Shown here one piece after another: positions 1 to 64,000 of a stretch of 64,000 nucleotides of DNA (position 1 is the first letter of the stretch; every line of letters begins with the position of its first letter). Both the position numbers and the translations under genes were made by a program. The stretch covers positions 1 to 64,000 of the forward strand of contig NZ_FNIA01000005.1 in the NCBI RefSeq assembly GCF_900103505.1. Reading direction: 5' to 3'. Origin of the DNA: Haloarchaeobius iranensis (GTDB lineage Archaea > Halobacteriota > Halobacteria > Halobacteriales > Natrialbaceae). The notes beneath the pieces were generated by a model. The model did no database searches. It was not told the DNA's origin and saw nothing but the letters and a program-made list of their open reading frames with translations.

Positions 1-612
1 GTCGTCGTCTCGGTGGACTACCGGCTCGCACCCGAGCACCCGTGTCCGGCGGGGCTGGCGGACGTGACGACAGTCGTCGAGTGGACCGTGGCGTCGGCCG
101 ACGAGCTCGGCGTCGACCCGGCACAGGTCGGCGTCGCGGGCTCCAGCGCGGGCGCGAACCTCGCGGCGATGGCCGCGCTGCGCGCCGACGCCGCGGTCGA
201 CATCGCGGTCCTGTTCTACCCGATGCTCGACCCGACGCTCGGTGGGGCGTCGCACGCGGAGCACGCCGACGCGCCGCTGCTCACCCGCGCGGACATCGAG
301 TGGTTCTGGCGGCTGTACCGCGACGACGGTGCGATTCCGGTCGACGACCGGCGGCTCTCGCCACTTCCGGCCGCCGGTGGGGGACCGTCGTCGCTCGCGG
401 ACTCGCCGCCGACGGTCGTCGTCACCGCCGGCTGCGACCCGCTCCGTGACGACGGGGCGCGGTACGCCGACGCGCTCACCGACGCCGGCGGCACCGTCGA
501 ACGACGCCACTACCCCGGCGCGCCACACGGCTTCCTCTCGCTGGCCGACACGGTGCCGGCGGCGGCCGACGCCTGGGAGGACCTCGCGGCGGCCGTGCCG
601 GCGCGACGGTGA
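1..612 (+). CDS. alpha/beta hydrolase (HSL-family esterase), 5' truncated
   Basis: The 3' part of an esterase/lipase of the hormone-sensitive-lipase type; the frame is open to the first base, so the real start lies outside the window. The visible part begins in the DYRLAPEHP motif that follows the oxyanion-hole HGG motif, which is missing here. The nucleophile elbow is GSSAG, about 48 codons from the left edge. A later DP..DDG segment and a PHGF motif supply the likely acid and histidine of the triad. No signal or membrane segment is visible, so it is probably cytoplasmic and acts on short-chain esters. The natural substrate cannot be told from sequence. Confidence 0.85.
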   Translation, partial: VVVSVDYRLAPEHPCPAGLADVTTVVEWTVASADELGVDPAQVGVAGSSAGANLAAMAALRADAAVDIAVLFYPMLDPTLGGASHAEHADAPLLTRADIEWFWRLYRDDGAIPVDDRRLSPLPAAGGGPSSLADSPPTVVVTAGCDPLRDDGARYADALTDAGGTVERRHYPGAPHGFLSLADTVPAAADAWEDLAAAVPARR

Positions 613-694
613 GCGACGCCGTCCGTTTCGACGGTGATGCGCGGGCCGCGTCACGCGGCGGAGCCATTAGGTTGTTCGACGGGGTACTGACGGT

Positions 695-1042
695 ATGAGC
701 ACACGAAGCGACGGCAAGCCCGTCCGACTCGCGGACGCCGACGAACTCGACGACCTCCTCGCCGCGGAGCCGCTCGTCCTCCTCGAACTGTACACAAACG
801 GCTGTGGCAAGTGCCAGGCGATGGAGCCCGTCATCGGCACCGTCGCCCGGGTCACCGACGCGACCGTCGCGATGGCCAACCCCGGCGACGACATGACGCT
901 GCTCGACCGGTTCGAGGTGCGGAGCACGCCGACGTTCGTCCTGCTCCGGGACGGCGAACAGGTCGCGACGCTCGCCGACGGCTTCGTCGAGACCGACCGG
1001 ATGGTCACGTTCGTCGAGTCGGGTGGGGAGAGCGAGCGCTGA
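695..1042 (+). CDS. thioredoxin-family protein (CGKC)
   Basis: A 115-residue single-domain thioredoxin-like protein. The redox motif is CGKC at residues 37-40 rather than the classical CGPC, and the cis-proline loop appears as STPTF about 35 residues later. There is no signal peptide, so it should act in the cytoplasm as a disulfide reductant or thiol relay. The family is small and diverse in haloarchaea, and the partner protein is unknown. It stands alone between an esterase and a LUD protein. Confidence 0.85.
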   Translation: MSTRSDGKPVRLADADELDDLLAAEPLVLLELYTNGCGKCQAMEPVIGTVARVTDATVAMANPGDDMTLLDRFEVRSTPTFVLLRDGEQVATLADGFVETDRMVTFVESGGESER

Positions 1043-1188
1043 ACGGCGGTTCACAGGGCCGCGTGAACGCGTGTCGTAACACCGCTGTAACTTGCTTACA
1101 CGGTCGTCCGAGAGCAGTTATGAGGGTTCCGCCCCGAGTGTGAGTCGACGCGTGACGGCTCCAACCGTCGCGAGACCCACACCTCATC

Positions 1189-1842
1189 ATGTCTGAAAAA
1201 GCCGAGTATCTCACGACGGTATCCGCGGACGAATCGTACGACCAGCTTCCGGACGAGGAGACCATCCAGGCGACGGTCGAGAACCTCGAGGCGAGGGGCT
1301 TCGACGTCGTCGTCGTCGACACAGCAGAGGAGGCCCTCGACACAGTCGTCGACGCCATCCCGGCCGGTGCGTCGGTGATGAACGGCCACTCCACGACGCT
1401 GGAGGAGATCGGCTTCGTCGACTACCTGAACGGCGACGAGCACGACTGGGAGAACCTCGCCGGGCAGGTATGGAGCATCGACGACGACGCGGAGCGCCAG
1501 CAGTTCCGGCGCGAGGCCCAGGCCGCCGACTACTTCCTCGGCAGCGTCAACGCCATCGCCGAGACGGGCGCACTCGTCGCCGCCGACGCCTCCGGCAGCC
1601 GCATCGGCGCGTACCCCTTCGCCGCCGGCAACCTGCTGCTGGTCTCCGGCGTGAACAAGATCGTCGACGACCTCGACGCCGCCTTCGAGCGCCTCGAGGA
1701 GTTCGTCTTCCCGCTGGAGGACGCACGGGCGCAGGACGCCTACGGTGCAGGCTCGGTCGTCGCCAAGCAGCTCGTCTACCGGCAGGAGAACGAGGCGGGC
1801 CGGACGACGGTCGTCCTCGTCCGCGACGACTTCGGCTACTGA
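1189..1842 (+). CDS. LUD-domain protein (LutB/LutC-like)
   Basis: A 217-residue protein made of one LUD domain, the fold shared by LutB and LutC of L-lactate oxidation. Typical features are the NGHSTTLEEIG segment near residue 65 and the late IGAYPFAAGNLLLVSG stretch. No ferredoxin-type Cys cluster is present, so this is not a complete LutB. No lut partners (iron-sulfur LutA/LutB, lactate permease) are adjacent. It is best described as a stand-alone LUD protein of unknown substrate, a common haloarchaeal arrangement. Confidence 0.75.
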   Translation: MSEKAEYLTTVSADESYDQLPDEETIQATVENLEARGFDVVVVDTAEEALDTVVDAIPAGASVMNGHSTTLEEIGFVDYLNGDEHDWENLAGQVWSIDDDAERQQFRREAQAADYFLGSVNAIAETGALVAADASGSRIGAYPFAAGNLLLVSGVNKIVDDLDAAFERLEEFVFPLEDARAQDAYGAGSVVAKQLVYRQENEAGRTTVVLVRDDFGY

Positions 1843-1906
1843 GCCGGGGGCGACCCGACCTGGCAACGCGTCTGATTTTATGTACGGTGCCCCGCTACGG
1901 GGACGT

Positions 1907-2140
1907 ATGGAGGACGTCGACTTCGACGAACTCGTGGCGTCGCTGACGCTACGGGAGGAGAACCAGTCGGTGAAGAGCTACCAGAACACGGTCGCGGTCG
2001 CCTGTCCGGCCTGCGGGGAGCCGTTCGACGACCTCGTGGTCTGCCAGGAGAACCCGACGAGCCTCGACCTCACGATGCAGCTCGACCTCTGTGTCGGCAC
2101 CGTCGACGACCAGGCGGTCATCTTCACGCACAAGCAGTAG
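1907..2140 (+). CDS. small CPxCG zinc-finger-like protein
   Basis: A 77-residue acidic protein. The start is the ATG shortly after the previous gene; a longer reading in the same frame only adds residues that are antisense-like to that gene. It has a CPACG knuckle near residue 33 and two further Cys (VCQ and LCVG), enough for one zinc site. From memory it resembles the haloarchaeal DUF7385-type small proteins, but I cannot confirm this. It ends one base before the convergent HAD gene. Function unknown. Confidence 0.6.
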   Translation: MEDVDFDELVASLTLREENQSVKSYQNTVAVACPACGEPFDDLVVCQENPTSLDLTMQLDLCVGTVDDQAVIFTHKQ

Positions 2141-2141
2141 C

Positions 2142-2942
2142 TCAGAGTATCCCGGCGACGTCGCCGAGCGAGTCGACGACGTGGTCGGGCTCCACGCCCG
2201 AGCCGCCGATCTCCTCGCGTCGTGTCGCCCCGGTGAGCACGAGCACCGTCTCCATCCCCGCGCGCTCGCCCATCAGGATGTCCGTGTGGAGGTTGTCGCC
2301 GACGACGAGGCACTCTCCGGGCGCGACGCCCAGGCGCTCGGTGACAGCGTCGGCCATGTGCTCCGAGGGTTTGCCGACGACGAGCGGGTCGCGGCCGGTC
2401 ATCCCCTCGATGGCGCCGACGGTGCAGCCAGCGCCGGGTTTGAGTCCCTCCTCGGTGGGGAACGTCTGGTCCGTGTTCGTCGCGACGAACAGCGTCCCCT
2501 GGTCGAACGCCCGGAGCGTCTCCGTGAGCAGGGCGAAGTCGATGTCGTAGGCCTTGCCGGCGGCGACGACGTCGGCCGGCGGCACGTCCCGCGGCCGCGA
2601 CGACGGGTCCCGCCCCGAGACGACGGTGAGGCCGGCCTCGCGGATCTCGTCGTACAGCACGTCCGAGCCGACGACGTACACCTCGGCGTCGGGGTGGTGC
2701 TCGGCGAGGTACGTCGCGGTCGCGGACGCCGCGGTCGAGATGCCGCCGACGTCGCCGGGGATGCCCATCGATTCGAGCGTGTCGGGGAACGCCTCGCGGT
2801 CGACGCTCGTGCTGTTCGTGACGAACCGGATGGCGAGCCCGGCGTCGACGAGCGCGTCGATACCCTCGGCCGCGCCCGGAATCACCGTCTCGCCGCGCCA
2901 GACCGTGCCGTCGAGGTCCACGATTGCCGCGCGTCGTGTCAT
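2142..2942 (-). CDS. HAD-IIA family phosphatase (NagD/PGP-like)
   Basis: A 266-residue HAD hydrolase of the NagD/4-nitrophenylphosphatase class. Motif I is DLDGT, with the nucleophile Asp9 and acid/base Asp11. Motif II is the FVTNST segment near residue 40, and motif IV is VGDNLHTD near residue 215, followed by the conserved G..T.LVLTG ending. The C2-type cap lies between motifs II and III. Members dephosphorylate small sugar phosphates or phosphoglycolate, and the exact substrate cannot be assigned. It reads away from the BtuF-like gene upstream and may share its transcript. Confidence 0.85.
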   Translation of the reverse strand: MTRRAAIVDLDGTVWRGETVIPGAAEGIDALVDAGLAIRFVTNSTSVDREAFPDTLESMGIPGDVGGISTAASATATYLAEHHPDAEVYVVGSDVLYDEIREAGLTVVSGRDPSSRPRDVPPADVVAAGKAYDIDFALLTETLRAFDQGTLFVATNTDQTFPTEEGLKPGAGCTVGAIEGMTGRDPLVVGKPSEHMADAVTERLGVAPGECLVVGDNLHTDILMGERAGMETVLVLTGATRREEIGGSGVEPDHVVDSLGDVAGIL

Positions 2943-2982
2943 CGGGTGGGGGTTGGGGCGGCGGGGCCGTAACGCTTCCCGG

Positions 2983-3894
2983 TCAGCGCGCCGCGGCCAA
3001 CTCCGACAGCGGTGCGGCCACGTCGCGGCTCGGCGTCTCGAACCCGTCGTGGAGCACGCCCGCGAGGTGCTCCAGCGAGTCGACCACGCGCGGGCCCGGC
3101 CGGTTCAGGAAGTGGTTGCCGTCGATGGCCCACACGTCGCCGTTCTGGACGGCCGTCAGCTCGTCCCAGCCCGGCCGGTCGGTCAGGTCGGCGAGGTTCT
3201 CGCGGGTCTGGGCGAGGTCGTAGCCACAGGGGGCGACGACCAGCGCCTCGGGGTCGTACTCCCGGACGTCGACCCACTCTCGGGGCGTCGAGGGGTCGCG
3301 AGTGTCGGCCATCCCGTACTCGCAGTTGGCGGCCGCGACGAGTTCGGGCACCCAGTGGCCAGCGACCATGACGGGGTCGGTCCAGTCCAGCACGGCGACG
3401 CGCCTGCGCTCGGCGTCGGCCGCGCGCTCGCGGACTCGCTCGACGCGCTCGCGGAGCGATGCCACGAGGTCGGCCGCCCGCTCCTCGCGGTCGAGCGCCG
3501 CACCGACCGCGCGCACGTCGTCGAACACGTCGCCGACGCTGTGGGGGTCCGTCGTCAGCACCGCGGGGTTCGCGTCGATGCGCTCGACGGCGTCGTGGAC
3601 GAGCACCTCGTCGACGGCGCAGACGTCACAGACGCCCTGCGTGACGACGAGGTCCGGGTCGAGCTCGTCCAGCAGGTCGACGTCGATGCCGTAGACGCCG
3701 CCCGATTCCTCGGCCTCCTGCACCTGCCTGTCGATCTCGGCGGTCGAGGCGTCGGCGTCGATGCGGCTGTACTCGACGGCGGGCAGATCGGCGGCGGCGG
3801 GCGGGTAGTCGCACTCGTGGGAGACCCCGACGGGCTCGACACCGAGCGCGAAGACGACCTCCGTGGCGGAGGGGAGCAGCGTCACGACGTTCAT
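2983..3894 (-). CDS. cobalamin-binding protein (BtuF-like)
   Basis: A 303-residue periplasmic-binding-protein fold of the BtuF/FepB class, starting with the MNVVTLLPSATE segment typical of the first strand. No signal peptide or lipobox precedes the fold, unlike transporter-linked BtuF. Such leaderless versions are common in haloarchaea and are usually annotated as cobalamin-binding. No BtuC or BtuD permease genes are adjacent, so a direct transport role is not supported here. The family assignment is firm; the ligand is inferred. Confidence 0.75.
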   Translation of the reverse strand: MNVVTLLPSATEVVFALGVEPVGVSHECDYPPAAADLPAVEYSRIDADASTAEIDRQVQEAEESGGVYGIDVDLLDELDPDLVVTQGVCDVCAVDEVLVHDAVERIDANPAVLTTDPHSVGDVFDDVRAVGAALDREERAADLVASLRERVERVRERAADAERRRVAVLDWTDPVMVAGHWVPELVAAANCEYGMADTRDPSTPREWVDVREYDPEALVVAPCGYDLAQTRENLADLTDRPGWDELTAVQNGDVWAIDGNHFLNRPGPRVVDSLEHLAGVLHDGFETPSRDVAAPLSELAAAR

Positions 3895-3945
3895 GCTCGG
3901 TGCTCGGGGCGGCGACGGTATAAATCGACGGTCGAGAACGAGGCG

Positions 3946-4293
3946 CTACAGGAACCCGACGAGGAGGACGACCACCCCGCCGACGAACATCAGCAGCGCG
4001 CCGTTGCGGCGCTGTGACACGTCCTCGTCGGTTACCTCGACCGCTTCGAGGTCGTCGATACCCTGCGTCCGGGCGGTCAGCCAGATGGTCACTATCTTCG
4101 CGTGTATCGTGTAGACGCCGCCGACGGCGGCGAGGAATGCGCCGATGGCCGCGAACCGCGTCGAGGGTGCGTCGAGCCCCAGCGCGGGCACCGACGCGCC
4201 GGTCGCGACGACCACCACTACCAGCACGACGAAGCCGACGATGACGCCGGCGAGGTGCCACTTCGCGCGGTCGAACTGCGCTTCCCTGCTCAT
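3946..4293 (-). CDS. small membrane protein, unknown function
   Basis: A 115-residue protein with three predicted membrane segments, near residues 15-34, 46-66 and 96-115, separated by a short acidic loop. No catalytic or metal-binding motif is visible. It lies between the BtuF-like gene on the same strand and a divergent Tat lipoprotein gene. Codon use matches its neighbours, so it is likely a real gene, but I do not recognise the family. Confidence 0.65.
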   Translation of the reverse strand: MSREAQFDRAKWHLAGVIVGFVVLVVVVVATGASVPALGLDAPSTRFAAIGAFLAAVGGVYTIHAKIVTIWLTARTQGIDDLEAVEVTDEDVSQRRNGALLMFVGGVVVLLVGFL

Positions 4294-4421
4294 GTCCGGG
4301 GCGTGACGCCCAGGCGGTTTAGCCCTGCCGAAGCGTGGTCGACGGCGGGATACGACGGTCGAACTCGGAGCCGCCGGGACCCACCCCTATATTTTCACCG
4401 TTGCCAACGGTTACCGGACGT

Positions 4422-5060
4422 ATGCACCGGCGAGCCCTCCTCTCGGCGGTCGGTGCCGCGGGCGCAGCCGCTCTCGGCGGTTGTCTCGCGGCGGTCGGCA
4501 TCGGGACCGGCGACCCCGCGAATCCCGTCGACGACGAGCGACGTATCTCACTGCTGGGGGTCGATCCGGTCCCCGACGAGTCGGGCGTCACGATCGACGT
4601 TCGGGTCCTCGACGACCGCATCACCGCCTCGGAGACGGCTGAAATCGTGGTCGAGACGACGGTGGTCGGCGACGCTACGGCGCTGCCGGTCACGCAGGGG
4701 TCGTGCGCGATACTCAACCGCCGGACCTGTTCGAGCGCCCCGCGCGGGCTGTGGCTGGAATCCACGGATAAGAGCGGTTCGACGGCGACGCCGCACGACG
4801 AGGGCTGGATGCGACGGGGCCTCCCCACTGGTGAGCAGGGGTTCGGCGGCTACGGCTGTCGCCGGGTCGAGTACCAGCCCGGCGAGTCGGTTCGGAACAC
4901 GTACGAGATATGGGACGACGGTCGGGTCGACGGCTACCTCGAGCCCGGCGAGTACCGCTGGGCGGACACCATCTCGACGCGTGCCGCGTCGTCGGAGGGT
5001 GAGGAGTACCGCAGTTTCGACTGGGGGTTCTCGCTCGAACTCAGCCGGGAAGAAAGCTGA
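4422..5060 (+). CDS. Tat-exported lipoprotein, unknown function
   Basis: A 212-residue putative lipoprotein. The chosen ATG gives a short Tat-like leader (twin Arg at residues 3-4, an Ala-rich core and a GGC lipobox near residue 21); an upstream in-frame ATG would add 29 residues that do not look like a leader. The mature part is predicted soluble and beta-rich, with three Cys near residues 90-150 and a C-terminal segment ending in a Trp/Phe-rich strand. No known domain was recognised. It is probably anchored on the outer face of the membrane. Confidence 0.7.
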   Translation: MHRRALLSAVGAAGAAALGGCLAAVGIGTGDPANPVDDERRISLLGVDPVPDESGVTIDVRVLDDRITASETAEIVVETTVVGDATALPVTQGSCAILNRRTCSSAPRGLWLESTDKSGSTATPHDEGWMRRGLPTGEQGFGGYGCRRVEYQPGESVRNTYEIWDDGRVDGYLEPGEYRWADTISTRAASSEGEEYRSFDWGFSLELSREES

Positions 5061-5072
5061 CAGCTGAGCCGG

Positions 5073-6449
5073 CTACTCGTCGTCGGCCGCCTGCACCCAC
5101 ACCGTCTTCCGGTTGACGAACTCGCGGATGCCGTCGGCCGCCAGCTCGCGGCCGTAGCCCGAGATGCCGACGCCGCCGAACGGCAGGCGCGGGTCGGACT
5201 TCGTCATCTCGTTGACGAACGTCGCACCGGCCTCGATACGGTGGGCGACGCGCTCGCCGCGCTCCAGGTCGTCCGTCCACACTGACGCCCCGAGCCCGTA
5301 CGGCGAGTCGTTCGCGAGTTCGACGGCCTCGGCCTCGCTCTCGACGCGGAACACCGCCGCGACCGGGCCGAACGTCTCCTCGCAGGCGACGGCCATGTCA
5401 GGTTCGAGGTCCGCAAGCACCGTCGGCGGGTAGTAGTAGCCCTCCCTGTCCATCGGCTCGCCGCCGAGCAGGCAGTCCGCGCCCGCGTCGACGCTCTGCT
5501 CGACCTGGTCGTGCAGGTCCTGCATCAGGTCCTCGCGCGCCTGCGGGCCGACCTCGGTCTCCTCGTCCATCGGGTCGCCGACGGTCCAGGCGTCCATCTC
5601 CGCGACGAACTCGTCGACGAACTCGTCGTACACGTCGTCGTGGACGATGAACCGCTTCGCCGCGATGCAGGACTGCCCGCTGTTCTGCAGTCGTGCCGTC
5701 GCCGCCGTCTCGACCGCCGCGTCGACGTTCGCGTCGTCGAGGACGAGGAACGGGTCCGAGCCTCCGAGCTCCAGCACGGTCTTCTTCAGCTCCTCGCCGG
5801 CCGTCTTGGCGACCTGCTTGCCCGCGAACTCGCTCCCGGTCAGCGTCACCGCCCGGACGCGGTCGTCGCGGATGACCTCGTTGGCCGCCGAGCCGCCCAC
5901 GAGCAGCGTCTGGAACGCCCCCTCGGGGAAGCCCGCCTCGCGGAACACCTCCTCGATGGCCAGCGCGCACTTCGGCACGTTCGAGGCGTGCTTCAACAGC
6001 CCGACGTTGCCCGCCGCCAGGCTCGGCGCGGCGAACCGGAACACCTGCCAGAACGGGAAGTTCCAGGGCATCACTGCCAGCACCGGCCCGATGGGTTCGT
6101 GCCGGACGTACGTCGTCGCGTGGCTCGCCCCGCCGATGACCTCGTCCTGCAGGTACTCCGGTGCCTTCTCCGCGTAGTGCTCGCAGACCCACGCGCACTT
6201 GCGCACCTCGCCTTTCGCCTGCGAGATGGGCTTGCCCATCTCCACCGTCATCAGCTCCGCGTAGTGCTGTTCGTTCTCGCGCAGCACGTCGGCGGCCTCC
6301 TCCAGCAGCTGCCGCCGCTCGTTCATCGGCACCTCGCGCCAGGACTCGTAGGTGTCTGCCGCCGTCGCGAGACGCTCTTCGACCGCCTCGTCGTCGTGCT
6401 CGGCGACCGTCTCAACGTGCTCACCGGTCGCTGGGTTGATGCGCTCCAT
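5073..6449 (-). CDS. NAD(P)-dependent succinate-semialdehyde dehydrogenase-like ALDH
   Basis: A 458-residue aldehyde dehydrogenase. The cofactor-binding PWNFPFWQ segment is near residue 128, the general base is Glu227 in LELGGSDP, and the catalytic Cys261 lies in NSGQSC. The family oxidises succinate semialdehyde or related aldehydes to acids in the cytoplasm. The length fits the short GabD-like group. No gabT-like aminotransferase is adjacent, so the substrate is inferred from similarity only. The gene converges on the lipoprotein gene with a 12-base gap. Confidence 0.85.
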   Translation of the reverse strand: MERINPATGEHVETVAEHDDEAVEERLATAADTYESWREVPMNERRQLLEEAADVLRENEQHYAELMTVEMGKPISQAKGEVRKCAWVCEHYAEKAPEYLQDEVIGGASHATTYVRHEPIGPVLAVMPWNFPFWQVFRFAAPSLAAGNVGLLKHASNVPKCALAIEEVFREAGFPEGAFQTLLVGGSAANEVIRDDRVRAVTLTGSEFAGKQVAKTAGEELKKTVLELGGSDPFLVLDDANVDAAVETAATARLQNSGQSCIAAKRFIVHDDVYDEFVDEFVAEMDAWTVGDPMDEETEVGPQAREDLMQDLHDQVEQSVDAGADCLLGGEPMDREGYYYPPTVLADLEPDMAVACEETFGPVAAVFRVESEAEAVELANDSPYGLGASVWTDDLERGERVAHRIEAGATFVNEMTKSDPRLPFGGVGISGYGRELAADGIREFVNRKTVWVQAADDE

Positions 6450-6784
6450 GTCCCGTGATTCGCGGACTTGGTACTACTAGTTTTGGCCGTCGGTAACGCG
6501 ATTTGTCGGCTGAGTAACTGTGGCTCGATTCGTGTAACCGCTCTGTCGGTAGTGGGAGTCTCTGGAACCGCGAACAGCCAGAAAGCCCCGAGCGCGAGCG
6601 TCTGCGAACGGCCTCGCTTCGCTCGGCACGTTCGCCAGACCGCGCGCCTGCCGGCTGATTCGGTATCGACGCCGGCCAGGGTTTACACTGATTGTAAACT
6701 TTCGGGCGAAAAATCCGTCCGAAACTGTACTCCAGTAGCCTCACTCCACGGGTGGCAGTTCGACTCCCTCGCCGTCTCGCGGTG
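6450..6784. other. intergenic spacer, 335 bases
   Basis: No gene is supported here. It holds the promoter region of the aldehyde dehydrogenase, an inverted repeat GTTTACA-CTGAT-TGTAAAC at 6681-6699 that could be a regulator site, and a duplicated gene tail described separately. The short open frames lack coding character. Confidence 0.6.
6741..6778 (-). pseudogene. orphan duplicate of the aminopeptidase 3' end
   Basis: On the minus strand, directly after the stop of the aminopeptidase gene, a second short reading gives DGEGVELPPVE and a stop. The true C-terminus is DGEEVELPTVEW. The DNA is clearly related, with most changes in third positions. It looks like the leftover tail of a second or replaced copy of the gene, for example after homologous recombination with an orthologue. 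It cannot be expressed on its own. Confidence 0.55.
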
Positions 6785-7738
6785 TCACCATTCGACCGTC
6801 GGCAGTTCGACTTCCTCACCGTCCGCGTACACTGTCGGGTCGCGGATGATGCCGTCCTGGTGGAGGGGGGCGCTGGTGTCGCCGCCGATGCCGGCGTCGT
6901 CGCCGAAGGCGATGTGGACGGTGCCGCCGGCCTTCTCGTCGAGCAGGACGCTCCCGACGAGTTCGGTGACGGCGACGTTCGTCCCGATGCCGAGCTCGGC
7001 GAGGTTGTAGGCGTCCTGCCCGACCGCCTCGGCGGCGGTCTCGAGCATCGCGTCGATCTCGTCGGAGTCGGTGGCGGTGACGAAGCCGTCCGCGACCTCG
7101 ATGGTGACGGTCTCGCCCTCGTCGAGCAGGCCGTGGGGGTCGATGGTGCCGTCGACGACGTAGGTGCCGGTGGCGGTCTCGGGGGAGACGAACACCTCGC
7201 CGGCGGGGAGGTTGGAGAACTGGCCGGGCTCGTGGACCATGCCGGTGTCCGAGCGCCAGTCGCGGTCGCCGGGCTCGAACGTGATGTCGGTGCCGAGCTC
7301 GGTGGTGACCCGGATCTCGTCGGCGTCTTCGACCTGCGCGAGCATCGACTCGCACTCGGCGGCGATGTTCGCGTAGTCGGCGTCCAGTCCGGTCAGGAAC
7401 ACCTCCTCCGTGATACCGGGGAGGGTCGCGCCGCGCGCGCCGGCCTCGCACGCCTCGCTCCGGGCGCGGGTGTGGCTGATGCTCTTGGTCGTCGGCGCGA
7501 GGAACACGTCGCTTGCGGCCATGGCGTCGGCGACGGGGGCGGGTGGCTCCTCGCCGTGCTGGTCCCCCGGCGGGTAGCAGCAGAGCGTCGCGTCGTCCGT
7601 TATCTCGCTGGCGACCTCGTACAGCGCCTCGCCGATGGGGCGGCGCTTGTCGTCGGTGACGACGACACAGGACTCGTCGGCCGAGAGGTCGAGGCACTGG
7701 CGGACTGCCGTTTCTGCGGGCTCGCGGAGGTCGGTCAT
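6785..7738 (-). CDS. aminopeptidase (M29/AmpS-like superfamily)
   Basis: A 317-residue cytoplasmic protein of the group annotated as aminopeptidase in haloarchaea, distantly related to the M29 thermophilic metalloproteases and to NicX. Candidate metal ligands in the C-terminal half are the ELGIGTN segment near residue 250 and HIAFGDD near residue 281, followed by a late APLHQDG histidine. The N-terminal half is a nucleotide-fold-like domain. It is shorter than bacterial AmpS, as usual for this archaeal group. The peptide substrate is unknown. Confidence 0.7.
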   Translation of the reverse strand: MTDLREPAETAVRQCLDLSADESCVVVTDDKRRPIGEALYEVASEITDDATLCCYPPGDQHGEEPPAPVADAMAASDVFLAPTTKSISHTRARSEACEAGARGATLPGITEEVFLTGLDADYANIAAECESMLAQVEDADEIRVTTELGTDITFEPGDRDWRSDTGMVHEPGQFSNLPAGEVFVSPETATGTYVVDGTIDPHGLLDEGETVTIEVADGFVTATDSDEIDAMLETAAEAVGQDAYNLAELGIGTNVAVTELVGSVLLDEKAGGTVHIAFGDDAGIGGDTSAPLHQDGIIRDPTVYADGEEVELPTVEW

Positions 7739-7783
7739 ATCCGACCGGTCGGCGGGAGCCCTGTTAGGGTTTACCGTCTGCGC

Positions 7784-8002
7784 TCAGAACAGCGTCGTCC
7801 CGAGCATGACGAACAGCCCGAGGATACCGAGGACGGCCCCGTCGACCTGCACGTAGTCCATCGGGCCGTCGCGGTGGTGGCGGCGTCCCCGACCGGTAAG
7901 GAAGGTGTCCGCGGGCTCGGTCTCGCCAGGCGTGGTCCGGATAGCACTCACCCCACCGACGAACAGCACCAGCCCGGCGATGAACAGCCCCGCGGAGAGC
8001 AT
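7784..8002 (-). CDS. small two-TM membrane protein
   Basis: A 72-residue protein with a membrane segment at each end (about residues 4-22 and 54-71) and a basic middle with the HHRDG segment. It lies just upstream of, and on the same strand as, the aminopeptidase gene, with a 45-base gap. I do not recognise the family. Codon use and the clean two-helix pattern support a real gene. Confidence 0.55.
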   Translation of the reverse strand: MLSAGLFIAGLVLFVGGVSAIRTTPGETEPADTFLTGRGRRHHRDGPMDYVQVDGAVLGILGLFVMLGTTLF

Positions 8003-8220
8003 GGTTGCTTCCCCCTACGCCGATACTCGACAAAAGTTCTTTCATCGTATACTGGGAGAAATGAACTGTTAGACCTATCAAGGAAATCAGCACTGCTCGG
8101 CTAACGGGCGATTAGCGCCCCGAGTCACCGACCCCGCCGTCAGCTCGGGAGGACTTACTCGCCGCCGAAGTAGGGCACAGCCTCGAAACGATTATCTCGC
8201 GGGGCTATCGACGTTCGGGT

Positions 8221-9234
8221 ATGATTCAGGTGGCCATCAACGGCTACGGTACCATCGGCAAGCGCGTGGCGGACGCGGTACGCGCCCAGCCCGACATGGA
8301 GGTCGTCGGCGTCGCGAAGACGCGCCCGAACTTCGAGGCCGAGACCGCCGTCGAGAACGGATACCCCCTCTACGCCGCCATCGAGGACCGGATGGACCAG
8401 TTCGACGACGCCGGCATCGAGCTGGCCGGGGCCGTCGACGAGCTCGTCGCGACCGCGGACGTCGTCGTCGACGCCTGCCCGTCCGGCATCGGCGCGGACA
8501 ACGTGGCGATGTACCGCGAGCACGACACGCCCGCGCTGCTCCAGGGCGGTGAGGACGCCGACGCCGCCGAGGTGAGCTTCAACGCCCGCGCGAACTTCGA
8601 CGAGACGACCGGCGCGGACGTGGCCCGCGTCGTCTCCTGCAACACGACCGGCCTCTCCCGGCTGGTCGCGCCGCTCCAGGAGGAGTACGGCATCGAGAAG
8701 GTGCGCGCGACGCTCGTCCGTCGCGGCGGCGACCCCGCCCAGACCGGCCGCGGTCCCATCAACGACATCCTGCCGAACCCGGTCAGCCTGCCGAGCCACC
8801 ACGGCCCCGACGTGAACACCATCTTCCCCGACCTGGCCATCGACACGCTCGGGCTGAAGGTCCCCGCGACGCTGATGCACACCCACAGCATCAACGTCGA
8901 GCTCGAGTCCGCGCCCGACGCCGACGAGGTCCGCGAGCTGCTCGAATCCCAGTCCCGCACCTTCGTCATCGACGAGCACATGGCCATCGACGGCGCGGGC
9001 AAGCTCAAGGAGTACGCCCAGGACGTGGGCCGGCCGCGGGCGGACATCTGGGAGAACTGCATCTGGGGCGAGTCCATCACGATGGAGGACAACGACTGCT
9101 ACCTCTTCCAGGCAATCCACCAGGAGTCCGACGTGGTGCCCGAGAACGTCGACGCGGTGCGGGCCATCCTCGGTGAGAGCGACGCCGCAGAGAGCATCGA
9201 GACGACGAACGAGGCCCTCGGGATGGGGTTGTAG
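8221..9234 (+). CDS. gap: type II glyceraldehyde-3-phosphate dehydrogenase
   Basis: A 337-residue archaeal type II GAPDH, which interconverts glyceraldehyde-3-phosphate and 1,3-bisphosphoglycerate. The N-terminal [14 protein letters not shown] is the dinucleotide-binding turn, and the catalytic Cys140 sits in the archaeal motif SCNTTGL. RRGGDP near residue 170 and the HTHSINVE segment are further family marks. In haloarchaea this form is usually linked to gluconeogenesis while a bacterial-type GAPDH serves catabolism. It stands alone with its own promoter. Confidence 0.95.
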
Positions 9235-9285
9235 GTCAGCGGCGGCACAGCTTTTTACGCGGCTCGGTCGAACCGGCCGGTCACG

Positions 9286-9549
9286 ATGGCACGGAACGTC
9301 CGGTTCGGCCTCGGTCTCGTCGTCGCGGGTATCCTGCTCGGCGTCTCCTCGGCTTTCTTCATCAGCTGTACTGCCGCCGACTGTACCGGGCCGGACCAGG
9401 GAGTCAGGGACTTGGTCCTCCACCTCGACACGCTGGCAATCGGCTGGAAGGACGACTGCAACGACTGCGGGGTCAGTCTGCTCCCCGCACTGGCCGGCCT
9501 GGTCAACGTCGTCGTCGGAGTGGGCGCACTCGCCGATTTCGAGCGTTAG
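9286..9549 (+). CDS. small membrane protein with paired cysteines
   Basis: An 87-residue protein with two membrane segments (about residues 6-27 and 62-82) and four Cys in the connecting loop, arranged as C..DC and C.DC. The loop would face the cell exterior if the N-terminus is inside, which suggests disulfides or a metal site. No family was recognised. It lies between GAPDH and the Hsp20 gene on the same strand. Confidence 0.55.
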   Translation: MARNVRFGLGLVVAGILLGVSSAFFISCTAADCTGPDQGVRDLVLHLDTLAIGWKDDCNDCGVSLLPALAGLVNVVVGVGALADFER

Positions 9550-9617
9550 CACGGCCCAGAACCGGCGACGTTGACCGGGACAGAAGGCTTTTGACGTGAC
9601 GGCCGTTAGGGTGGCCC

Positions 9618-10007
9618 ATGCGTCGTGACGACCGTGACGAGCCGTTCGACGACTTCTTCAAGGAAATCGAGCGGATGATGAACGAGATGATGGGCGATCG
9701 GTCGGTCGACATGCAGTTCGAGGGCGACGCAGGCTTCGGCTCGGACACGCACGTCGACATCCACGAGACCGACGACGAGATCCGCGTGGTGGCGGACCTC
9801 CCGGGTGTCGAGAAAGAGAACATCAAGCTGGAGTGCGACGGCGAGGCGCTCACCATCGGTGCGGAGAGCGAGCACCGACAGTACCACGAGCGCGTCGAGC
9901 TCCCGAGCCGCGTCGACGAGCACAACGCGACGGCGACCTACAACAACGGCGTCCTCGAGGTCGTCTTCGAGCGACTGGACACCTCCGCGGGCATCGACCT
10001 GAAGTAG
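9618..10007 (+). CDS. hsp20: Hsp20 small heat-shock protein
   Basis: A 129-residue small heat-shock protein. After an acidic N-terminal arm comes the alpha-crystallin domain from about residue 45, with the typical VVADLPGVEKENIKL strand pair and the NGVLEVVF segment (the A-x-x-x-n-GvL motif) near residue 108. It is expected to form oligomers that hold unfolding proteins in the cytoplasm. The short C-terminus lacks an obvious I-x-I motif. Confidence 0.88.
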   Translation: MRRDDRDEPFDDFFKEIERMMNEMMGDRSVDMQFEGDAGFGSDTHVDIHETDDEIRVVADLPGVEKENIKLECDGEALTIGAESEHRQYHERVELPSRVDEHNATATYNNGVLEVVFERLDTSAGIDLK

Positions 10008-10046
10008 CGACCCACCGTCCTCCGTTTTCTCCACCGCGAGCCCCGG

Positions 10047-10925
10047 CTACGCCACCTCGGCAGTCTCCCGGATGGCGTCGGCGAGCCGGTCCCAGAACCC
10101 GTCCTCGTACTTCGCCGCGTCGTCGATGGTCGGGCGCGCGTTCGTCTCGTTGACCAGCACGCCGTCCCGACCTACCAGGAGGTCGACCCCGAGGAACCGG
10201 ATGTCGAGTTCGTCGGCGACCCGCTCGGCCAGCCGGCGGTACTCCGGGTCGAGGTCGACCGGCGTCGCCTCGGCTCCGCGGTGGACGTTGTGTTTCCAGC
10301 GCCCTGCCTCGCGGTCCGCGTCCGAGAGCCGACGTTCGACCGCGCCGACGTACTCGCCGTCGAGCACCATCACGCGGTAGTCACGCGCGTCGGGGACGAA
10401 CTCCTGGACGAGATAGGAGCGGTCGCCCGTCGCGCGGAAGTCGTGGACGAGGTCGAGGTAGTCCGTGACGCCGAGCGCCGAATCGAGGTCCGGCACCTTC
10501 GCGACGCCGATGCCTCTCGTCGTCGAGTTCGGCTTGAGGACGACCGGCGGGGCGAGTGATTCGACGGCCTCGGCCACGGCGGACTCGTCGGCCGGGTTCG
10601 AGACGTACACCGACCGCGGAACGGGGAGGTCCGCGCGTTCGAGCCGCACGAGGACGCCCGCCTTGTTCCGCGAGGCGAGCACCGCGTCGCGGCCGTTGAG
10701 CCAGGGGACGTCGAGCAGCGCGTCGGCGACGCCGCCCTCCATCATCCGGCCCGGGTAGACGAAGCCGGCGTCGAACTGCTCGGCGGAGAACGGTGCCGCT
10801 CCGGCCGAGAGCGGGACTGTGCGCTCTTTCACCTGGACGTGGTGGACCGCGATGCCGCGCTCGGCGAGCGGCGACTGCATCCGCTCGAACGTCTCGGCGC
10901 GGTTGACGACTGCGAGGTCGACCAT
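10047..10925 (-). CDS. RimK-family ATP-grasp ligase
   Basis: A 292-residue ATP-grasp enzyme of the RimK/MptN/LysX type, which joins an amino acid or carboxylate to a carboxyl acceptor using ATP. The ATP-binding Lys lies in VVLKPNSTTRGIGV near residue 130. The metal-binding end shows FLGVDLLV then LVNETNARPTIDD with the paired Glu and Asn. The acceptor (ribosomal protein, cofactor such as F420/methanopterin, or amino-group carrier) cannot be told from context. It follows the uL16 gene on the same strand with a 30-base gap. Confidence 0.8.
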   Translation of the reverse strand: MVDLAVVNRAETFERMQSPLAERGIAVHHVQVKERTVPLSAGAAPFSAEQFDAGFVYPGRMMEGGVADALLDVPWLNGRDAVLASRNKAGVLVRLERADLPVPRSVYVSNPADESAVAEAVESLAPPVVLKPNSTTRGIGVAKVPDLDSALGVTDYLDLVHDFRATGDRSYLVQEFVPDARDYRVMVLDGEYVGAVERRLSDADREAGRWKHNVHRGAEATPVDLDPEYRRLAERVADELDIRFLGVDLLVGRDGVLVNETNARPTIDDAAKYEDGFWDRLADAIRETAEVA

Positions 10926-10955
10926 GCGAGTGGGTTCGACCCCGACGGGAAAAGC

Positions 10956-11486
10956 CTACGCGATGAGTTTGTCTTCGCCGCGTTCGACGACGACGCGGCA
11001 GGGCGGGGAGATCTTGTTGTAGGCGCGGCGGAAGGCGTCCTTGACCTCGGCGGCCTGGTCGACGGTGCACCAGCAGGTGAACAGGCGCTCGCCCTTCTGG
11101 ACGCGGGCGGCGGTGCCGACGATCTTGCCGAAGGACTGGCGCATGCCGTCGGAGACACGGTCGGCGCCGGCGCCGGTGGCCTGCTTGTTCTCGCGGATGA
11201 CGTGGTGCGGGAACTTGCGCAGGATCATCGAGTAGTTGCCCTCGCCGAGGGTCTTGATGAGGTGGCGGTTGGCCGACAGGCGGGAGGCTTCGAGCGAGCC
11301 GTGGCGCAGCTGGCACTCCTCCTCGAGAACCAGCCAGATCTGGACGGGCCAGTCGTCGGGGTCGCTGGCGGTGTCGCCCATCTTGTGCTGTGCGATCTTC
11401 GAGCCGGGGATGCCGGTGATGTACTCGCGTCGGGTGTACGCGGGCTTGGAAATCTCCCGGTACATCGACGCCGGTTTGTCGGACAT
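10956..11486 (-). CDS. rpl10e: 50S ribosomal protein uL16 (archaeal L10e)
   Basis: A 176-residue ribosomal protein of the archaeal/eukaryotic L10e type, part of the large subunit near the peptidyl-transferase centre and 5S rRNA. The conserved N-terminus [19 protein letters not shown] fixes the start; the frame extends 21 codons upstream but those residues are not family-like. Conserved [17 protein letters not shown] is near residue 95. It is often a stand-alone gene in haloarchaea, as here. Confidence 0.95.
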
Positions 11487-11589
11487 GGTTATTACGGGCA
11501 ACTGAGGCCGAGCGCGCGAATAAAGGCTTCGAAGCGGAGCCGGCGACAAAGCGGTCGGTCGCAGGGTCGCAGCGACCGGGACGGCGGGT

Positions 11590-11820
11590 TCAGCTGGCGG
11601 CGTAGCAGTCGCCGTCGCACTCGACGAGCCCGGTGTCGGTCAGGGAGCCGAGGACCGAGAACAGTGCGAGCTTCGGGATGTCGAGCGACTGCTGCATCTC
11701 GTCGACGGTCGACTGCCCGGTGGTGTCGAGATAGAGGTAGATCAGCTTCGCGGTCGGCGAGGTCAGCTCGGCCGGAATCGGTTCGGTGGTCTGTCTGAGG
11801 ACGGCGCGTTGGGTGCTCAT
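11590..11820 (-). CDS. small winged-helix DNA-binding protein
   Basis: A 76-residue protein with a compact helix-turn-helix fold. [19 protein letters not shown] starts the wing-helix domain, with a recognition-helix region around [12 protein letters not shown]. It resembles the short TrmB/MarR-like regulators common in haloarchaea. The chosen start (MSTQRAV) is preferred over an upstream ATG because the added 15 residues overlap the AT-rich promoter. The target genes are unknown. Confidence 0.7.
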
Positions 11821-11998
11821 CGTACTACAAACGATGTCTGCATCAGATATAAAGTTATGCCCCATGCGGTGAAAATACCTAATACTACCTTCGATACATA
11901 ATGATACACTTTCTCACGAGCGGGTATGTATCACTCAGTAGGAGCCGGAGATATCGAAGGCGCAGAACGCGGTCGCTCGTCGGTGTGTAGGACACGGG

Positions 11999-12397
11999 GA
12001 CGGCGGCCGTGCAGCCACTCACGGCCGCCGTCAGAGCATGAGTGACGGCAGCACACGGAGACCCTGCGGACTCGCGTCGGCAGGTGCACTCCAGCGCACA
12101 GCGGGTCACCGCTGCACTCGATGATACGTGCTGATGTATTAAAATATTGCCCAATAGAGCAAGATTGGACACTTATATTCCTATAATAGTGCTACTATCG
12201 GTAGAAAGCTCAGAAAATCTGTGCAAATGTGTGTTAGTGGGGTGCACGTACTCGAGAAACTGTTCGTTCGTGTAGGGGGCCGGCGTGCCCGCCGCCGAGT
12301 GTCGTCACTCGCGGTCGAGCAGTCGTGCCGAGGATGGATGCGAGGAGCGGTGCTCCTCGTGGTCGAAGTTGTGGCTCGCGCCGAAAGAGGCGCGAGC
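11999..12397. other. hairpin-rich non-coding stretch
   Basis: This is the core of a 614-base gene-free spacer between the HTH gene and cspA. It has a 13-bp perfect stem (11999-12011 with 12020-12032, 8-base loop), a 6-bp stem (12099-12104 with 12109-12114), an 8-bp stem (12341-12348 with 12352-12359) and a 9-bp GC stem (12374-12382 with 12389-12397, loop GAAAGA). The last two lie just downstream of cspA. Terminators, a long structured 3' UTR or a small RNA are all possible. No convincing protein frame was found. Confidence 0.5.
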
Positions 12398-12434
12398 GTA
12401 AATCGAATCGTGGTCGTCCGTTAGGAAGCGACGC

Positions 12435-12629
12435 TCAGAGACGGGTTACGTTCTTCGCGCGCGGGCCCTTCGGGGCGTCCTCGATCTCGAATTCGATCTC
12501 CTGTCCCTCTTCGAGGTCCGGTCCGCCAACGTCCTCCATGTGGAAGAAAACGTCCTCGTCCGCGTCCTCAGTCTCGATGAAACCGTAGCCGCCAGTGTCG
12601 TTGAAGAAGTCAACCTTGCCTTTCGCCAT
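12435..12629 (-). CDS. cspA: cold-shock protein CspA
   Basis: A 64-residue single cold-shock domain that binds single-stranded nucleic acid and acts as an RNA chaperone. RNP1 is GGYGFIE and RNP2 is DVFFH, and the leading KGKVDFFND strand and the ending GPRAKNV are typical. It is acidic outside the aromatic face, as in halophilic homologues. A TATA-like CCTTATC about 30 bases upstream suggests a nearly leaderless transcript. Confidence 0.95.
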   Translation of the reverse strand: MAKGKVDFFNDTGGYGFIETEDADEDVFFHMEDVGGPDLEEGQEIEFEIEDAPKGPRAKNVTRL

Positions 12630-12841
12630 TGCAACTGGACCAACGAGCGGGAGACCGATAAGGCTTCCGCGTTCGGTTCGAGCGACCCTGGGCTCCCGAA
12701 ACGGCAGATTTCCGGCGAATAAGCACCTATTGGGGGTCTTCGGGGCGCGGGCGACCGTGAACGACCGCTCGGCCGAATCAGTAGGGGCTCAACTGACTGA
12801 CCGCACGGCACTCGAACAGAAATCGCTCGGCATGCAGGTCG

Positions 12842-13095
12842 GCCGTCGTCACGGTCGGGCTCTACCCGCTGTACTGGTTCTACAGTACGGCCAAGCAGCT
12901 AGACGCGGCGACAACCTGACGCCCACCTTCGGCATCATCCCGGTGCTGAACTTCGTCTGTGCCTAGCAGATTGCCGACGCCGCGGAGGCCATCACCGACC
13001 AGCACAAGGAGATCTTGTTCATCCTGTTCCTCGTCTTCGGCGTGCTGTCCTGGTACTGGATCCAGTCTGGTGTCAACCAGGCCGCGTCGCGCTGA
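12842..13095 (+). pseudogene. broken DUF4234-like membrane protein
   Basis: Two adjacent frames together read like a small DUF4234-type membrane protein. The first has VGLYPLYWFYSTAKQLD and then a stop at 12917. The second carries on from about 12916 with TPTFGIIPVLNF, is cut by TAG at 12964, then reads through a hydrophobic helix to the true end QSGVNQ and TGA. No start codon was found in the first frame. A frameshift plus a nonsense change plus a missing start make this a decaying gene. The family is inferred from the YP.YW motif and the ending. Confidence 0.6.
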
Positions 13096-13189
13096 GTTCC
13101 GCGCGCCGGGACGAACCCTCTTCTGCACCGCCGTGGAAAGGTCTCACCGACGACACATTTAAGTGACCAGTCTTTGATTTGAACCCTGT

Positions 13190-13429
13190 ATGGAGACGAC
13201 ATCCGAATTCGACGGAAGCATGGCCGGGCTGATCGTGGGGCTGTTCCTCTGCCTCCCCGTTGGTATTTACTACTACATCAGCAACAAGCAGGAGATGTGG
13301 GTCTGCCCCGAGTGTCGGGAGGCCGTTCGCAAGGGTGCGAACACCTGTCCGAACTGTGGTGAGGACCTCGAGGACACCGGTGGTATGGGCCACGAGCACG
13401 GGACCGCAGGCGAGACCGAGGAGTTCTAG
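13190..13429 (+). CDS. membrane-anchored zinc-ribbon protein
   Basis: A 79-residue protein with one membrane helix (about residues 10-29) followed by a zinc ribbon with CPEC and CPNC knuckles at residues 39-58, and an acidic His-containing tail. Such one-helix zinc ribbons are frequent haloarchaeal proteins of unknown function. A TATA-like element (CATTTAAGT, 13155-13163) lies about 27 bases ahead of the ATG, which fits a leaderless transcript. Confidence 0.7.
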   Translation: METTSEFDGSMAGLIVGLFLCLPVGIYYYISNKQEMWVCPECREAVRKGANTCPNCGEDLEDTGGMGHEHGTAGETEEF

Positions 13430-13492
13430 GACCACCCGTCTGGCGTAGTTTTTTGTCGGTCGCCACTCCGGTCAGTAACGGATACCGCTCAC

Positions 13493-14017
13493 ATGTCGAA
13501 CCCACTCGAACGGCTCGTGCAGTACGTCTGGCAGCGAAAGCCCATCGTACTCGCCCACCACCCGTCCTGTGCGTACTACTCGCACCACACGTTCGAGCTC
13601 TACGGCGCACAGCTATGTCTGGGTTGCTTCGTCGTCTACCCGGTCGGGCTCGTCTCGCTCTCGCTCCTGTCGCTGCTCTATCTGGTGGTCCCGGGCGTGT
13701 TCGCCGTCCCGACGGTCGCGCTGTACGCTGTCGCCGGGGCACTGGCCGCACCCCTGCTCGTCTCGAAGGCGCTGCTCGACGTCCGAAGCATCCGCTGGCG
13801 GATGCTGACGAAGGCGCTGCTGGCGGTCGGACTCGCCGTCGCCGCGCTCCCGCCGCTCTTCCGGCCGGGCGACCGGCTGGTCGGGGCGGTCCTGTTCGTC
13901 GGCTTCCTGGTCCCGTACGTCGGCTACAAGGGGGTGACCGCGCTCGACGACTGCGAGGGCTGTCCCGAACTCGAGGACCGGCCGCACTGCTCCGGGCTGG
14001 AGTTCGAGTGGGATTAG
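13493..14017 (+). CDS. DUF2085-like membrane protein
   Basis: A 174-residue protein with four hydrophobic segments between about residues 45 and 150. Its N-terminus has the HHPSCAYYSHH and LCLGCF segments that match the His/Cys pattern of DUF2085 proteins. A C-terminal tail carries four more Cys/His candidates (DCEGCPEL, HCSG). This suggests a metal or redox site at the membrane surface. The function is unknown. It overlaps the convergent cupin gene by 4 bases. Confidence 0.65.
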   Translation: MSNPLERLVQYVWQRKPIVLAHHPSCAYYSHHTFELYGAQLCLGCFVVYPVGLVSLSLLSLLYLVVPGVFAVPTVALYAVAGALAAPLLVSKALLDVRSIRWRMLTKALLAVGLAVAALPPLFRPGDRLVGAVLFVGFLVPYVGYKGVTALDDCEGCPELEDRPHCSGLEFEWD

Positions 14018-14502
14018 GCCTCCTCGCCCTCCCAGTAGTCCACGTCGTCGTCGTCGACGCGGTAGTAGCCGTGGACGCTGCGCTCGTCCGAGCCACCCGG
14101 CGGCGAGCCGGCGAACACGCCGAGCTTCTCGGAGTCGGGGTACACCGTCACGTCCGGCTCTGTCATGGTCGACATCGCGAGGTACCTGACGCGCCCCTCA
14201 CTGTCGTTGACCACCCTGTGGGCGCCGCGCTCGTCCGCCGGGAGCGCCACGTAGTCGCCCGCCTCGAGCGGGACCATCTCGCCGTCGAGCCGGAGCGTGC
14301 ACTCGCCGTCGAGGACGTACATCGCCTCCTCGTTGCCCGTGTGGTAGTGGTAGGGCCACGACCTGCCGCCTTCGGGCAGCTCGTAGAGGCTGCACCCGAG
14401 CGCCTCGCCGCCGGCTGGGTCGGCCAGCTTCTTCCGCCGGAGGGCGTCCTCGCCGTCGCCGACCGTCGTCCATCCCAGGTCGTCGTCGTTGACGATTGGC
14501 AT
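14014..14502 (-). CDS. cupin-domain protein
   Basis: A 162-residue single cupin. The metal-binding motif 1 is HYHTGNEEAMYVL with two His and a Glu, and motif 2 is LPADERGAHRV with the last His. Haloarchaeal homologues begin close to the MPIVND start chosen here; an ATG six codons upstream is also possible. Proteins of this type bind a divalent metal and may be sugar-phosphate isomerases or small-molecule sensors, but the substrate is not evident. It lies next to a PEBP gene on the same strand. Confidence 0.75.
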   Translation of the reverse strand: MPIVNDDDLGWTTVGDGEDALRRKKLADPAGGEALGCSLYELPEGGRSWPYHYHTGNEEAMYVLDGECTLRLDGEMVPLEAGDYVALPADERGAHRVVNDSEGRVRYLAMSTMTEPDVTVYPDSEKLGVFAGSPPGGSDERSVHGYYRVDDDDVDYWEGEEA

Positions 14503-14564
14503 ACAGCGAGGTTCAGACACGACCGACGTAATGGTTCGGACGACTCGCGGTGGTCGCCGCGAAC

Positions 14565-15182
14565 TCAGGCGGGGTAGGTCCCCTCGAGCTGGGTCTGTCC
14601 GACGATGTGGCCAGCCATCGCCTCGCCGAGCGCGTCGGCGTCGGTGTCGGTGTCGGCCGGGAGCGACAGCGACGAATCGAGCGCGAACAGTTTGAACCGG
14701 TAGCGGTGCTCGCGGTCCGGCGGGTTCGGCCCGCCGTAGCCCACCTCGCCGTAGTCGTTGGTGCCCTCCATCGCGTCGCCGGGCGTCCAGTCCTCGGGAA
14801 TCTCCCGCCGGTCAGGCGGGACGTTCCAGACCACCCAGTGGTCCCAGACCTTCCCCGCGGGCTCGACCGCGTCGGGGTCGTCCATCACCAGCGCGAGCGA
14901 GACCGCCTCGTCGGGCACGCCGTCGATGGCGAGCGGCGGGTTGACGTTCTCGGCCCGATAGCCGTCCTTCCGGGGTATCTGTTCACCGTCGTCGAACGCT
15001 GGGCTCGTGAGTTCGAGTGCTGTCATCTGGGTCACCTCCCCACGTGCGGGGTTCTCGGGCGACGGGCCGTCGAGACCGACACAGCCGGCCGCGAGCGCAC
15101 ACGCTGCCGCGCCGACCGTCCGCCGAGTGGCCGGCCGGTCGCACCGCTCCTGCACGGTCGCTAGTTCGTCGTACTGGTACAA
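14565..15182 (-). CDS. YbhB/YbcL-family PEBP lipoprotein
   Basis: A 205-residue phosphatidylethanolamine-binding-protein homologue. The N-terminal 34 residues hold a twin-Arg and an AAGC lipobox, so the form drawn is an exported lipoprotein. An internal ATG (MTALELTSPAF) would give a cytoplasmic form. The PEBP core shows LVMDDPDAVEPAGKVWDHWVVWN with the ligand-site D-P-D and H residues, and GYGGPNPP near residue 148. Family members bind anionic groups; the physiological role in archaea is unknown. Confidence 0.8.
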   Translation of the reverse strand: MYQYDELATVQERCDRPATRRTVGAAACALAAGCVGLDGPSPENPARGEVTQMTALELTSPAFDDGEQIPRKDGYRAENVNPPLAIDGVPDEAVSLALVMDDPDAVEPAGKVWDHWVVWNVPPDRREIPEDWTPGDAMEGTNDYGEVGYGGPNPPDREHRYRFKLFALDSSLSLPADTDTDADALGEAMAGHIVGQTQLEGTYPA

Positions 15183-15202
15183 AAAGCCGGGAGCAGGGGG
15201 AC

Positions 15203-15328
15203 CTACGACCCGAGCCAGCGCGCGAGGCCGCCGGCCAGCACGACCAGTGCACCGGTGATGAACGTACCGGGAATCGGGAGCACGAACAGTCCGAGACCAG
15301 CTGCGATGGCGACTGTGGATGCGTTCAT
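15203..15328 (-). CDS. 41-residue hydrophobic protein
   Basis: A very short gene, MNASTVAIAAGLGLF to GGLARWLGS, that is almost entirely one long membrane hairpin with the LPIPGTF turn in the middle. Codon third positions are nearly all G/C, as in neighbouring genes. Short proteins with a central P.PGTF turn occur in other haloarchaea as far as I recall. It sits 20 bases upstream of the PEBP gene on the same strand. Function unknown. Confidence 0.5.
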   Translation of the reverse strand: MNASTVAIAAGLGLFVLPIPGTFITGALVVLAGGLARWLGS

Positions 15329-15388
15329 GATGGTGGATGGGGTCGACGACTGCGAAGCGCCTGCTTGCGGCCCGATACGACCCGCTCG

Positions 15389-15544
15389 CTACGACTGGAA
15401 CGGCTCCTCGTCGCGGTGGTTGTGGGGGTTCTCCTGCTCGTTCGCCTCGGCTGCGGCCGCCTCGCGCTCCGCCCCGGCCGCGTCGTCCGCTGTCTCGAGT
15501 TCGGTGTCCTCCTCGATGTCGATGCCATGGGTTTCGTCACTCAT
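15389..15544 (-). CDS. 51-residue acidic protein
   Basis: A short gene from MSDETHGIDIEE to EEPFQS, with about a third Asp/Glu, no hydrophobic core and an HNHRDEEP motif near the end. It is probably disordered. Codon choice is haloarchaeal. It reads in the same direction as the 41-residue membrane gene after a 60-base gap. Function unknown and the call is tentative. Confidence 0.45.
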   Translation of the reverse strand: MSDETHGIDIEEDTELETADDAAGAEREAAAAEANEQENPHNHRDEEPFQS

Positions 15545-15673
15545 GGACCGGAGAGACGGCCGCGAGCGGGTTCAAGCACCGGCCTACACAGCAAGCCCAC
15601 GCCGGTAGCGGTGGGGCCGACACAGCGAGCCCGGAGAGTGAGGTGGGGGTTCGAGCGGAGGAAGACCGCCGAC

Positions 15674-15811
15674 TCAGGCCCGCTCGACGTCGATGTTCCG
15701 TCCCTCGAAGAACGTGTCCGCGTGGAGGCCGTTGCCGCAGTGACCCGAGGGTTCGAGGCGGAACGCCAGCACGACCTCGCCGTCGGCGGGGACGGTGGTG
15801 TCGACCGTCAC
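15674..15811 (-). CDS. short coding-like tail after mgsA (small gene or relic)
   Basis: Directly after the mgsA stop, a frame with strong GC3 coding bias reads VDTTVPADGEVVLAF, then GHCGNGLHADTFFEG and ends IDVERA. No ATG is available; a GTG at 15811 gives 45 residues, with no clear ribosome site. It looks like the C-terminal part of a secreted or metal-binding protein, so it may be a relic rather than a working gene. I do not recognise the family. Confidence 0.35.
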   Translation of the reverse strand: MTVDTTVPADGEVVLAFRLEPSGHCGNGLHADTFFEGRNIDVERA

Positions 15812-15843
15812 CGAGCAGCGGGGCGTCGGGCGTCGGTGCTCGC

Positions 15844-16236
15844 TCAGCGCTCGAGCTCCACGCCGTCTTCCGCCGCGATGCCGGCGAGCAGGTACTCCGC
15901 GCCCGACCGGGTCGTCGCCAGCGGCGTGTCGTGCACGTCACAGATTCGCAACAGCGCCGAGATGTCAGGCTCGTGGGGCTGTGCGGTGAGCGGGTCGCGC
16001 AGGAAGACGATGCCGTCGAGCCGTTTGTCGACGACCTCGGCACCGATCTGGAGGTCGCCGCCCATCGGGCCGGACGCCTTGCGTTCGACGTCGAGCCCGG
16101 TCTCCGCCTGGATCCGCGTGCCGGTCGTCCCCGTCGTCACGATGTCGATGGTCGCCAGGTACTCGCGGTGCGCGTCGGCGAAGTCGAGCATCTCCGGCTT
16201 CTCGTCGTCGTGGGCGATGAGCGCGACGCGTGTCAT
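15844..16236 (-). CDS. mgsA: methylglyoxal synthase
   Basis: A 130-residue enzyme that turns dihydroxyacetone phosphate into methylglyoxal and phosphate, a bypass of lower glycolysis. The start MTRVALIAHDDEK is family-typical. Phosphate binding is the TTGTTGTR segment near residue 34, and catalytic Asp residues lie in SGPMGGD and FLRDPL. The open frame runs far upstream on the minus strand, but that part is antisense to the beta-helix gene and is not coding. Confidence 0.93.
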   Translation of the reverse strand: MTRVALIAHDDEKPEMLDFADAHREYLATIDIVTTGTTGTRIQAETGLDVERKASGPMGGDLQIGAEVVDKRLDGIVFLRDPLTAQPHEPDISALLRICDVHDTPLATTRSGAEYLLAGIAAEDGVELER

Positions 16237-16302
16237 GTCTCCCGTGTCGGGCGCTGCCGGCAAGAGCGTTCCTCCGACGGCGGAAACAACTATACTCGCT
16301 GA

Positions 16303-17745
16303 ATGACACGAACTCGCATGGAAAAAGACGTCACGCGACGCCGGCTGCTCGGTGCGGGTGCGACCATCGGCATGGGCAGCATCGCGGGCTGCTCGGGCAG
16401 CGACGACGCCGGAACGGCGACCGGGAGCGACGACACGACCAGTGCCGAGCCGACTGCAGGGACCACCGAGCAGGCGGAGACGACCACCCAGGAGCCGGTC
16501 GCCGACGGCTCCGGGCTGCTTCCGGCAGCCTACGTCGTCACGAAGGAAGACGGCGAGATCCGGGCCTACAACGGACAGACGCTCGAGGTCGAGTTCAGCG
16601 GTGCGGCCGGCGGCGAGGACGGCCGCGTCCTGCAGGCGACGTTCGACGCGATGGCGAGCGGACGCGTGACTGGTGGACGGGTGTTCATCCGTCGCGCGGA
16701 GTACACGCCGGACCGCCAGTTGTCGGTCAGCAGCAGCCACACCGAGGTCCGCTCCGACTTCGCGTGGCTGACGTTCCAGGACCACCCCCGCGACGACGGG
16801 GAGTCCCAGGCCGACTTCACCGTCGAATCCCGTGACGGCACGACCGAGCACGTCGAGGTACGCGGCCTCGTCCTCGATGCGAACAAGGACGCACGGACGG
16901 CGCGGACTCGAACCGCCGACGTCCGGGCCGACACTCGCCACGTGACCTTCCGAGACTGCGTCATCTTCGGCGGGAAGAGCGTCGACGGCGACGGCGGCTA
17001 CGGTATCGGCGAGGACGACGACGCCGACTACGTCACCATCGAGAACTGCGTCGTCCGCGACAGCGACCGCCACGGCTACCACACCTCCGCCCCCCACGTC
17101 CGCATCGTCGACTCGACGTTCCTGAACAACGCCAAAGAGACCGGCGACGTGTTCGACCTCGCCGCCACGGACGCCGTCGTCGCGAACAACCACTTCGAGG
17201 GCAACGGCCACGGCATCAAGATAGACGACTCGGACGCCGAGGGCGGCCGCATCGTCGTCACTGGCAACGTGTTCGTCGACAACTACCTGCCCGACGTCGC
17301 CTCCGGGCAGATAGAGTTCGCCGACACGACCGTCGACTCGGTCCACGTCAGCGACAACACGTTCGTCCTCCCCGACATCGACGCCACCGAGACCTCGGCG
17401 CACGTCCTCTTCGACTCCGACGAATCCCTCGGGAGCGTCCGGGTCCGGAACAACCACTTCGAGGGCGGTGGTCCCCAGGCGCTCACCTGGTTCACCGAGA
17501 CCGGTCGCCGCCTCCGGACCCTCGTCGTCGAGCACAACACGTTCGAACGGGTTCCGAACGATGTCGGGCTGCTCGCCAGCGCGGAGCGGCTCCTCGTGCG
17601 CGACAACCTGTTCGCGTGCAGCGGCGACCGCGGGCGTCTCGAGGTCAAAGAGTGCTCGGCCGGCGTCGTCACCGGCAACGTGACCGACGGCGCAGGCATC
17701 GACGTGCAGTCGGACCTCGTCGTCGAGCGGAACTACGAGCTCTGA
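16303..17745 (+). CDS. exported right-handed beta-helix protein
   Basis: A 480-residue lipoprotein with a Tat leader (RRRLL near residue 12, AGC lipobox near residue 30), then a Thr/Ser/Asp-rich linker. From about residue 85 to the end it has short repeats with N-N-.-F/V and D-.-T-F-.-N ladders, characteristic of a pectate-lyase-like parallel beta-helix. Such folds often act on or bind polysaccharides. No catalytic triad of a named family is evident. An alternative start is the ATG five codons in. It is divergent from mgsA. Confidence 0.8.
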   Translation: MTRTRMEKDVTRRRLLGAGATIGMGSIAGCSGSDDAGTATGSDDTTSAEPTAGTTEQAETTTQEPVADGSGLLPAAYVVTKEDGEIRAYNGQTLEVEFSGAAGGEDGRVLQATFDAMASGRVTGGRVFIRRAEYTPDRQLSVSSSHTEVRSDFAWLTFQDHPRDDGESQADFTVESRDGTTEHVEVRGLVLDANKDARTARTRTADVRADTRHVTFRDCVIFGGKSVDGDGGYGIGEDDDADYVTIENCVVRDSDRHGYHTSAPHVRIVDSTFLNNAKETGDVFDLAATDAVVANNHFEGNGHGIKIDDSDAEGGRIVVTGNVFVDNYLPDVASGQIEFADTTVDSVHVSDNTFVLPDIDATETSAHVLFDSDESLGSVRVRNNHFEGGGPQALTWFTETGRRLRTLVVEHNTFERVPNDVGLLASAERLLVRDNLFACSGDRGRLEVKECSAGVVTGNVTDGAGIDVQSDLVVERNYEL

Positions 17746-17781
17746 CCGCCGCGAAAAAATCGGCGTCGTGGCTGGCCTGCG

Positions 17782-20700
17782 TTACGCAGCGAGCGCCAGG
17801 CTGCCGTCGGCGGACTGCGGCGCGACGACGTTGTCGCCGACGATCTCCTCGAGGATGAGGGTGACGTCGGCGGAGGTGACCTGGCCGTCGCCGTTCATGT
17901 CGGCGCAGGACGCCTGGAAGTTCGCGGGCTCCTGCCCGACGATGTACTGCTGGACGAGCGTCGCGTCCTGGACGGTGAGCGAGCCGTCCTGGTTCACGTC
18001 GCCGGCCGCACAGGCCGCGGTCTCGACCGCGCCAGCCTCGTACTCGACCGTCGGTGCCGTCCCGTTGGTGTACGTGACCAGCGAGTCCTCGGTGACCCAC
18101 TCGACGCTGGCGGACCGGTCGTAGTCGTCCATCAGCACGTCGAACTGGACGTCGACGAACTCGGGGGCGTCGACGCCGCTGGCCTGGGCCTGTGCCATGT
18201 AGACGACGCCGTTCTCGTTGTCGATGTTGACGACGGGGTCGGCCATGTCGACGCCGGAGACGTCGGTGACCTGGAGTCGGCTCGCGTTGAACGTGAGCTT
18301 GGCCTGGTAGCCGGCCAGGCCCGAGAGGTCCTGCGAGCGGACCGTGACGCTGCCGGACTCGCCGGGCTGGACCGTCGTCTCCGTCACGTCCACCGTCCCC
18401 GCGGGCTCGACGACGGAGTCACCGGCGGCCCACTGCACGGAGTTCGCCAGAAGCTGGTCGGCCGCGGCGGTGTAGGAGCCGTCGGGGCTGTAGGACCAGC
18501 GCCCGAGCGTCGCCGCGAGCACGTCACGGCGCTCCTCGTCGACGGCGAGACCGGCGCCTTTCACGCCGGCGTTGGCGGTCTCGAGGTTCGCGAGCACCTG
18601 CGCGTCGGTGTCGTTGAACCACGAATGGGTGTTGAAGGAGGTCGACTGCTGGAGCTGGACGCTCTCGCCGGGTGCGGCGACCCCGTCGAGGATCGGGTGC
18701 TCGGCGGTCGCCTCGTAGGAGAGAACGCCGTCACCGTAGCCGAAGCTGGTGTTGGCCGGGTCGTCGAGCGCGACGGCGCGGGCGTCGATGCCGTTGCTCG
18801 CGGTGTCCACGCCGCCGTAGTTGTCGAGGTAGACGACGCCGGTCGAGTCGTCGGCAGTTGCCGCGGTGAACGAACCCGCGTTCGCGGGGTCGAGGTTCTG
18901 GACGACGAGCGCGTCGTAGCTGTCGACGTTCGCGACGGCCGTCGACGAGTCGACGCTGGTGACGCGGTAGGCGTCGGGCAGGGACCCGTCGAGTGTCTCC
19001 ACGATACCGGCCGCGTTGGACCCGCTGTCCTCGACGACGGCGACGTCGGTGACGCTCCCGTACACCGCGCTCGGCCCGGTGGTGACCTCGACGGTCTCAC
19101 CGAGCCCGCTGAAGGTGTGCGTGACCGAGATGTTGCCGCTGGTGCCCTCGGCCGTGGTGATGGTGATGGTGCCGGTCCCGGTCGTGGGCTCGCCACCGAT
19201 GCTCTCGCCCCACGGGACCTCCTGGCCGTCGACGTACAGGGTCGCGTCCGCCTCGCTGTAGCCGTCGGCGAGCGTCGCCGTGTACGACTCGAGGTTCGCC
19301 GCGCGGACGGTGAGCGTGACGTTCTCGCCACCCTCGACGATGTCGCGCTGCCCGTCGAGCAGTTCGACGTCGAGCGTCGGCGAGAGCGAGACGTTCTGGG
19401 CGGTGAAGTCGCCGTCGACCGTCACCGTCGTCGTCGCCGACTCGTAGCCGAAGCCGCTGACGGTCACGTCGTAGGTGCCGTTCGGTGCGACGATGCTGTA
19501 CTGGCCGCTCTCGTCGGTCGTGTCGGAGCGACCGTCACCGAGGACGACGGTCGCTCCCTCGACGGGGGTGCCGTCCGGACCGGTGACCGTCCCTTCGACG
19601 CCCTGTTCGAGGGCGACCGTGTCGACGGCGGCCTTGGCGTTGACGAGACCGGAGCCGTAGCGGGTGTCGTTCTCGGCGGGCTCACCCTCGGGCTTCCAGG
19701 CGGTCTCGCGCAGCGTGGTCCGGATGTCGCCGTTGCTCAGCGTGTCCGAACCGGCCGCGGACTCCATGAGCGCGACGACGCCCGCGACGTGGGGTGCGGC
19801 CATCGACGTGCCGGAGAGCTCCGCGTAGCTGCCGCCCGGCTGTGCGCTCTTGACAGCGACGCCGGGCGCGGAGACGTCCGGCACGACGTACTGGTCGGGC
19901 CAGTGCTCGGGGGCGGCGTCGCCCCATGCCTGGCTCGTGTTGACGGTCATGCCGCTGGAGAAGTCGGCGATGCCGTAGCTCTCGTTGGACGCGCCGATTG
20001 CGACGGCGTCGTAGACGTTGCCGGGCGAACTGCTGAAGCCCTCGCCGTCGTTGCCGGCGGAGGCGATGACGATGGTGCCCGCCGCCTCGGCGTTCTGTAT
20101 CGGCTCGATGGTGGAGTCGGTGTAGCACGCGGTGTCGTCGACGATGCAACCCAGGCTCATGCTCATCACGTCCGCGTCCTCCTGGATGGCCCACTCCATG
20201 CCACCGAGGATGGCGGCGAAGGTACCGCCTTCGGGGGTGAGGACGCCACCGTGGATGAGGGTCGCGCCGGGCGCGACGCCGATGTGCTCGCCGCTGGCGT
20301 CGCCGCCGGCGACGGTCCCGGACGTGTGCGTGCCGTGTCCGTCCGCGTCGTACGGCTCGCTACCGGGGATGACGGCACCGCTGCCGTTGAACTCGGCCCA
20401 GCCGCCGGGGTAGGTCGCGTTGCCGGGCTCCTCGGTGTAGAGGTCGATGTCGGGATGGGACGGGTCGATACCCGTGTCGAGCACGGCCACCTTCACGCCC
20501 TCGCCCTGGGTGCCGTAGCTGTCCCAGACCTCCGTCGCGTTGACCTGGTCCAGCCCGTACGTGGTGTCGTAGCCGCTCGTCGAGGCCGCCTCGGGTGCCG
20601 AGGACGCCTCGCGCGGCTCGGGGGTCTGCACGTCGAAGTTCGCGTGGAGCTCCTCGACCGTCGGCATCTCGGCGATCTCGGTCAATGTGACCTCGCTCGT

Positions 20701-21090
20701 GTCGACGCTGAGGAGCATCGCGTTGGTGATCCAGAAGCGGTTCTCGACGGTAACGCCGTCGCGCCGGTCGGCGAAGCGGACGATGCGCTCCTGGCTCCGT
20801 GTGGCCCGTCGCTGGAGCTGCGATACGGCCTGTGCCTGGCTGACGCTCTGGCCGAGTTCGGCGTCCTCCATGCGGACGATGACCTCGATGGTCCCCTCGC
20901 TGTTCTGGAGGGAGCTGTGTATCTTCTCGCTCGGTGCAACTGATTCGGTACTGGCCGCGGTCGTGTCCGCCACTTCGGACGGCGACGACGATGTCGCCGG
21001 TGTCGCCGCCGTCGCGCCCACCGCTGGGGCGACGATGGACAGCGACAGCATGCAGACGAACAGGACCGCGAGGAGTCGTGATCTCGTCAT
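17782..21090 (-). CDS. secreted subtilisin-like protease with cohesin-like and dockerin modules
   Basis: A 1102-residue exoprotease. Order: Sec-type signal (residues 1-27), I9-like propeptide, S8 catalytic domain with Asp205 (DTGID), His252 (HGTHTSG) and Ser429 (GTSMAAPH), a carboxypeptidase-regulatory-like beta domain near 500-570, a long middle region, a cohesin-like beta-sandwich near 900-1025, and a dockerin at the end with two calcium loops (DVNQDGSLT and DMNGDGQVT). The upstream in-frame ATG is rejected because MTRSRLLAV begins the signal. A TATA-like TTAAATATT lies about 60 bases ahead. Cohesin-like and dockerin modules in one chain could allow self-assembly. Confidence 0.88.
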   Translation of the reverse strand: MTRSRLLAVLFVCMLSLSIVAPAVGATAATPATSSSPSEVADTTAASTESVAPSEKIHSSLQNSEGTIEVIVRMEDAELGQSVSQAQAVSQLQRRATRSQERIVRFADRRDGVTVENRFWITNAMLLSVDTSEVTLTEIAEMPTVEELHANFDVQTPEPREASSAPEAASTSGYDTTYGLDQVNATEVWDSYGTQGEGVKVAVLDTGIDPSHPDIDLYTEEPGNATYPGGWAEFNGSGAVIPGSEPYDADGHGTHTSGTVAGGDASGEHIGVAPGATLIHGGVLTPEGGTFAAILGGMEWAIQEDADVMSMSLGCIVDDTACYTDSTIEPIQNAEAAGTIVIASAGNDGEGFSSSPGNVYDAVAIGASNESYGIADFSSGMTVNTSQAWGDAAPEHWPDQYVVPDVSAPGVAVKSAQPGGSYAELSGTSMAAPHVAGVVALMESAAGSDTLSNGDIRTTLRETAWKPEGEPAENDTRYGSGLVNAKAAVDTVALEQGVEGTVTGPDGTPVEGATVVLGDGRSDTTDESGQYSIVAPNGTYDVTVSGFGYESATTTVTVDGDFTAQNVSLSPTLDVELLDGQRDIVEGGENVTLTVRAANLESYTATLADGYSEADATLYVDGQEVPWGESIGGEPTTGTGTITITTAEGTSGNISVTHTFSGLGETVEVTTGPSAVYGSVTDVAVVEDSGSNAAGIVETLDGSLPDAYRVTSVDSSTAVANVDSYDALVVQNLDPANAGSFTAATADDSTGVVYLDNYGGVDTASNGIDARAVALDDPANTSFGYGDGVLSYEATAEHPILDGVAAPGESVQLQQSTSFNTHSWFNDTDAQVLANLETANAGVKGAGLAVDEERRDVLAATLGRWSYSPDGSYTAAADQLLANSVQWAAGDSVVEPAGTVDVTETTVQPGESGSVTVRSQDLSGLAGYQAKLTFNASRLQVTDVSGVDMADPVVNIDNENGVVYMAQAQASGVDAPEFVDVQFDVLMDDYDRSASVEWVTEDSLVTYTNGTAPTVEYEAGAVETAACAAGDVNQDGSLTVQDATLVQQYIVGQEPANFQASCADMNGDGQVTSADVTLILEEIVGDNVVAPQSADGSLALAA

Positions 21091-21337
21091 TGATGTTGGT
21101 CGGTGTCGAACCGTGTTCGACAGTGCACGTGGATTGTTGGCGTACCGGGGGTTAAATATTTGGAAGACAGAAGATGAATTTAACCTCAAAAGAATTGGTG
21201 CTAGTAGCTAGGAAAAACAAATTATTCCCTGGTTTCGACCGTCTCGGTCTAGTTCGATAGTCGTCCGTAGCCGTGCTTCATTCAGCTGCTGGTGGCGGTC
21301 GGCACGGGACCGGAACGGTTCGCCTGAAGCAACTCCC

Positions 21338-23803
21338 TCACTCGGACGTGAGGGCCGATGACTGGGCGAGTCGGCCGTGGTGGACTGCCTTGATCGCGAC
21401 GAGCCCTTCGTTGCGGAGCCGTTCGTCGTCGAGCATCGACACGAGTGTCCCCACGTGTGCCTCGAACAGGAGTGGATACGACCCGGCGAGGGACACGACG
21501 GTACCCGCTGCAGCCTCTCTGATTGCCGTCGTGTCCGCCGACACGAGTGCCAGCAGCTCGCCGTGTGCGTCGACGGCGAGGTCTGGTCGCACCGTCGCGA
21601 GTGCGTCGAACGTCTCGGCGGCGTTCTCCCGTACCTTCGGGTTGTCGTCGTCGAGACAGCGCTTTATCGCCGGTACCGAGGGCTGGACCACCGACGGCTG
21701 CGTTTCGGCGAGTCGGCTGAACAGCAAGGTGGCGTTGACCCGCGTGGCGTCGGTCGAGCTGTCGAGGTGTGGTCGTAGCACCGCGGCCGAGTCGGCGACG
21801 GTCTCGGGGTATTCGTCGGCCAGATGGGCGGGCACCAACGCGAGGTTCCCGTTCGAGAGGTCGTCCGCCGCGAACTGCAGGAGACGTTCTAGTTCGGGGA
21901 GGAGCGCGGCAGGGGAATGCTCCGCGAGTCTGGCCAGCACGAGCGCCGCGTGTGCACGAGCCCTCCTGTTCTCGTCTGTCAGCGTGTCGTACAGTGCCTC
22001 CCTCACAGGCAGGACGGCGTCCGGTTGCTCGTCGGCGACGGTAGCGAGCACGAGTGCAGCCTTGTTCCGGAAACCCGGCTCGGGGTCGTTGAGGCGGACA
22101 CAGATCGCATCGACGAGAGGAACCACCGCGTCTACGTCCGTCTCCGCGACCGTTCGGAGCCAGTGCAACGCGCCGAGACGGAGCAGTTCGTGGTCGGAGT
22201 CGAGCAGTTCCGCGACACGCTCGGTCGGTAACGTCGTCGCGCCCGGTTCCGCAGCCTCGACCTTCTGGAGCCTGTTCAGCGCCTCGTCGACGACACGCCA
22301 CTCTTCATCGTCAAGCTGTCGGACGAGTGTTCGAGCGACAGCTCCTGCCGTCGGGGACTCGCTCTCACCAAGCCGCCCCAGCGCCTCCACGGCGGCACTC
22401 CGGAGGTGCCATTCGGTGTGGTCGAGTCGATCGAACGCCGCACTCACGACCGGTTCGCCGCCCGGTGGGACGACCCGGGAGACGAGTTCCTTGTCCGTCG
22501 GTGCGTGCGCCGCATCCGGTTCGTCGTCCCCACCCACCGGATTCGATGGCGACGGTCGTGACGCTGTGTTGGCCGCGTAGGCCTTCGACAGGACGACCAG
22601 AAACCCGGCATCGGCCATGTCCCACCGACCGAGCGTGCCCAGCAGGTCGGTGCCCCGCTCCCTGACTAGCGCGTGTTCGTCGTCGGCGACCGACATCAGA
22701 GCTGGAAGCGCCTGGAGGACGAGGTCCTCGTGGTCCGAGGTAACGGCGGAGAGGCTGGTGGCGGCGAGCCGTTCCGTGTCGTCGACACGATCCGCGGCTT
22801 CCCCGAGTGCTCCGAGCACGGCGGCTCTGAGTCGGTACGACGGCTCCGTCTCGGCACCGGTCAGGAGCTCGTTGTGCCAGTCGTCCAGCAGTTCCGGCTG
22901 GCCGTCAGCGACGTGATAGACGCAGTGAACTGCCAGTTCCCGTATCGGGCGGTCGTCGTCGTCGTTGAGCGAACCAACCACCGCAGCGAGCTCTTCGTCC
23001 GAGAGGGTCTTCCCATCGTAGGCATCGCGTGAGAGGCGCCGCAGTCGGTTGTACTGGTCGACGCTGCGGTCGGGCAAGCGGTCCACCTCGCCCATTGCGA
23101 CTTCGCCCAGCAGGACCGGGGCCCCGAGGAGCAGCAGGAACACGAGGTCATCCAGCGCGACCGAGAGCAGGGCGCCGACGCCGAAGAGACCGACGACGCC
23201 GAGACCGAGGGTGTGGAACGTCGCCAGTTCGGCCCGCCCGTGTCGGAGGAGGTAGTCAAGCCCCTTCGACGAGCCCCTGATGGTAGCCAGTCTGTCGAGC
23301 CGACGGCCGACGTTCGCCAGGTCGGTCTTGCTCGGGAAGCCGGTGAACGCCAAGGAGGCGCCGAGCCACAACGCGGCCATGGCCGGGAGCGAGACCTGTA
23401 GCGGTGCCCCGGACAGGGCTTCGACGTACCGGTCCAGCGTCAAACCAGACGGGTTCGATGGCTGGAGCGCACCGAAGAGCAGGAGTCTCGCCAGGAGAAA
23501 GCCGCCGAGGGACCCGACTGTACTCAGTACCAGTGGTGCGACTGCGACCCCGAACACTGCGAAGGTCGAATCGACGTCCTCGTGGCTGACGTACGCCCGT
23601 CCGACGATGTCCCTGGTGAAGCTGCCCGGCCACTGGAACAGCACTACCTCCTGCAGTTCGATTCCGAGAAGACGGCAGACGGCGGCGTGACTGAGTTCGT
23701 GCGTCACGACACCAGGATACAGGAGTACTCGATACAGATTCGAGAGCGTGACCCCGACCCGTGCGGCGGCTGACCGACCTGGAACGGTCCCTCCTCTCAG
23801 CAT
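21338..23803 (-). CDS. membrane metalloprotease-like (M50) protein fused to HEAT repeats
   Basis: An 821-residue protein. The N-terminal third holds an HELSH zinc-protease motif (His35, Glu36, His39) at the head of a membrane segment, and several further membrane helices to about residue 250, like M50/DUF3267 proteins. The rest is a long alpha-solenoid of some twelve HEAT-like repeats (recurring L.DDE..LVR, VR..AA..L segments) that is probably cytoplasmic. The fusion suggests a membrane protease or pseudo-protease with a large protein-docking arm. The exact start is uncertain; a GTG at codon 16 is possible. Confidence 0.75.
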   Translation of the reverse strand: MLRGGTVPGRSAAARVGVTLSNLYRVLLYPGVVTHELSHAAVCRLLGIELQEVVLFQWPGSFTRDIVGRAYVSHEDVDSTFAVFGVAVAPLVLSTVGSLGGFLLARLLLFGALQPSNPSGLTLDRYVEALSGAPLQVSLPAMAALWLGASLAFTGFPSKTDLANVGRRLDRLATIRGSSKGLDYLLRHGRAELATFHTLGLGVVGLFGVGALLSVALDDLVFLLLLGAPVLLGEVAMGEVDRLPDRSVDQYNRLRRLSRDAYDGKTLSDEELAAVVGSLNDDDDRPIRELAVHCVYHVADGQPELLDDWHNELLTGAETEPSYRLRAAVLGALGEAADRVDDTERLAATSLSAVTSDHEDLVLQALPALMSVADDEHALVRERGTDLLGTLGRWDMADAGFLVVLSKAYAANTASRPSPSNPVGGDDEPDAAHAPTDKELVSRVVPPGGEPVVSAAFDRLDHTEWHLRSAAVEALGRLGESESPTAGAVARTLVRQLDDEEWRVVDEALNRLQKVEAAEPGATTLPTERVAELLDSDHELLRLGALHWLRTVAETDVDAVVPLVDAICVRLNDPEPGFRNKAALVLATVADEQPDAVLPVREALYDTLTDENRRARAHAALVLARLAEHSPAALLPELERLLQFAADDLSNGNLALVPAHLADEYPETVADSAAVLRPHLDSSTDATRVNATLLFSRLAETQPSVVQPSVPAIKRCLDDDNPKVRENAAETFDALATVRPDLAVDAHGELLALVSADTTAIREAAAGTVVSLAGSYPLLFEAHVGTLVSMLDDERLRNEGLVAIKAVHHGRLAQSSALTSE

Positions 23804-23918
23804 CTGAGTTGGACTGCTCGTGGTGATGAGTAGTAGTTTCCGGCCGAGTCGGTCGCAAGCCGGCGTACTGCTGGCAAGAGCGCAACCGAAATATGTTACT
23901 GCAAAATGTCATCAGTTC

Positions 23919-23934
23919 TTTAGGCAAGCCTAAA
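23919..23934. promoter_or_regulatory. iron-box palindrome 1 (DtxR/IdeR-like operator)
   Basis: TTTAGGCAAGCCTAAA, 7-bp inverted arms around AA. The half-site TTAGGC with its mirror GCCTAA is like the bacterial DtxR/IdeR iron box. It sits just upstream of the TATA-like CTTATA (about 23945-23950) of the siderophore operon. Binding by a DtxR-family repressor is inferred. Confidence 0.75.
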
Positions 23935-23954
23935 AACCACAGCACTTATACCTG

Positions 23955-23970
23955 TTTAGGCTAGCCTAAA
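23955..23970. promoter_or_regulatory. iron-box palindrome 2 (DtxR/IdeR-like operator)
   Basis: TTTAGGCTAGCCTAAA, a perfect 16-bp palindrome, 36 bases from the first, so the two share helical phase to within about half a turn and bracket the TATA element. A dimeric iron-dependent repressor bound here would block TBP/TFB or initiation. Confidence 0.8.
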
Positions 23971-24046
23971 ATCTGATGCGAGATATGGAACTACCAAAGG
24001 TAATTCGGCACAGAGACGATGCGGGAAACCGCGGAGGAACGGACGC

Positions 24047-25417
24047 GTGAGCTACCAGCAGCAGGGGAACGACGCGATACTGGCACAGCAGGCCGACCGC
24101 GAGTCGAGCGCGCGGTCGTACCCGCGGCACCTCCCGCTGGCCATCCGCGAGGCACAGGGTACGGTCGTCACGGACATGGACGGCACCGAGTACTACGACT
24201 GCCTCGCGGGTGCGGGCACGCTCGCGCTCGGGCACAACCACCCGCGCGTCGTCGAGGCCGTAGAGCGAGTGCTCGACGCGGACCGGCCCCTCCACACGCT
24301 CGACATCTCGACGCCGGCGAAGGAGCGGTTCGTCGACTCGCTGCTCGCGAGCCTGCCGGACGAGTTCGCGGAGCGAGCGAGGGTCCAGTTCTGCAGCCCC
24401 GCCGGCACCGACGCCGTCGAGGCCGCGCTCAAGCTCGTCCGCACCGCCACGGGGAACCGGAGCATCCTCGGGTTCCAGGGAGCCTACCACGGGATGACCG
24501 ACGGGTCGCTCGCGCTGATGGGCGACACCGAGGTCAAGTCCTCCGTGGGGGGAACGCAGCACGACGTCCACCACCTGCCGTTCCCGTACGAGTACCGGTG
24601 CCCGTTCGGTATCGGGGGCGACGCCGGTCACGAGGTCGCCAGCGAGTACGTCGAGAACCTGCTGGACGACGCCGAGAGCGGCATCACCGACCCGGCCGGG
24701 GTGATACTCGAACCCGTCCAGGGCGAGGGCGGTGCCGTCCCCGCGCCGGACCCGTGGCTCCGCGAGATACGGCGCATCACGCGGGAGCGGGACGTCCCGC
24801 TCGTCGTCGACGAGATACAGGCCGGCCTCGGCCGGACCGGCGCGACCTACGCGTTCGAGCACGCGGGCATCACGCCGGACGTCGTCACGCTCTCGAAGGC
24901 CATCGGTGGCGGGCTCCCCCTCGCGGTCGTGGTCTACGACGAGGCACTGGACGTCTGGGAGCCCGGCGCCCACGCGGGGACCTTCCGCGGGAACCAGCTC
25001 GCCATGGCGGCGGGCGAGGCGACCATCGACTACGTGATCGAACACGACATCGCCGACCACGCGGCCGAGATGGGCGACCGGCTCCGCACGGCGCTCACGG
25101 AGACCGCCGCGGGCGTCGACGCGATCGGCGACGTGCGCGGTCGGGGGCTCCTGCTCGGCGTCGAGTTCGTCGACCCCGACGCGGACTGGCAGGGGGCCGG
25201 GCCGCACGCACCCGACGGCGACCGTGCCGAGGCCGTTCAGGCGGCGTGCTTCGACCGCGGGCTGATCGTCGAACTGGGCGGACGCGACAGCGCGACGGTC
25301 CGGTTCCTCCCGCCGCTGACCATCTCCGCTGTCGAGGTCGACGAGGTCGCGAGCATCTTCGACGCGGCCGTCGAGGCCGTCGTCGGTGCGGCCGACCAGC
25401 CGGGGGTGGCGGCGTGA
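24047..25417 (+). CDS. dat: diaminobutyrate-2-oxoglutarate aminotransferase (RhbA-like)
   Basis: A 456-residue class-III PLP aminotransferase that makes L-2,4-diaminobutyrate from aspartate semialdehyde and glutamate. It is the first step toward 1,3-diaminopropane. The PLP-binding Lys lies in TLSKAIGGGLPL near residue 285, preceded by the VVDEIQAGLGRTG motif. The GTG start follows a GGAGG ribosome site by about 11 bases; an ATG 28 bases upstream is in another frame. It is the first gene of six that overlap end to start, and its promoter carries two iron-box palindromes. Confidence 0.9.
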   Translation: MSYQQQGNDAILAQQADRESSARSYPRHLPLAIREAQGTVVTDMDGTEYYDCLAGAGTLALGHNHPRVVEAVERVLDADRPLHTLDISTPAKERFVDSLLASLPDEFAERARVQFCSPAGTDAVEAALKLVRTATGNRSILGFQGAYHGMTDGSLALMGDTEVKSSVGGTQHDVHHLPFPYEYRCPFGIGGDAGHEVASEYVENLLDDAESGITDPAGVILEPVQGEGGAVPAPDPWLREIRRITRERDVPLVVDEIQAGLGRTGATYAFEHAGITPDVVTLSKAIGGGLPLAVVVYDEALDVWEPGAHAGTFRGNQLAMAAGEATIDYVIEHDIADHAAEMGDRLRTALTETAAGVDAIGDVRGRGLLLGVEFVDPDADWQGAGPHAPDGDRAEAVQAACFDRGLIVELGGRDSATVRFLPPLTISAVEVDEVASIFDAAVEAVVGAADQPGVAA

Positions 25418-26898
25418 CCGTCGACGACACGTTCCTCGGCTCACGCGGGGGTGACGAGGCGTACCGGGCGGCGATGCAGCGGACGACAGAGGCGGTGCTG
25501 GCGCAGGTGGCCGACCGCGAGCGGCCGTACTCCGGCCTGTCGCCGGCCGAGCTGGCCGACGCCGTCGCGGAGCCGGTCCTCCCCGAGGAGGGCGTCGGGC
25601 TCCCGGACGCCATCGACGACGTGACCGCGGCCGTGCTGCCGCACTCCGTCGCCACGTCGCACCCGCGCTGTGCCGCACACCTCCAGTGTCCGCCCATGGT
25701 GCCCGGGCTGGCAGCGGAGGCGCTGCTGACGGCGACGAACCAGTCGCTCGACTCGTTCGACCAGGCACCCGCGGCGACCGTCCTCGAGGAGCGGGTCGTC
25801 GACGCCCTCTGTGACCTGTTCGGGCTCCCGGAGGAGGGCGATGGCGTGTTCACCAGCGGCGGGACGCAGTCGAACCTGCAGGCGCTCCTGCTCGCCCGCG
25901 ACCGCTACTGCGCCCGGGTCTTCGGGCGGAACGTCCAGAGTGCGGGGCTGCCCGCCGAGGCCGACGCGCTCCGTGTCGTCTGCTCCGAGGCGGCCCACTT
26001 CACCGCACAGCAGGCCGCTCACCACCTCGGGCTCGGCGAGGACGCGGTCGTCACGGTGCCGACGGACGACCGGCAGCGGATGGACCCGGACGCGCTCGCG
26101 GCGACGCTCGCCGACCTCGAGGCCATGTCCCGCCAGCCGTTCGCGGTCGTCGGGACCGCCGGGACGACCGACTTCGGCAGCATCGACCCGCTCGACGCGC
26201 TGGCCGAGCGGGCCGCCGCCCACGACTGCTGGTTCCACGTCGATGCGGCCTACGGCGGTGCGGTCGCGCTCACCGACGAGTACGCGTCGCTGCTCGACGG
26301 CATCGAGTGGGCGGACTCCATCGCCGTCGACTTCCACAAGCTGTTCTACCAGCCCATCAGCTGCGGGGCGTTCCTGCTGCGCGACGGGGACGACTTCGAG
26401 TGGATGGCCCGGAACGCGGCCTACCTCAACCCCGAGGCCCACGACGACGGCGGCGTGCCCAACCTCGTCGCCAAGTCGACGCAGACGACGCGGCGGTTCG
26501 ACGCGCTGAAGCCGTACCTCGCGTTCCGCGCCCTCGGCCGCGAGGGGATGGCCACCCTCGTCGGGCGGACGCTCGAACTGGCCGACGAGGCGGCTGCGCT
26601 CCTCGACGCGGCCGAGGACTTCGAGCGGCTGCACGACCCGACGCTGAACGCACTCGTGTTCCGGTACCGCCCCCGCGAGGGGATGGCGGACGCGGCCGTC
26701 GGCCGGCTGAACGCGGCGGTCCGGGAACGACTCCTCGAGGACGGGCGCGCGCTCGTCGCCCGGACCGAGGTCGACGGCGTCCAGAGCCTGAAGTGGACGC
26801 TGCTCAACCCGACCTGCACCGTCGAGGACCTCGCCGCGACCCTCGACGTGCTGCGCGAGTGTGGCGCCGACGCCCTCGCCGGGGAGGTGTCGGCATGA
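25414..26898 (+). CDS. ddc: L-2,4-diaminobutyrate decarboxylase (RhbB-like)
   Basis: A 494-residue group-II PLP decarboxylase that yields 1,3-diaminopropane and CO2. The PLP Lys is in VDFHKLFYQP near residue 306, and the substrate/cofactor His-Asp region is WFHVDAAYGG about 35 residues earlier. The GTG start overlaps the stop of dat as GTGA, which suggests translational coupling. Together with dat it supplies the diamine arms of the siderophore. Confidence 0.9.
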   Translation: MTVDDTFLGSRGGDEAYRAAMQRTTEAVLAQVADRERPYSGLSPAELADAVAEPVLPEEGVGLPDAIDDVTAAVLPHSVATSHPRCAAHLQCPPMVPGLAAEALLTATNQSLDSFDQAPAATVLEERVVDALCDLFGLPEEGDGVFTSGGTQSNLQALLLARDRYCARVFGRNVQSAGLPAEADALRVVCSEAAHFTAQQAAHHLGLGEDAVVTVPTDDRQRMDPDALAATLADLEAMSRQPFAVVGTAGTTDFGSIDPLDALAERAAAHDCWFHVDAAYGGAVALTDEYASLLDGIEWADSIAVDFHKLFYQPISCGAFLLRDGDDFEWMARNAAYLNPEAHDDGGVPNLVAKSTQTTRRFDALKPYLAFRALGREGMATLVGRTLELADEAAALLDAAEDFERLHDPTLNALVFRYRPREGMADAAVGRLNAAVRERLLEDGRALVARTEVDGVQSLKWTLLNPTCTVEDLAATLDVLRECGADALAGEVSA

Positions 26899-28709
26899 GC
26901 CTCGGCGTCGAGGCGGAAGCGACGGCCGACGTCGACCCCGACGCCCGGGCCGACGATGCGGCCGTCCACGCGTTCCTCAACAGCTACCTCCGCGAGACCG
27001 GGGCGTACGAGGTCGTCGACGAGGCCGTCGGCGGCGTCGACCCCGGTGCCGACGGGCTCGCCCGCACGACGCTGCCCGCCCAGGGCATCGACCTGCTCGC
27101 CCCGCTGGCGTACCGCTCGCCGACCGAGCGCCACCTGTTCGAGACGCCGGTCCGGTACCGGCTCCCGGACGGCTCGGTCCACCCCGCGGACGCGGCCACG
27201 CTCGCCGCGCTCGTCGTGCGGGACCTCAGCCGTACCGAGGACGGCGACGCGGTCCCCGAGGAGCTGCTCGAACGAGTCCTCCGGAGCAAGCGCGCCGTCG
27301 CGTCGTTCGTCGACGCACGGGCGGGCGACGACGACCGGCTGTACGCCGAGCGGCTGTCGTTCCGGGACGCCGAGCAGGCGCTGGTCTTCGGCCACCATCG
27401 GCACCCGACCCCGAAGAGCCGGGCGGGCATCGCCGAGCGGAACCGGGCGACGTACGCGCCGGAGCTCCGCGGGTCGTTCCCGCTGTCGTACGTGCGGGCC
27501 GACCCCGAGCTGGTGGCGACGGCGTCCGCCCTGGACACGTCCGCCGCCGAGTGGGTGAAGAGCGCGCTCCGCGAGGACCCCGCCGTCACGACCGACTTCG
27601 TGGAGACGCACGTCGAGAGCGACGACGTGCTGCTGCCGGTCCACCCGTGGCAGGCGGACTACCTCCGCGACCAGCCACACGTCGCGCGCCACCTGGGCGA
27701 CGGGCTCGAGCACCTCGGGCAGGTCGGCCAGACGTTCCACCCGACCACCTCGGTCAGGACGCTGTACAGCCCGGCAGCGCCGTTCATGGTGAAGTCGTCG
27801 CTCTCGGTGCGCATCACCAACTCCGTGCGGACGAACAAGCGCCGGGAGCTCGAACGCGGCGTCGCCGTCGCCGAGCTCCTCGACACCGAGCTGGGCGACG
27901 CGCTCGCCGAGCGCTTCCCCGACTTCGACGTCGTCCGGGACCCGGCGTACCTCGCACTCGATGTCGGCGAGGGCCCCGAGTCCGGGCTGGAGACGGTGCT
28001 GCGGGCGAACCCCTTCGGCGGCGAGGGCACCACGAACGCGACGCCGGTCGTCTCGCTCTGCCAGGACGCCATCGCCGGCGAGTCACGCATCGGGCGGCTC
28101 GTCGGGACCATCGCCGAGCGGGAGGGCCGGAGCACCGCCGACGTCGCGCTCGACTGGTACCGCCGGTATCTGGAGCGGTCGGTGCGGCCAGTCCTCTGGC
28201 TCTACCTCGACCGCGGTCTCGGCGTCGAGGCCCACCAGCAGAACGCGGTGCTCACGCTCGACGACGACGGCTATCCGGAGACGTTCCGCTACCGCGACAA
28301 CCAGGGGTTCTACCTCCCCGAGTCGAAGGCGGCCGACGTCGAGCGGTACCTGCCCGGCGTCGGCGACCGGCTGGGCACCGTCGAACCCGACCTCCTCACC
28401 GACATCGCGATGGGCTACTACGTCCTCCAGAACAACGCTCTCGGCGTCGTCAACGCCCTCGGCTGTGCCGGCGTCGTCGACGAGCGACGCCTGCTCGGGG
28501 CGCTCCGGGACGAGCTCGAACGCGCCCGCGACCGGTACGACCACGCGGCGTCGAACGTGCTCGACCTGTTCCTCGACTCCGCGACCGTGCCCTGCAAGGC
28601 GAACCTGCTCACGCGGTTCCGCGGGATGGACGAGCTGGAGAACGACATCGAGAACCAGTCCGTGTACAAGAACGTGACCAACCCCCTCGTCACCGAACTC
28701 GACAGATGA
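26895..28709 (+). CDS. IucA/IucC-family siderophore synthetase (RhbC-like)
   Basis: A 604-residue NIS synthetase, which uses ATP to join a citrate carboxylate to an N-hydroxy-N-acetyl diamine. Family segments visible are HPWQADYL near residue 250, KSSLSVRITNSVRTNK near residue 300 (ATP and citrate contacts) and EAHQQNAVL near residue 445. The ATG start overlaps the ddc stop as ATGA. With the second NIS enzyme at the operon end, the two amide bonds of a schizokinen-type molecule are covered. Confidence 0.9.
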   Translation: MSLGVEAEATADVDPDARADDAAVHAFLNSYLRETGAYEVVDEAVGGVDPGADGLARTTLPAQGIDLLAPLAYRSPTERHLFETPVRYRLPDGSVHPADAATLAALVVRDLSRTEDGDAVPEELLERVLRSKRAVASFVDARAGDDDRLYAERLSFRDAEQALVFGHHRHPTPKSRAGIAERNRATYAPELRGSFPLSYVRADPELVATASALDTSAAEWVKSALREDPAVTTDFVETHVESDDVLLPVHPWQADYLRDQPHVARHLGDGLEHLGQVGQTFHPTTSVRTLYSPAAPFMVKSSLSVRITNSVRTNKRRELERGVAVAELLDTELGDALAERFPDFDVVRDPAYLALDVGEGPESGLETVLRANPFGGEGTTNATPVVSLCQDAIAGESRIGRLVGTIAEREGRSTADVALDWYRRYLERSVRPVLWLYLDRGLGVEAHQQNAVLTLDDDGYPETFRYRDNQGFYLPESKAADVERYLPGVGDRLGTVEPDLLTDIAMGYYVLQNNALGVVNALGCAGVVDERRLLGALRDELERARDRYDHAASNVLDLFLDSATVPCKANLLTRFRGMDELENDIENQSVYKNVTNPLVTELDR

Positions 28710-29374
28710 CGGCATCCGACCCCGACGACCTGGCGTACGCACCGGGCCCGGACGAGACGATCCGGTCGAACTACGTGTTCCAGCGGTACGACCGCGACAT
28801 CGAACGGACGGTATCGTTCCGGCCGGCCTCGATGGAGCGGGACCTCGGGCGGCTCCACGCGTGGCTCGGCTACGACCACGTGAAGCCGTTCTGGCAGCTC
28901 GACCTGCCGCTGCCGGAGTTCCGCGACCGGCTCGCGGAGAAGCTGGCCGACGACCACATGACGCCGTACATCGGCTACGTCGACCACGTCCCGATGAGCT
29001 ACTGGGAGGTGTACTGGGCCGCAGCGGACGACCTCGCGAACCACTACGACGCCGACCCGGCCGACCAGGGCGCACATCTGCTCGTGGGCCCACCCGAGTA
29101 CCTCGACCGGGGCTACGCGACGGCGCTCATCCGGGCGCTGGGCATCATGCAGTTCTCCCACCCGGAGACCGAGCGCGCCGTGGTCGAACCCGACGCCCGC
29201 AACGACGTGGTCATCCACGTCCTCCGACAGTGCGGCTTCGAGCCACGCAAGGAGTTCCACTTCGAGGAGGCCGAGAAGGACGCGCTGCTGATGGTCTGCG
29301 AGCGGGAGGCGTTCGAGGACGCGCTGCTCGCGAGCTCGCCCGCCACGCTCGCACGCGGAGGGAGCGATGACTGA
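28706..29374 (+). CDS. GNAT N-acetyltransferase for hydroxylated diamine (RhbD/IucB-like)
   Basis: A 222-residue acyltransferase of the IucB/RhbD group, which puts an acetyl group on the hydroxylated amine to form the hydroxamate. Visible marks are the MSYWEVYWA segment, the GPPEYLDRGYATALI acetyl-CoA-binding helix start near residue 130, and the PDARNDVVIHVL..CGF motif near residue 160. The start overlaps the preceding stop as ATGA. Cytoplasmic. Confidence 0.88.
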   Translation: MTASDPDDLAYAPGPDETIRSNYVFQRYDRDIERTVSFRPASMERDLGRLHAWLGYDHVKPFWQLDLPLPEFRDRLAEKLADDHMTPYIGYVDHVPMSYWEVYWAAADDLANHYDADPADQGAHLLVGPPEYLDRGYATALIRALGIMQFSHPETERAVVEPDARNDVVIHVLRQCGFEPRKEFHFEEAEKDALLMVCEREAFEDALLASSPATLARGGSDD

Positions 29375-30842
29375 GACGACGGACCACGCCGCGACGGGAA
29401 CCGATGCGGCGTCCTCCGCCAGCACCGACGACCAGCGGGTCCACGACGTCGTCGGCGTCGGCGTCGGCCCGTTCAACCTCGGGCTCGCCGCGCTGCTCGA
29501 CGGTGTGGACGCGGACGTCGACGCCGTGTTCTGCGAGCGCGACGCCGAGTTCCACTGGCACGAGGGCATGCTGCTCGCGGGGACGACGCTCGAGGTGCCC
29601 TTCCTCGCGGACCTCGTGACGCTCGTCGACCCGACGAACCCCCACAGCTACCTCAACTACCTGCGCGAGACGGGCCGTATCTACGAGTTCTACTTCTACG
29701 AGACGTTCCAGACCCCGCGGCGGGAGTACGACGACTACCTGCGCTGGGTGGCCGAGCGCCTCGACAGCCCCCGCTTCGACCGGGAGGTGACCTCCGTGCA
29801 GTGGGTCGCGCCGGGGGGGCACGGGGCTGGCGACGACCCCGACGGCACCGCCGACGAGGGGCACTACCTCGTGAGCGCGCACCACCCCGAGACCGGCGAG
29901 GAGTTCGAGTACCGCGGCGAGCACCTCGCACTCGGCGTCGGTTCCCGTCCGCAGGTCCCCGAGTCGCTGCAGGGCCACCCCACCGACGAGGTGTTCCACA
30001 CCGCCCGGTACCGGTACGAGCGGGCGGGCGCGCTCGACGCCGACTCTGTCACGGTCGTCGGCTCGGGCCAGAGCGCGGCCGAGGTGTTCCACGACCTGCT
30101 GGAGCGCCAGCCCGACCACGGCTACCGGCTCGACTGGCTCACCCGGTCGGACGGCTTCTTCCCGATGGAGTACTCGAAGCTCGGCCTCCAGCACTTCGCG
30201 CCGGAGTACGAGCAGTACGTCTACGACCTGCCCCAGGACGTGCGCGACGACCTCATCCCGGACCAGGACCTGCTGTACAAGGGCGTCGACCCGGACACGA
30301 GCGCCGCCATCTACGACCTGCTCTACCGGCGGTCGGTCGGCGACCGCGCGCCCGACGTCGGGCTGTTCGCCATGACCGAGGTCCGGGACATCGTGGCGAC
30401 CGGCCAGGGCTACGCGCTCGACTGCCACCAGTGGCAGGCCGAGGAGTCGTTCGTCCACGAGAGCGAGGTGGTCGTCCTCGGGACCGGCTACGAGCGACCC
30501 GTCCCGGGATTCCTCGAGCCGCTCGAGGAGGCGATCCACTGGGACGAGCGGGGGCGGTTCGCGGTCACCGCCGACCACCGACTGGCGATCGACCACCCCG
30601 GCGACGTGTTCCTCCAGAACGCGGAGGTCCACACGCACGGCGTCGGCGTCCCGGACCTCGGGCTGGGGCCGGACCGGAACGCCCGGTTCGTCAACCGGCT
30701 CCTCGGTCGCGAGCGCTACCCCGAGGACAGCGACACGGTCTACCAGGACTTCTCGGTCGAACAGTTCGTTGAGCACGCCCCGGGCGCGACCCGCCAGCGC
30801 GCGGGCGAACCGACCACCGCAGCTACCTCCGACGACAGATGA
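29367..30842 (+). CDS. diamine N-monooxygenase (RhbE/IucD-like)
   Basis: A 491-residue flavin-dependent N-hydroxylase of the lysine/ornithine monooxygenase family. The FAD fold starts at GVGVGPFNLGLAAL near residue 31, the NADPH fold is VVGSGQSAAEVF near residue 230, and the late ATGY-type motif is LGTGYERP. In this operon the substrate should be 1,3-diaminopropane (inference from dat and ddc). It overlaps the acetyltransferase gene by 8 bases. The first 25 residues are Thr/Ala/Asp-rich and probably disordered. Confidence 0.9.
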   Translation: MTETTDHAATGTDAASSASTDDQRVHDVVGVGVGPFNLGLAALLDGVDADVDAVFCERDAEFHWHEGMLLAGTTLEVPFLADLVTLVDPTNPHSYLNYLRETGRIYEFYFYETFQTPRREYDDYLRWVAERLDSPRFDREVTSVQWVAPGGHGAGDDPDGTADEGHYLVSAHHPETGEEFEYRGEHLALGVGSRPQVPESLQGHPTDEVFHTARYRYERAGALDADSVTVVGSGQSAAEVFHDLLERQPDHGYRLDWLTRSDGFFPMEYSKLGLQHFAPEYEQYVYDLPQDVRDDLIPDQDLLYKGVDPDTSAAIYDLLYRRSVGDRAPDVGLFAMTEVRDIVATGQGYALDCHQWQAEESFVHESEVVVLGTGYERPVPGFLEPLEEAIHWDERGRFAVTADHRLAIDHPGDVFLQNAEVHTHGVGVPDLGLGPDRNARFVNRLLGRERYPEDSDTVYQDFSVEQFVEHAPGATRQRAGEPTTAATSDDR

Positions 30843-32713
30843 ACCCGAACGACACGCTCCGAGACGACGCACTGCGCCCCGAGATATGGGAGACCGTCGA
30901 GCGCCGCCTCCTGACGAAGATGGTGGAGGAGTTCGCCTACGAGACGATCGTCGTCCCCGAGCCCGTGGCCGACGGGAGGGCCGACGACGTGCACGCCGAC
31001 ACGAGCCGTGCCGACCACGACGACTGGGGACGCTATCGCTTCGAGCTGGGCGACGCCGCCTACCGCTTCGCCGCGAGCGAGCGGCTGCTCGACACCCTGT
31101 CGGTGCACGAGGGGACCGTCGAGCGACGGAGCGACGACGGCTGGCGGCCGGTCGAGGACCCGCTCCGGCTGCTGCGGGACCTCGGCGCCTCGACCGACGA
31201 CCTCGACGGGCTGACCGAGGGGAACCTCGTCCGCGAGTACAGACGGACGCTGCTCGCCGACGCTCACATTGAGGCCCGGCGGCGCGAGCGCGACGGCTTC
31301 GACCCGACCGAACTCGACTACGCGCACCTCGAGGGCGAGATGGACGGTCATCCGTGGATCACCTACAACAAGGGCCGGCTCGGGTGGGGCTACGACGACT
31401 ACCGGCAGTACGCCCCCGAGCTGAAACAGCCCGTGACGCTCTCGTGGGCCGCCGTCAGCCGCGAGCGGGCGACGTTCGTCGCGACCGACGACCACGACCA
31501 CGAGTCGCTCGTCCGCGGCGAGCTCGGCGACCACTACGGCCGCTTCCGTGACCGGCTCGCGACGAAGGGGCTGGACCCCGACGACTACTACTTCCTGCCC
31601 GTCCACGACTGGCAGTGGTCCAACAGCGTCGTGCCGCTGTTCGCCGGCGACATCGCCGCCGACGACGTCGTCCCGCTGGGCGAGGGGCCCGACGAGTACC
31701 TCCCCCAGCAGTCGGTGCGGACGTTCGTCAACGTCGACCACGACGAGAAGCACCACGTGAAGGTGCCGATGCGCATCCTCAACACGCTCGTCTGGCGCGG
31801 GCTCCCCGGCGAGCGGACGAAGCTCGCGCCGACGGTCACCGAGTACATCACCGACATCTACGAGGACGACGCGTTCCTGCAGGAGCAGGGTGTCGTCCTC
31901 CCCGGGGAGATAGCCGGCGTCCACTACGACCACGGCGACTTCACCGCGGTCGACGACTCGCCGTACCAGTACCACGAGCTCCTCGGCGCGGTCTGGCGCG
32001 AGTCCGTCTACACGTTCCTCGACGACGACGAGCAGGTGGTCACGCTCTCGGCGCTCATGCACGTCGACGGCGAGGGCGTCCCCTACCTCTCGCGGCTGGT
32101 GGAGGCCTCCGGTCTCACCCTCGACGAGTGGCTCGCCGAGTTCTTCGACACGGTGCTCCCGCCGCTGCTGCACTTCCTCTACAAGTACGGGACGGTGTTC
32201 TCGCCGCACGGGCAGAACGCGATGCTGGTCGTCTCGGACGGCCGTCCCTCGCGGCTGGCGGTCAAGGACTTCGTCGACGACGTGAACGTGAGCGACCAGC
32301 CACTCCCCGAGCTCGACCGGCTGACCGCCGGGATGGACGACGTCCTCAGGAAGGAGCCACCGGAGGGGCTCTGTCAGTTCATCTTCGGGGGGCTGTTCGT
32401 CTGCGTCCTCCGGTACGTCGCCGACGTCCTCGTCGAGCGCGAGGGGTACCCCGAGGAGCGGTTCTGGGGGCACGCCCGTCGGGCCGTCCTCGACTACCAG
32501 GCGCGGTTCCCCGAGCTCGAGGACCGGTTCGAGCTGTTCGACATGTTCCAGCCGAAGTTCTTCAAGCTCGCACTGAACCGGAACCGCATCTTCGATTACG
32601 GCTACGACGACGCGCCCGGCCGGCCGCACGCGTCGGTCCACGGCTCGGTGACGAACGTCCTCGACGAGGTCGATGCGGTGGAGGCGCCGCGGCCGGGCCC
32701 CGCGGACGACTGA
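30839..32713 (+). CDS. IucA/IucC-family siderophore synthetase (RhbF-like)
   Basis: A 624-residue NIS synthetase, paralogous to the third gene of the operon. Core motifs are HDWQWSN near residue 257, KVPMRILNTLVWRG near residue 306, SPHGQNAMLVV near residue 457 and the Fe-transport-protein-like C-terminal domain. As last of six genes it matches rhbF by position and type. The start overlaps the monooxygenase stop as ATGA. It is convergent with the DapF-like gene, 23 bases apart. No siderophore exporter or uptake genes follow. Confidence 0.9.
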   Translation: MNPNDTLRDDALRPEIWETVERRLLTKMVEEFAYETIVVPEPVADGRADDVHADTSRADHDDWGRYRFELGDAAYRFAASERLLDTLSVHEGTVERRSDDGWRPVEDPLRLLRDLGASTDDLDGLTEGNLVREYRRTLLADAHIEARRRERDGFDPTELDYAHLEGEMDGHPWITYNKGRLGWGYDDYRQYAPELKQPVTLSWAAVSRERATFVATDDHDHESLVRGELGDHYGRFRDRLATKGLDPDDYYFLPVHDWQWSNSVVPLFAGDIAADDVVPLGEGPDEYLPQQSVRTFVNVDHDEKHHVKVPMRILNTLVWRGLPGERTKLAPTVTEYITDIYEDDAFLQEQGVVLPGEIAGVHYDHGDFTAVDDSPYQYHELLGAVWRESVYTFLDDDEQVVTLSALMHVDGEGVPYLSRLVEASGLTLDEWLAEFFDTVLPPLLHFLYKYGTVFSPHGQNAMLVVSDGRPSRLAVKDFVDDVNVSDQPLPELDRLTAGMDDVLRKEPPEGLCQFIFGGLFVCVLRYVADVLVEREGYPEERFWGHARRAVLDYQARFPELEDRFELFDMFQPKFFKLALNRNRIFDYGYDDAPGRPHASVHGSVTNVLDEVDAVEAPRPGPADD

Positions 32714-32736
32714 GCGTCATGCGACGGCTGTAGCGG

Positions 32737-33291
32737 TCACCGGTCCGTGGTCTGTGCGGCCCCGTCCGTCGTCCAGTCATCCGGTTCGCCGCCACCGCCG
32801 TCGTCACACGACGAGTCGGCAGTCCACGGACTATCATCGCGCCCGTCGGACACCGGACCCCTGACGACGGGCGGCCGGCTCTCGGGGAGCGACACCGCGA
32901 GTCCGGTCGCGTGGGTCGGGAGAGCGACCCTGTCACCGACCTCCACCGACACCTCCCGGCCGTGGCTCTCCGCCCGCCGCGTGCCCGCGAGCGTGTCGAG
33001 CATCACCGCGTCGGTCCCGGCCCGGTCCATCGCCCACCGTGCCGCACAGAGTGCTCCGTTCGCGGGAACCGCTTCGGTCGTCCCGTCGGGTCCGTAGGCG
33101 GTCAGCACGACGCGTGGCGGGTCGTATCGCTCCTCCAGCGCACAGAACAGGACACCGTCGAGCGCCGGCGCGCCGTCTGCTCGACACCGCGACCGGGCGA
33201 ACGCCCGCCGGTCGGCGATGCACGCCTGTGTATCGACCACGAGGTACGCGCGCCCCGCGGTACGGTAGGTTCGGGCCGGGCGGTCACTCAT
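32737..33291 (-). CDS. half-size DapF-like protein lacking the catalytic cysteine
   Basis: A 184-residue protein whose middle matches the N-terminal half of haloarchaeal diaminopimelate epimerase: LVVDTQA, a GVLFCALEERY..PRVVLTAYGPDG stretch, then VPANGALCAARWA, where DapF has its CGNG.RC motif. The first catalytic Cys is replaced by Pro, and the C-terminal half with the second Cys is absent, ending instead in an acidic low-complexity tail. The start at 33291 follows a GAGGTGAGG ribosome site; a GTG at 33381 is also open. An iron-box palindrome lies about 100 bases upstream. An epimerase activity is unlikely. Confidence 0.6.
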   Translation of the reverse strand: MSDRPARTYRTAGRAYLVVDTQACIADRRAFARSRCRADGAPALDGVLFCALEERYDPPRVVLTAYGPDGTTEAVPANGALCAARWAMDRAGTDAVMLDTLAGTRRAESHGREVSVEVGDRVALPTHATGLAVSLPESRPPVVRGPVSDGRDDSPWTADSSCDDGGGGEPDDWTTDGAAQTTDR

Positions 33292-33388
33292 CTGATCCTC
33301 ACCTCGAGTTCCAGTTTCGGGTGTTCGGCGGGTCGATTCCGGTGAAGGCGGGTCGTCTGCTGTACGGGAATCGGGGGACACATAGCCA

Positions 33389-33408
33389 GTTTTAGGTCGA
33401 CCTAAAAC
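33389..33408. promoter_or_regulatory. iron-box palindrome 3
   Basis: GTTTTAGGTCGACCTAAAAC is a perfect 20-bp palindrome, a close relative of the two sites at the siderophore promoter. It is placed upstream of the DapF-like gene read on the minus strand, so that gene probably belongs to the same iron regulon. Confidence 0.75.
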
Positions 33409-33828
33409 TTAAGCCGTCCGGTCCGCCCACAGGGAGAGTTCACCTTTCGACGGGTGCCACGGGCCGGTGACGCTACCGGCGGTGCTCGACAGTACTGTCT
33501 GTCTTTAAGATAAGGAAATTTATGGTTATTAAGCAGATAATATGACACGAACTAGATAATAAAATTCACAAGAAAAAATTAGATTTTAAATATTGAGGCC
33601 GTATTCAGACTATATAATTAGCAAAACAGTATTTATTCTCAGAATAACCACGTTATAGAATACTACAAGAAATAATTTATAATCAAAGCTAGTACAGAAA
33701 TATAACTCATATGTAATATTTTGATAGCTCCTGCGCGTGCTCTGCCCGGCCGACCATCCCCAAACCTAACGTCCGTACTGATGTTACGTTTCGCAAGCTA
33801 CTTCCCGATAGCCCGACAATCCGGGGAC
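33409..33828. other. gene-free spacer with an AT-rich core
   Basis: About 250 bases (33500-33730) are far richer in A/T than anything else in the window, with many short A and T runs and no open frame of note. It precedes rdfA. It could be an old insertion scar, a promoter region or a nucleoid-protein site. Nothing more specific is visible. Confidence 0.5.
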
Positions 33829-34416
33829 ATGGCAGGTGACGGGAGCCGGCGCGGCAAGGTCGCGCGATTGATCGACGAGCACGACCTCGACGGGGACTGG
33901 CTGGTCGAGGAGTGGACGCGCCCGGACGACGAACGGAAGAGCTTGCGACAGCTCGCCGACGCGTTCAACCGACGGCTGCTGGCGGCCGAGCTTCCGGACG
34001 TTGGGCCGACGCAGGTCGAGCGCTACCACGAGGCGCTGACCGACGACGACGCGAGCGCGGGGGTGCGGACGGAGGTCGAGGTCGAGCTCGCAGACCGGGG
34101 CATCGACGTGGACGAACTGCGCGGCGAGTTCGTCTCGTACCAGTCTATCCGGACCTACGTCCAGGCACGGGGGGCGAGCTACGAGGGGCGGTCGGCCGAG
34201 GAGCAGCGCGCGAAGGACGTCGAGAGCATCGAGCGGCTGCGTGGGCGGCTCGCCTCGGTCACGGAGGAGCGGCTCGACCGAGGCCGGCGGGCGGACCGGC
34301 TCACGCTCGGGGAGTACCGGCTGTTCGTCGACGTGACCGTCTACTGCGAGGACTGCGGCTCGCAGTTCGAGGCGACGGAGGTGCTGGAGACGGGCGGGTG
34401 CGACTGCGATTCGTAG
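33829..34416 (+). CDS. rdfA: rod-determining factor RdfA family protein
   Basis: A 195-residue protein. From memory it matches the RdfA family, named for its role in rod-shaped cells of Haloferax volcanii. It starts with GRRGKVARLIDEHDL-type helix segments (here SRRGKVARLIDEHDL), has a charged helical middle with the RTYVQARGASYEG stretch, and ends in a small zinc-ribbon tail (CEDC...CDCDS). In other haloarchaea this gene commonly sits beside an SMC-related gene, as it does here. The ATG at 33829 is chosen over upstream ATGs because the extra residues are not family-like. Confidence 0.75.
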   Translation: MAGDGSRRGKVARLIDEHDLDGDWLVEEWTRPDDERKSLRQLADAFNRRLLAAELPDVGPTQVERYHEALTDDDASAGVRTEVEVELADRGIDVDELRGEFVSYQSIRTYVQARGASYEGRSAEEQRAKDVESIERLRGRLASVTEERLDRGRRADRLTLGEYRLFVDVTVYCEDCGSQFEATEVLETGGCDCDS

Positions 34417-36351
34417 CTATATCTCGGTGACGTAGCGGTAGTCGTCGTCGAGGGCGGCGGCGTCTTCGGGCAACAGCGCGACGACGAGGAAGTCGGCGTA
34501 GTCGGCGAAGTGCGCGACGAGGTCGGTCAGTCGCTCCGCGTCGATGGCCTCCAGCGAGTCCAGCAGCATGAACGGGACTGACTCGTACACCTCGTGGACG
34601 AGGTAGCCCGCGAGCGCGAACACGAGCCCCGTCACCTCGCGCTCGCTCTCACTCAGGTGGTCGACCGTGTCCTCGTAGGTGGTGCCGCTCGCGGTGCTCC
34701 GGACGATGTGGAGCTCGAACGTCGACTCGACGTCGCCCCCGCGGCCGCCGTCGGTCTCCCGTCGTTCGATCCAGACCCGTTCGACGTTGTCGTAGTCGAG
34801 GACGCCCAGCACCGTCTCCATGTGCTCGTTGAACGCCTCGACGGCGTCGCGCTCGATGCGCTCGACGCGGGTCCGGAGGTCGGTGAGCTGGTCGGCGACC
34901 GCGTCGCGTTCCCCCTGGAGGTCCGCCTCACGGTCGAGCCGGGATTCGATACGCTCGATCTCCGCCTCCACGTCCGCGAGGTCGTCCTCGAGTCCATCGA
35001 TCTCGAACTCCAGCTGGTTCGCCTCGCGGTGGCGGTCGAGCACCTCGCCGTGCTCGCGGGTCTGCTGCTCGTCGACCTCGGCCTCGAGTGCCTCGATGTC
35101 CTCGGTCAGCTCGCGGCGTCGCGCCTGGAGGTCGTCGAGGGCGTCGCGGCGTCGGTCGAGCTCGTCCTCGACCCGTCGGAGGCGGGACTCGGCCGACTCG
35201 CGGCTGGACTGCGCCCGTTCGAGCTCGCGTTGCTCCTCGCGGAGCGTCTCTATCTCGTCCTCGACGTCGGCGAGGTCGTCGAGCCGGTCCTGCCTGACGG
35301 AACGGAGCTCCGCCACGGTGGCCGCCACCTGGTCGGCCTCGACGCGCGTCCCGCAGGTCCAGCAGGTCACGGTGTCGTCGACGAGCTGGTCCGTCAGCGC
35401 GCCGTCCTCGTCGTCCCCGCCCACGTCGTCGGGCAGGCTCGTGTCCCCGTCGAGCAGCTCCTCGTTGAACTCGACGATGCTCATGAGCTCGGAGAGCTGG
35501 GCGTTCAGCTCGTTCTTTCGGGTCCGGAGTCGGTCTATCTCGCGTTCGAGGTCGGCGCTGTTACCCATCGGCGTCTCGGGCAGTTCCGCGAGTTCGTTCT
35601 CCACATCGCTCCGCTCCGCCCGGAGCGACTCGATGCTGCGCTTCTGGGACTCGATGTCGCCGCGGACAGACTCGAGTTCCGAGCGCGTCTCGGAGAGCGC
35701 CGAGAGCTTCGACTCGAGAGCCTGTTTCTCGCGTTGGCTGGCCTCGACGCTCGCGTCGGCGTCCTCGATGAGCCCCTCGACCTCGGCCAGCTCGGCCCGC
35801 TTCTCGTCGATGGCGTCCTCGATGCGGGTCCGTTCGGCCTCGAGTTCCGGGAGCTCTCCCTTCAGCGAGTCCAGTTCGTCGAGGCGCTCGTCGAGGTCCG
35901 CCTTCTCCCGTTCGAGGTCGGCGATCTCCTGCTCGATGGCGGTCGTGTCGATGGGGCGCATGAGCAGTTCGCGGAGGTCGCCACGCGTCGCGACCGCCCG
36001 TCGGGCCTCGTTGTCCTCGAGGAGGAACGCGAAGAGTTCGGCCAGTTCTGGGTCGTCGGTGAATGGGTCGCCATCGGTGGTGACGGTCCCACCGGCGGTG
36101 CGTCGGAGCGTCCGCGTGTACGTCTCGTCACCCAGTTCGAGATCGACGCGTCCCTCGTCGGCGTCGCGCTTGAGGCTGGCGTCGTCGCTACCGACGGCGG
36201 CCATGACGCTCTGGAGGAACGACGTCCTGTTCGTTGCGTTCCGCCCGGACAGGACTGTTACGCCCCGTTCGAGCTCGACTGTCGCGTCGTCGATGCCGCC
36301 GACGTTCGACACCGAGAACACCGCATGGTCTGCAGTCTCTACCGAATCCAT
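34417..36351 (-). CDS. archaea-specific SMC-related protein
   Basis: A 644-residue ATPase of the Rad50/SMC type. The head begins with an unusual P-loop SGRNATNRTSF (residues 35-45) that lacks the normal GKS/T lysine. Two long coiled-coil arms (about 135-300 and 340-520) surround a zinc hook CWTC at residues 330-333. The C-terminal head has a signature-like LSESEREVTGL and a Walker B PFMLLDSLEAID. It ends one base after the convergent rdfA gene. A physical or functional link with RdfA is inferred from this recurring pairing. Confidence 0.85.
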   Translation of the reverse strand: MDSVETADHAVFSVSNVGGIDDATVELERGVTVLSGRNATNRTSFLQSVMAAVGSDDASLKRDADEGRVDLELGDETYTRTLRRTAGGTVTTDGDPFTDDPELAELFAFLLEDNEARRAVATRGDLRELLMRPIDTTAIEQEIADLEREKADLDERLDELDSLKGELPELEAERTRIEDAIDEKRAELAEVEGLIEDADASVEASQREKQALESKLSALSETRSELESVRGDIESQKRSIESLRAERSDVENELAELPETPMGNSADLEREIDRLRTRKNELNAQLSELMSIVEFNEELLDGDTSLPDDVGGDDEDGALTDQLVDDTVTCWTCGTRVEADQVAATVAELRSVRQDRLDDLADVEDEIETLREEQRELERAQSSRESAESRLRRVEDELDRRRDALDDLQARRRELTEDIEALEAEVDEQQTREHGEVLDRHREANQLEFEIDGLEDDLADVEAEIERIESRLDREADLQGERDAVADQLTDLRTRVERIERDAVEAFNEHMETVLGVLDYDNVERVWIERRETDGGRGGDVESTFELHIVRSTASGTTYEDTVDHLSESEREVTGLVFALAGYLVHEVYESVPFMLLDSLEAIDAERLTDLVAHFADYADFLVVALLPEDAAALDDDYRYVTEI

Positions 36352-36373
36352 GTTCCGCACGTCGAACGTGGTG

Positions 36374-36381
36374 GATATAAA
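36374..36381 (-). promoter_or_regulatory. TATA box of the SMC-related gene
   Basis: TTTATATC on the minus strand, centred about 27 bases before the ATG. This spacing is that of a leaderless haloarchaeal transcript and supports the start chosen for the gene. Confidence 0.6.
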
Positions 36382-36621
36382 CGTTCGTGGTCGGGCACCC
36401 GCATACGCGGAGAATAACAGCAGTACTCTTGTTATGACTGGGCTCGGCCGGAGTACTCCATCGATGGACCTGTTCACGTGACGAAACGGTCCGGGGGGGA
36501 GTCGTCGATGCGCGTCGGTCACGAGCCCCCGGAGCGGTGCTCGCCAGGCGCTGTCTGGCCGGTCCGTCGGGCGATTGTGGGTTGTCCCAGGACGGAGATG
36601 GTGCGGTCGACCCGCGCACTG

Positions 36622-36638
36622 ATTTCGCATTACGAAAT
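36622..36638. promoter_or_regulatory. candidate IclR-family operator, copy A
   Basis: ATTTCG-CATTA-CGAAAT, perfect 6-bp arms with 5-base spacer. The same arms and spacing occur immediately upstream of the iclR gene of this island. It lies about 435 bases before the first chitinase gene. Confidence 0.45.
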
Positions 36639-37071
36639 TCCGGAGTGGGTGGCGTTCGCAACCGACCGCGCTGGCTCCTGCCGGCGAGATGCGTTCCACG
36701 ACACCCACGTCGTGGGTTTCACCCCGTTTTCCGGTCGGTTCGCGTCCGGATGGGTCGGGTGGGACTCGCGGCCCGATCGTCACTATGACGAAATTCGGCG
36801 GCTCGACATCGGCCACGTCCGGCGCCGATAGACTTTTGTCGGCTGTGAACGCATACCAATCCACATCACCACTAGCTCCGGTGTCGCTGGCGATCCGTGC
36901 TCGCCGGACCGCCGCCGCGAGAGCGACAGGTATATTATTTGCAGTATTTACGTATGTGAATTATATAGTTTGCTAGAATAGATTTTTAATATAGCCACCG
37001 TAAACTACTGCCGAGGTCGCACACTACGGCACGGTCGCGGAAGCGACGAGTGTGGCCTCGTCATCCAACCC

Positions 37072-37516
37072 ATGACACAGGACAGACGCAGCTACCTACG
37101 GAACGTATCGGCACTCGTCGCGTCGGTCGTCGGCGCGAGCGCGGCAGCATCGGCGGGGGACACGCCGCCCGAGTGGGACTCGGAGACGGTGTACACGGGC
37201 GGTGACCGGGTCGTCTACGACGGCTACATCTGGGAGGCCGAGTGGTGGACCCGGGGGACGACCCCGAGCGAGAGCGCGAACGTGTGGACGAAGATCGGGC
37301 CCGTCGACGGCGGCGGTGGCGGCGGCGAGCTGCCGCCGGCATGGAGCGCCGAGGCCACGTACACGGGCGGCGACCGGGTGACCTACGAGGGCTACATCTG
37401 GGAGGCCGAGTGGTGGACGAGGGGCGACGAGCCGACCGTCGAGGCCAACGTCTGGACCCAGGTCGAGCCCGTCGAGGACCCCGACGAACCGGCCGGCCCG
37501 ACGGCGTCGTTCACCG
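37072..37516 (+). repeat. 445-bp direct repeat, copy 1 (chitinase 5' end)
   Basis: Covers the Tat leader and both chitin-binding modules. It is nearly identical to 41053-41497 apart from a short block of changes around 37250-37270, and similarity drops sharply at the end of the PKD linker. Confidence 0.9.
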
Positions 37517-38868
37517 CGAGCGAGGCGGTCGTCGACCCGGGTACCGAGGTTGACTTCGACGCCAGCGGCTCCGAGGGCAGCATCAGCAGCTACGAGTGGA
37601 GCTTCGGCGACGGCGGGACCGCCACCGGCGAGGTTGTCTCGCACACGTTTGCAACGGCGGGCGAGTACACCGTCGAGCTGACCGTGACGAACGATAGCGG
37701 GACGAGCGACACGGCGACCGACACTATCGTCGCCGACGGTGGCACCCCGACCGAGGACCGTGTCGTCGGCTACTACATGCAGTGGTCGCAGTGGGACCGG
37801 GAGTACTATCCCGGCGACATCCCGCTGGACAAGGTCACCCACGTCAACTACGCCTTCCTCACCGTCGAGCAGGACGGGGCGGTGAACTACATCAGCGAGA
37901 ACGCGGCGATGCGCGTGCTCGAACCGGAGTCCTGGCACGACCACACCGGCTTCGACGAAATCGTCGACGACCCCGACACGCAGTTCCTGTTCTCCATCGG
38001 CGGCTGGAACGACTCGAAGTACTTCTCGAACGCCGCCCAGACCCAGGAGAGCCGCGAGCGCTTCGCGAACACGGCCGTCGAGATTATGCGCGAGCACGAC
38101 TTCGACGGACTGGACATCGACTGGGAGTACCCCGGCGGCGGCGGCAAGTCCGGCAACATCGTCCGCGATGGCGACAAGCAGCGGTACACGGAGCTCCTCC
38201 AGACGGTCCGCCAGAAGCTCGACGAGGCGGAGGACGAGGACGGACAGGAGTACCTCCTGACGACCGCGCTGTCGGCCGACCCCAACAAGAACGAGGGGCT
38301 AGACCACGCCGCGAACGCCCAGGCGCTCGACTTCCTGAACGTGATGACCTACGACTATCACGGGGCGTTCGACGACAACACGAACCACCAGGCCCCGCTG
38401 TACTACAAGGAGAACGACCCGTCGCCGCGCGCGGACGACTTCAACATCGACGCGTCGATGTCGTTCTGGGCCGACACCGCCTTCGACAATAACCAGCTCT
38501 CGCTCGGGCTGCCGTTCTACGGGCGCAGCTTCGGGAACGTCGCCAGCAGCGACAACGGCGGGCTCTACCAGTCCTTCGAGGGCTCGCCCGACGGCACCTG
38601 GGGCCAGGACAACGGCATCATGGAGTTCTGGGACATCGACCAGAACCTCGAACCCAGCGGCGAGTACGAGTACTACTGGGACGACACCGCGAAGGTCCCC
38701 TGGATCTACTCCGAGTCGAACGACGTCCTCGTCAGCTACGACAACCCCGAATCAGTCGGCATCAAGACGGACTACGCCGTCGAGAACGACTTCGGCGGGA
38801 TGATGTTCTGGACGTTCTCCGGCGACAAGAACGAGGTGCTGCTCGACACGGTCCTCGACCACCTCTGA
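37072..38868 (+). CDS. GH18 chitinase with two CBM5/12-like modules and a PKD domain
   Basis: A 598-residue secreted chitinase. A Tat leader with DRRSYLRN (residues 4-11) is followed by two ChiC-type chitin-binding modules (about 34-76 and 90-133; AEWWT core), a PKD domain (about 145-222) and the GH18 barrel (about 230-598). The catalytic DxxDxDxE is Asp345, Asp348, Asp350 and the acid Glu352. It should cut chitin to chito-oligosaccharides outside the cell. The first 445 bases are almost identical to those of the second chitinase. First gene of the chitin island. Confidence 0.95.
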   Translation: MTQDRRSYLRNVSALVASVVGASAAASAGDTPPEWDSETVYTGGDRVVYDGYIWEAEWWTRGTTPSESANVWTKIGPVDGGGGGGELPPAWSAEATYTGGDRVTYEGYIWEAEWWTRGDEPTVEANVWTQVEPVEDPDEPAGPTASFTASEAVVDPGTEVDFDASGSEGSISSYEWSFGDGGTATGEVVSHTFATAGEYTVELTVTNDSGTSDTATDTIVADGGTPTEDRVVGYYMQWSQWDREYYPGDIPLDKVTHVNYAFLTVEQDGAVNYISENAAMRVLEPESWHDHTGFDEIVDDPDTQFLFSIGGWNDSKYFSNAAQTQESRERFANTAVEIMREHDFDGLDIDWEYPGGGGKSGNIVRDGDKQRYTELLQTVRQKLDEAEDEDGQEYLLTTALSADPNKNEGLDHAANAQALDFLNVMTYDYHGAFDDNTNHQAPLYYKENDPSPRADDFNIDASMSFWADTAFDNNQLSLGLPFYGRSFGNVASSDNGGLYQSFEGSPDGTWGQDNGIMEFWDIDQNLEPSGEYEYYWDDTAKVPWIYSESNDVLVSYDNPESVGIKTDYAVENDFGGMMFWTFSGDKNEVLLDTVLDHL

Positions 38869-38996
38869 CCCCGGCACCGCTGCATGACATCGCGGCCCGC
38901 TCCCGTCCGTCGCTCCCGTAACGGGCGATGTCCGGGGCGCTGGTCGTATACGGTCTGAACAACCACCGAAAGCAACCACAGTTCGCAATTACCAGC

Positions 38997-40811
38997 ATGT
39001 CCGAAGACGAACCCTACGACAGAGACAGGCGTAGCTTCCTCAGAACACTCGGTGCCCTCGGGGCTGCCGCGGGAATCGGCGGCGTCGCCGGTGCGACCCC
39101 GGGCCGGCAGCCAGGGCCGAAGGAGGACGAACTCCTCGTCGGCGTCGAGCCGACGGCCAGCGTCTCGGCGGCCGCGTCGACCGTCGAGTCGGCCACCCCG
39201 TCCGACACGAGCGTCGTCCACCGAAACGAGACGCTCGGCTACCTCGCGGTGCGGGTCCCGGGGTCCGAGGCCAGCAGCGAGTCGAGCACCGCGTCCGGCA
39301 TCCGCGCGCAGTCGGGCGTCGCGTACGTGGAGGAGAACGCGACGTACCACGCGTTCTTGACGCCGGACGACCCGCAGTACGGGCAGCAGTACGCGCCACA
39401 GCAGGTGAACGCCCCGTCGGCGTGGGACACCACCCTCGGCAGCGAGGGCGTCACCATCGCGGTCGTCGACCAGGGGACCGACTACACCCACCCGGACCTC
39501 TCGGCCCGCTTCGGCAGCGAGGACGGGTGCGACTTCGTCGACGACGACGGCGACCCGGCCCCGAACGCGGCGAGCGAGAACCACGGCACCCACGTCTCCG
39601 GCATCGCCGCCGCGACGACCGACAACGGCACGGGCGTCGCCGGCATGTCCGACTGTACGCTGCTCTCCGTCCGCGTGCTCGGCGGGGGCGGCGGCGGGTC
39701 GCTCAGCGACATCGCGGACGGCATCCAGTGGGCTGCCGACCAGGGGGCCGACATCATCAACATGAGCCTCGGGGGCGGCGGCTACAGCCAGACGCTCAAG
39801 GACGCCGTCTCCTACGCGCTGAGCAACGGGACCCTGCCCATCTGTGCCGCCGGGAACAGCGGTCAGCGCGGCGTCGCCTACCCGGCGAAATACAGCGAGT
39901 GCGTCGCGGTCGGCGCGCTCGACCAGAACGAGAACCTGGCGAGCTTCAGCCAGTACGGGCCCGACCTCGACGTGGTCGCACCGGGGGTCGACGTGCTCTC
40001 GACCGTCCCCGGCGGGTCGTACGAGCGTCTCTCCGGCACCTCGATGGCGTGTCCGGCGACCAGCGGCGTCGCGGCGCTCGGCCTCTCCGCGAACCCCGGG
40101 CTCTCCGCCGAGGAACTGCGGAGCCAGCTCCAGGACACTGCGGTCGACGTCGGCCTGGGCGAGGAGAAGCAGGGCGACGGTCGCGTGGACGCGGCGAACA
40201 TCGTCGGCGACGGTGGCGGCGGTGACCCGACCGCCTCCTTGACCGTCTCACCGACCGACCCGGCCGTCGACGAGACCGTGTCGGTCGACGCGTCCGGCAG
40301 CAGCGACGACGGGACCATCGCGAGCTACGAGTGGGCGTTCGGCGACGGGGCCACCGCGACCGGCGTCACGGCCAGCCACGCCTACGGGGCCGCAGGCGAG
40401 TACACCGTCGAACTCACCGTCACCGACGACGACGGGAACACCGCGACGGCTACCGAGACCGTCACCGTCTCCGACGACGGTGGTGGCGAGTACCCCGCGT
40501 GGGACCCCGAGACGGTCTACACCCAGGGCGACCGTGTCACGTACGACGGCAAGGTCTGGGAGGCCCAGTGGTGGACCCAGGGCACCGAACCTAGCAGCGA
40601 GGCGAACGTCTGGGAGATGGTCGAGGACGACGACCCCAGCACCGACTGCTCCGGCATCCCGAGCTGGGACGGCACGACCGTCTACACCGACGGCGACGAG
40701 GTCGTCTTCGAGGGCACGCTCTGGCGTGCCAAGTGGTGGACCCGGGGCACCGAACCCGCGACGAGCGCGCCGGTCTGGGAGATGCTCGGCGACTGCCAGG
40801 GCTCGCAGTGA
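38997..40811 (+). CDS. chitin-binding subtilisin-like protease
   Basis: A 604-residue halolysin-like S8 protease. A Tat leader with DRRSFLRTLG (residues 10-19), a propeptide, then the catalytic domain with Asp158 (DQGTD), His196 (NHGTHVSG) and Ser349 (GTSMACPATSG). These are followed by a PKD domain (about 410-495) and two CBM5/12-like modules at the C-terminus with AQWWT and AKWWT cores. Start: the ATG giving MSEDEPYDR; an upstream ATG adds residues ahead of the leader. Placed between two chitinase genes, it probably strips protein from chitin-protein matrices (inference). Confidence 0.92.
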   Translation: MSEDEPYDRDRRSFLRTLGALGAAAGIGGVAGATPGRQPGPKEDELLVGVEPTASVSAAASTVESATPSDTSVVHRNETLGYLAVRVPGSEASSESSTASGIRAQSGVAYVEENATYHAFLTPDDPQYGQQYAPQQVNAPSAWDTTLGSEGVTIAVVDQGTDYTHPDLSARFGSEDGCDFVDDDGDPAPNAASENHGTHVSGIAAATTDNGTGVAGMSDCTLLSVRVLGGGGGGSLSDIADGIQWAADQGADIINMSLGGGGYSQTLKDAVSYALSNGTLPICAAGNSGQRGVAYPAKYSECVAVGALDQNENLASFSQYGPDLDVVAPGVDVLSTVPGGSYERLSGTSMACPATSGVAALGLSANPGLSAEELRSQLQDTAVDVGLGEEKQGDGRVDAANIVGDGGGGDPTASLTVSPTDPAVDETVSVDASGSSDDGTIASYEWAFGDGATATGVTASHAYGAAGEYTVELTVTDDDGNTATATETVTVSDDGGGEYPAWDPETVYTQGDRVTYDGKVWEAQWWTQGTEPSSEANVWEMVEDDDPSTDCSGIPSWDGTTVYTDGDEVVFEGTLWRAKWWTRGTEPATSAPVWEMLGDCQGSQ

Positions 40812-41052
40812 GGCCGTCCGCCGTCGGTGACTGACCGCCCGTCCCCGTCCCACCGATGGGGTGGGGGCCGACGAGCAGCATCTCTATTTTCAGTACAAAT
40901 ATAGTTAGATTAACTCGTAGAAGAATACTTATTATCTTCTGGCCGGAAGATTCGGCCAGCGTCCACGAGCACGCGTGGGGTCGACGGCACCGGCCGTCGG
41001 TAGCGGGGCGGCCGCGACCGCACGCACGACTCCGGTGGACCGGAATCCGACC

Positions 41053-41497
41053 ATGACACAGGACAGACGCAGCTACCTACGGAACGTATCGGCACTCGTC
41101 GCGTCGGTCGTCGGCGCGAGCGCGGCAGCATCGGCGGGGGACACGCCGCCCGAGTGGGACTCGGAGACGGTGTACACGGGCGGTGACCGGGTCGTCTACG
41201 ACGGCTACATCTGGGAGGCCGAGTGGTGGACGAAGGACACCACGCCGAGCGAGAGCGCGAACGTGTGGACGAAGATCGGGCCCGTCGACGGCGGCGGTGG
41301 CGGCGGCGAGCTGCCGCCGGCATGGAGCGCCGAGGCCACGTACACGGGCGGCGACCGGGTGACCTACGAGGGCTACATCTGGGAGGCCGAGTGGTGGACG
41401 AGGGGCGACGAGCCGACCGTCGAGGCCAACGTCTGGACCCAGGTCGAGCCCGTCGAGGACCCCGACGAACCGGCCGGCCCGACGGCGTCGTTCACCG
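41053..41497 (+). repeat. 445-bp direct repeat, copy 2 (chitinase 5' end)
   Basis: Second copy of the leader and chitin-binding region, 3981 bases from the first. The near identity at third positions implies recent duplication or ongoing gene conversion. Confidence 0.9.
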
Positions 41498-42942
41498 TGG
41501 GTGATCGCTACGTCGAACCCGGCACCGCAGTCGAGTTCGACGCCAGCGGCTCCGAGGGCGACGTGTCGTCCTACGAGTGGGCGTTCGGCGACGACGCGAC
41601 GGCGACCGGCGAGGTCGTCAGCCACGCCTACGAGAACGAGGGCGAGTACACGGTCGAGCTGACCGTCACCGACGGGAGCGGCGCGAGCGACACCGCGACG
41701 GACACGCTGACGGTCGACGAGAACGCGGCCGGTGACGAGTTCAAGGTCGTCGGCTACTATCCGAGCTGGAAGGGCAACGAGGACTACGGCTACTACCCCG
41801 AGGACGTCCCGTTCGACAAGGTGACAGACGTGCTCTACGCGTTCCTGGACGTGCAGCCCGACGGCACGGTCACCATCCCGGACAGCGAGGTCGACCACGA
41901 GTCGCTGCTCCAGTCCTTCGCCGACCTGAAGCAGGGGCCGGCGGCGGACACGCGGCTCAAGCTCTCCATCGGCGGCTGGGCGCTCTCACCCGGCTTCGAG
42001 GATGCCGCTGACGACCCGAGCGGCCGGCAGCAGTTCGCCGACACCGCGGTCGCGCTCATGCGCGAGTACGACTTCGACGGCATCGACATCGACTGGGAGC
42101 ACCCCGGCCCGAACCGCGGCGTCTGCGAGTGCGGCAGTTCGGAGGGGCCGGCGAACCACGTGAAACTGCTCGAGGCCGTCCGCGAGCGACTCGACGAGGC
42201 CGAGGCCGAGGACGACCGCACGTACTACCTCTCGGTCGCCAACGGCGGCTCCGACTGGAACGCCGCGCTCATCAACCACCGCGAGGTCGAGCAGGTCGTC
42301 GACGACATCTACATGATGGCGTACGACTTCACCGGCGTCTGGCACGAGACCGCCGGGCTGAACGCGCCGATCTACGGGACCCCCGACGACTATCCGCCCT
42401 CCGGCGACGCCCAGCAGTACACCCTGGAGACCACCCTCGAGATATGGAAGAACCAGGGATACTGGGTCGACTGGATGGAGTGGGAGGACCACGGCGAGCC
42501 CGTCGAGGACCCCGGCAGCCTCGTGATGGGCCTGCCGTTCTACGGCCGCGGCTGCATCGTCGAGGACGGTATCTGGGACTCGTTCTCGCTGCCGGACTGG
42601 CAGCAGGGCGACCCCGAGCACCAGAACGATGTCATCCCGCCGGGAACGTGGAACGACCTCCTCGGCCCGGACCAGGCCAACACCGGCGCGTACGACTACG
42701 GCGACCTCGCCGCGAACTACGAGGGGGCCGACGGCTGGGAGAAGCAGGTGAACGAGCAGGGCCAGGTGCCCTACCTCTGGAACGAGTACGAGGGCGTCTT
42801 CATCAGTTACGACGACCCCGCCTCCATCGAGGAGAAGGTCCAGCTTGCGAAGGACGAGGGTCTCGGTGGCGTCATGTTCTGGGAGCTCTCCCAGGACTAC
42901 GACGAGACGCTCATCGACACCATCAACGAGGCCAAGCCATGA
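41053..42942 (+). CDS. second GH18 chitinase with two CBM5/12-like modules and a PKD domain
   Basis: A 629-residue secreted chitinase with the same architecture as the first: Tat leader, two chitin-binding modules, PKD domain, GH18 barrel from about residue 228. The catalytic motif is Asp342, Asp345, Asp347, Glu349 in FDGIDIDWEH. The barrel differs strongly from that of the first enzyme, with an insertion carrying CECG after the catalytic Glu. The two may therefore differ in product or in endo/exo mode. Start is the ATG of MTQDRRSY; the next gene overlaps its stop as ATGA. Confidence 0.95.
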   Translation: MTQDRRSYLRNVSALVASVVGASAAASAGDTPPEWDSETVYTGGDRVVYDGYIWEAEWWTKDTTPSESANVWTKIGPVDGGGGGGELPPAWSAEATYTGGDRVTYEGYIWEAEWWTRGDEPTVEANVWTQVEPVEDPDEPAGPTASFTVGDRYVEPGTAVEFDASGSEGDVSSYEWAFGDDATATGEVVSHAYENEGEYTVELTVTDGSGASDTATDTLTVDENAAGDEFKVVGYYPSWKGNEDYGYYPEDVPFDKVTDVLYAFLDVQPDGTVTIPDSEVDHESLLQSFADLKQGPAADTRLKLSIGGWALSPGFEDAADDPSGRQQFADTAVALMREYDFDGIDIDWEHPGPNRGVCECGSSEGPANHVKLLEAVRERLDEAEAEDDRTYYLSVANGGSDWNAALINHREVEQVVDDIYMMAYDFTGVWHETAGLNAPIYGTPDDYPPSGDAQQYTLETTLEIWKNQGYWVDWMEWEDHGEPVEDPGSLVMGLPFYGRGCIVEDGIWDSFSLPDWQQGDPEHQNDVIPPGTWNDLLGPDQANTGAYDYGDLAANYEGADGWEKQVNEQGQVPYLWNEYEGVFISYDDPASIEEKVQLAKDEGLGGVMFWELSQDYDETLIDTINEAKP

Positions 42943-44783
42943 GACGGCGGACGTACCTCCGGTCGGTCTCCTCGCTCCTCGGCGCGAGCGCGGCGGCCTC
43001 GGCGGCCTCGGCGGCCTCGGACACGCCCCCCGAGTGGGACGCCGACACGGTCTACACGGGCGGCGACCGCGTCGTGTACGAGGGGTACGTCTGGGAGGCC
43101 GAGTGGTGGACGAAGGGCGACGAGCCCACCATCGCGGCCAACGTCTGGACCCGCATCGAACCGGTCGACGGCGGCAGTGGAGGCGACGGGCCGCCGGCCT
43201 GGAGCCCGGACGCGACGTACACCGAGGGGGACCGGGTCACCCACGACGAGTCCGTCTGGGAGGCGAAGTGGTGGACGCGGGGCGACGAGCCCGGTGCGAG
43301 CGAGTGGGGGCCCTGGAAACTGGTCGAGGACGGCGGTGGCGGCGGTGGCGAGGAGCTCGCGGCGGCCATCGACGCGAGCGCGACGACCGTCACCGTCGGC
43401 GAGAGCGTGACCCTCGACGGCTCCGGCTCGACCGGCGACGTGGCGTCCTACCAGTGGGCCGTCGGCGACCGCGAGCCCGTCACGGGCGTCGAGACGGCCG
43501 TCACCTTCGACGACCCCGGCGAGTACGCCGTCACGCTGACCGTGACCGGTGCCGACGGTGCGACCGCGAGCGCGGAGACGACGCTGACCGTCGAGCCCGA
43601 GGACCAGCCGCCGGACGAGCTCACGCCCGAGACGACCATCGCCGAGTTCCTGCCGAACTACCAGGAGCGGCACATCCCGGACGTCTTCCTCGATTTCATG
43701 CCCGACGAGGTGGACAGCGGCGGGGGCCACGGGGGCCACGCCACGGCGGCGGTCGCGTGGCCGGACGACGAGAAGGCGGCCGACTTCGCGGTCGACCTCG
43801 ACGCGATCCGGAACAACGTCGAGGACGGCTCGCTGCAGTTCGGCTCGCTCGGTACCCAGGCGCTCGACTGGGCCAGCGAGTTCCGCGCCGCCGGCCTGCC
43901 GGACCACGCCGTCGCCCAGCTGCTGCCGCGGCTGATGCTCCTGCCCGACGAGCGGGAGGCCCCGACGTTCCAGGGGCCGGGGCGCGACGCGGCCTGGGAC
44001 GAGACGGCCGGCCCCGTCGCCGCGAGCAACGACCCATCCGCGCTCGTCCAGGACCCCTGGCCCACGGACGCACGCGGGGAGGACGACGAGGAGGTCGCCG
44101 AGCGCGACCGGGTCTACTTCCAGGCGCAGGACGACCCCGCGTGGTCGGACGACTTCGAGTACCTCGACAACTACGACAGCGCGCTGCTGGAGACGCTGCA
44201 GGAGAACACGCACCCGGCGACCGGCGAGCCGCTGGGTGGCGATAGCTTCACCGCGAACGCGCCGATGGAGGTCAGCACGGAGGTCCACGGCAGCGACTGG
44301 TTCTGGTACCAGGTGCTCCTGTTCGAGAACACCGGCCCGGTGCCGTACCACCTCGACGGCGCGGTCGTCTGGTGGCTCGGTCCGGCGAACTTCGGCAAGA
44401 CGATGTCCGCCGGCGCGTACAACAACGAGCAGCGCCCGAAGCCCGGCTACGGCCACCCGCAGCGCGACATCGTCGAGATAACGCTCCCCGACGAGCACGT
44501 CCCCGACGAGTACGCCGACGTCGACTCGACGCTGTCGGCGTACGCCGTCAGGCTGGCGTACCACGACTCGCCGTACAACATGCGGACGGCCTACCCCGGC
44601 CAGTACTGGTCGCTGGAGATCAGCGTGGGCGAACCGCTGCACCAGAAGTTCGACACGGCCGAGCAGCGCCAGCAGGTCGTCGACATGATTGCCGACACGG
44701 CCCACGTCGAACTGGAGACCGACATGGACCTGAACGACGACGTGGTCGACGCCATCGAGCTGTACAACCGCGTCGGGAACTGA
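42939..44783 (+). CDS. chitin-binding exoprotein with unrecognised C-terminal domain
   Basis: A 614-residue exported protein. A short Arg-rich leader (MRRRTYLRS) with an Ala repeat is followed by two CBM5/12-like modules (about 28-70 and 85-128, AEWWT and AKWWT cores) and a PKD domain (about 145-222). After residue 225 about 390 residues match nothing I know. They have a GGGHGGHA segment near residue 264, many Trp/Tyr, and a compact DWFWYQVLLFE core near residue 450. It is translationally coupled to the second chitinase. The context suggests a chitin-active role; whether catalytic or binding is open. Confidence 0.8.
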   Translation: MRRRTYLRSVSSLLGASAAASAASAASDTPPEWDADTVYTGGDRVVYEGYVWEAEWWTKGDEPTIAANVWTRIEPVDGGSGGDGPPAWSPDATYTEGDRVTHDESVWEAKWWTRGDEPGASEWGPWKLVEDGGGGGGEELAAAIDASATTVTVGESVTLDGSGSTGDVASYQWAVGDREPVTGVETAVTFDDPGEYAVTLTVTGADGATASAETTLTVEPEDQPPDELTPETTIAEFLPNYQERHIPDVFLDFMPDEVDSGGGHGGHATAAVAWPDDEKAADFAVDLDAIRNNVEDGSLQFGSLGTQALDWASEFRAAGLPDHAVAQLLPRLMLLPDEREAPTFQGPGRDAAWDETAGPVAASNDPSALVQDPWPTDARGEDDEEVAERDRVYFQAQDDPAWSDDFEYLDNYDSALLETLQENTHPATGEPLGGDSFTANAPMEVSTEVHGSDWFWYQVLLFENTGPVPYHLDGAVVWWLGPANFGKTMSAGAYNNEQRPKPGYGHPQRDIVEITLPDEHVPDEYADVDSTLSAYAVRLAYHDSPYNMRTAYPGQYWSLEISVGEPLHQKFDTAEQRQQVVDMIADTAHVELETDMDLNDDVVDAIELYNRVGN

Positions 44784-44918
44784 CCGGAGCGCGGGCCTGG
44801 CCGAGCCCGCCGGTTCGCGTGCCGTCACGCACCGCGTACAATTATTTGACGTGTGAGGCGATATGCATGCAGCCTGTGTGCAGCCGTCCTGGCGTGGACG
44901 GTCTCGCAGCAGGCACCC

Positions 44919-45024
44919 ACGACACGGAAGCGCAGGACCTGCCTCGGGAACGCACCGGCACTCGCCGCGTCGGTCGTCGGCACGAGCGCAGCGGCATCGG
45001 CGGCGGATACCCTCGCCCGAGTGG
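44919..45024 (+). pseudogene. relic of a chitinase leader
   Basis: The reading TRKRRTCLGN, ALAASVVGTSAAASAAD, then L.ARV lines up with the chitinase leader TQDRRSYLRN, ALVASVVGASAAASAGD. The DNA also aligns. No chitin-binding module follows. It is the remnant of a further gene of this set, cut down by deletion, inside the 429-base spacer before gdh. The rest of that spacer holds only a TATA-like CTTATTT near 45055 for gdh. Confidence 0.7.
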
Positions 45025-45212
45025 CGGTTCCTTCCGTCCGCCGACCGACCCGAACTTATTTGTCTCGACTCCACGACGAACGTCATAATGGCGACCGGAC
45101 GACCACGGCCCAGCACCAGCGACGTGTGCCGGACACGCCCCGGTGCGGGCCACCGAGCAGACGACGTATCGCAGCGAGACGACCACCCCAGCAGACCGAC
45201 CGCCGGGGGAAG

Positions 45213-46274
45213 ATGCGCGCGGTAGCCGTCCACCGCGGGGAGGAGACGCCCCGCGTCGTGGAAGTCCCGAAGCCCAAGCCGGGCCCGGGAGAGGTCCTCG
45301 TCGAGACGCACCGCGTCGGCGTCGACGGCACCGACCACGAGGTCATCGCGGGCAACCACGGCGGCTTCCCCGCGGGCGACGACTACCAGATACTCGGCCA
45401 CGAGGCCGTCGGGACCGTCGTCGACCCGAACGGGACCGGGTTCGAGGTCGGCGACGTCGTCGTCCCGACCGTCCGTCGGCCACCTGAGGGGACGAACGAG
45501 TACTTCGAGCGCGGCGAGCCCGACATGGCCCCGGACGGCCGGTACCTCGAACGCGGCATCGTCGGCGCACACGGGTACATGGCGGAGTACTTCACCAGCC
45601 CCGCCGAGTTTCTCGTCCCCATCCCCGAGTCGCTCGCGTCCCACGGCTTCCTGGTCGAGCCGACGAGCAACGCGGAGAAGGCGCTCGACCACGCGTTCTC
45701 GGCGCGCTCGGCGTTCGACTGGCGGCCGGAGTCGGCGCTCGTGCTCGGCAACGGGCCCCTCGGGCTGCTGACGCTGGCGCTCGTCGCAGACAGCTTCGAC
45801 CGACTGTACTGCCTCGGTCGGCGCGACCGGCCGGACCCGACAATCGACGTCATCGAGGGGCTCGGGGCGACGTACGTCGACTCGCGGGAGACCCCGGTTC
45901 CGGACGTCCCGGCGGTCCACGAGCCAGCCGACCTGGTGGTCGAGGCGACCGGTCACGCGAAACACGCCTTCGAGACAGTCCGGGCGCTCGCACCGAACGG
46001 CGTCGGCGCGCTGCTGGGTGTGCCCGAGGACTGGACGTTCGAGGTCGACGGCGGCCGCGTCCACCGCGAGCTGGTCATGGAGAACAAGGCGCTCGTCGGC
46101 AGCGTCAACTCGCACGTCCCGCACTTCGAGGCGGCCATCGACTCCGTCGCGGCGTTTCCGGACTGGTTCGTCGACGACCTCGTGACGACGGTCGTCCCCG
46201 CCGAAGAGCCCGCGGCGGCGTTCGCGACCGATGACGGGACCATCAAGACCGCCGTCGAATTCGCGCCGCTGTAG
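45213..46274 (+). CDS. gdh: glucose 1-dehydrogenase (halophilic, zinc-dependent)
   Basis: A 353-residue medium-chain dehydrogenase closely like Haloferax glucose dehydrogenase. The catalytic zinc ligands Asp38 (GVDGTD), His63 and Glu64 (LGHEAVG), and a Glu near residue 149 (VEPTSN) match. The nucleotide fold starts at LVLGNGPLGLLTLAL. It oxidises aldose sugars at C1 with NAD(P). A GGGGGA ribosome site sits just before the ATG; the long upstream open frame runs through the relic leader and is not coding. In this island glucosamine is a plausible substrate (inference). Confidence 0.9.
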   Translation: MRAVAVHRGEETPRVVEVPKPKPGPGEVLVETHRVGVDGTDHEVIAGNHGGFPAGDDYQILGHEAVGTVVDPNGTGFEVGDVVVPTVRRPPEGTNEYFERGEPDMAPDGRYLERGIVGAHGYMAEYFTSPAEFLVPIPESLASHGFLVEPTSNAEKALDHAFSARSAFDWRPESALVLGNGPLGLLTLALVADSFDRLYCLGRRDRPDPTIDVIEGLGATYVDSRETPVPDVPAVHEPADLVVEATGHAKHAFETVRALAPNGVGALLGVPEDWTFEVDGGRVHRELVMENKALVGSVNSHVPHFEAAIDSVAAFPDWFVDDLVTTVVPAEEPAAAFATDDGTIKTAVEFAPL

Positions 46275-46280
46275 CCCGTC

Positions 46281-47024
46281 TCAGAGGGACTCCTCGATTC
46301 GACGCACCGTCCCGAGCACCATCCCGGAAACGTTCTCCTCGAGTCGCTTGCTGCTGAGGCGGTCGGCGTGGCCGGCGACGTAGACGGCGGCGACGGTCTC
46401 GTCGGTCTCGAACGCGACGGCGACGCCGTGGATGCCCTCACGCTGCTCGCCCCGCTCGATGGTGATGCCGCGCTCCCGTGCGGTTGCGAGCTCGGCGTCG
46501 AGCGCCTCGCGGTCGGTAATCGTGTTCTCCGTGCGCGCGGGCAGCCCGTCAGCCTCGACGACGGCGTCCACGGCCGCCGCGTCGAGCCGGGCGAGGATGG
46601 CCTTCCCGGGCGCGCTGCAGTGCAGCTCCGGCGCGGTGAGGACGGCCTCGGACGGGTGGTCCGTGGACTGGTAGAGGTCGACCGCGCTCGACCCCTGTTT
46701 GACGACGATGCCGGCCGTCTCGTCGGTCGTCTCGGCGAGCTGGTCGACGTGGGGCTTCGCCGCGTGGTACAGCGCCGAGCCCTGTCGGACGCGCTCGCCG
46801 ACGGAGACGAAGCGGTACGACAGCGAGTACTCCACGCCCTCCTTGACGACGTAGCCGAGTTCGCGCAGCGTCGCGAGGTGCTTGTACGTCGTGCTCCGCG
46901 TATAGCCGAGCTCGTCCGCGAGCGCGGTGACGCGGACCGTCCCCCCTGCGTCGGCCATCGCCTCCACCACGGCGAACGTCTTCCGCGGTGCGGTGAGCGT
47001 CGCCGGTTGGTCGCTCTCGGTCAT
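46281..47024 (-). CDS. IclR-family transcriptional regulator
   Basis: A 247-residue regulator with an N-terminal winged helix (about residues 10-70, with the YTRSTTYKHLATL recognition region) and the IclR effector domain to the end (SAPGKAILARL near residue 138, REGIHGVAVAF near residue 205). The gene lies within the chitin island, convergent with gdh (6-base gap) and downstream of the dehydratase gene. Its TATA (47047-47054) is about 27 bases before the ATG and directly next to the palindromic site, which suggests autoregulation. The ligand is probably a pathway sugar acid (inference). Confidence 0.88.
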   Translation of the reverse strand: MTESDQPATLTAPRKTFAVVEAMADAGGTVRVTALADELGYTRSTTYKHLATLRELGYVVKEGVEYSLSYRFVSVGERVRQGSALYHAAKPHVDQLAETTDETAGIVVKQGSSAVDLYQSTDHPSEAVLTAPELHCSAPGKAILARLDAAAVDAVVEADGLPARTENTITDREALDAELATARERGITIERGEQREGIHGVAVAFETDETVAAVYVAGHADRLSSKRLEENVSGMVLGTVRRIEESL

Positions 47025-47054
47025 ACCGGTACGTCGACGTGTTCTCGGTTAAGG

Positions 47055-47071
47055 ATTTCGCGTGACGAAAT
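47055..47071. promoter_or_regulatory. candidate IclR-family operator, copy B
   Basis: ATTTCG-CGTGA-CGAAAT, perfect arms with a 5-base spacer, abutting the TATA element (minus strand CCTTAACC) of the iclR gene and touching the stop of the dehydratase gene. Same arms as the site at 36622. Confidence 0.6.
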
Positions 47072-48222
47072 TACCAGTCGGCGATGCTCCCGTCCTCGTT
47101 GCGCCAGGTCGGGTTGTACCACTCGACGTTGACCGTGGACCGCTCCGCGACGGTCTCCTCGTCGATGCGGATGCCGAGTCCCGGCTCGTCCAGCGTGTCG
47201 AGGTAGCCCTCCTCGAAGTCGAACACCGAGGTGTCGGCGAGGTAGTCGTAGGCCGGGCCACGCTCCGCGGAGTGGACGTCGAAGCCGTGGTCCTGCACGA
47301 CGAGGTTCGGGACGACCGTGTCGACCTGGAGCGAGGCCGCCAGCGCGATGGGGCCGAGCGGGCAGTTCGGTGCGATGGCGACGTTGTGGGCCTCGGCCAT
47401 GTTCGCAAGCTTCACCAGCTCCGAGATGCCGCCGGCGTGGGAGACGACGGGCTGGATGAGGTCGACGCCGCCGCCCCGGAACAGCTCCTTGAAGTCCCAG
47501 CGGGAGTAGAGTCGCTCTCCGGTCGCGAGCGGGGTCCGCGACTGCGCCGCGATGTCGGGCAGGTGCTCGCTGTGCTCGGGGAGCACCGGCTCCTCGATGA
47601 AGAGCAGGTCGAGGTCGGCCAGCCTGTCGGTGAGCGTCTTCGCCATCGACTTCGAGACGCGGCCGCGGAAGTCGACGCCGATGTCGACCGTATCGTCGAG
47701 CGCCTCGCGCACCTGCCGGATGCGGTCGACCGTCTCGTCGATGACCGCCGGGGATTCGATGTGGCGCGTCTGGTTCGTGGCGTCCATCTTCAGCGCCGTG
47801 TACCCCGAGTCGACGAGCCGTTCGGCCTCCTCGATGACGTCCGAGGGGCGGTCGCCGCCGACCCACTGGTAGACGCGGATGCGCTCGCGGCTCTTCCCGC
47901 CGAGCAGTTCGTAGACGGGGGCGTCGTAGTACCGACCCTTGATGTCCCAGAGCGCCTGGTCGATGCCCGCGATAGCGCTCATCAGGATGGGGCCTCCCCG
48001 GTAGAACCCGCCGCGGTAGAGCGCCTGCCAGTGGTCCTCGATGCGCCGTGGGTCACGGCCGACGAGGTAGCTGTCGAGCATCTCCGTGACAGCGGTCCTG
48101 ACTGTCTTCGCCCGGCCCTCGACGATTGGCTCCCCCCAGCCCGCGATGCCCTCGTCCGTCTCCAGCTTCAGGAACAGCCAGCGTGGCGGCACTTCGTAGA
48201 GTTCGTAGCCCGTGATTTCCAT
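47071..48222 (-). CDS. gluconate/galactonate-type dehydratase (enolase superfamily)
   Basis: A 383-residue mandelate-racemase/muconate-lactonising family member that closely tracks bacterial D-galactonate dehydratase: PPRWLFLKLETDEG near the start, GFYRGGPILMSAIAGIDQALWDIKG at residues 71-95, metal ligands Asp (GVDFRGR), Glu (FIEEPV) and Glu (ATGERL), catalytic His in VVSHAGG and in APNCPLGP nearby. It turns an aldonate into a 2-keto-3-deoxy sugar acid. In haloarchaea homologues serve gluconate in the semi-phosphorylated Entner-Doudoroff route. Co-directional with iclR. Confidence 0.85.
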   Translation of the reverse strand: MEITGYELYEVPPRWLFLKLETDEGIAGWGEPIVEGRAKTVRTAVTEMLDSYLVGRDPRRIEDHWQALYRGGFYRGGPILMSAIAGIDQALWDIKGRYYDAPVYELLGGKSRERIRVYQWVGGDRPSDVIEEAERLVDSGYTALKMDATNQTRHIESPAVIDETVDRIRQVREALDDTVDIGVDFRGRVSKSMAKTLTDRLADLDLLFIEEPVLPEHSEHLPDIAAQSRTPLATGERLYSRWDFKELFRGGGVDLIQPVVSHAGGISELVKLANMAEAHNVAIAPNCPLGPIALAASLQVDTVVPNLVVQDHGFDVHSAERGPAYDYLADTSVFDFEEGYLDTLDEPGLGIRIDEETVAERSTVNVEWYNPTWRNEDGSIADW

Positions 48223-48313
48223 GGCGACGTGTTCCGGCTACGCGGTCATAAACGGGCGTGGTGTCGGTCACACGCTCCTGTGCCCCGGTTGCTAGTCGTT
48301 ACCGTGAGGGGTA

Positions 48314-48324
48314 CTTATTTATAC
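48314..48324 (+). promoter_or_regulatory. TATA box of the sugar-binding protein gene
   Basis: CTTATTTATAC, about 26-36 bases before the ATG, fits a leaderless transcript that starts the ABC importer genes. Confidence 0.55.
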
Positions 48325-48349
48325 TCCGTTTGCAATTGTGCTAACGGCT

Positions 48350-49657
48350 ATGCGAGACGATAGTACACCTTCGGTATCCCGGAGGACGCTGCTCGCGGGG
48401 GCTGGGACGACCGCTTCACTGAGCGTGGCTGGCTGTCTGGGACAGCTGACCAGCTCGGGAAGCGGCGGCGTCACCCTGCAGGCGCGTCACTTCGCGACGG
48501 ACGGAGTCGAATCGTTCTACGAGAAGCATGCGGCGAAGTTCGAGGAGGAGACCGGTATCGCGGTCGAACTCGAGACAATGGGCTGGGGCAACGCCAAGCA
48601 GAAGCAGCTCAACAGCATCACGAGTCGCGACGGCCCCGACGTCGAGGAGATCGCCTCGACGTGGATGCCCCAGCAGATCCAGTCCGACGCGTGGCTCGAC
48701 CTCGACGAGCTCGACATCTCGCTCGACGGGGTGTTCGACCAGCCGACCGGAATCGCGGAGTACGACGGCGTCACCGCCGGCTTCCCGTGGTTCTGGGGGC
48801 CGCGTGGGCACCTGATGCACGGAAACATGCTCGAGGAGGCCGGCATCTCCGACGCGCCCGGTACATGGGACGAGCTCGTCGAGCAGGGCGAGCAGTTCTC
48901 GGATGCGCACCCGGAGAAGAACCTGTTCGGGCTGCCCGGCGCGAACAACTGGGCGGTGACCCAGTACTACGCGATGCTCGTCTGGCAGGCGGGCGGCTCG
49001 CTCCTCTCCGAGGACAACTCGACCGCGCAGTTCGACAGCGACCGTGCCGTCGAGGCCCTGAACTTCTACAAGGACCTCGCGACGACCCACGGCGTCGCCC
49101 CCGAGTCGTCCGCCGAGTGGGACGGCCCGGCACGCGACAGTGCGTTCATAAACGGCCGCATCGCGAGTACCTGGAGCGCGCTCAACACGGTCGACCGCGT
49201 CGTGGCCGAGAGCGACGCGACCCGCGAGTCGATGTCGGTGGCGAAGCCGCCGGTCGGCCCCGGCGGGAGTTCGGCGACGTTCTACGGCGTCAACCTCGTC
49301 GGCATCCACCCGTGGACGAACCACGAGGACGAGGCCGCGCAGTGGCTCGAGTACCTGATGCGTCCGTCGGTCAACGCCGAGATCGCCGCGAACACCGGCT
49401 TCCTGCCGACTATCGAGGACGGCTTCGAGCAGGAGCAGTTCGCCGGGGAGCTCTACCAGACGTTCGCCGACGAGGTCCTGCCGGTCGCACAGACGTTCCC
49501 GCAGGTGCTCGGCTGGGGCCAGGTCGAGGGTATCATGAAGAACGCCGTGACCGACGTGCTCACCAGCGCCGTCAGCGGGGGCTGGAGCGAGGGCGACACC
49601 AGGGACGCGCTGGAGACCGCGGCGGAGCAGGCCAACAGCGTCCTCGACGAGAACTGA
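48350..49657 (+). CDS. ABC sugar transporter substrate-binding lipoprotein
   Basis: A 435-residue family-1 extracellular solute-binding protein. The leader has SRRTLLAG (Tat) and an AGC lipobox near residue 29. Mature features include WGNAKQKQLNSI near residue 83, typical of the glucan-binding group, and many aromatic residues. It should capture an oligosaccharide; the placement between chitinases and a hexosaminidase points to chitobiose or GlcNAc (inference). The permeases follow after 113 bases with their own TATA-like ATATATACGGG. Confidence 0.9.
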   Translation: MRDDSTPSVSRRTLLAGAGTTASLSVAGCLGQLTSSGSGGVTLQARHFATDGVESFYEKHAAKFEEETGIAVELETMGWGNAKQKQLNSITSRDGPDVEEIASTWMPQQIQSDAWLDLDELDISLDGVFDQPTGIAEYDGVTAGFPWFWGPRGHLMHGNMLEEAGISDAPGTWDELVEQGEQFSDAHPEKNLFGLPGANNWAVTQYYAMLVWQAGGSLLSEDNSTAQFDSDRAVEALNFYKDLATTHGVAPESSAEWDGPARDSAFINGRIASTWSALNTVDRVVAESDATRESMSVAKPPVGPGGSSATFYGVNLVGIHPWTNHEDEAAQWLEYLMRPSVNAEIAANTGFLPTIEDGFEQEQFAGELYQTFADEVLPVAQTFPQVLGWGQVEGIMKNAVTDVLTSAVSGGWSEGDTRDALETAAEQANSVLDEN

Positions 49658-49770
49658 CGCGGCGTATCGACGGACGGCCCGTCGGGGGCCGAACAGCGAC
49701 GCGTCGGGCGATTATTTCGGCGGTGTCGCTGTAGAAAACGATATATACGGGCAGTGAGAACTCGTGTCAC

Positions 49771-50748
49771 ATGCTCGAAGCCGTCAGAAGCGGCGTCGCC
49801 GGCCGGACCCCCGAGTGGGCAAGCCGGCTGCGGCCGTCGCTCGACGCGGACACCAGATTCGCGTACAAGCTGTTGCTCCCGGCGTTCCTGATGATGGCGA
49901 TCATCCACTTCCTGCCCATCGGGTGGGGGTTCTACATCAGCTTCGTCGAGCTCGACGCCCAGTTCATCTCGAAGTGGTGGACCGCGCCCGTCGTGGGCCT
50001 GGAGAACTACGCGAAGATTTTCGACCCGTCGACCATCGTCGGCGCGGAGTTCTGGAGCTCGCTGAAGCAGACCGTCATCTTCACCGCGGGCTCGGTGGTC
50101 GGCATCTACACGCTCGGGCTCGGCACCGCGTTGCTGCTCAACGAGGACTTCCGTGGGAATCTCATCGCCCGCACGCTCGTGCTCATCCCCTGGATCGCGC
50201 CCGCCGTCCCGGCGGTGCTGACGTGGCAGATGATGTTCCGCTCGGACACGGGTATCATCAACCACCTGCTCCGGTCGGCAGGGCTCGTCGAGGGGACGTT
50301 CTTCTGGCTCATCGGTCCCCGGTCCATCGTCGCCATCACCGTCGTCTGGACGTGGCAGAACTTCCCGTGGGCGACCATCATGCTGTACGCCGGCCTCCAG
50401 TCCATCCCGGAGCAGCTGTACGAGGCCGCCGAGACCGACGGCGCGGGGCGCTGGGAGAAGTTCCGATACATCACGCTGCCACAGCTCAAGCCCGTCTCGG
50501 TCGTCATCGTGCTCCTGCTGACCGTCTGGTCGTTCATCAACTTCACCGTCCCGTACATCCTGCTGGGCTCGAACCCGAGCGACTCCGGCCAGGTGCTCAT
50601 GCTGTTCATCTACAACTACGCGTTCTCGAACTGGTCGTTCGGCCTCGGCGCGGCCATGAGCACCGTCCTCTTCCTCGTCGCGATGGTGCTCGCGTACGCC
50701 TACTACCGGCGCATCATCGGCGGCGAGTTCGACGGGGGTGCCATCTGA
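49771..50748 (+). CDS. ABC sugar permease, MalF/UgpA-type
   Basis: A 325-residue inner-membrane permease with six membrane segments. The EAA loop that docks the ATPase is EAAETDGAGRWEKFRYITLP near residue 218. A 40-residue cytoplasmic N-terminus precedes the first helix. It forms a heterodimer with the next gene product, whose start is one base after this stop. An ATTTCG half-site lies at 49714 ahead of the promoter. Confidence 0.92.
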   Translation: MLEAVRSGVAGRTPEWASRLRPSLDADTRFAYKLLLPAFLMMAIIHFLPIGWGFYISFVELDAQFISKWWTAPVVGLENYAKIFDPSTIVGAEFWSSLKQTVIFTAGSVVGIYTLGLGTALLLNEDFRGNLIARTLVLIPWIAPAVPAVLTWQMMFRSDTGIINHLLRSAGLVEGTFFWLIGPRSIVAITVVWTWQNFPWATIMLYAGLQSIPEQLYEAAETDGAGRWEKFRYITLPQLKPVSVVIVLLLTVWSFINFTVPYILLGSNPSDSGQVLMLFIYNYAFSNWSFGLGAAMSTVLFLVAMVLAYAYYRRIIGGEFDGGAI

Positions 50749-50749
50749 G

Positions 50750-51664
50750 ATGCTCGGGTCGGCCGGGACGGACGAGGCCGCCGAGGGTCGCGTCCCGTCG
50801 GAGCTGCGCCTGACGAAGGCGGGCCGGGAGCTGCTGGTCACGGCCGTCTCGCGGTTCGCGCTCGGGCTGATACTCGTGTTCGCGTTGTTCCCCATCTGGA
50901 TGATGGTGATGAACAGCTTCAAACCGCGGAGCGCGGTGATGACGGAGAACCCCTCGCTGGTCCCGCGGACGTTCCACCCGTCGAACTACGTGGAGATGTG
51001 GTCGCGGTTCCCGCTCGTGGAGTACTTCACGAACAGCCTCATCATCGCGTCGGCGACGACGGTCGTCTCGCTGCTCGTCGCGAGCCTGGCGGCCTACGCC
51101 TTCTCACGGTACGACTTCCCGGGCAAGAGCAAGCTCGAGCTCTCCATCCTCGGCACGCAGATGATCCCCGGCGTGCTCATCCTGCTGCCGATGTACCTGC
51201 TGTTCATCAACGTCCAGATACACGTCGGGCTCCCGATGAAGGACACCTACCACGGCCTCGTGTTCCTCTACTCGACGTTCACGGTCCCCTTCGCCATCTG
51301 GATGCTGCGTGGGTACTTCGACACCATCCCGGAGGCCCTGGAGGAGGCCGCACGCATCGACGGCTGCACGCGCCTCGGCGCGCTGTTCCGCGTGGTGATG
51401 CCGCTGGCCGCGCCGGGCATCGCCGCCACCGGGATGTTCGTGTTCCTGATGGCGTTCAACGAGGTGCTGTTCGCGTCGGTGCTGGGCTCGGAGAACGTCA
51501 CGCCCTTCGCCATCGGCATCCAGCAGTTCGAGACCCAGAGCCAGACGTACTGGGGGCAGATGATGGCCGCCTCGACCGTCGCGACGGTCCCGCTGTTGCT
51601 GCTGTTCGTGCTGTTCCAGAAGCCAATCGTCGCGGGGTTGACCACGGGCAGCGTCAAGGAGTAG
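50750..51664 (+). CDS. ABC sugar permease, MalG/UgpE-type
   Basis: A 304-residue permease with six membrane segments and the EAA loop EEAARIDGCTRLGALFRVVMP near residue 195. The ATG immediately after the previous stop is chosen; one four codons earlier is possible. It pairs with the MalF-type protein and the ATPase encoded later in the island. Confidence 0.92.
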   Translation: MLGSAGTDEAAEGRVPSELRLTKAGRELLVTAVSRFALGLILVFALFPIWMMVMNSFKPRSAVMTENPSLVPRTFHPSNYVEMWSRFPLVEYFTNSLIIASATTVVSLLVASLAAYAFSRYDFPGKSKLELSILGTQMIPGVLILLPMYLLFINVQIHVGLPMKDTYHGLVFLYSTFTVPFAIWMLRGYFDTIPEALEEAARIDGCTRLGALFRVVMPLAAPGIAATGMFVFLMAFNEVLFASVLGSENVTPFAIGIQQFETQSQTYWGQMMAASTVATVPLLLLFVLFQKPIVAGLTTGSVKE

Positions 51665-51699
51665 GAACTAAGACGCCGGCCCCCGACGGTCGAACCGAC

Positions 51700-53331
51700 A
51701 TGGTCGAGCGACCTGCCGTCATGGAGCGTCCAGTGCAGTCGGTCCCGACCGAGGTGAAGGTCGGGCAGCTGTTCGTCGGAGGATTCGACGGGCCCCGTCC
51801 CACACCGGCCATCGAGGACCTGATCGAGTCCCGACACCTCGGCGGCGTCATCTACTTCAGTCGCAACGTCGAGCGCCCGCACCAGCTCGCGGACTGCTCG
51901 CGCGAGCTGCAGTCGCTCGCGCTGGAGGCCACCGGTGCCCCGCTGCTCGTCGCGACTGACCAGGAGGGCGGCGTCGTCTCCCGGTTCGACTGGGGGACCC
52001 AGCTTCCCAGCCAGATGGCGCTCGGGGCGGCCGACGACCCGGACCTGGCTCGCCGCGCCGGCCGTGCGGTCGGCCGCGAGCTCGCCGCCGTCGGCGTCAC
52101 GACGAACCTCGCGCCCGTGCTGGACGTGAACAGCGACCCGGACAACCCAGTCATCGGCGTACGGTCGTTCGGGGACGACCCGGACCGCGTCGGCGCGCTC
52201 GGCGCGGCGTTCGCGGACGGGCTCCAGGACGCGGGTGTCGCGGCCTGCGGGAAGCACTTCCCCGGGCACGGCGACACCGACACCGACTCACACCGCTCGC
52301 TCCCGGTCGTCGACCACGACCGTGAGCGGCTCGACGCGGTCGAGTTCCGGCCGTTCCGTCGGGCGGTCGACGCCGGCATCGAGGCGCTGATGACGACCCA
52401 CATCGCGTTCCCGGCGGTGACCGGCGACGACGGGCTGCCCGCGACGCTCTCGCGCACGCTGCTGACCGACGTGCTCCGCGACGAGTTCGGCTTCGACGGG
52501 CTGGTCGTCTCCGACTGTCTGGAGATGAACGCCATCGCTGGCACCGTCGGCGTCGAGGAGGGTGCCATCCGGGCCATCGAGGCCGGCTGTGACGTCGTGC
52601 TCGTCTCGCACTCGCCCGGCGCACAGCGCGGGGCCATCGACGCGGTGGTCGAAGCCGTCGAGTCGGGGCGGCTGGACGAGGGGCGCGTCGACGAGGCGTT
52701 CGAGCGCGTCCGTCGCCACAAGCGCCGGTACGCGCCGGCCGGGGGCGCGATGGAGCGCGAGCCGTCCGGTGGGAGCGTGACGCCGGACGACGAGCAGGCG
52801 GCCCCCTCGTGGGAGGTCGCCGGCGGCGCGGCGCGTGATGTCGCACGCGAGGTCGCCCGCGCGGGCGTCACGGTCGTGCGTGACCGCGGCGGGACGCTCC
52901 CGCTCGACCCGTCCGTGCCGTGCCACGTCGTCGGCTTCGACGGCGGCCGAGAGTCCGACGCCGAGGACGACCGCTACGACCCGCGGGCGTTCTTCGCCGC
53001 GCTCGCGGACAGGGGCGTCGAGGTGTACTCGCACGCGGTAACGGGCGACGAGTACACCCCGTCGTTCGACCCCGGCGCGCAGGTCGTCGTCGCCACGCAC
53101 CGCGCCCGGGCGGACGAGGCACAGCGGGCGGCCGTCGCGGCGCTGGCCGACGCGCCGGTCGACCTCGTCGTCGTCTCGCTCCGAGACCCCTACGACGTCG
53201 CAGCGCTGCCCGATGCGGGGACGTACCTCACGGGCTACGGCTACGACCCCGCGACGGTCGACGCGCTCGCGGCGGTCGTGGTCGGGGCGGCGACGGCGAC
53301 CGGCGAACTGCCGATGTCGCTGCCAGAATGA
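51700..53331 (+). CDS. GH3 beta-N-acetylhexosaminidase (NagZ-like)
   Basis: A 543-residue glycoside hydrolase family 3 enzyme. KHFPGHGDT (Lys185-His186) is the substrate-binding motif, the NagZ-specific acid/base pair is Asp196/His198 in DTDSH, and the nucleophile is Asp272 in VVSDCLEMNA. A second domain (about 380-543) is the GH3 C-terminal alpha/beta sandwich. No signal peptide, so it acts in the cytoplasm on imported chito-oligosaccharides, releasing GlcNAc. It is 35 bases after the permease genes and probably co-transcribed. A second ATG seven codons in is possible. Confidence 0.9.
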   Translation: MVERPAVMERPVQSVPTEVKVGQLFVGGFDGPRPTPAIEDLIESRHLGGVIYFSRNVERPHQLADCSRELQSLALEATGAPLLVATDQEGGVVSRFDWGTQLPSQMALGAADDPDLARRAGRAVGRELAAVGVTTNLAPVLDVNSDPDNPVIGVRSFGDDPDRVGALGAAFADGLQDAGVAACGKHFPGHGDTDTDSHRSLPVVDHDRERLDAVEFRPFRRAVDAGIEALMTTHIAFPAVTGDDGLPATLSRTLLTDVLRDEFGFDGLVVSDCLEMNAIAGTVGVEEGAIRAIEAGCDVVLVSHSPGAQRGAIDAVVEAVESGRLDEGRVDEAFERVRRHKRRYAPAGGAMEREPSGGSVTPDDEQAAPSWEVAGGAARDVAREVARAGVTVVRDRGGTLPLDPSVPCHVVGFDGGRESDAEDDRYDPRAFFAALADRGVEVYSHAVTGDEYTPSFDPGAQVVVATHRARADEAQRAAVAALADAPVDLVVVSLRDPYDVAALPDAGTYLTGYGYDPATVDALAAVVVGAATATGELPMSLPE

Positions 53332-53343
53332 GTCGCGACCGGG

Positions 53344-53718
53344 TCAGGCCTCGGCGACGACCTCGATCTCGACCTTGATGTCCACGGGGAGCTTGACGAC
53401 CTCGACGGCGCTGCGGGCGGGATATGGCGGCGACATCGCCTCACCGTACACCTCGTTGACCGCGTCGTAGTAGCGCATGTCGCTGACGAAGACGGTCGCC
53501 TTCACGACGTCGTCGAGGCTCGCGCCGCCCGCGCTGAGGACTGCGGCGAGGTTGTCGAGCGTGCGGCGGGTCTGCTCGCGCACGTCCTCGCTGACGACGT
53601 CGCCGGTGTCGGGGTCGATGGGACCCTGGCCGGAGACGTAGATGCGGCCGTCGGACTCGATTCCCTGCGAGAAGGGGCCGATGCTCTCGGGTGCGTCGTC
53701 GGTGGTGAGTTCGCGCAT
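53344..53718 (-). CDS. RidA-family enamine/imine deaminase
   Basis: A 124-residue RidA protein. The conserved Arg near residue 105 lies in YPARSAVEVVKLP, and the IYVSGQGPIDP and NLAAVLSAGGASLDDVVK segments are typical. RidA proteins hydrolyse the enamine/imine products released by PLP-dependent eliminases to keto acids and ammonia. It is 5 bases downstream of the PIG-L deacetylase gene and in the same orientation as the DgaE-like ammonia-lyase, which offers a natural source of such intermediates (inference). Confidence 0.92.
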   Translation of the reverse strand: MRELTTDDAPESIGPFSQGIESDGRIYVSGQGPIDPDTGDVVSEDVREQTRRTLDNLAAVLSAGGASLDDVVKATVFVSDMRYYDAVNEVYGEAMSPPYPARSAVEVVKLPVDIKVEIEVVAEA

Positions 53719-53723
53719 GGCTG

Positions 53724-54428
53724 TCAGTCGAGGTAGTCGCGGGCGGTCTCGTGGAGCGGGACGAACCCCTCCGCGGCGGTGCAGCCGGCCTGCTTGCCGA
53801 GAACGAGCCCCTCTGCGCGGAGGCTCTCGGCGAGGTTGTCGAACTCGGCGTCGATGCCGCCGTGCTCGACGAGGAACTCGACCTGTGACTCGTGGCGTTC
53901 GAGCGCGTCGAGCTTCCGGTCGAGGTGGTCGGAGACGTCGACGAACGTCTCGGGCTCGAACGAGGAGGTCGGTTTCCCGAAGTGGTACACGTTGTCCGGG
54001 TCACACGGCGGGTGGTCCGTCTCGCACAGCGGGAGCGACGCCATGTAGTAGGCGTCGGTGACCAGCCCGGCGGTCGCGCGGTGGTCGGGGTGCATGTCGT
54101 CGCGGAAGTGCGTCAGCACGAGGTCCGGGTCGTGCTCGCGCAGGACGTCTACTAGCAGGAGGCGGTTCGCGAGCGAGTCGGTGACGCGGCCGTCCTCGAA
54201 GTCGAGGAACGTCACGTCGTCGACGCCGAGGACCTCGCCGGCGGCGCGGGCCTCCGCCTCGCGGGTCTCTGCCACCGCCGCCTCCGACTGGGAGCCGAGG
54301 CCACCGTACTCTCCCCGTGTCATGTGGGCGACCGTGACCCGGTCACCCCGGTCGGCGTGCTTGGCGAGCGTTCCGCCACAGAATATCGCAGCGTCGTCTG
54401 GATGTGCGACTATCGCTAACAGATGCAT
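53724..54428 (-). CDS. PIG-L/LmbE-family deacetylase (Dac-like)
   Basis: A 234-residue zinc deacetylase of the family that contains the archaeal diacetylchitobiose deacetylase Dac and GlcNAc-PI deacetylase. Motif AHPDD (His9, Asp12) and the distal HPDH (His113, His116) give the zinc site. In this island it should deacetylate GlcNAc or a chito-oligosaccharide to the glucosamine form. The ATG chosen follows a TATA-like CTATTTG by about 27 bases. Forms a two-gene unit with ridA. Confidence 0.88.
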   Translation of the reverse strand: MHLLAIVAHPDDAAIFCGGTLAKHADRGDRVTVAHMTRGEYGGLGSQSEAAVAETREAEARAAGEVLGVDDVTFLDFEDGRVTDSLANRLLLVDVLREHDPDLVLTHFRDDMHPDHRATAGLVTDAYYMASLPLCETDHPPCDPDNVYHFGKPTSSFEPETFVDVSDHLDRKLDALERHESQVEFLVEHGGIDAEFDNLAESLRAEGLVLGKQAGCTAAEGFVPLHETARDYLD

Positions 54429-54546
54429 CGTTCCACGATGCGACGATGACGCACAAATAGGTTCCCCTCGCGGCGGCACTCGCGGTAGGAATAGGCGGAA
54501 CGCGTGTGGGAGAGGGAGGGCCGCGTCAGCTCGGGACGCAGGGTGC

Positions 54547-55767
54547 TCAGGTGGGGACGTTCGCGACGATGCGCTCGACGACGTAGTCGGCCTCGTCGTC
54601 GGTGAGGCACATCGGATTGACGACGACCTCGCCGGCGTCGAGGCGGTCCGCACCGACGTAGACGCGGGGGCGCTCGGCCCGGAGGTCGGTCACCAGCTCG
54701 GTCGCCGTGGTCCCGGCCTCGTCGACGGCGACGACGACCTCGGGGGCCACGCTGGTCTCGTTTCCGGGCGTGACCTGGGTGGGGACGCCGGCGGCGGCGA
54801 GGCCGTCGGCGATGCTGTCCGCGCGTCGCTGCCACTCCGGGACGCGGGACTCGCCCTCCTCGACGAACGCGTCGAGGGCGTAGAGCAGGCCGACGAGTTC
54901 CTCCTTGCCGACCTTCATGGGGCGGCCGATGCCCTGGCGGGGGACACCCTCGACGTTGTCGGGGTCGACAAGCCGCTCGGGCGGGTTCCAGGCGTCGGCG
55001 GCGACGTGCATGTCGAGGTGCTGGAGGGCGATCGACTCGACGTACTCCCGCTTGCCCGCGACGATGCCCGTGGTCTGCGGGCCGCGGATGCCCTTGCCGC
55101 CGCTGAAGACCACCATGTCCGCCCCCTGCTCGACGAACCGGGAGCTGTTCGAGACGGGGGGGACCTCGGCGGCGGCGTCGACGATGACCGGCACGTCGTG
55201 CTCGTGGGCGACCTCGGCGACGACGGGCAGCGGGGGCTGGGTGTAGGACTTCTGGACGTAGCCGACCGCGGCGGTGTCCTCGTCGATGGCCGCCGCGAGC
55301 TCCCAGGGCTCGACGTTGGTCGAGCCGGTACCGAGGTGGTGGTCGTTCGTCCCGACGTCGACGATGTCCGCGCCCGCGGTCCGGAAGGCGTGGTCGTAGC
55401 CCGTCCGGTGGGTTCGGGGCATCACGATGTCGCTGGGGACCCCGTCGGTGTCGGGCAGTCGGTCCATCACGGAGACGTCGTACCCGGCGATGGCGGCCGC
55501 GGCGGAGAGACAGAGCCCGGCCGCGGCCCCGCTGGTCACGTAGCCCGCCTCCGCGCCGGTGACGGTCGCGATACGGTCGGAGGCGGCCGCCTGGAGGTCC
55601 GCCAGCTCGACGAACTCCTCGGCCGCGTCGCCCATCGCGTCGAGTGCTTCCGTACGGATGCGGCTCCCGCCGATACGGGTCTTCGTTCCGGCGGCGTTCA
55701 CGACGGTGGGGACGTTCAACTCATCGTAGACGGAGCCGGCGTGGCTCCTGTGGCGTTGGTCTGACAT
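54547..55767 (-). CDS. SelA-like PLP enzyme, D-glucosaminate(-6-P) ammonia-lyase-like (DgaE-like)
   Basis: A 406-residue PLP enzyme of the SelA/DgaE group. The likely Schiff-base Lys225 is in FSGGKGIRGPQ, the PLP-ring Asp197 in VIVDAAAEV, and a late GRPMKVGKEELVGL matches the GRAMKVGKEGILGL of bacterial DgaE as I recall it. DgaE removes ammonia from D-glucosaminate-6-phosphate to give 2-keto-3-deoxygluconate-6-phosphate. Here, with a C1 dehydrogenase and deacetylase nearby and no kinase, free D-glucosaminate is the likely substrate (inference). Divergent from the ABC ATPase gene. Confidence 0.75.
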   Translation of the reverse strand: MSDQRHRSHAGSVYDELNVPTVVNAAGTKTRIGGSRIRTEALDAMGDAAEEFVELADLQAAASDRIATVTGAEAGYVTSGAAAGLCLSAAAAIAGYDVSVMDRLPDTDGVPSDIVMPRTHRTGYDHAFRTAGADIVDVGTNDHHLGTGSTNVEPWELAAAIDEDTAAVGYVQKSYTQPPLPVVAEVAHEHDVPVIVDAAAEVPPVSNSSRFVEQGADMVVFSGGKGIRGPQTTGIVAGKREYVESIALQHLDMHVAADAWNPPERLVDPDNVEGVPRQGIGRPMKVGKEELVGLLYALDAFVEEGESRVPEWQRRADSIADGLAAAGVPTQVTPGNETSVAPEVVVAVDEAGTTATELVTDLRAERPRVYVGADRLDAGEVVVNPMCLTDDEADYVVERIVANVPT

Positions 55768-55921
55768 GGTTGAGCACACTCGGCACGCTGGTGGCCGAGG
55801 CAGTCGGGTACCTCGTAGTAATTCTGTCGGGGTATAAGAAGATTCGCCTCGGTGCAGCCCGGGGAGTTCTGCGGTCACATAAAGGATTAAATAGGCGCGA
55901 CCTGAATCGACACGGTACGCC

Positions 55922-57058
55922 ATGGCACAGTTAGAGCTGGCTAGCCTTAGTAAGACCTATCCGGGGGAGAGCGGCGGCGTGCTCGCGGTCGACGACGTAG
56001 ACCTGACGCTCGAGGACGGCGAGTTCCTCGTCCTCGTCGGCCCCTCCGGCTGCGGGAAGTCCACCACGCTGCGCATGATCGCCGGGCTGGAGTCCGTGAC
56101 CGAGGGGGACATCCGCATCGGCGGCGACTCCGTCGCCGACCTGGAGCCCCGCGAACGCGACATCGCGATGGTGTTCCAGAACTACGCGCTCTACCCGCAC
56201 ATGACCACCCGCGAGAACATCGGCTTCGGCCTCAAGATGACGACCGGCCTCGACGCCGACGAGCGGAACCGGAAGGTCGAGGACGTCGCCGAGACGATGG
56301 GGATCGAGGACCTGCTCGACGACCACCCGCGCGAACTCTCCGGGGGGCAGCAACAGCGGGTCGCGCTGGGCCGAGCCATCGTGCGCGACCCCGAGGTGTT
56401 CCTGATGGACGAGCCGCTGTCGAACCTCGACGCGAAGCTGCGCACGCAGATGCGCACCGAGCTGAAAGCACTCCAGGACGACCTCGGCGTGACGACCGTC
56501 TACGTCACCCACGACCAGACGGAGGCGATGACGATGGGCGACCGCATCGCCATCCTCGACGACGGCGAGCTCCAGCAGGTCGGCACCCCGCTGGAGTGCT
56601 ATCACCGTCCGGCGAACCGCTTCGTCGCCGGGTTCATCGGTGCGCCGTCGATGAACTTCCTGGACGTCGTCGTCGAAGGCGAACTGCTCGTCCACGACCA
56701 GTTCCAGTACCGCGTCTCCGCGGAGACCACCGAAGCCATCGGGGACCGGCCGAAGGTCTCCCTCGGCGTCCGCCCGGAGGACATCCGCATCGTCGACGAC
56801 CCGGCGGGTGAGAACGTCGTCGAGGCGTCGGTCCACCTCGTCGAACCGCTCGGCGATCTCTCTCACGTCACGCTGAACTGCGGCGACCGACAGCTGACAG
56901 CGACGGCACCGAGTGGCCGGACCTACGACCGGAACGAGACGGTTGGGTTCACCTTCGACGAGGCGGACTGCCACCTGTTCGACATCACGACGGGGGAGTC
57001 GCTGAAGACCAGCGACGGCACCGTGGACGACGAGACGGCCGCGGTCCGTGCACGGTGA
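55922..57058 (+). CDS. ABC sugar transporter ATP-binding protein (MsmK/UgpC-type)
   Basis: A 378-residue ATPase. Walker A is GPSGCGKST (residues 40-48), the signature LSGGQQQR is near residue 140, Walker B FLMDEPLSNLD follows, and a C-terminal OB-type regulatory domain (TOBE, about 250-360) is typical of sugar importers. It completes the importer of this island though separated from the permeases by the catabolic genes. TATA-like ATTAAATA at 55886-55893 fits a leaderless start. Confidence 0.95.
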   Translation: MAQLELASLSKTYPGESGGVLAVDDVDLTLEDGEFLVLVGPSGCGKSTTLRMIAGLESVTEGDIRIGGDSVADLEPRERDIAMVFQNYALYPHMTTRENIGFGLKMTTGLDADERNRKVEDVAETMGIEDLLDDHPRELSGGQQQRVALGRAIVRDPEVFLMDEPLSNLDAKLRTQMRTELKALQDDLGVTTVYVTHDQTEAMTMGDRIAILDDGELQQVGTPLECYHRPANRFVAGFIGAPSMNFLDVVVEGELLVHDQFQYRVSAETTEAIGDRPKVSLGVRPEDIRIVDDPAGENVVEASVHLVEPLGDLSHVTLNCGDRQLTATAPSGRTYDRNETVGFTFDEADCHLFDITTGESLKTSDGTVDDETAAVRAR

Positions 57059-57778
57059 CCGCGGCTGCGGGTTCGCCAGATTTATACGAACTGCTCGCAT
57101 CGTAACGAACGGGACGTCGCGACGCCAGTAGCACGTGCAGCGACCGCGACGTTCCGACGCATCGCGACGCGATCGCGTGTCCATCTGCCACCACGTGGAC
57201 CGCCGGTTGCGTCGCTCTACCCGTCTGACCCATTCCGTGTCCGCCGTCTCCCGCGGCGCGTCGTTGCCCGACGACGCGCTCGCTGGGATTGCTGGTCCCG
57301 ACCGACCAGCCACTGCACCGTGCGCAACCACCTACCGTCATGACTTGATAGAAAAATCACCGTAATAGATTAGTTTCATATTTCGAACCTATTTACTTGC
57401 TCCAGTTCCTCCAGTGCGCCTGGCTGGTGAAAGACGGTAGAAAAAGGCTGGAGAAGGTTGCTGCGTAGCTTAAGGGGAGCTTCGAACACAGGACCAGCTT
57501 TCCCAGCTGGACGCGGCGTGACAACGAAGTGTCGATGGAGAAAACCCCATAGAACGGTGTATTGGGGGGATATGTGGTGGTTCTGGTGCTGAACCGCGAC
57601 CGGTCGACCGAACGGCTGGCAGAGATTCACGACTACCAATATATTGAGAAGATATCTATATAAAAAAGTAAACGTATAGGCGCGGCAGTGCTCGGGGGCC
57701 CGACGGCGAGACGCGGTGCGGGGCCGGGGACGACGGCCGACCCGGCGTCGTCCGCGCCGCAGGCGGGGGACCCCTGAC
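57059..57778. other. 720-base spacer, unassigned
   Basis: No gene is supported. GC content and codon bias fall in 57330-57680, and an 87-codon minus-strand frame (57376-57639) has no haloarchaeal coding bias. The stretch looks unlike its surroundings and may be a decayed mobile element or insertion scar, but no terminal repeats were identified. It marks the right end of the chitin island. Confidence 0.5.
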
Positions 57779-58480
57779 CTACAGCCCGAGCGTCGCTAGC
57801 CCGTCGAACACGACGAGGTAGTAGTAGAGCTGGACGACTCCGGCGACGACGAGGACGACGCCCGCGACGCGGGTGACCCGGCCCGTCGAGGCGGAGAGCC
57901 GCTGGAGGATGGCGGCTCGCCCCAGCGCGGCGAGCAGCGTCACCGCGAGCATCAGCAGGCTCATGCCGGTCGCGTACGCGCCGAAGAGGAGCACCGCGCC
58001 GGTGGGGCTCGCGTTCAGCGCGACGCCCGCGATGGCGACGAACAGCGGCGCGGTACAGCCGGCCGCGGCCGCGGCGTAGACGACCCCGAAGGCGAAGAAG
58101 CCGCCGACGGAGCGGCGACGCTCGGGCAGCGGGAGGTGCATCGACGGCTGGAACCGGCCGCTGGCCATCCCCAGCCCGAGGCCGATGAGCAACACACCGA
58201 CGACGAGTTCGAGCGTGCTCACGTTCGAGAGGGCCTTCGCGCCGAGGGCGCCGGCGACACCGGCGAGGACGGCGTACACGAGGAAGAAGCCGAGGCTGGT
58301 GACGCTCGCGACGACGACGGCCCGGCGCAGGCGGGTCACGAGCGGCGGCGTGGTCGACTGCCCGTCGCCCTCGCCGAGGAAGTACGCGACGTAGCCGGGC
58401 AGCAACGGGTACGCGCAGGGTGCGAGGAAGGTGAACACCCCGGCGCTGAACGCGAAGGAGAGCTGCGAGCCCCCGATCAC
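57779..58480 (-). CDS. CcdA-like membrane thiol-disulfide transporter
   Basis: A 233-residue protein with six membrane helices. The two redox Cys lie at equivalent places in helices 1 and 4: APCAYPLLPGY near residue 18 and AAAGCTAPLF near residue 128. It passes electrons from cytoplasmic thioredoxin to an outside partner, here most likely the TlpA-like lipoprotein encoded directly upstream. The GTG start overlaps that gene's stop as GTGA; a longer reading would run inside it. Confidence 0.88.
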   Translation of the reverse strand: MIGGSQLSFAFSAGVFTFLAPCAYPLLPGYVAYFLGEGDGQSTTPPLVTRLRRAVVVASVTSLGFFLVYAVLAGVAGALGAKALSNVSTLELVVGVLLIGLGLGMASGRFQPSMHLPLPERRRSVGGFFAFGVVYAAAAAGCTAPLFVAIAGVALNASPTGAVLLFGAYATGMSLLMLAVTLLAALGRAAILQRLSASTGRVTRVAGVVLVVAGVVQLYYYLVVFDGLATLGL

Positions 58481-58983
58481 GACCGGGCACGCTCGACGGC
58501 GGCGACGATGTCCTGCGAGCGGGCGAGGCCGGTGTGGCTCCACACCTGCTCGCCGTCGGCGTCGAACACGAACAGCGTGGGGAACCCACGCGGGTCGTAG
58601 GTGCTCGACGCCTGCAGCTCGGGGTCGAGCAGCACGGGCCAGTTCCCGTCGTACTCGCGCCAGAACGCCCGGACGGCGTCGCGGTCAGACTCGGTCGTGA
58701 CGGAGCGCATCGCGAGGTCGGGGAACTGCTCGCGGACCGCGCCGAGCTCGGCCATCTGGGGCTTGCACGGCTGGCACCACGTCGCGAAGAAGTCGAGCAC
58801 GACGGTGCTGCCCGCTGGCTGGACGACGACCTCGCCGCCGGGGGAGCCGCCGACGTCCACCGACGCCAGGGCGAGGTCGTCGCTCGTCCCGCCGCCGGGA
58901 CGGAACGAGTCGAGGCAGCCGGCCAGCCCGGTCGCCAGCCCGAGGCCGCCGGCGCGGAGGAGAGACCGACGAGATGGGTGCAT
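58477..58983 (-). CDS. TlpA-like thioredoxin lipoprotein
   Basis: A 168-residue exported thioredoxin-fold protein. The Tat leader SRRSLLRAGG and the AGC lipobox (near residue 22) anchor it outside. The redox motif is WCQPC near residue 67 in FFATWCQPC, with the cis-Pro in RGFPTLFVF. It is coupled to the CcdA-like gene and should reduce extracytoplasmic disulfides, for example in cytochrome c or oxidase assembly. The ATG chosen starts MHPSRR; one 7 codons upstream is less likely. Confidence 0.9.
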   Translation of the reverse strand: MHPSRRSLLRAGGLGLATGLAGCLDSFRPGGGTSDDLALASVDVGGSPGGEVVVQPAGSTVVLDFFATWCQPCKPQMAELGAVREQFPDLAMRSVTTESDRDAVRAFWREYDGNWPVLLDPELQASSTYDPRGFPTLFVFDADGEQVWSHTGLARSQDIVAAVERARS

Positions 58984-59087
58984 ACGCCACAGTAGACGGA
59001 GCACCCGTCAATAGCCTTGCGCCGGTCGTGAGACCGTGTCGCACGACCGCAGGGGGGTTATGCCGCCGTCGTACCTACGCCTCCAGC

Positions 59088-59882
59088 GTGACGGGGACGA
59101 CCAGCCGACGGCGGCTCCTCGCCGTGACCGCTGCTGCGGGTGTCGGTGCGCTCGCTGGCTGTACCGCGCGGTTCGACGGGAGCGACGGCGATGGGTCGCC
59201 GACGAGCCGCCCGACGACGGCCGTCGACCCGAGTTCGCTCGCGGCGAACGGCAACCCCGCGAGCATCTGTAGCGCCCCCGTCGTCGAGGGCATCCGCGGC
59301 ATCGTCGAGCCGGCGTTCGCGTCGGACTGGAGCGCGGTCGACCCGGACAACGAGTTCGTCTACGGCGAGCCGACACTCGGCGAGGAGCGCGCGGTCATCG
59401 GCGTCGTCGCCGACGGCGCGGCCCGGGCGTACCCCATCGACGCCTTCTGGCGACACGAGGTCGTCAACGACGAGTTCGGCGGGCCGCTCCTCGTCACCTA
59501 CTGCCCGCTCTGTCGGAGCGGGATGGTCGCCTCCCGGGTCGTCGACGGCGAGGCCCTGACGTTCGACGCCTCCGGCCAGCTCTGGGTCCCGCCGGAGATC
59601 CACTCGCGGTCCGCGGAGCGGGGCGGCGACGTGTTCGTCGCGGGGAGCCGCGGGGTGCCCGACGAGAACGAGTCGGTCCGGAACACCGCCAACCTCGTGC
59701 TGTACGACACCGCCACCGAGAGCTACTGGAGCCAGTTGCTCGCGACGGCCATCTGCGGCCCACACACCGGGACCCGGCTGACCATCCGTCCCTCGACGCT
59801 TTCGACCTGGGGCCAGTGGCGCGCCGCACAGCCGGAAACCGACGTGCTGTTGCCCGCGCCACACTCCGAGCTGAGCGAGTGA
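59088..59882 (+). CDS. DUF3179 lipoprotein
   Basis: A 264-residue exported protein with the DUF3179 domain. A GTG start gives a clean Tat leader (SRRRLLAVTAAAG) and an AGC lipobox near residue 24. The conserved VTYCPLCRSGMV motif with two Cys is near residue 140. The function of DUF3179 is unknown; the CPLC pair suggests metal or redox chemistry, and the nearby CcdA/TlpA pair is a suggestive partner. It converges on the acyl-CoA dehydrogenase gene, one base apart. Confidence 0.82.
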   Translation: MTGTTSRRRLLAVTAAAGVGALAGCTARFDGSDGDGSPTSRPTTAVDPSSLAANGNPASICSAPVVEGIRGIVEPAFASDWSAVDPDNEFVYGEPTLGEERAVIGVVADGAARAYPIDAFWRHEVVNDEFGGPLLVTYCPLCRSGMVASRVVDGEALTFDASGQLWVPPEIHSRSAERGGDVFVAGSRGVPDENESVRNTANLVLYDTATESYWSQLLATAICGPHTGTRLTIRPSTLSTWGQWRAAQPETDVLLPAPHSELSE

Positions 59883-59883
59883 G

Positions 59884-61023
59884 CTACAGCAGCCGGTCGG
59901 CGATGATGTTCTTCTGTATCTCGCTGGTCCCCTCGTAGATCTTGGTGATGCGGGCGTCGCGGTAGAACCGCTCGACGGGGTGGTCGGTGACGAAGCCCGC
60001 GCCGCCGTGGACCTGGATCGCTTCGTCGGCCACGTCGACGGCGTGCTCGCTGGCGAACAGCTTCGCCATGCTGGCGAACTTCGCGGCCACGTCGTCGTCC
60101 CCGTCCTCGACGTGGGTCGCGGCGCGGTAGGCGAGCGACCGGGCGGCCTCAACGTTCGTCGCCATCTCGCTCAGCTTGTGTCTGATGGCCTGGTACTCCC
60201 CGATGCGCTGGCCGCCCTGCTCGCGCTCGGCGGCGTAGTCGACGGCGGCGTCGAGGGCGGCCTGTGCGGTGCCGATGGCCTGTGCGGCGACGTTCGTCCG
60301 GCCGTCGGCGAAGAAGGCCATGAGCTGGTAGAACCCCTTGCCGACCTCGCCGATGACGTTCTCGGCCGGCACCCGCACGTCGTCCAGCACGATCTCGGCG
60401 AGGTCGGAGGCGCGGATGCCGAGCTTGTTGTCTATCTTCGTCGTCTCGAACCCGTCCAGGTCGGTCGGGACGAGGAACGCGGTGATGCCACGGTGACCCG
60501 CGTCGGGGTCGGTCTTGGCCATGACGACGGCCACGTCGGCGACGGTCCCGTTGGTAATCCACATCTTGGTGCCGTTCAGGGCCCACTCGTCGCCGTCGCG
60601 TTCGGCGCGCGTCTCGATACCGGCGACGTTCGAGCCGTGGGCGGGCTCGGAGATGCACGAGCAGGTCGCCGACTCGCCGCTCGCGACCCGGGGGAGCCAC
60701 TCCGCCTTCATCCAGTCGTCGCCGAACTCCTGTATCATCGTCGAGCCGAAGCCCCGGGAGCCGATGGCGCTCCCGATGCCGGGGTCGGCCCGCCAGAGCT
60801 CCTCGGTGACGACGACGCTCTCGAGCAGGTCCATCCCGGCCCCGCCGTACTCGGGGTCGATGGTCGGCGCGACGAGGTCGTACTCGGCGGCCTCTTGGAC
60901 GAGGTCGTGTGGGTACTGCTTCGCCTCGTCGTGTTCACGGGCGACGGGTCTGATCTCGTTTGCGCCGAACTCGCGGACCGCGTCGCGGATGGCCCGCTGT
61001 TCGTCGGATAGCTGGAACGACAT
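59884..61023 (-). CDS. acyl-CoA dehydrogenase
   Basis: A 379-residue FAD enzyme of fatty-acid or branched-chain acyl-CoA oxidation. The FAD-binding CSCISEPAHGSNV and MWITNGTVAD motifs are in the middle, QVHGGAGFV near residue 340, and YEGTSEIQKNIIADRLL at the end carries the catalytic-Glu region. The chain-length preference cannot be told. No electron-transfer-flavoprotein genes are adjacent. A GTTA..TAAC element lies upstream. Confidence 0.92.
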   Translation of the reverse strand: MSFQLSDEQRAIRDAVREFGANEIRPVAREHDEAKQYPHDLVQEAAEYDLVAPTIDPEYGGAGMDLLESVVVTEELWRADPGIGSAIGSRGFGSTMIQEFGDDWMKAEWLPRVASGESATCSCISEPAHGSNVAGIETRAERDGDEWALNGTKMWITNGTVADVAVVMAKTDPDAGHRGITAFLVPTDLDGFETTKIDNKLGIRASDLAEIVLDDVRVPAENVIGEVGKGFYQLMAFFADGRTNVAAQAIGTAQAALDAAVDYAAEREQGGQRIGEYQAIRHKLSEMATNVEAARSLAYRAATHVEDGDDDVAAKFASMAKLFASEHAVDVADEAIQVHGGAGFVTDHPVERFYRDARITKIYEGTSEIQKNIIADRLL

Positions 61024-61107
61024 ACCCCACCCACGTATTCCATCGTAAAGAACCTGTTCCAGAAAGTTACGATTGTTAACTGAGCGTGCAGGGTCGATCG
61101 GATCGGC

Positions 61108-61308
61108 TCACGTTCCGAGGTACACCTCGCGGACGGACTCGTCGTCGCGGATGCGTTCGAGCCCGTCGAGCTCCTCGCGTCCGCCACCACCGCTCCCGGC
61201 GAAGCTGTCGAGGCAGCCCGCCGTGAGCGCGAGTCCGGTCCCCGCCCGGCCGCCTTCAGCAGCGGCCGGCGACGGACGATGGCGTCGCGGGTGCAATCTG
61301 CCCCGCAT
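61108..61308 (-). pseudogene. relic: lipoprotein leader joined to an ABC-ATPase-like tail
   Basis: On the minus strand, one frame reads IVRRRPLLKAAG (Tat leader) up to about 61245. After a frameshift the next frame reads GLALTAGCLDSF (lipobox), then GREELDGLERIRDDESVREVYLGT and a stop. The last part resembles the C-terminus of LivF/LivG-type branched-chain amino-acid ABC ATPases. It looks like two ends of a lost transporter operon joined by a deletion. No start or complete domain remains. The rest of the 498-base spacer holds nothing I can support. Confidence 0.45.
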
Positions 61309-61521
61309 CTGGTTTACACTGTGTGCGTGAAACTGTTTTGATTACCATCGTTAACCGTACTCGACCGACTGCTTTACCCTAATGATACTTAATACACGGA
61401 GTCTGTTGCCATATAACATGGGTAGGGGTGGGGTGGCTGCAAGGGGTTATTAGGCGTCAGCGCGTCGGCCGGCACTCCGTGGGGCCGAAGCCTTATGCGG
61501 CCGAACCCGTATGTCCAACCG

Positions 61522-63450
61522 ATGACTGCGCCGGACGGACCGCAGGCGGGCGACGTGGTCGACCCACCGACGGGGTTCGTCACGCAGGCGAACGTGGCGG
61601 CGGCCGAGGCGGCGTCGTTCGACGCGCCGTGGCCGGACTGCTGGGCCGCGGCGGCTGACCGGCTCGACTGGCACCGCGGGTACGACACGGTCCTCGACTC
61701 GGGGGACGGCGGCCCGCCGTTCCGCTGGTTCGTGGGCGGTGAACTGAACGCCTGCGTGAACTGTCTCGACCGGCATCTCGACGAGCGGGGCGACGACGTC
61801 GCGCTCGTCTGGGAGGGCCACCTCGACGAGCGCGTCACGTACACGTACCGCGAGCTGTTCGACGAGGTGAACGCCGTCGCCGCCGGGCTGTGCGACCTCG
61901 GCGTCGGCGAGGACGACGTGGTGACGACGTACCTCCCCTCGATGCCGGCGGCGGTCGCGGTGATGCTCGCCTGCGCCCGCATCGGGGCGGTCCACAACGT
62001 CGTCTTCGCCGGCTTCTCGGCGGACGCACTCGCCACTCGGATGGAGCGTGCGGGCTCGCGCTACCTCGTCACCTGCGACGGCTACTACCGCCGCGGCGAG
62101 GCGGTGAACCAGCGCCGCCGCGCCGACAACGCGCGGATGGCGCTCCCGTACGACCTCGACGCGACGGTCGTCGTCGACCGGCTCGCGGCCGGGAGCAGCC
62201 ACACCGAGGACGGTGCCCGCTACGACGACCTCCTGGCCGCACACGAGGGCACGACCGTCGAGCCGGTGCCACGCGGAGCGTCCGACCCGCTCTTCCGGAT
62301 GTACACATCGGGCACGACGGGCGAGCCGAAGGCCGTCACCCACACCACGGGCGGCTACCTCGCACAGGTGGCCTGGACGACCGAGCGCGTCCTCGACGTC
62401 GACTCCGAGACGACCATCTGGGGGACCGCCGACCTCGGCTGGATCACGGGACACTCCTACGTCGTCTACGGCCCGCTCTCGCTCGGCGCGACGACGGTCC
62501 TGAGCGAGGGGAGCCCGGACGCCGCCGACCGGGACCGCCCGTGGGAGATCGTCGCGGCGAACGACGTGAACGTCCTCTACACCGCGCCGACGGTCGTCCG
62601 CTCGTTCATGAAGTGGGGCACGGCGTACCCCGAGGCCCACGACCGGTCCAGCCTGCGCCTGCTCGGGAGCGTCGGCGAGCCGCTGGACGCGGAGACGTGG
62701 CACTGGTACCACGAGCACGTCGGGGGCGGCGACTGTCCGGTGGTCGACACCTGGTGGCAGACCGAGACGGGCGCGGTGCTGCTGACGACCCTGCCTGGCG
62801 TCGAATCGATGAGGCCCGGGTCGGTCGGTCGGCCGCTGGCCGGCATCGAAGCGACCGTCCGCGACGGCGCGGACGCCGTCTGTGCGCCCGGCGAGCGCGG
62901 CTGGCTCTCGGTCGACCGACCCTGGCCAGCGATGGCCCGCGAGCTCGCGACCGCCAGCGACTGGGGCGCGGTGGCGGACGCCCCCGAGCGCTGGCGCTAC
63001 CGCGTCGGCGACGAGGCGGTCGTCGACGAAGACGGCTACGTCACCGTGCTCGGGCGGGTCGACGACGTGCTCAACGTCGCCGGTCGGCGGTTCAGCACCG
63101 CCGAGATCGAGCACGCCATCGTCCAGGTCGACGGCGTCGCCGAGGCGGCGGTCATCGGCCGTGACGACCCCGACATCGGGACCGCCATCGTCGCCTACGT
63201 CACCACCGAGGACGGGCCGGCGGGCGCCGCGGTCGCGCGCGACGACGTCGACGCGGCCGTCGCGGCGGCCATCGGCGCTGGCTCGACGCCCGACGAGGTC
63301 GTGTTCACGCCCGACCTCCCGAAGACGCGCTCCGGCAAGATAATGCGCCGACTGCTCGGCGACATCGCGAACGGCGAGGACTACGGCGACACGAGCGCCC
63401 TGCGCAACCCGGAGGTCGTCGGCGAGCTGGAGGCGCGCCAGCGCGAGTAG
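61522..63450 (+). CDS. acs: acetyl-CoA synthetase (AMP-forming)
   Basis: A 642-residue acyl-CoA ligase of the acetyl-CoA synthetase type. The P-loop YTSGTTGEPKAV is near residue 270, the WWQTETG motif near residue 417 has the acetate-pocket Trp, and the C-terminal hinge and lysine are in GRVDDVLNVAGRR and TRSGKIMRR. It turns acetate, ATP and CoA into acetyl-CoA. The ATG of MTAPDGPQ is chosen; one nine codons upstream is possible. It might use acetate from GlcNAc deacetylation, but nothing ties it to that island. Confidence 0.9.
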   Translation: MTAPDGPQAGDVVDPPTGFVTQANVAAAEAASFDAPWPDCWAAAADRLDWHRGYDTVLDSGDGGPPFRWFVGGELNACVNCLDRHLDERGDDVALVWEGHLDERVTYTYRELFDEVNAVAAGLCDLGVGEDDVVTTYLPSMPAAVAVMLACARIGAVHNVVFAGFSADALATRMERAGSRYLVTCDGYYRRGEAVNQRRRADNARMALPYDLDATVVVDRLAAGSSHTEDGARYDDLLAAHEGTTVEPVPRGASDPLFRMYTSGTTGEPKAVTHTTGGYLAQVAWTTERVLDVDSETTIWGTADLGWITGHSYVVYGPLSLGATTVLSEGSPDAADRDRPWEIVAANDVNVLYTAPTVVRSFMKWGTAYPEAHDRSSLRLLGSVGEPLDAETWHWYHEHVGGGDCPVVDTWWQTETGAVLLTTLPGVESMRPGSVGRPLAGIEATVRDGADAVCAPGERGWLSVDRPWPAMARELATASDWGAVADAPERWRYRVGDEAVVDEDGYVTVLGRVDDVLNVAGRRFSTAEIEHAIVQVDGVAEAAVIGRDDPDIGTAIVAYVTTEDGPAGAAVARDDVDAAVAAAIGAGSTPDEVVFTPDLPKTRSGKIMRRLLGDIANGEDYGDTSALRNPEVVGELEARQRE

Positions 63451-63470
63451 CTCGCTCCGGTTCGTCGACC

Positions 63471-63501
63471 TCGTTTCGTCACCAGCAGGGAAGCGAAACG
63501 A
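63471..63501. terminator. inverted repeat downstream of acs
   Basis: TCGTTTCG (63471-63478) pairs with CGAAACGA (63494-63501) over a 15-base loop, 20 bases after the acs stop. It may help end transcription or be a protein site; no T-run follows, so the call is weak. Confidence 0.3.
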
Positions 63502-63606
63502 ATCAGGCCGGAGCCGAGGGACAACAGGGGCTACTACTCTATACTGCCGGTGAACGCATGCGAGAGGCAGTAGAACTATTTCGCTGGCTGTGGAACCACG
63601 AAACAG

Positions 63607-64000
63607 ATGAGTCGGCACCTCGGCGACGCTGGCTACGAGCGACTGCGGCGGCACGCCGAGAGCCACCGCGAGGACCTCGTCTGCCGCCTCTGTGGCGAGG
63701 CCGGGCTCCGTCCCGCGGAGGTGACACAGGTCACGCCCGACGCGGTCGTCCCGGTCGACGACGCGTTCCTGCTCGACCTCCCGGACCGGACCGCGTTCCT
63801 GCCCGCCGACGTGGCGCACGACCTCCGGCTGTACGTCGACGCGACCGACTGCGCCCCCGAGGAACCGGTCGTCGACGTGTCGCCGCGGCGCGTGCAGATG
63901 CTCGTCCGCGAAGTGGCCGACCGCGCGGCCGAGGCGACGGGCGAAGCCCGCTTCGCGGACGTGTCGAGCCGGGACCTCCGCGAGCGGTTCCTGCTCCGGC
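63607..64000 (+). CDS. Bat-like (bacterio-opsin activator family) regulator, 3' truncated by window
   Basis: The first 131 codons of a larger protein. The segment YERLRRHAESHREDLVCRL, CGEAGLRPAEV, and DVSPRRVQMLVREVADRAAE matches the integrase-like N-terminal region of haloarchaeal Bat/HTH-10 regulators as I recall them, which continue with PAS/GAF domains and a C-terminal HTH. It might instead be a tyrosine recombinase, but the active-site region lies beyond the edge. A TATA-like AACTATTT lies about 30 bases before the ATG. Confidence 0.65.
   Translation, partial: MSRHLGDAGYERLRRHAESHREDLVCRLCGEAGLRPAEVTQVTPDAVVPVDDAFLLDLPDRTAFLPADVAHDLRLYVDATDCAPEEPVVDVSPRRVQMLVREVADRAAEATGEARFADVSSRDLRERFLLR

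Follow-up and report, generated by a model that had tools for sequence, protein, structure and literature searches.

Proteins built on the diaminopimelate epimerase (DapF) fold have been described in several settings that bear on the gene considered here. CntK, of the staphylopine pathway, we take to be a PLP-independent racemase of DapF fold that serves metallophore biosynthesis. The diaminobutyrate (Dab) racemase PddB is a two-domain, PLP-independent racemase with two catalytic cysteines (PMC8225329), and the two catalytic cysteines and the substrate contacts of DapF-fold enzymes are described in that account and in PMC5296763, which also gives the domain borders of CgDapF as residues 1-131 plus 268-277 for the N-terminal domain and 132-267 for the C-terminal domain. 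The DapF of Escherichia coli is, in addition, a non-catalytic activator of RppH, and an inactive variant that does not dimerise still stimulates it (PMC7144940). In haloarchaea, a six-gene schizokinen operon is known (PMC7407949), as are DtxR-family regulators of iron genes (PMC11349517).

We have analysed a stretch of 64,000 nucleotides of contig NZ_FNIA01000005.1 from Haloarchaeobius iranensis (the window), in which a gene with a DapF-like product lies beside a siderophore operon of the schizokinen type. The genome searched comprises 3.77 Mb in 73 contigs and has an intact lysA-dapF pair elsewhere (contig C39); this dapF and its counterpart in Haloarchaeobius sp. FL176 share 96% identity. 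The features discussed below are as follows.

17761..57780, no strand: segment of about 40 kb missing in two sister species (limits from sister genome G004; right limit about 59.9 kb in sister genome G003)
23918..23971 (23918-23935 and 23954-23971), no strand: iron-type box pair ahead of the siderophore operon, from a motif scan
24047..32713, plus strand: six-gene schizokinen-type siderophore operon, from family matches and the same gene order in relatives
32737..33291, minus strand: DapF-like single-domain gene of 184 aa that starts at ATG 33291, the range including the stop codon
32740..32850, minus strand: unmatched acidic end, aa 148-184, with 11 acidic and 2 basic residues, modelled mostly at low confidence
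32851..32901, minus strand: retained DapF terminal strand, aa 131-147, from a C-terminal sub-profile and a modelled strand at 142-146
32917..33273, minus strand: core of the DapF N-terminal domain, aa 7-125, from the haloarchaeal DapF profile, with model blocks over aa 11-120 at pLDDT 85-97
33055..33066, minus strand: PANG in place of the catalytic CGNG, aa 76-79, from the alignment to DapF
33288..33383, minus strand: 31-codon ORF directly past the box, its TGA overlapping the ATG of the DapF-like gene (ATGA)
33388..33409, no strand: iron-type box, a 22-bp perfect palindrome in the sequence

The operon encodes, in order, an aminotransferase, a decarboxylase, an IucA/IucC family protein, a GNAT acetyltransferase (PF13523, E 7.7e-47), a Lys/Orn monooxygenase and a further IucA/IucC family protein. 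The DapF-like gene is convergent to it and ends 23 bp from iucC, so that it faces the operon and is not part of it. Both lie inside the segment of about 40 kb, the flanks of which are 166 bp apart in sister genome G004, and no IucC match was found in the other five genomes of the genus. A search of the 64-kb window recovered no tRNA, and comparison of the segment ends for shared repeats gave a best exact match of 11 bp. The segment also carries ChiD-like chitinases, subtilases, ABC transporter genes, an extra rdfA and an SMC-related gene; the RdfA gene (PF21811) and the archaea-specific SMC-related gene (NF045487) are convergent at 33829-36342, close to the iron box, and between rdfA and the DapF-like gene lies a strikingly AT-rich stretch (33500-33730, 24.7% GC) in a region otherwise of 65-73% GC. 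Iron starvation raises the level of Sph3, an Smc-like protein of Haloferax volcanii, 17.7-fold, according to the account in PMC11349517.

The reading frame of the DapF-like gene can be extended to a 214-aa form (32737-33381) from GTG 33381. It is ATG 33291 that aligns with the starts of DapF proteins, and translation from the GTG is thought unlikely, given that the first 30 codons from it have a GC3 of 0.467 and are not coding-like.

Descent from DapF was evident when the protein was compared with a haloarchaeal DapF profile, which scored 116.9 bits over aa 7-125, a region with 38-54% identity to haloarchaeal DapF and 50% identity to the host's own. General libraries matched weakly, PF01678 at E 0.22 with 12.1 bits (Pfam cut-off 34.7) and TIGR00652 at E 8.2e-6 with 25.4 bits, below its curated threshold of 114.65; a search of PDB sequences returned no DapF and a single match, to Dicer-like protein 4 at E 0.62, and PHROGs gave nothing better than E 0.32. 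For these comparisons 43 DapF loci were collected, two of which (L051 and L057, with GTSND) were removed by a motif filter, and 24 of the remaining 41 entered a first alignment, 15 of them being used for codon models; 78 of 80 named DapF loci were used in the profile, charge, column and tail tests and 51 of the 80 in another alignment.

The alignment bears out the earlier observation that the motif of the first catalytic cysteine has been replaced: CGNGARC reads PANGALC here (MCGNGAR to VPANGAL), so that this cysteine is gone. The N11 loop is likewise mostly changed (HGTGNDF to RTAGRAY), as is the Q44 loop, in which GVGADG aligns to GAPALDG with small gaps. Beyond the two cysteines and the substrate contacts cited above, the loop residues are taken by us to be catalytic as known DapF sites. 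Among the 47 columns conserved in at least 95% of the 78 named DapFs, 15 of 25 were lost in the catalytic loops vs 6 of 22 elsewhere (Fisher P 0.039, with loop borders drawn after the alignment had been seen). Outside the loops, 28 of the 29 columns that are always hydrophobic in those DapFs are still hydrophobic. The excess of acidic over basic residues in the core is 0, vs a mean of 7.3 (range 0-13) in the 78 true DapFs.

The earlier note had described the C-terminal half as replaced by an acidic tail, which holds for the last part of the protein (from about aa 148 to 184, acidic and unmatched) and fails for aa 131-147, which match its terminal strand in DapF. When the DapF C-terminus was made into a sub-profile, it scored 7.9 bits against the tail, a value reached by none of 2000 shuffled tails; sub-profiles made from the first and the central part of the C-terminal domain found nothing there. 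Two further tests of the tail were weaker: the score of the whole DapF profile was equalled at any position by 31 of 2000 shuffled tails and within the terminal region by 2 of 2000, and a mean pairwise score was equalled in 21 of 300 shuffles. Since aa 131-147 match the terminal strand, the C-terminal domain was deleted internally. The deletion fits the published borders of CgDapF nearly domain-precisely (PMC5296763), and what is left of the protein is the N-terminal domain, complete with closing strand and followed by a brief acidic stretch, the C-terminal domain having been removed near its borders. That the tail might instead be the start of the C-terminal domain after deletion of a linker was considered and rejected: although 5 of the 78 tblastn rows covering the locus hinted at such an alignment, a sub-profile of that part scored -3.2 bits, which 1612 of 2000 shuffles equalled. 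With E allowed up to 1, no reading frame of the locus gave a DapF match past DapF residue 163.

Structure prediction agreed with the earlier view that the N-terminal fold is kept, in a manner dependent on the alignment. AlphaFold2 with a 52-row alignment gave a DapF-like fold at a mean pLDDT of 80.4 and a pTM of 0.74, and placed strand 142-146 in a block at pLDDT 83 although no alignment row reached the DapF C-terminus. VIA-align superposed aa 4-158 of the model on E. coli DapF (4ijz), spanning 1-274, with Z 14.0 over 153 residues at 2.8 A. The single-sequence model, made with no alignment, was poor (pLDDT 47.9), so that the predicted fold rests on homology. From both profile and model, then, the protein is a DapF descendant with an N-terminal-domain fold, and the model suggests that this domain would fold alone, the old cleft face becoming an exposed and changed surface. 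By what is known of DapF chemistry it cannot be an epimerase, as the earlier note had also supposed, because the first catalytic cysteine is missing and so is the C-terminal domain, which carries the second; a role as racemase or epimerase of the siderophore pathway was rejected on the loss of both cysteines and one domain.

The palindrome ahead of the gene proved perfect, as had been noted earlier, and measures 22 bp instead of the 20 bp then given. Its core, TTTTAGGTCGACCTAAAA at 33390-33407, occurred once in the window with up to 3 mismatches allowed, and not at all in 100 shuffles. Across the genome TTTTAGGNNNNCCTAAAA occurred at up to 3 mismatches in 34 places, two of them perfect, vs 22 for the reversed control. 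The better boxes adjoin Fhu-type binding proteins, an ABC/FecCD operon, a DUF5059-plastocyanin protein and the siderophore operon, and a ferritin-like gene stands beside weaker ones; annotated neighbours are mostly, not all, of iron-uptake or iron-storage types, a single box preceding a Gluconate_2-dh3 family gene that is not an obvious iron gene. In all six named relatives inspected, two or three boxes precede the siderophore operon. The box at the DapF-like gene is thus of the same kind as those before the iron genes of the host, in line with its earlier description as an iron box, and it would be expected from its sequence to bind a DtxR-family regulator. Boxes are often paired, with 34-36 bp between starts (26 bp in loci L109 and L112). 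After several of them an ORF's earliest ATG or GTG follows at a distance of 2-9 nt, as it does for the DUF5059-plastocyanin protein. At the DapF-like gene there is one box, 98 nt ahead of ATG 33291. Siderophore operons begin 75-112 nt past the last box in the window and five relatives, so the distance to ATG 33291 is not abnormal and both starts, this one and that of the 31-codon ORF, are possible.

The expectation that orthologues would be found next to siderophore genes was not borne out. The gene was absent from all 16 siderophore loci fetched from other species, and we have rejected its membership of a conserved siderophore cluster on that count; nor was an orthologue recognised in about 420 genomes of the order, searched at E up to 0.001. 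Among the matches listed, the family search gave a match in 79 of 125 genomes and the order search, a sample with at most 8 candidates scored per genome and partly the same genomes, in 269 of 392; two further families gave 27 of 28 and 24 of 26, all or nearly all of these genomes being already in the order search. Because each of these genomes gave a single match, and from the lengths of the frames, the matches are probably true DapFs. Two matches, among those listed, occurred only in the host genome, where one is the true DapF, and in genome G200, where the second is weak (E 7.8e-4, 30% identity) and has two internal stops. The stretch in G200 and one in G422 (E 0.0027) are weak DapF-like sequences with in-frame stops, either decayed copies or noise. 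No relative came from plasmids or viral contigs, two plasmid rows at E 0.8 being taken as chance, or from GTDB contigs scanned with a pattern; one further DapF-domain row in the 64-kb window, at 45.5 kb, had E 0.041. A literature search, with thin coverage of subscription journals, returned no report of such a protein.

We favour, with confidence about evenly balanced between acceptance and doubt, the reading that this is an iron-repressed, folded and catalytically dead single-domain derivative of DapF that would act by binding. When iron is plentiful, a DtxR-family regulator would, to judge by the box, repress its transcription; in iron starvation repression would be released in parallel with that of the facing siderophore operon. 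The N-terminal domain, if the homology-driven model is right, would fold by itself with its former cleft face exposed and altered, and in the weakest step of the scheme it might then bind a protein or a small ligand during iron starvation, with no catalysis. The part in iron uptake that the earlier note had suggested, as a binding or regulatory protein, is likewise a possibility.

The main competitor, a serious one though less probable than our reading, is a relic: a DapF copy brought in with the island or made within it, which lost its second domain and is now drifting, its box being coincidental through rearrangement or serving another gene. The earlier note had named absence of orthologues elsewhere together with frequent stops as the mark of a decaying dapF copy. 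The former was found and the latter was not, the 184 codons holding no stop or frameshift; when neutral decay of the 111-column core was simulated, however, roughly half of the copies acquired a stop, so that the absence of stops says little. Presence in one genome only, an intact dapF elsewhere in that genome, a very long branch (1.19 substitutions per site) and the lost acidic bias all suit a relic, as does a flattened codon-position GC (0.745, 0.62 and 0.826, vs about 0.60-0.77, 0.39-0.49 and 0.92-0.96 in eight neighbours); compared with 24 true DapFs, only second-position GC is out of range (0.591 vs 0.45-0.52), GC3 falling inside their range of 0.74-0.98. Against it stand the perfect box and a deletion near the domain borders, and also the codon models: fixing dN/dS at 1 on the DapF-like branch cost 10.5 lnL (15 true DapFs, 110 codons), 10.5, 14.4 and 7.9 lnL in a second model set with three frequency sets, and about 8 lnL in a third family. 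The branch estimate is about 0.1, and below about 0.4, a rough value because synonymous change is saturated, and the free-omega fit of the third family hit the boundary. Some settings separate the models by only a few lnL: an all-neutral 64-state model reached lnL -2970.3, 4.3 below the best even-GC fit (-2966.0), and constrained evolution followed by full decay, a possible history, reached -2969.4, 3.4 below the best even-GC fit in the second model set. Neutral decay simulated from the inferred ancestor retained 28 of 29 core hydrophobics with P 0.0015 at t 0.8 and in none of 2000 simulations at t 1.06 (P below 0.0005), these being the fitted divergences, and less strikingly at lower assumed decay (t 0.6 gave P 0.018 and t 0.5 gave 0.043); the core/loop contrast arose with P about 0.006. 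The codon models and the simulation argue against plain neutral decay, the core having been kept while the catalytic loops were lost.

The box might alternatively serve the 31-codon ORF, the DapF-like gene being a mere downstream passenger, an arrangement we consider improbable. Its ATG 33383 lies 6 nt past the 18-bp box core, as suits the spacing of 2-9 nt seen at several boxed genes, and the ATGA overlap ties the two frames; among the fetched loci, however, nothing is convincingly homologous to its peptide (best match other than itself E 0.033, antisense to iucC), and the spacing of siderophore operons makes the longer distance to ATG 33291 unremarkable. No better chance is given to a pseudo-subunit, in which the N-terminal domain and the dimerising strand would pair with true DapF and lower its activity in iron starvation. 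DapF dimerisation is reportedly essential for catalysis, and the last DapF strand is retained. The changed dimer position speaks against this reading: by our alignment of the GPV segment the Tyr268 position is Arg here, being Phe in most haloarchaeal DapFs inspected, whereas a gap of one residue decides if R36 has been preserved. Dimerisation is abolished in E. coli DapF that carries Y268A and R36A (PMC7144940). The dimer interface is described as mainly the beta16 strand and a loop of the N-terminal domain (PMC5296763), and beta16 is, in our own reading, the last strand. A wider version, with a partner in DapF or a neighbouring enzyme of the lysine branch and an aspartate-derived precursor diverted to the siderophore operon in iron starvation, is a long shot, less probable still; if true, it would be a pseudoenzyme coupling amino-acid and metallophore synthesis. 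Should the gene be a relic, it would represent ordinary island decay. Should the protein be made, as our preferred reading has it, it would be a one-domain DapF-fold pseudoenzyme, its closing strand kept, that has been captured by iron control; one half of a two-domain fold could then live alone, and its binding to DapF, or to an intermediate of the siderophore, would be open to direct test.

Set beside the known systems, the operon resembles that of Haloferax volcanii (HVO_B0041-B0046, for schizokinen) in all six genes, and the DapF-like gene, next to the operon in the host, is not found in the 16 related loci. With DapF (TIGR00652, PF01678) the protein shares the N-terminal domain fold, the core residues, the terminal strand and the native start position; it is without the C-terminal domain and the two catalytic cysteines, has mostly changed N11 and Q44 loops and misses both curated cut-offs. 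It belongs to the same fold family as CntK and PddB, and its gene adjoins a metal-chelator pathway with a diaminobutyrate transaminase, much as CntK presumably belongs to a metallophore pathway, but those enzymes have two domains and two catalytic cysteines and the DapF-like protein has neither. The E. coli DapF that acts on RppH is full-length and two-domain, with a bacterial partner, whereas the protein described here has one domain; the E. coli pair nonetheless provides a precedent for a DapF fold that acts by binding.

Follow-up and report, generated by a model that had tools for sequence, protein, structure and literature searches.

Among the closest described systems are the haloarchaeal AA10 LPMOs (PF03067 with CBM5/12), which are secreted, CBM5/12-borne proteins of chitinolytic haloarchaea that are proposed to act on crystalline polymer. 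The protein described here is like them in these respects but has neither a Pfam nor a profile match to AA10. Moreover, haloarchaeal AA10 domains begin with HG, whereas here a leader is followed by CBM5/12 modules and the domain of interest starts only at residue 225; because the domain is C-terminal, its first residue cannot supply the N-terminal histidine of a copper brace. A second comparison is with the haloarchaeal cupredoxin-PQQ sugar dehydrogenases (PF00127 with PF07995), in which the same copper module is found that is joined to our domain in four genomes. However, PF07995 is unrelated to the domain, and the protein in the window (the whole 64,000-nucleotide stretch of Haloarchaeobius iranensis DNA that was analysed) has no copper module. 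CBM3 and CBM2 modules provide the top structure matches of the domain's C-terminal half, as judged from low-confidence models, and occur in similar gene clusters, but the domain differs from them in having an extra helical half and an invariant set of polar residues and histidines, and it shows no CBM3 profile similarity. Finally, a published cluster with GH18, an S8 protease, an ABC transporter, GDH and IclR, comparable to ours as a cluster rather than gene by gene, includes a similar gene mentioned in passing; the accessible part of that account gives no description of the domain, its conservation or its cellulose branch.

The gene is laid out as follows.

42939..44783, + strand: whole gene, encoding a Tat leader, two CBM5/12 modules, a PKD domain and an unnamed domain of 390 amino acids
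42939..43019, + strand: Tat-type leader, starting MRRRTYLRSVSSLLGASAAASA, with an inferred cleavage site
43020..43163, + strand: CBM5/12 module 1 (Pfam)
43185..43334, + strand: CBM5/12 module 2 (Pfam)
43362..43595, + strand: PKD domain (Pfam)
43611..44780, + strand: unnamed conserved haloarchaeal domain, residues 225-614
43719..43742, + strand: GGGHGGHA segment, residues 261-268, a variable linker indel in the 43-member alignment
44196..44780, + strand: C-terminal half, a beta-sandwich then a terminal helix in a low-confidence model; contains H425, H450, H506 (in GHPQRD), H542 (in HDSPY) and H589 (in HVE)

The frame is open from 42939 to 44783 and its product has 614 amino acids. Judging from its sequence, this protein is secreted, with a leader of the Tat type: the RR pair is unchanged in 25 of 25 aligned full-length relatives, and no transmembrane stretch or anchor was found in the 614 residues, the top hydropathy window (1.06) lying in the leader. 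The protein is acidic (D+E 19%, K+R 5%), and the domain contains no cysteine. Pfam recognised two CBM_5_12 stretches (E 1.4e-17) and a PKD domain (E 5.4e-13) within residues 28-220, both above the cut-offs (PF02839, 63.8 bits against 26.2; PF18911, 49.2 bits against 27).

The surrounding part of the window contains the following genes.

37072..38868, + strand: GH18 chitinase with two CBM5/12 modules and PKD (Pfam)
38928..40811, + strand: S8 subtilase with PKD and two CBM5/12 modules (Pfam)
41053..42942, + strand: GH18 chitinase with two CBM5/12 modules and PKD; its stop overlaps the ATG of the domain gene
45216..46274, + strand: glucose dehydrogenase-type oxidoreductase, cluster context
46281..47024, - strand: IclR-family regulator, cluster context
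47071..48222, - strand: MR/MLE (enolase superfamily) enzyme, cluster context
48338..51664, + strand: ABC sugar importer (solute-binding protein and two permeases), cluster context
51682..53331, + strand: GH3 glycosidase, cluster context

Upstream of the domain gene, on the same strand, thus lie GH18, S8 protease and GH18 genes. The gene directly upstream was identified by Pfam as GH18 (E 3.2e-66), and the ATG at 42939 overlaps its stop (..CCATGAG..), bearing out the earlier claim, made from sequence alone, that the protein is encoded together with a chitinase. Two further features of the sequence were noted. A 96-nt decayed copy of the chitinase Tat leader (44915-45010; 79% identical, ATG changed to ACG) lies just downstream of the domain gene and appears from its sequence to be the remnant of another CBM/chitinase gene. 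In addition, the 300 nt at the start of each GH18 gene (37070-37369 and 41051-41350) show 98% identity between the two, although the catalytic parts differ, which points to a recent event, duplication or gene conversion, in the leader-CBM part.

We then asked whether the 390-residue domain belongs to any recognised family. Residues 225-614 had no match in Pfam, NCBIfam, PHROGs or PDB sequence searches, and the domain likewise had no Pfam or PDB match in 25 relatives, scanned singly or as a profile. Searches for specific candidates gave the same answer: PF03067 (AA10) had no match at E<=10 in the 25 members, and hhalign against two haloarchaeal AA10 sequences gave 0.8%, that is, no profile link. 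CBM3 (PF00942) had no Pfam match, with hhalign values of 0.1-0.2% against four haloarchaeal CBM3 sequences, and a search for CBM2 in 40 genomes of the set found none. PF00704 (GH18) was absent from the 614-residue protein and present in both neighbouring chitinases. At the same time, full-length relatives match the whole domain at E<=1e-62, and an alignment of 43 members, with identities down to about 36%, retains more than 40 columns that are invariant or nearly so. On these comparisons the domain is a real, undescribed family, and neither its sequence nor its N-terminus is that of an LPMO or, in the former respect, of a GH18 enzyme. The sequence-only reading had described a large domain of no recognised family borne by two chitin-binding modules and a PKD domain, and this description stood. 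The profile comparison that it had proposed led to no known family, and a surface-layer or tail domain, the contrary case it had raised, was unsupported.

The same alignment shows which residues are conserved. H506, H542 and H589 are present in 43 of 43 members and H450 in 42, while H425 is replaced by Asp in five. Beside the histidines are invariant acids and bases (D390, D510, E591 and five Arg), and the full set of invariant or near-invariant positions comprises N364, Q371, W374, D390, Q395, W402, N464, N496, R499, GHPQRD (505-510), R538, H542, PY (545-546), R549, Y552, P553, Q555, H589, E591, N599, R611 and N614. The His-rich GGGHGGHA segment, previously put forward as a feature of the domain, did not hold up: it is a gap in 26 of the 43 members, and H264 and H267, although they exist, are each common to two members only, the conserved histidines lying elsewhere. 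As an active site, this unconserved linker indel is ruled out.

The domain was found in 20 of 125 genomes of the window's own taxonomic family and in 42 of 392 genomes of its order; a sample of 393 genomes from the phylum added none beyond the order. The genome-contig scan used the window sequence alone as query, and the profile was applied to archaeal genome sets. The closest relatives come from Haloferax mucosum (82% identity), Halobacterium salinarum (79%) and Haloarcula amylolytica (77%), whereas other genomes of the window's own family reach at most 64%; five other genomes of its genus have neither the domain nor GH18. Since the nearest relatives belong to other families and the gene is missing from these congeners, it has probably moved between haloarchaeal families. 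No relatives were found in viral contigs, and the plasmid records that contain them are from Halocatena only (three different queries). An extended stretch of masked letters (X) in the N-terminal part of the Halopiger relative (L013:8507-11161) makes its length of 885 residues unreliable. Our literature searches found no paper naming the H. salinarum genes by the locus tags tried, and none linking halocyanin to chitin.

Comparison of gene neighbourhoods revealed two kinds of member, split in the tree by a branch with 100/100 support. Members of the chitin type have CBM5/12 and PKD modules, and all those with a hydrolase in reach adjoin GH18, often with an S8 protease as well; one member (L099) was assigned to this type despite a missing CBM label, which is due to its reading frame starting late. 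Members of the cellulose type have an N-terminal module common to the cellulases of their own cluster, or no module, and lie among GH5 and GH10 enzymes, with one such locus (L078) having GH18 as well. Overall, GH18 or GH5/GH10 occurs within 10 kb in 33 of the 43 loci, and in some of the others GH18 is farther off on the same contig (e.g. about 36 kb in Haloferax mucosum). GH18 is present in 29 of 42 domain-positive genomes as against 34 of 350 domain-negative ones (Fisher p 9e-17, a value inflated by genome relatedness). GH18 is missing from 13 domain-positive genomes: 12 have a tabulated neighbourhood, always of the cellulose type, and the other (G229) has the same N-terminal module.

These contexts, together with the branch split, indicate that the domain follows the degradation of insoluble beta-1,4-glycan while the carrier module follows the substrate. 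The occurrence of relatives beside chitinases or cellulases across the group makes a general helper probable, and from this context we consider it very likely that the protein assists haloarchaeal polysaccharide breakdown. The earlier proposal of a role on chitin was thus right as to polysaccharide breakdown but too narrow as to substrate, since about half of the family lies in GH5/GH10 cellulase-xylanase clusters and has no chitin-binding modules.

The neighbouring clusters contain further unusual genes. In chitin clusters, CBM5/12-PKD proteins of about 460-520 amino acids with a weak GH18 match only (L074:5382-6749, L081:10825-12372 and similar) are GH18 partners that have degenerated or diverged and may correspond to the 'ambiguous chitinases' of PMC12343721. 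Cellulose-type clusters (L078:7413-9314, L076:3708-6215, L072:10627-12093) contain a PAP2-family protein, together with proteins whose ends weakly resemble dockerin (below the Pfam cut-off); one of these has sortilin/BNR repeats.

A more specific indication came from four genomes (G148, G178, G216 and G272), in which an open frame of about 1070 codons contains a plastocyanin-type module between PKD domains. The module has the full H..C..H..M ligand set in all four relatives; Pfam Copper-bind scored 23.9 bits in L096 (cut-off 21.2) and 18.2 bits, below the cut-off, in L094. In these two loci (L094:9477-12692 and L096:7328-10519) the order is CBM5/12-PKD-cupredoxin-PKD-domain, placing a blue copper module inside a chitin-binding protein. 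Elsewhere in the four genomes the copper module was seen only once more, on a sugar dehydrogenase (G148), and none was found on their chitinases. Six other ORFs matched by the module, in these and other genomes, all contain a glucose/sorbosone dehydrogenase (PF07995, PQQ), although in two of the six the chosen start leaves the copper module outside the scanned part. The module is thus otherwise joined to an oxidoreductase, which argues by association, and from one small branch, that the domain is an oxidoreductase too. Of the 42 domain-positive genomes, 38 lack AA10 LPMOs. The other four have genuine ones joined to CBM5/12, as read in two cases (L119:1561-2790 and L120:1739-2626). Three of the four copper-fusion genomes also have AA10, so there the domain is no simple substitute.

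In the reading that we favour, the protein is an exported helper in the chitin and cellulose degradation of haloarchaea, and its domain works as a histidine-metal oxidoreductase, a chemistry to which we give a probability of roughly 0.45. The family, its conservation, its module architecture, its gene context and the copper-domain fusion are direct observations; the metal, the oxidation and the cleavage of substrate are all inferred. According to this model, the leader would export the protein and the CBM5/12 and PKD modules would position it on chitin, where the 390-residue domain would act on beta-1,4-glycan beside the GH18 enzymes encoded in its own cluster; in members of the cellulose branch it would work alongside GH5/GH10 enzymes. 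The domain would bind a redox metal via the invariant H506, H542 and H589, with H450, and oxidise the polysaccharide or its products, thus filling the role of an LPMO with another fold. The invariant histidines, the copper-domain fusion, the glycoside hydrolase context and the 38 genomes without AA10 favour an oxidoreductase. The idea is weakened by the restriction of the copper fusion to four genomes of one branch, three of them with AA10, by weak models whose best matches are binding modules rather than oxidases, and by the lack of a sequence-profile link to AA10. A bolder version, that the domain founds a new family of polysaccharide-oxidising metalloenzymes, so far confined to haloarchaea, with an internal-histidine site instead of an N-terminal brace, active on chitin and cellulose and in some species drawing electrons from a built-in blue copper domain, is speculative and on balance we doubt it.

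The main rival, which we regard as somewhat unlikely, is a non-catalytic amplifier: a new module that binds or loosens crystalline surfaces (a CBM3/CBM2-like beta-sandwich plus a helical part) and aids GH18 or GH5/GH10 enzymes in the manner of a CBM or expansin. Structure prediction speaks for it. AlphaFold2, supplied with six close sequences only, gave pLDDT 50 for the whole domain, and pLDDT 61 and pTM 0.62 for residues 420-614; the N-terminal half is helical in the whole-domain model, and the C-terminal half forms a beta-sandwich in both. Foldseek against the PDB with these two low-confidence models was led by CBM3b/CBM3a, with CBM2 and comparable modules from chitinases and chitobiases also among the best matches (best E 1.8e-4, prob 1.0), and VIA gave Z up to 8.7 over about 100 residues, although a Z under 8-9 can reflect a common arrangement only. 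We treat a CBM2/CBM3-like sandwich in the C-terminal half as no more than a modelling lead. Such a module would suit chitin and cellulose equally, and some relatives (L047, L048 and L057) have no other binding module. However, there is no profile similarity to haloarchaeal CBM3, the invariant His/Arg/Asp/Gln set is larger than a flat aromatic face would require for binding, and this reading would leave the fusion to a copper domain unexplained.

We think it unlikely that the domain is a glycoside hydrolase, carbohydrate esterase or polysaccharide lyase of an unrecognised kind, which would attack a bond shared by chitin and plant polysaccharides with D390, D510, E591 and His as its catalytic residues. 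Such a hydrolase or lyase would be compatible with the conserved His, Asp, Glu and Arg, the invariant acids being accompanied by Arg, Gln and Asn as in sugar sites, and all loci with a glycoside hydrolase neighbour are polysaccharide-degradation clusters. Nevertheless, the weak models show no TIM barrel or other glycoside hydrolase fold (no known enzyme fold stood out in the match lists of either model, an absence that in itself proves nothing), the copper-domain fusion is again unexplained, and a substrate-specific deacetylase or esterase is disfavoured by one domain serving both chitin and cellulose/xylan clusters. Least probable by far is an adhesion or scaffold protein tying cells or enzymes to polymer: the CBM and PKD modules and the firm attachment of cellulotrophic haloarchaeal cells to their polymer (PMC4569967) would agree with it, but the protein lacks an anchor or transmembrane stretch, stand-alone forms (L047 and L057) exist, and the abundance of invariant polar residues suggests catalysis more than adhesion.

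Found in chitin and cellulose clusters of organisms that mostly lack known LPMOs, the domain is an obvious candidate to provide the helper activity that is otherwise missing for crystalline polymer. Should it prove to be an oxidoreductase, it would represent a new class of polysaccharide-active metalloenzyme that functions close to salt saturation; as a binder, it would still add a new family of modules. In both cases, a set of 'hypothetical' proteins gains a concrete role.
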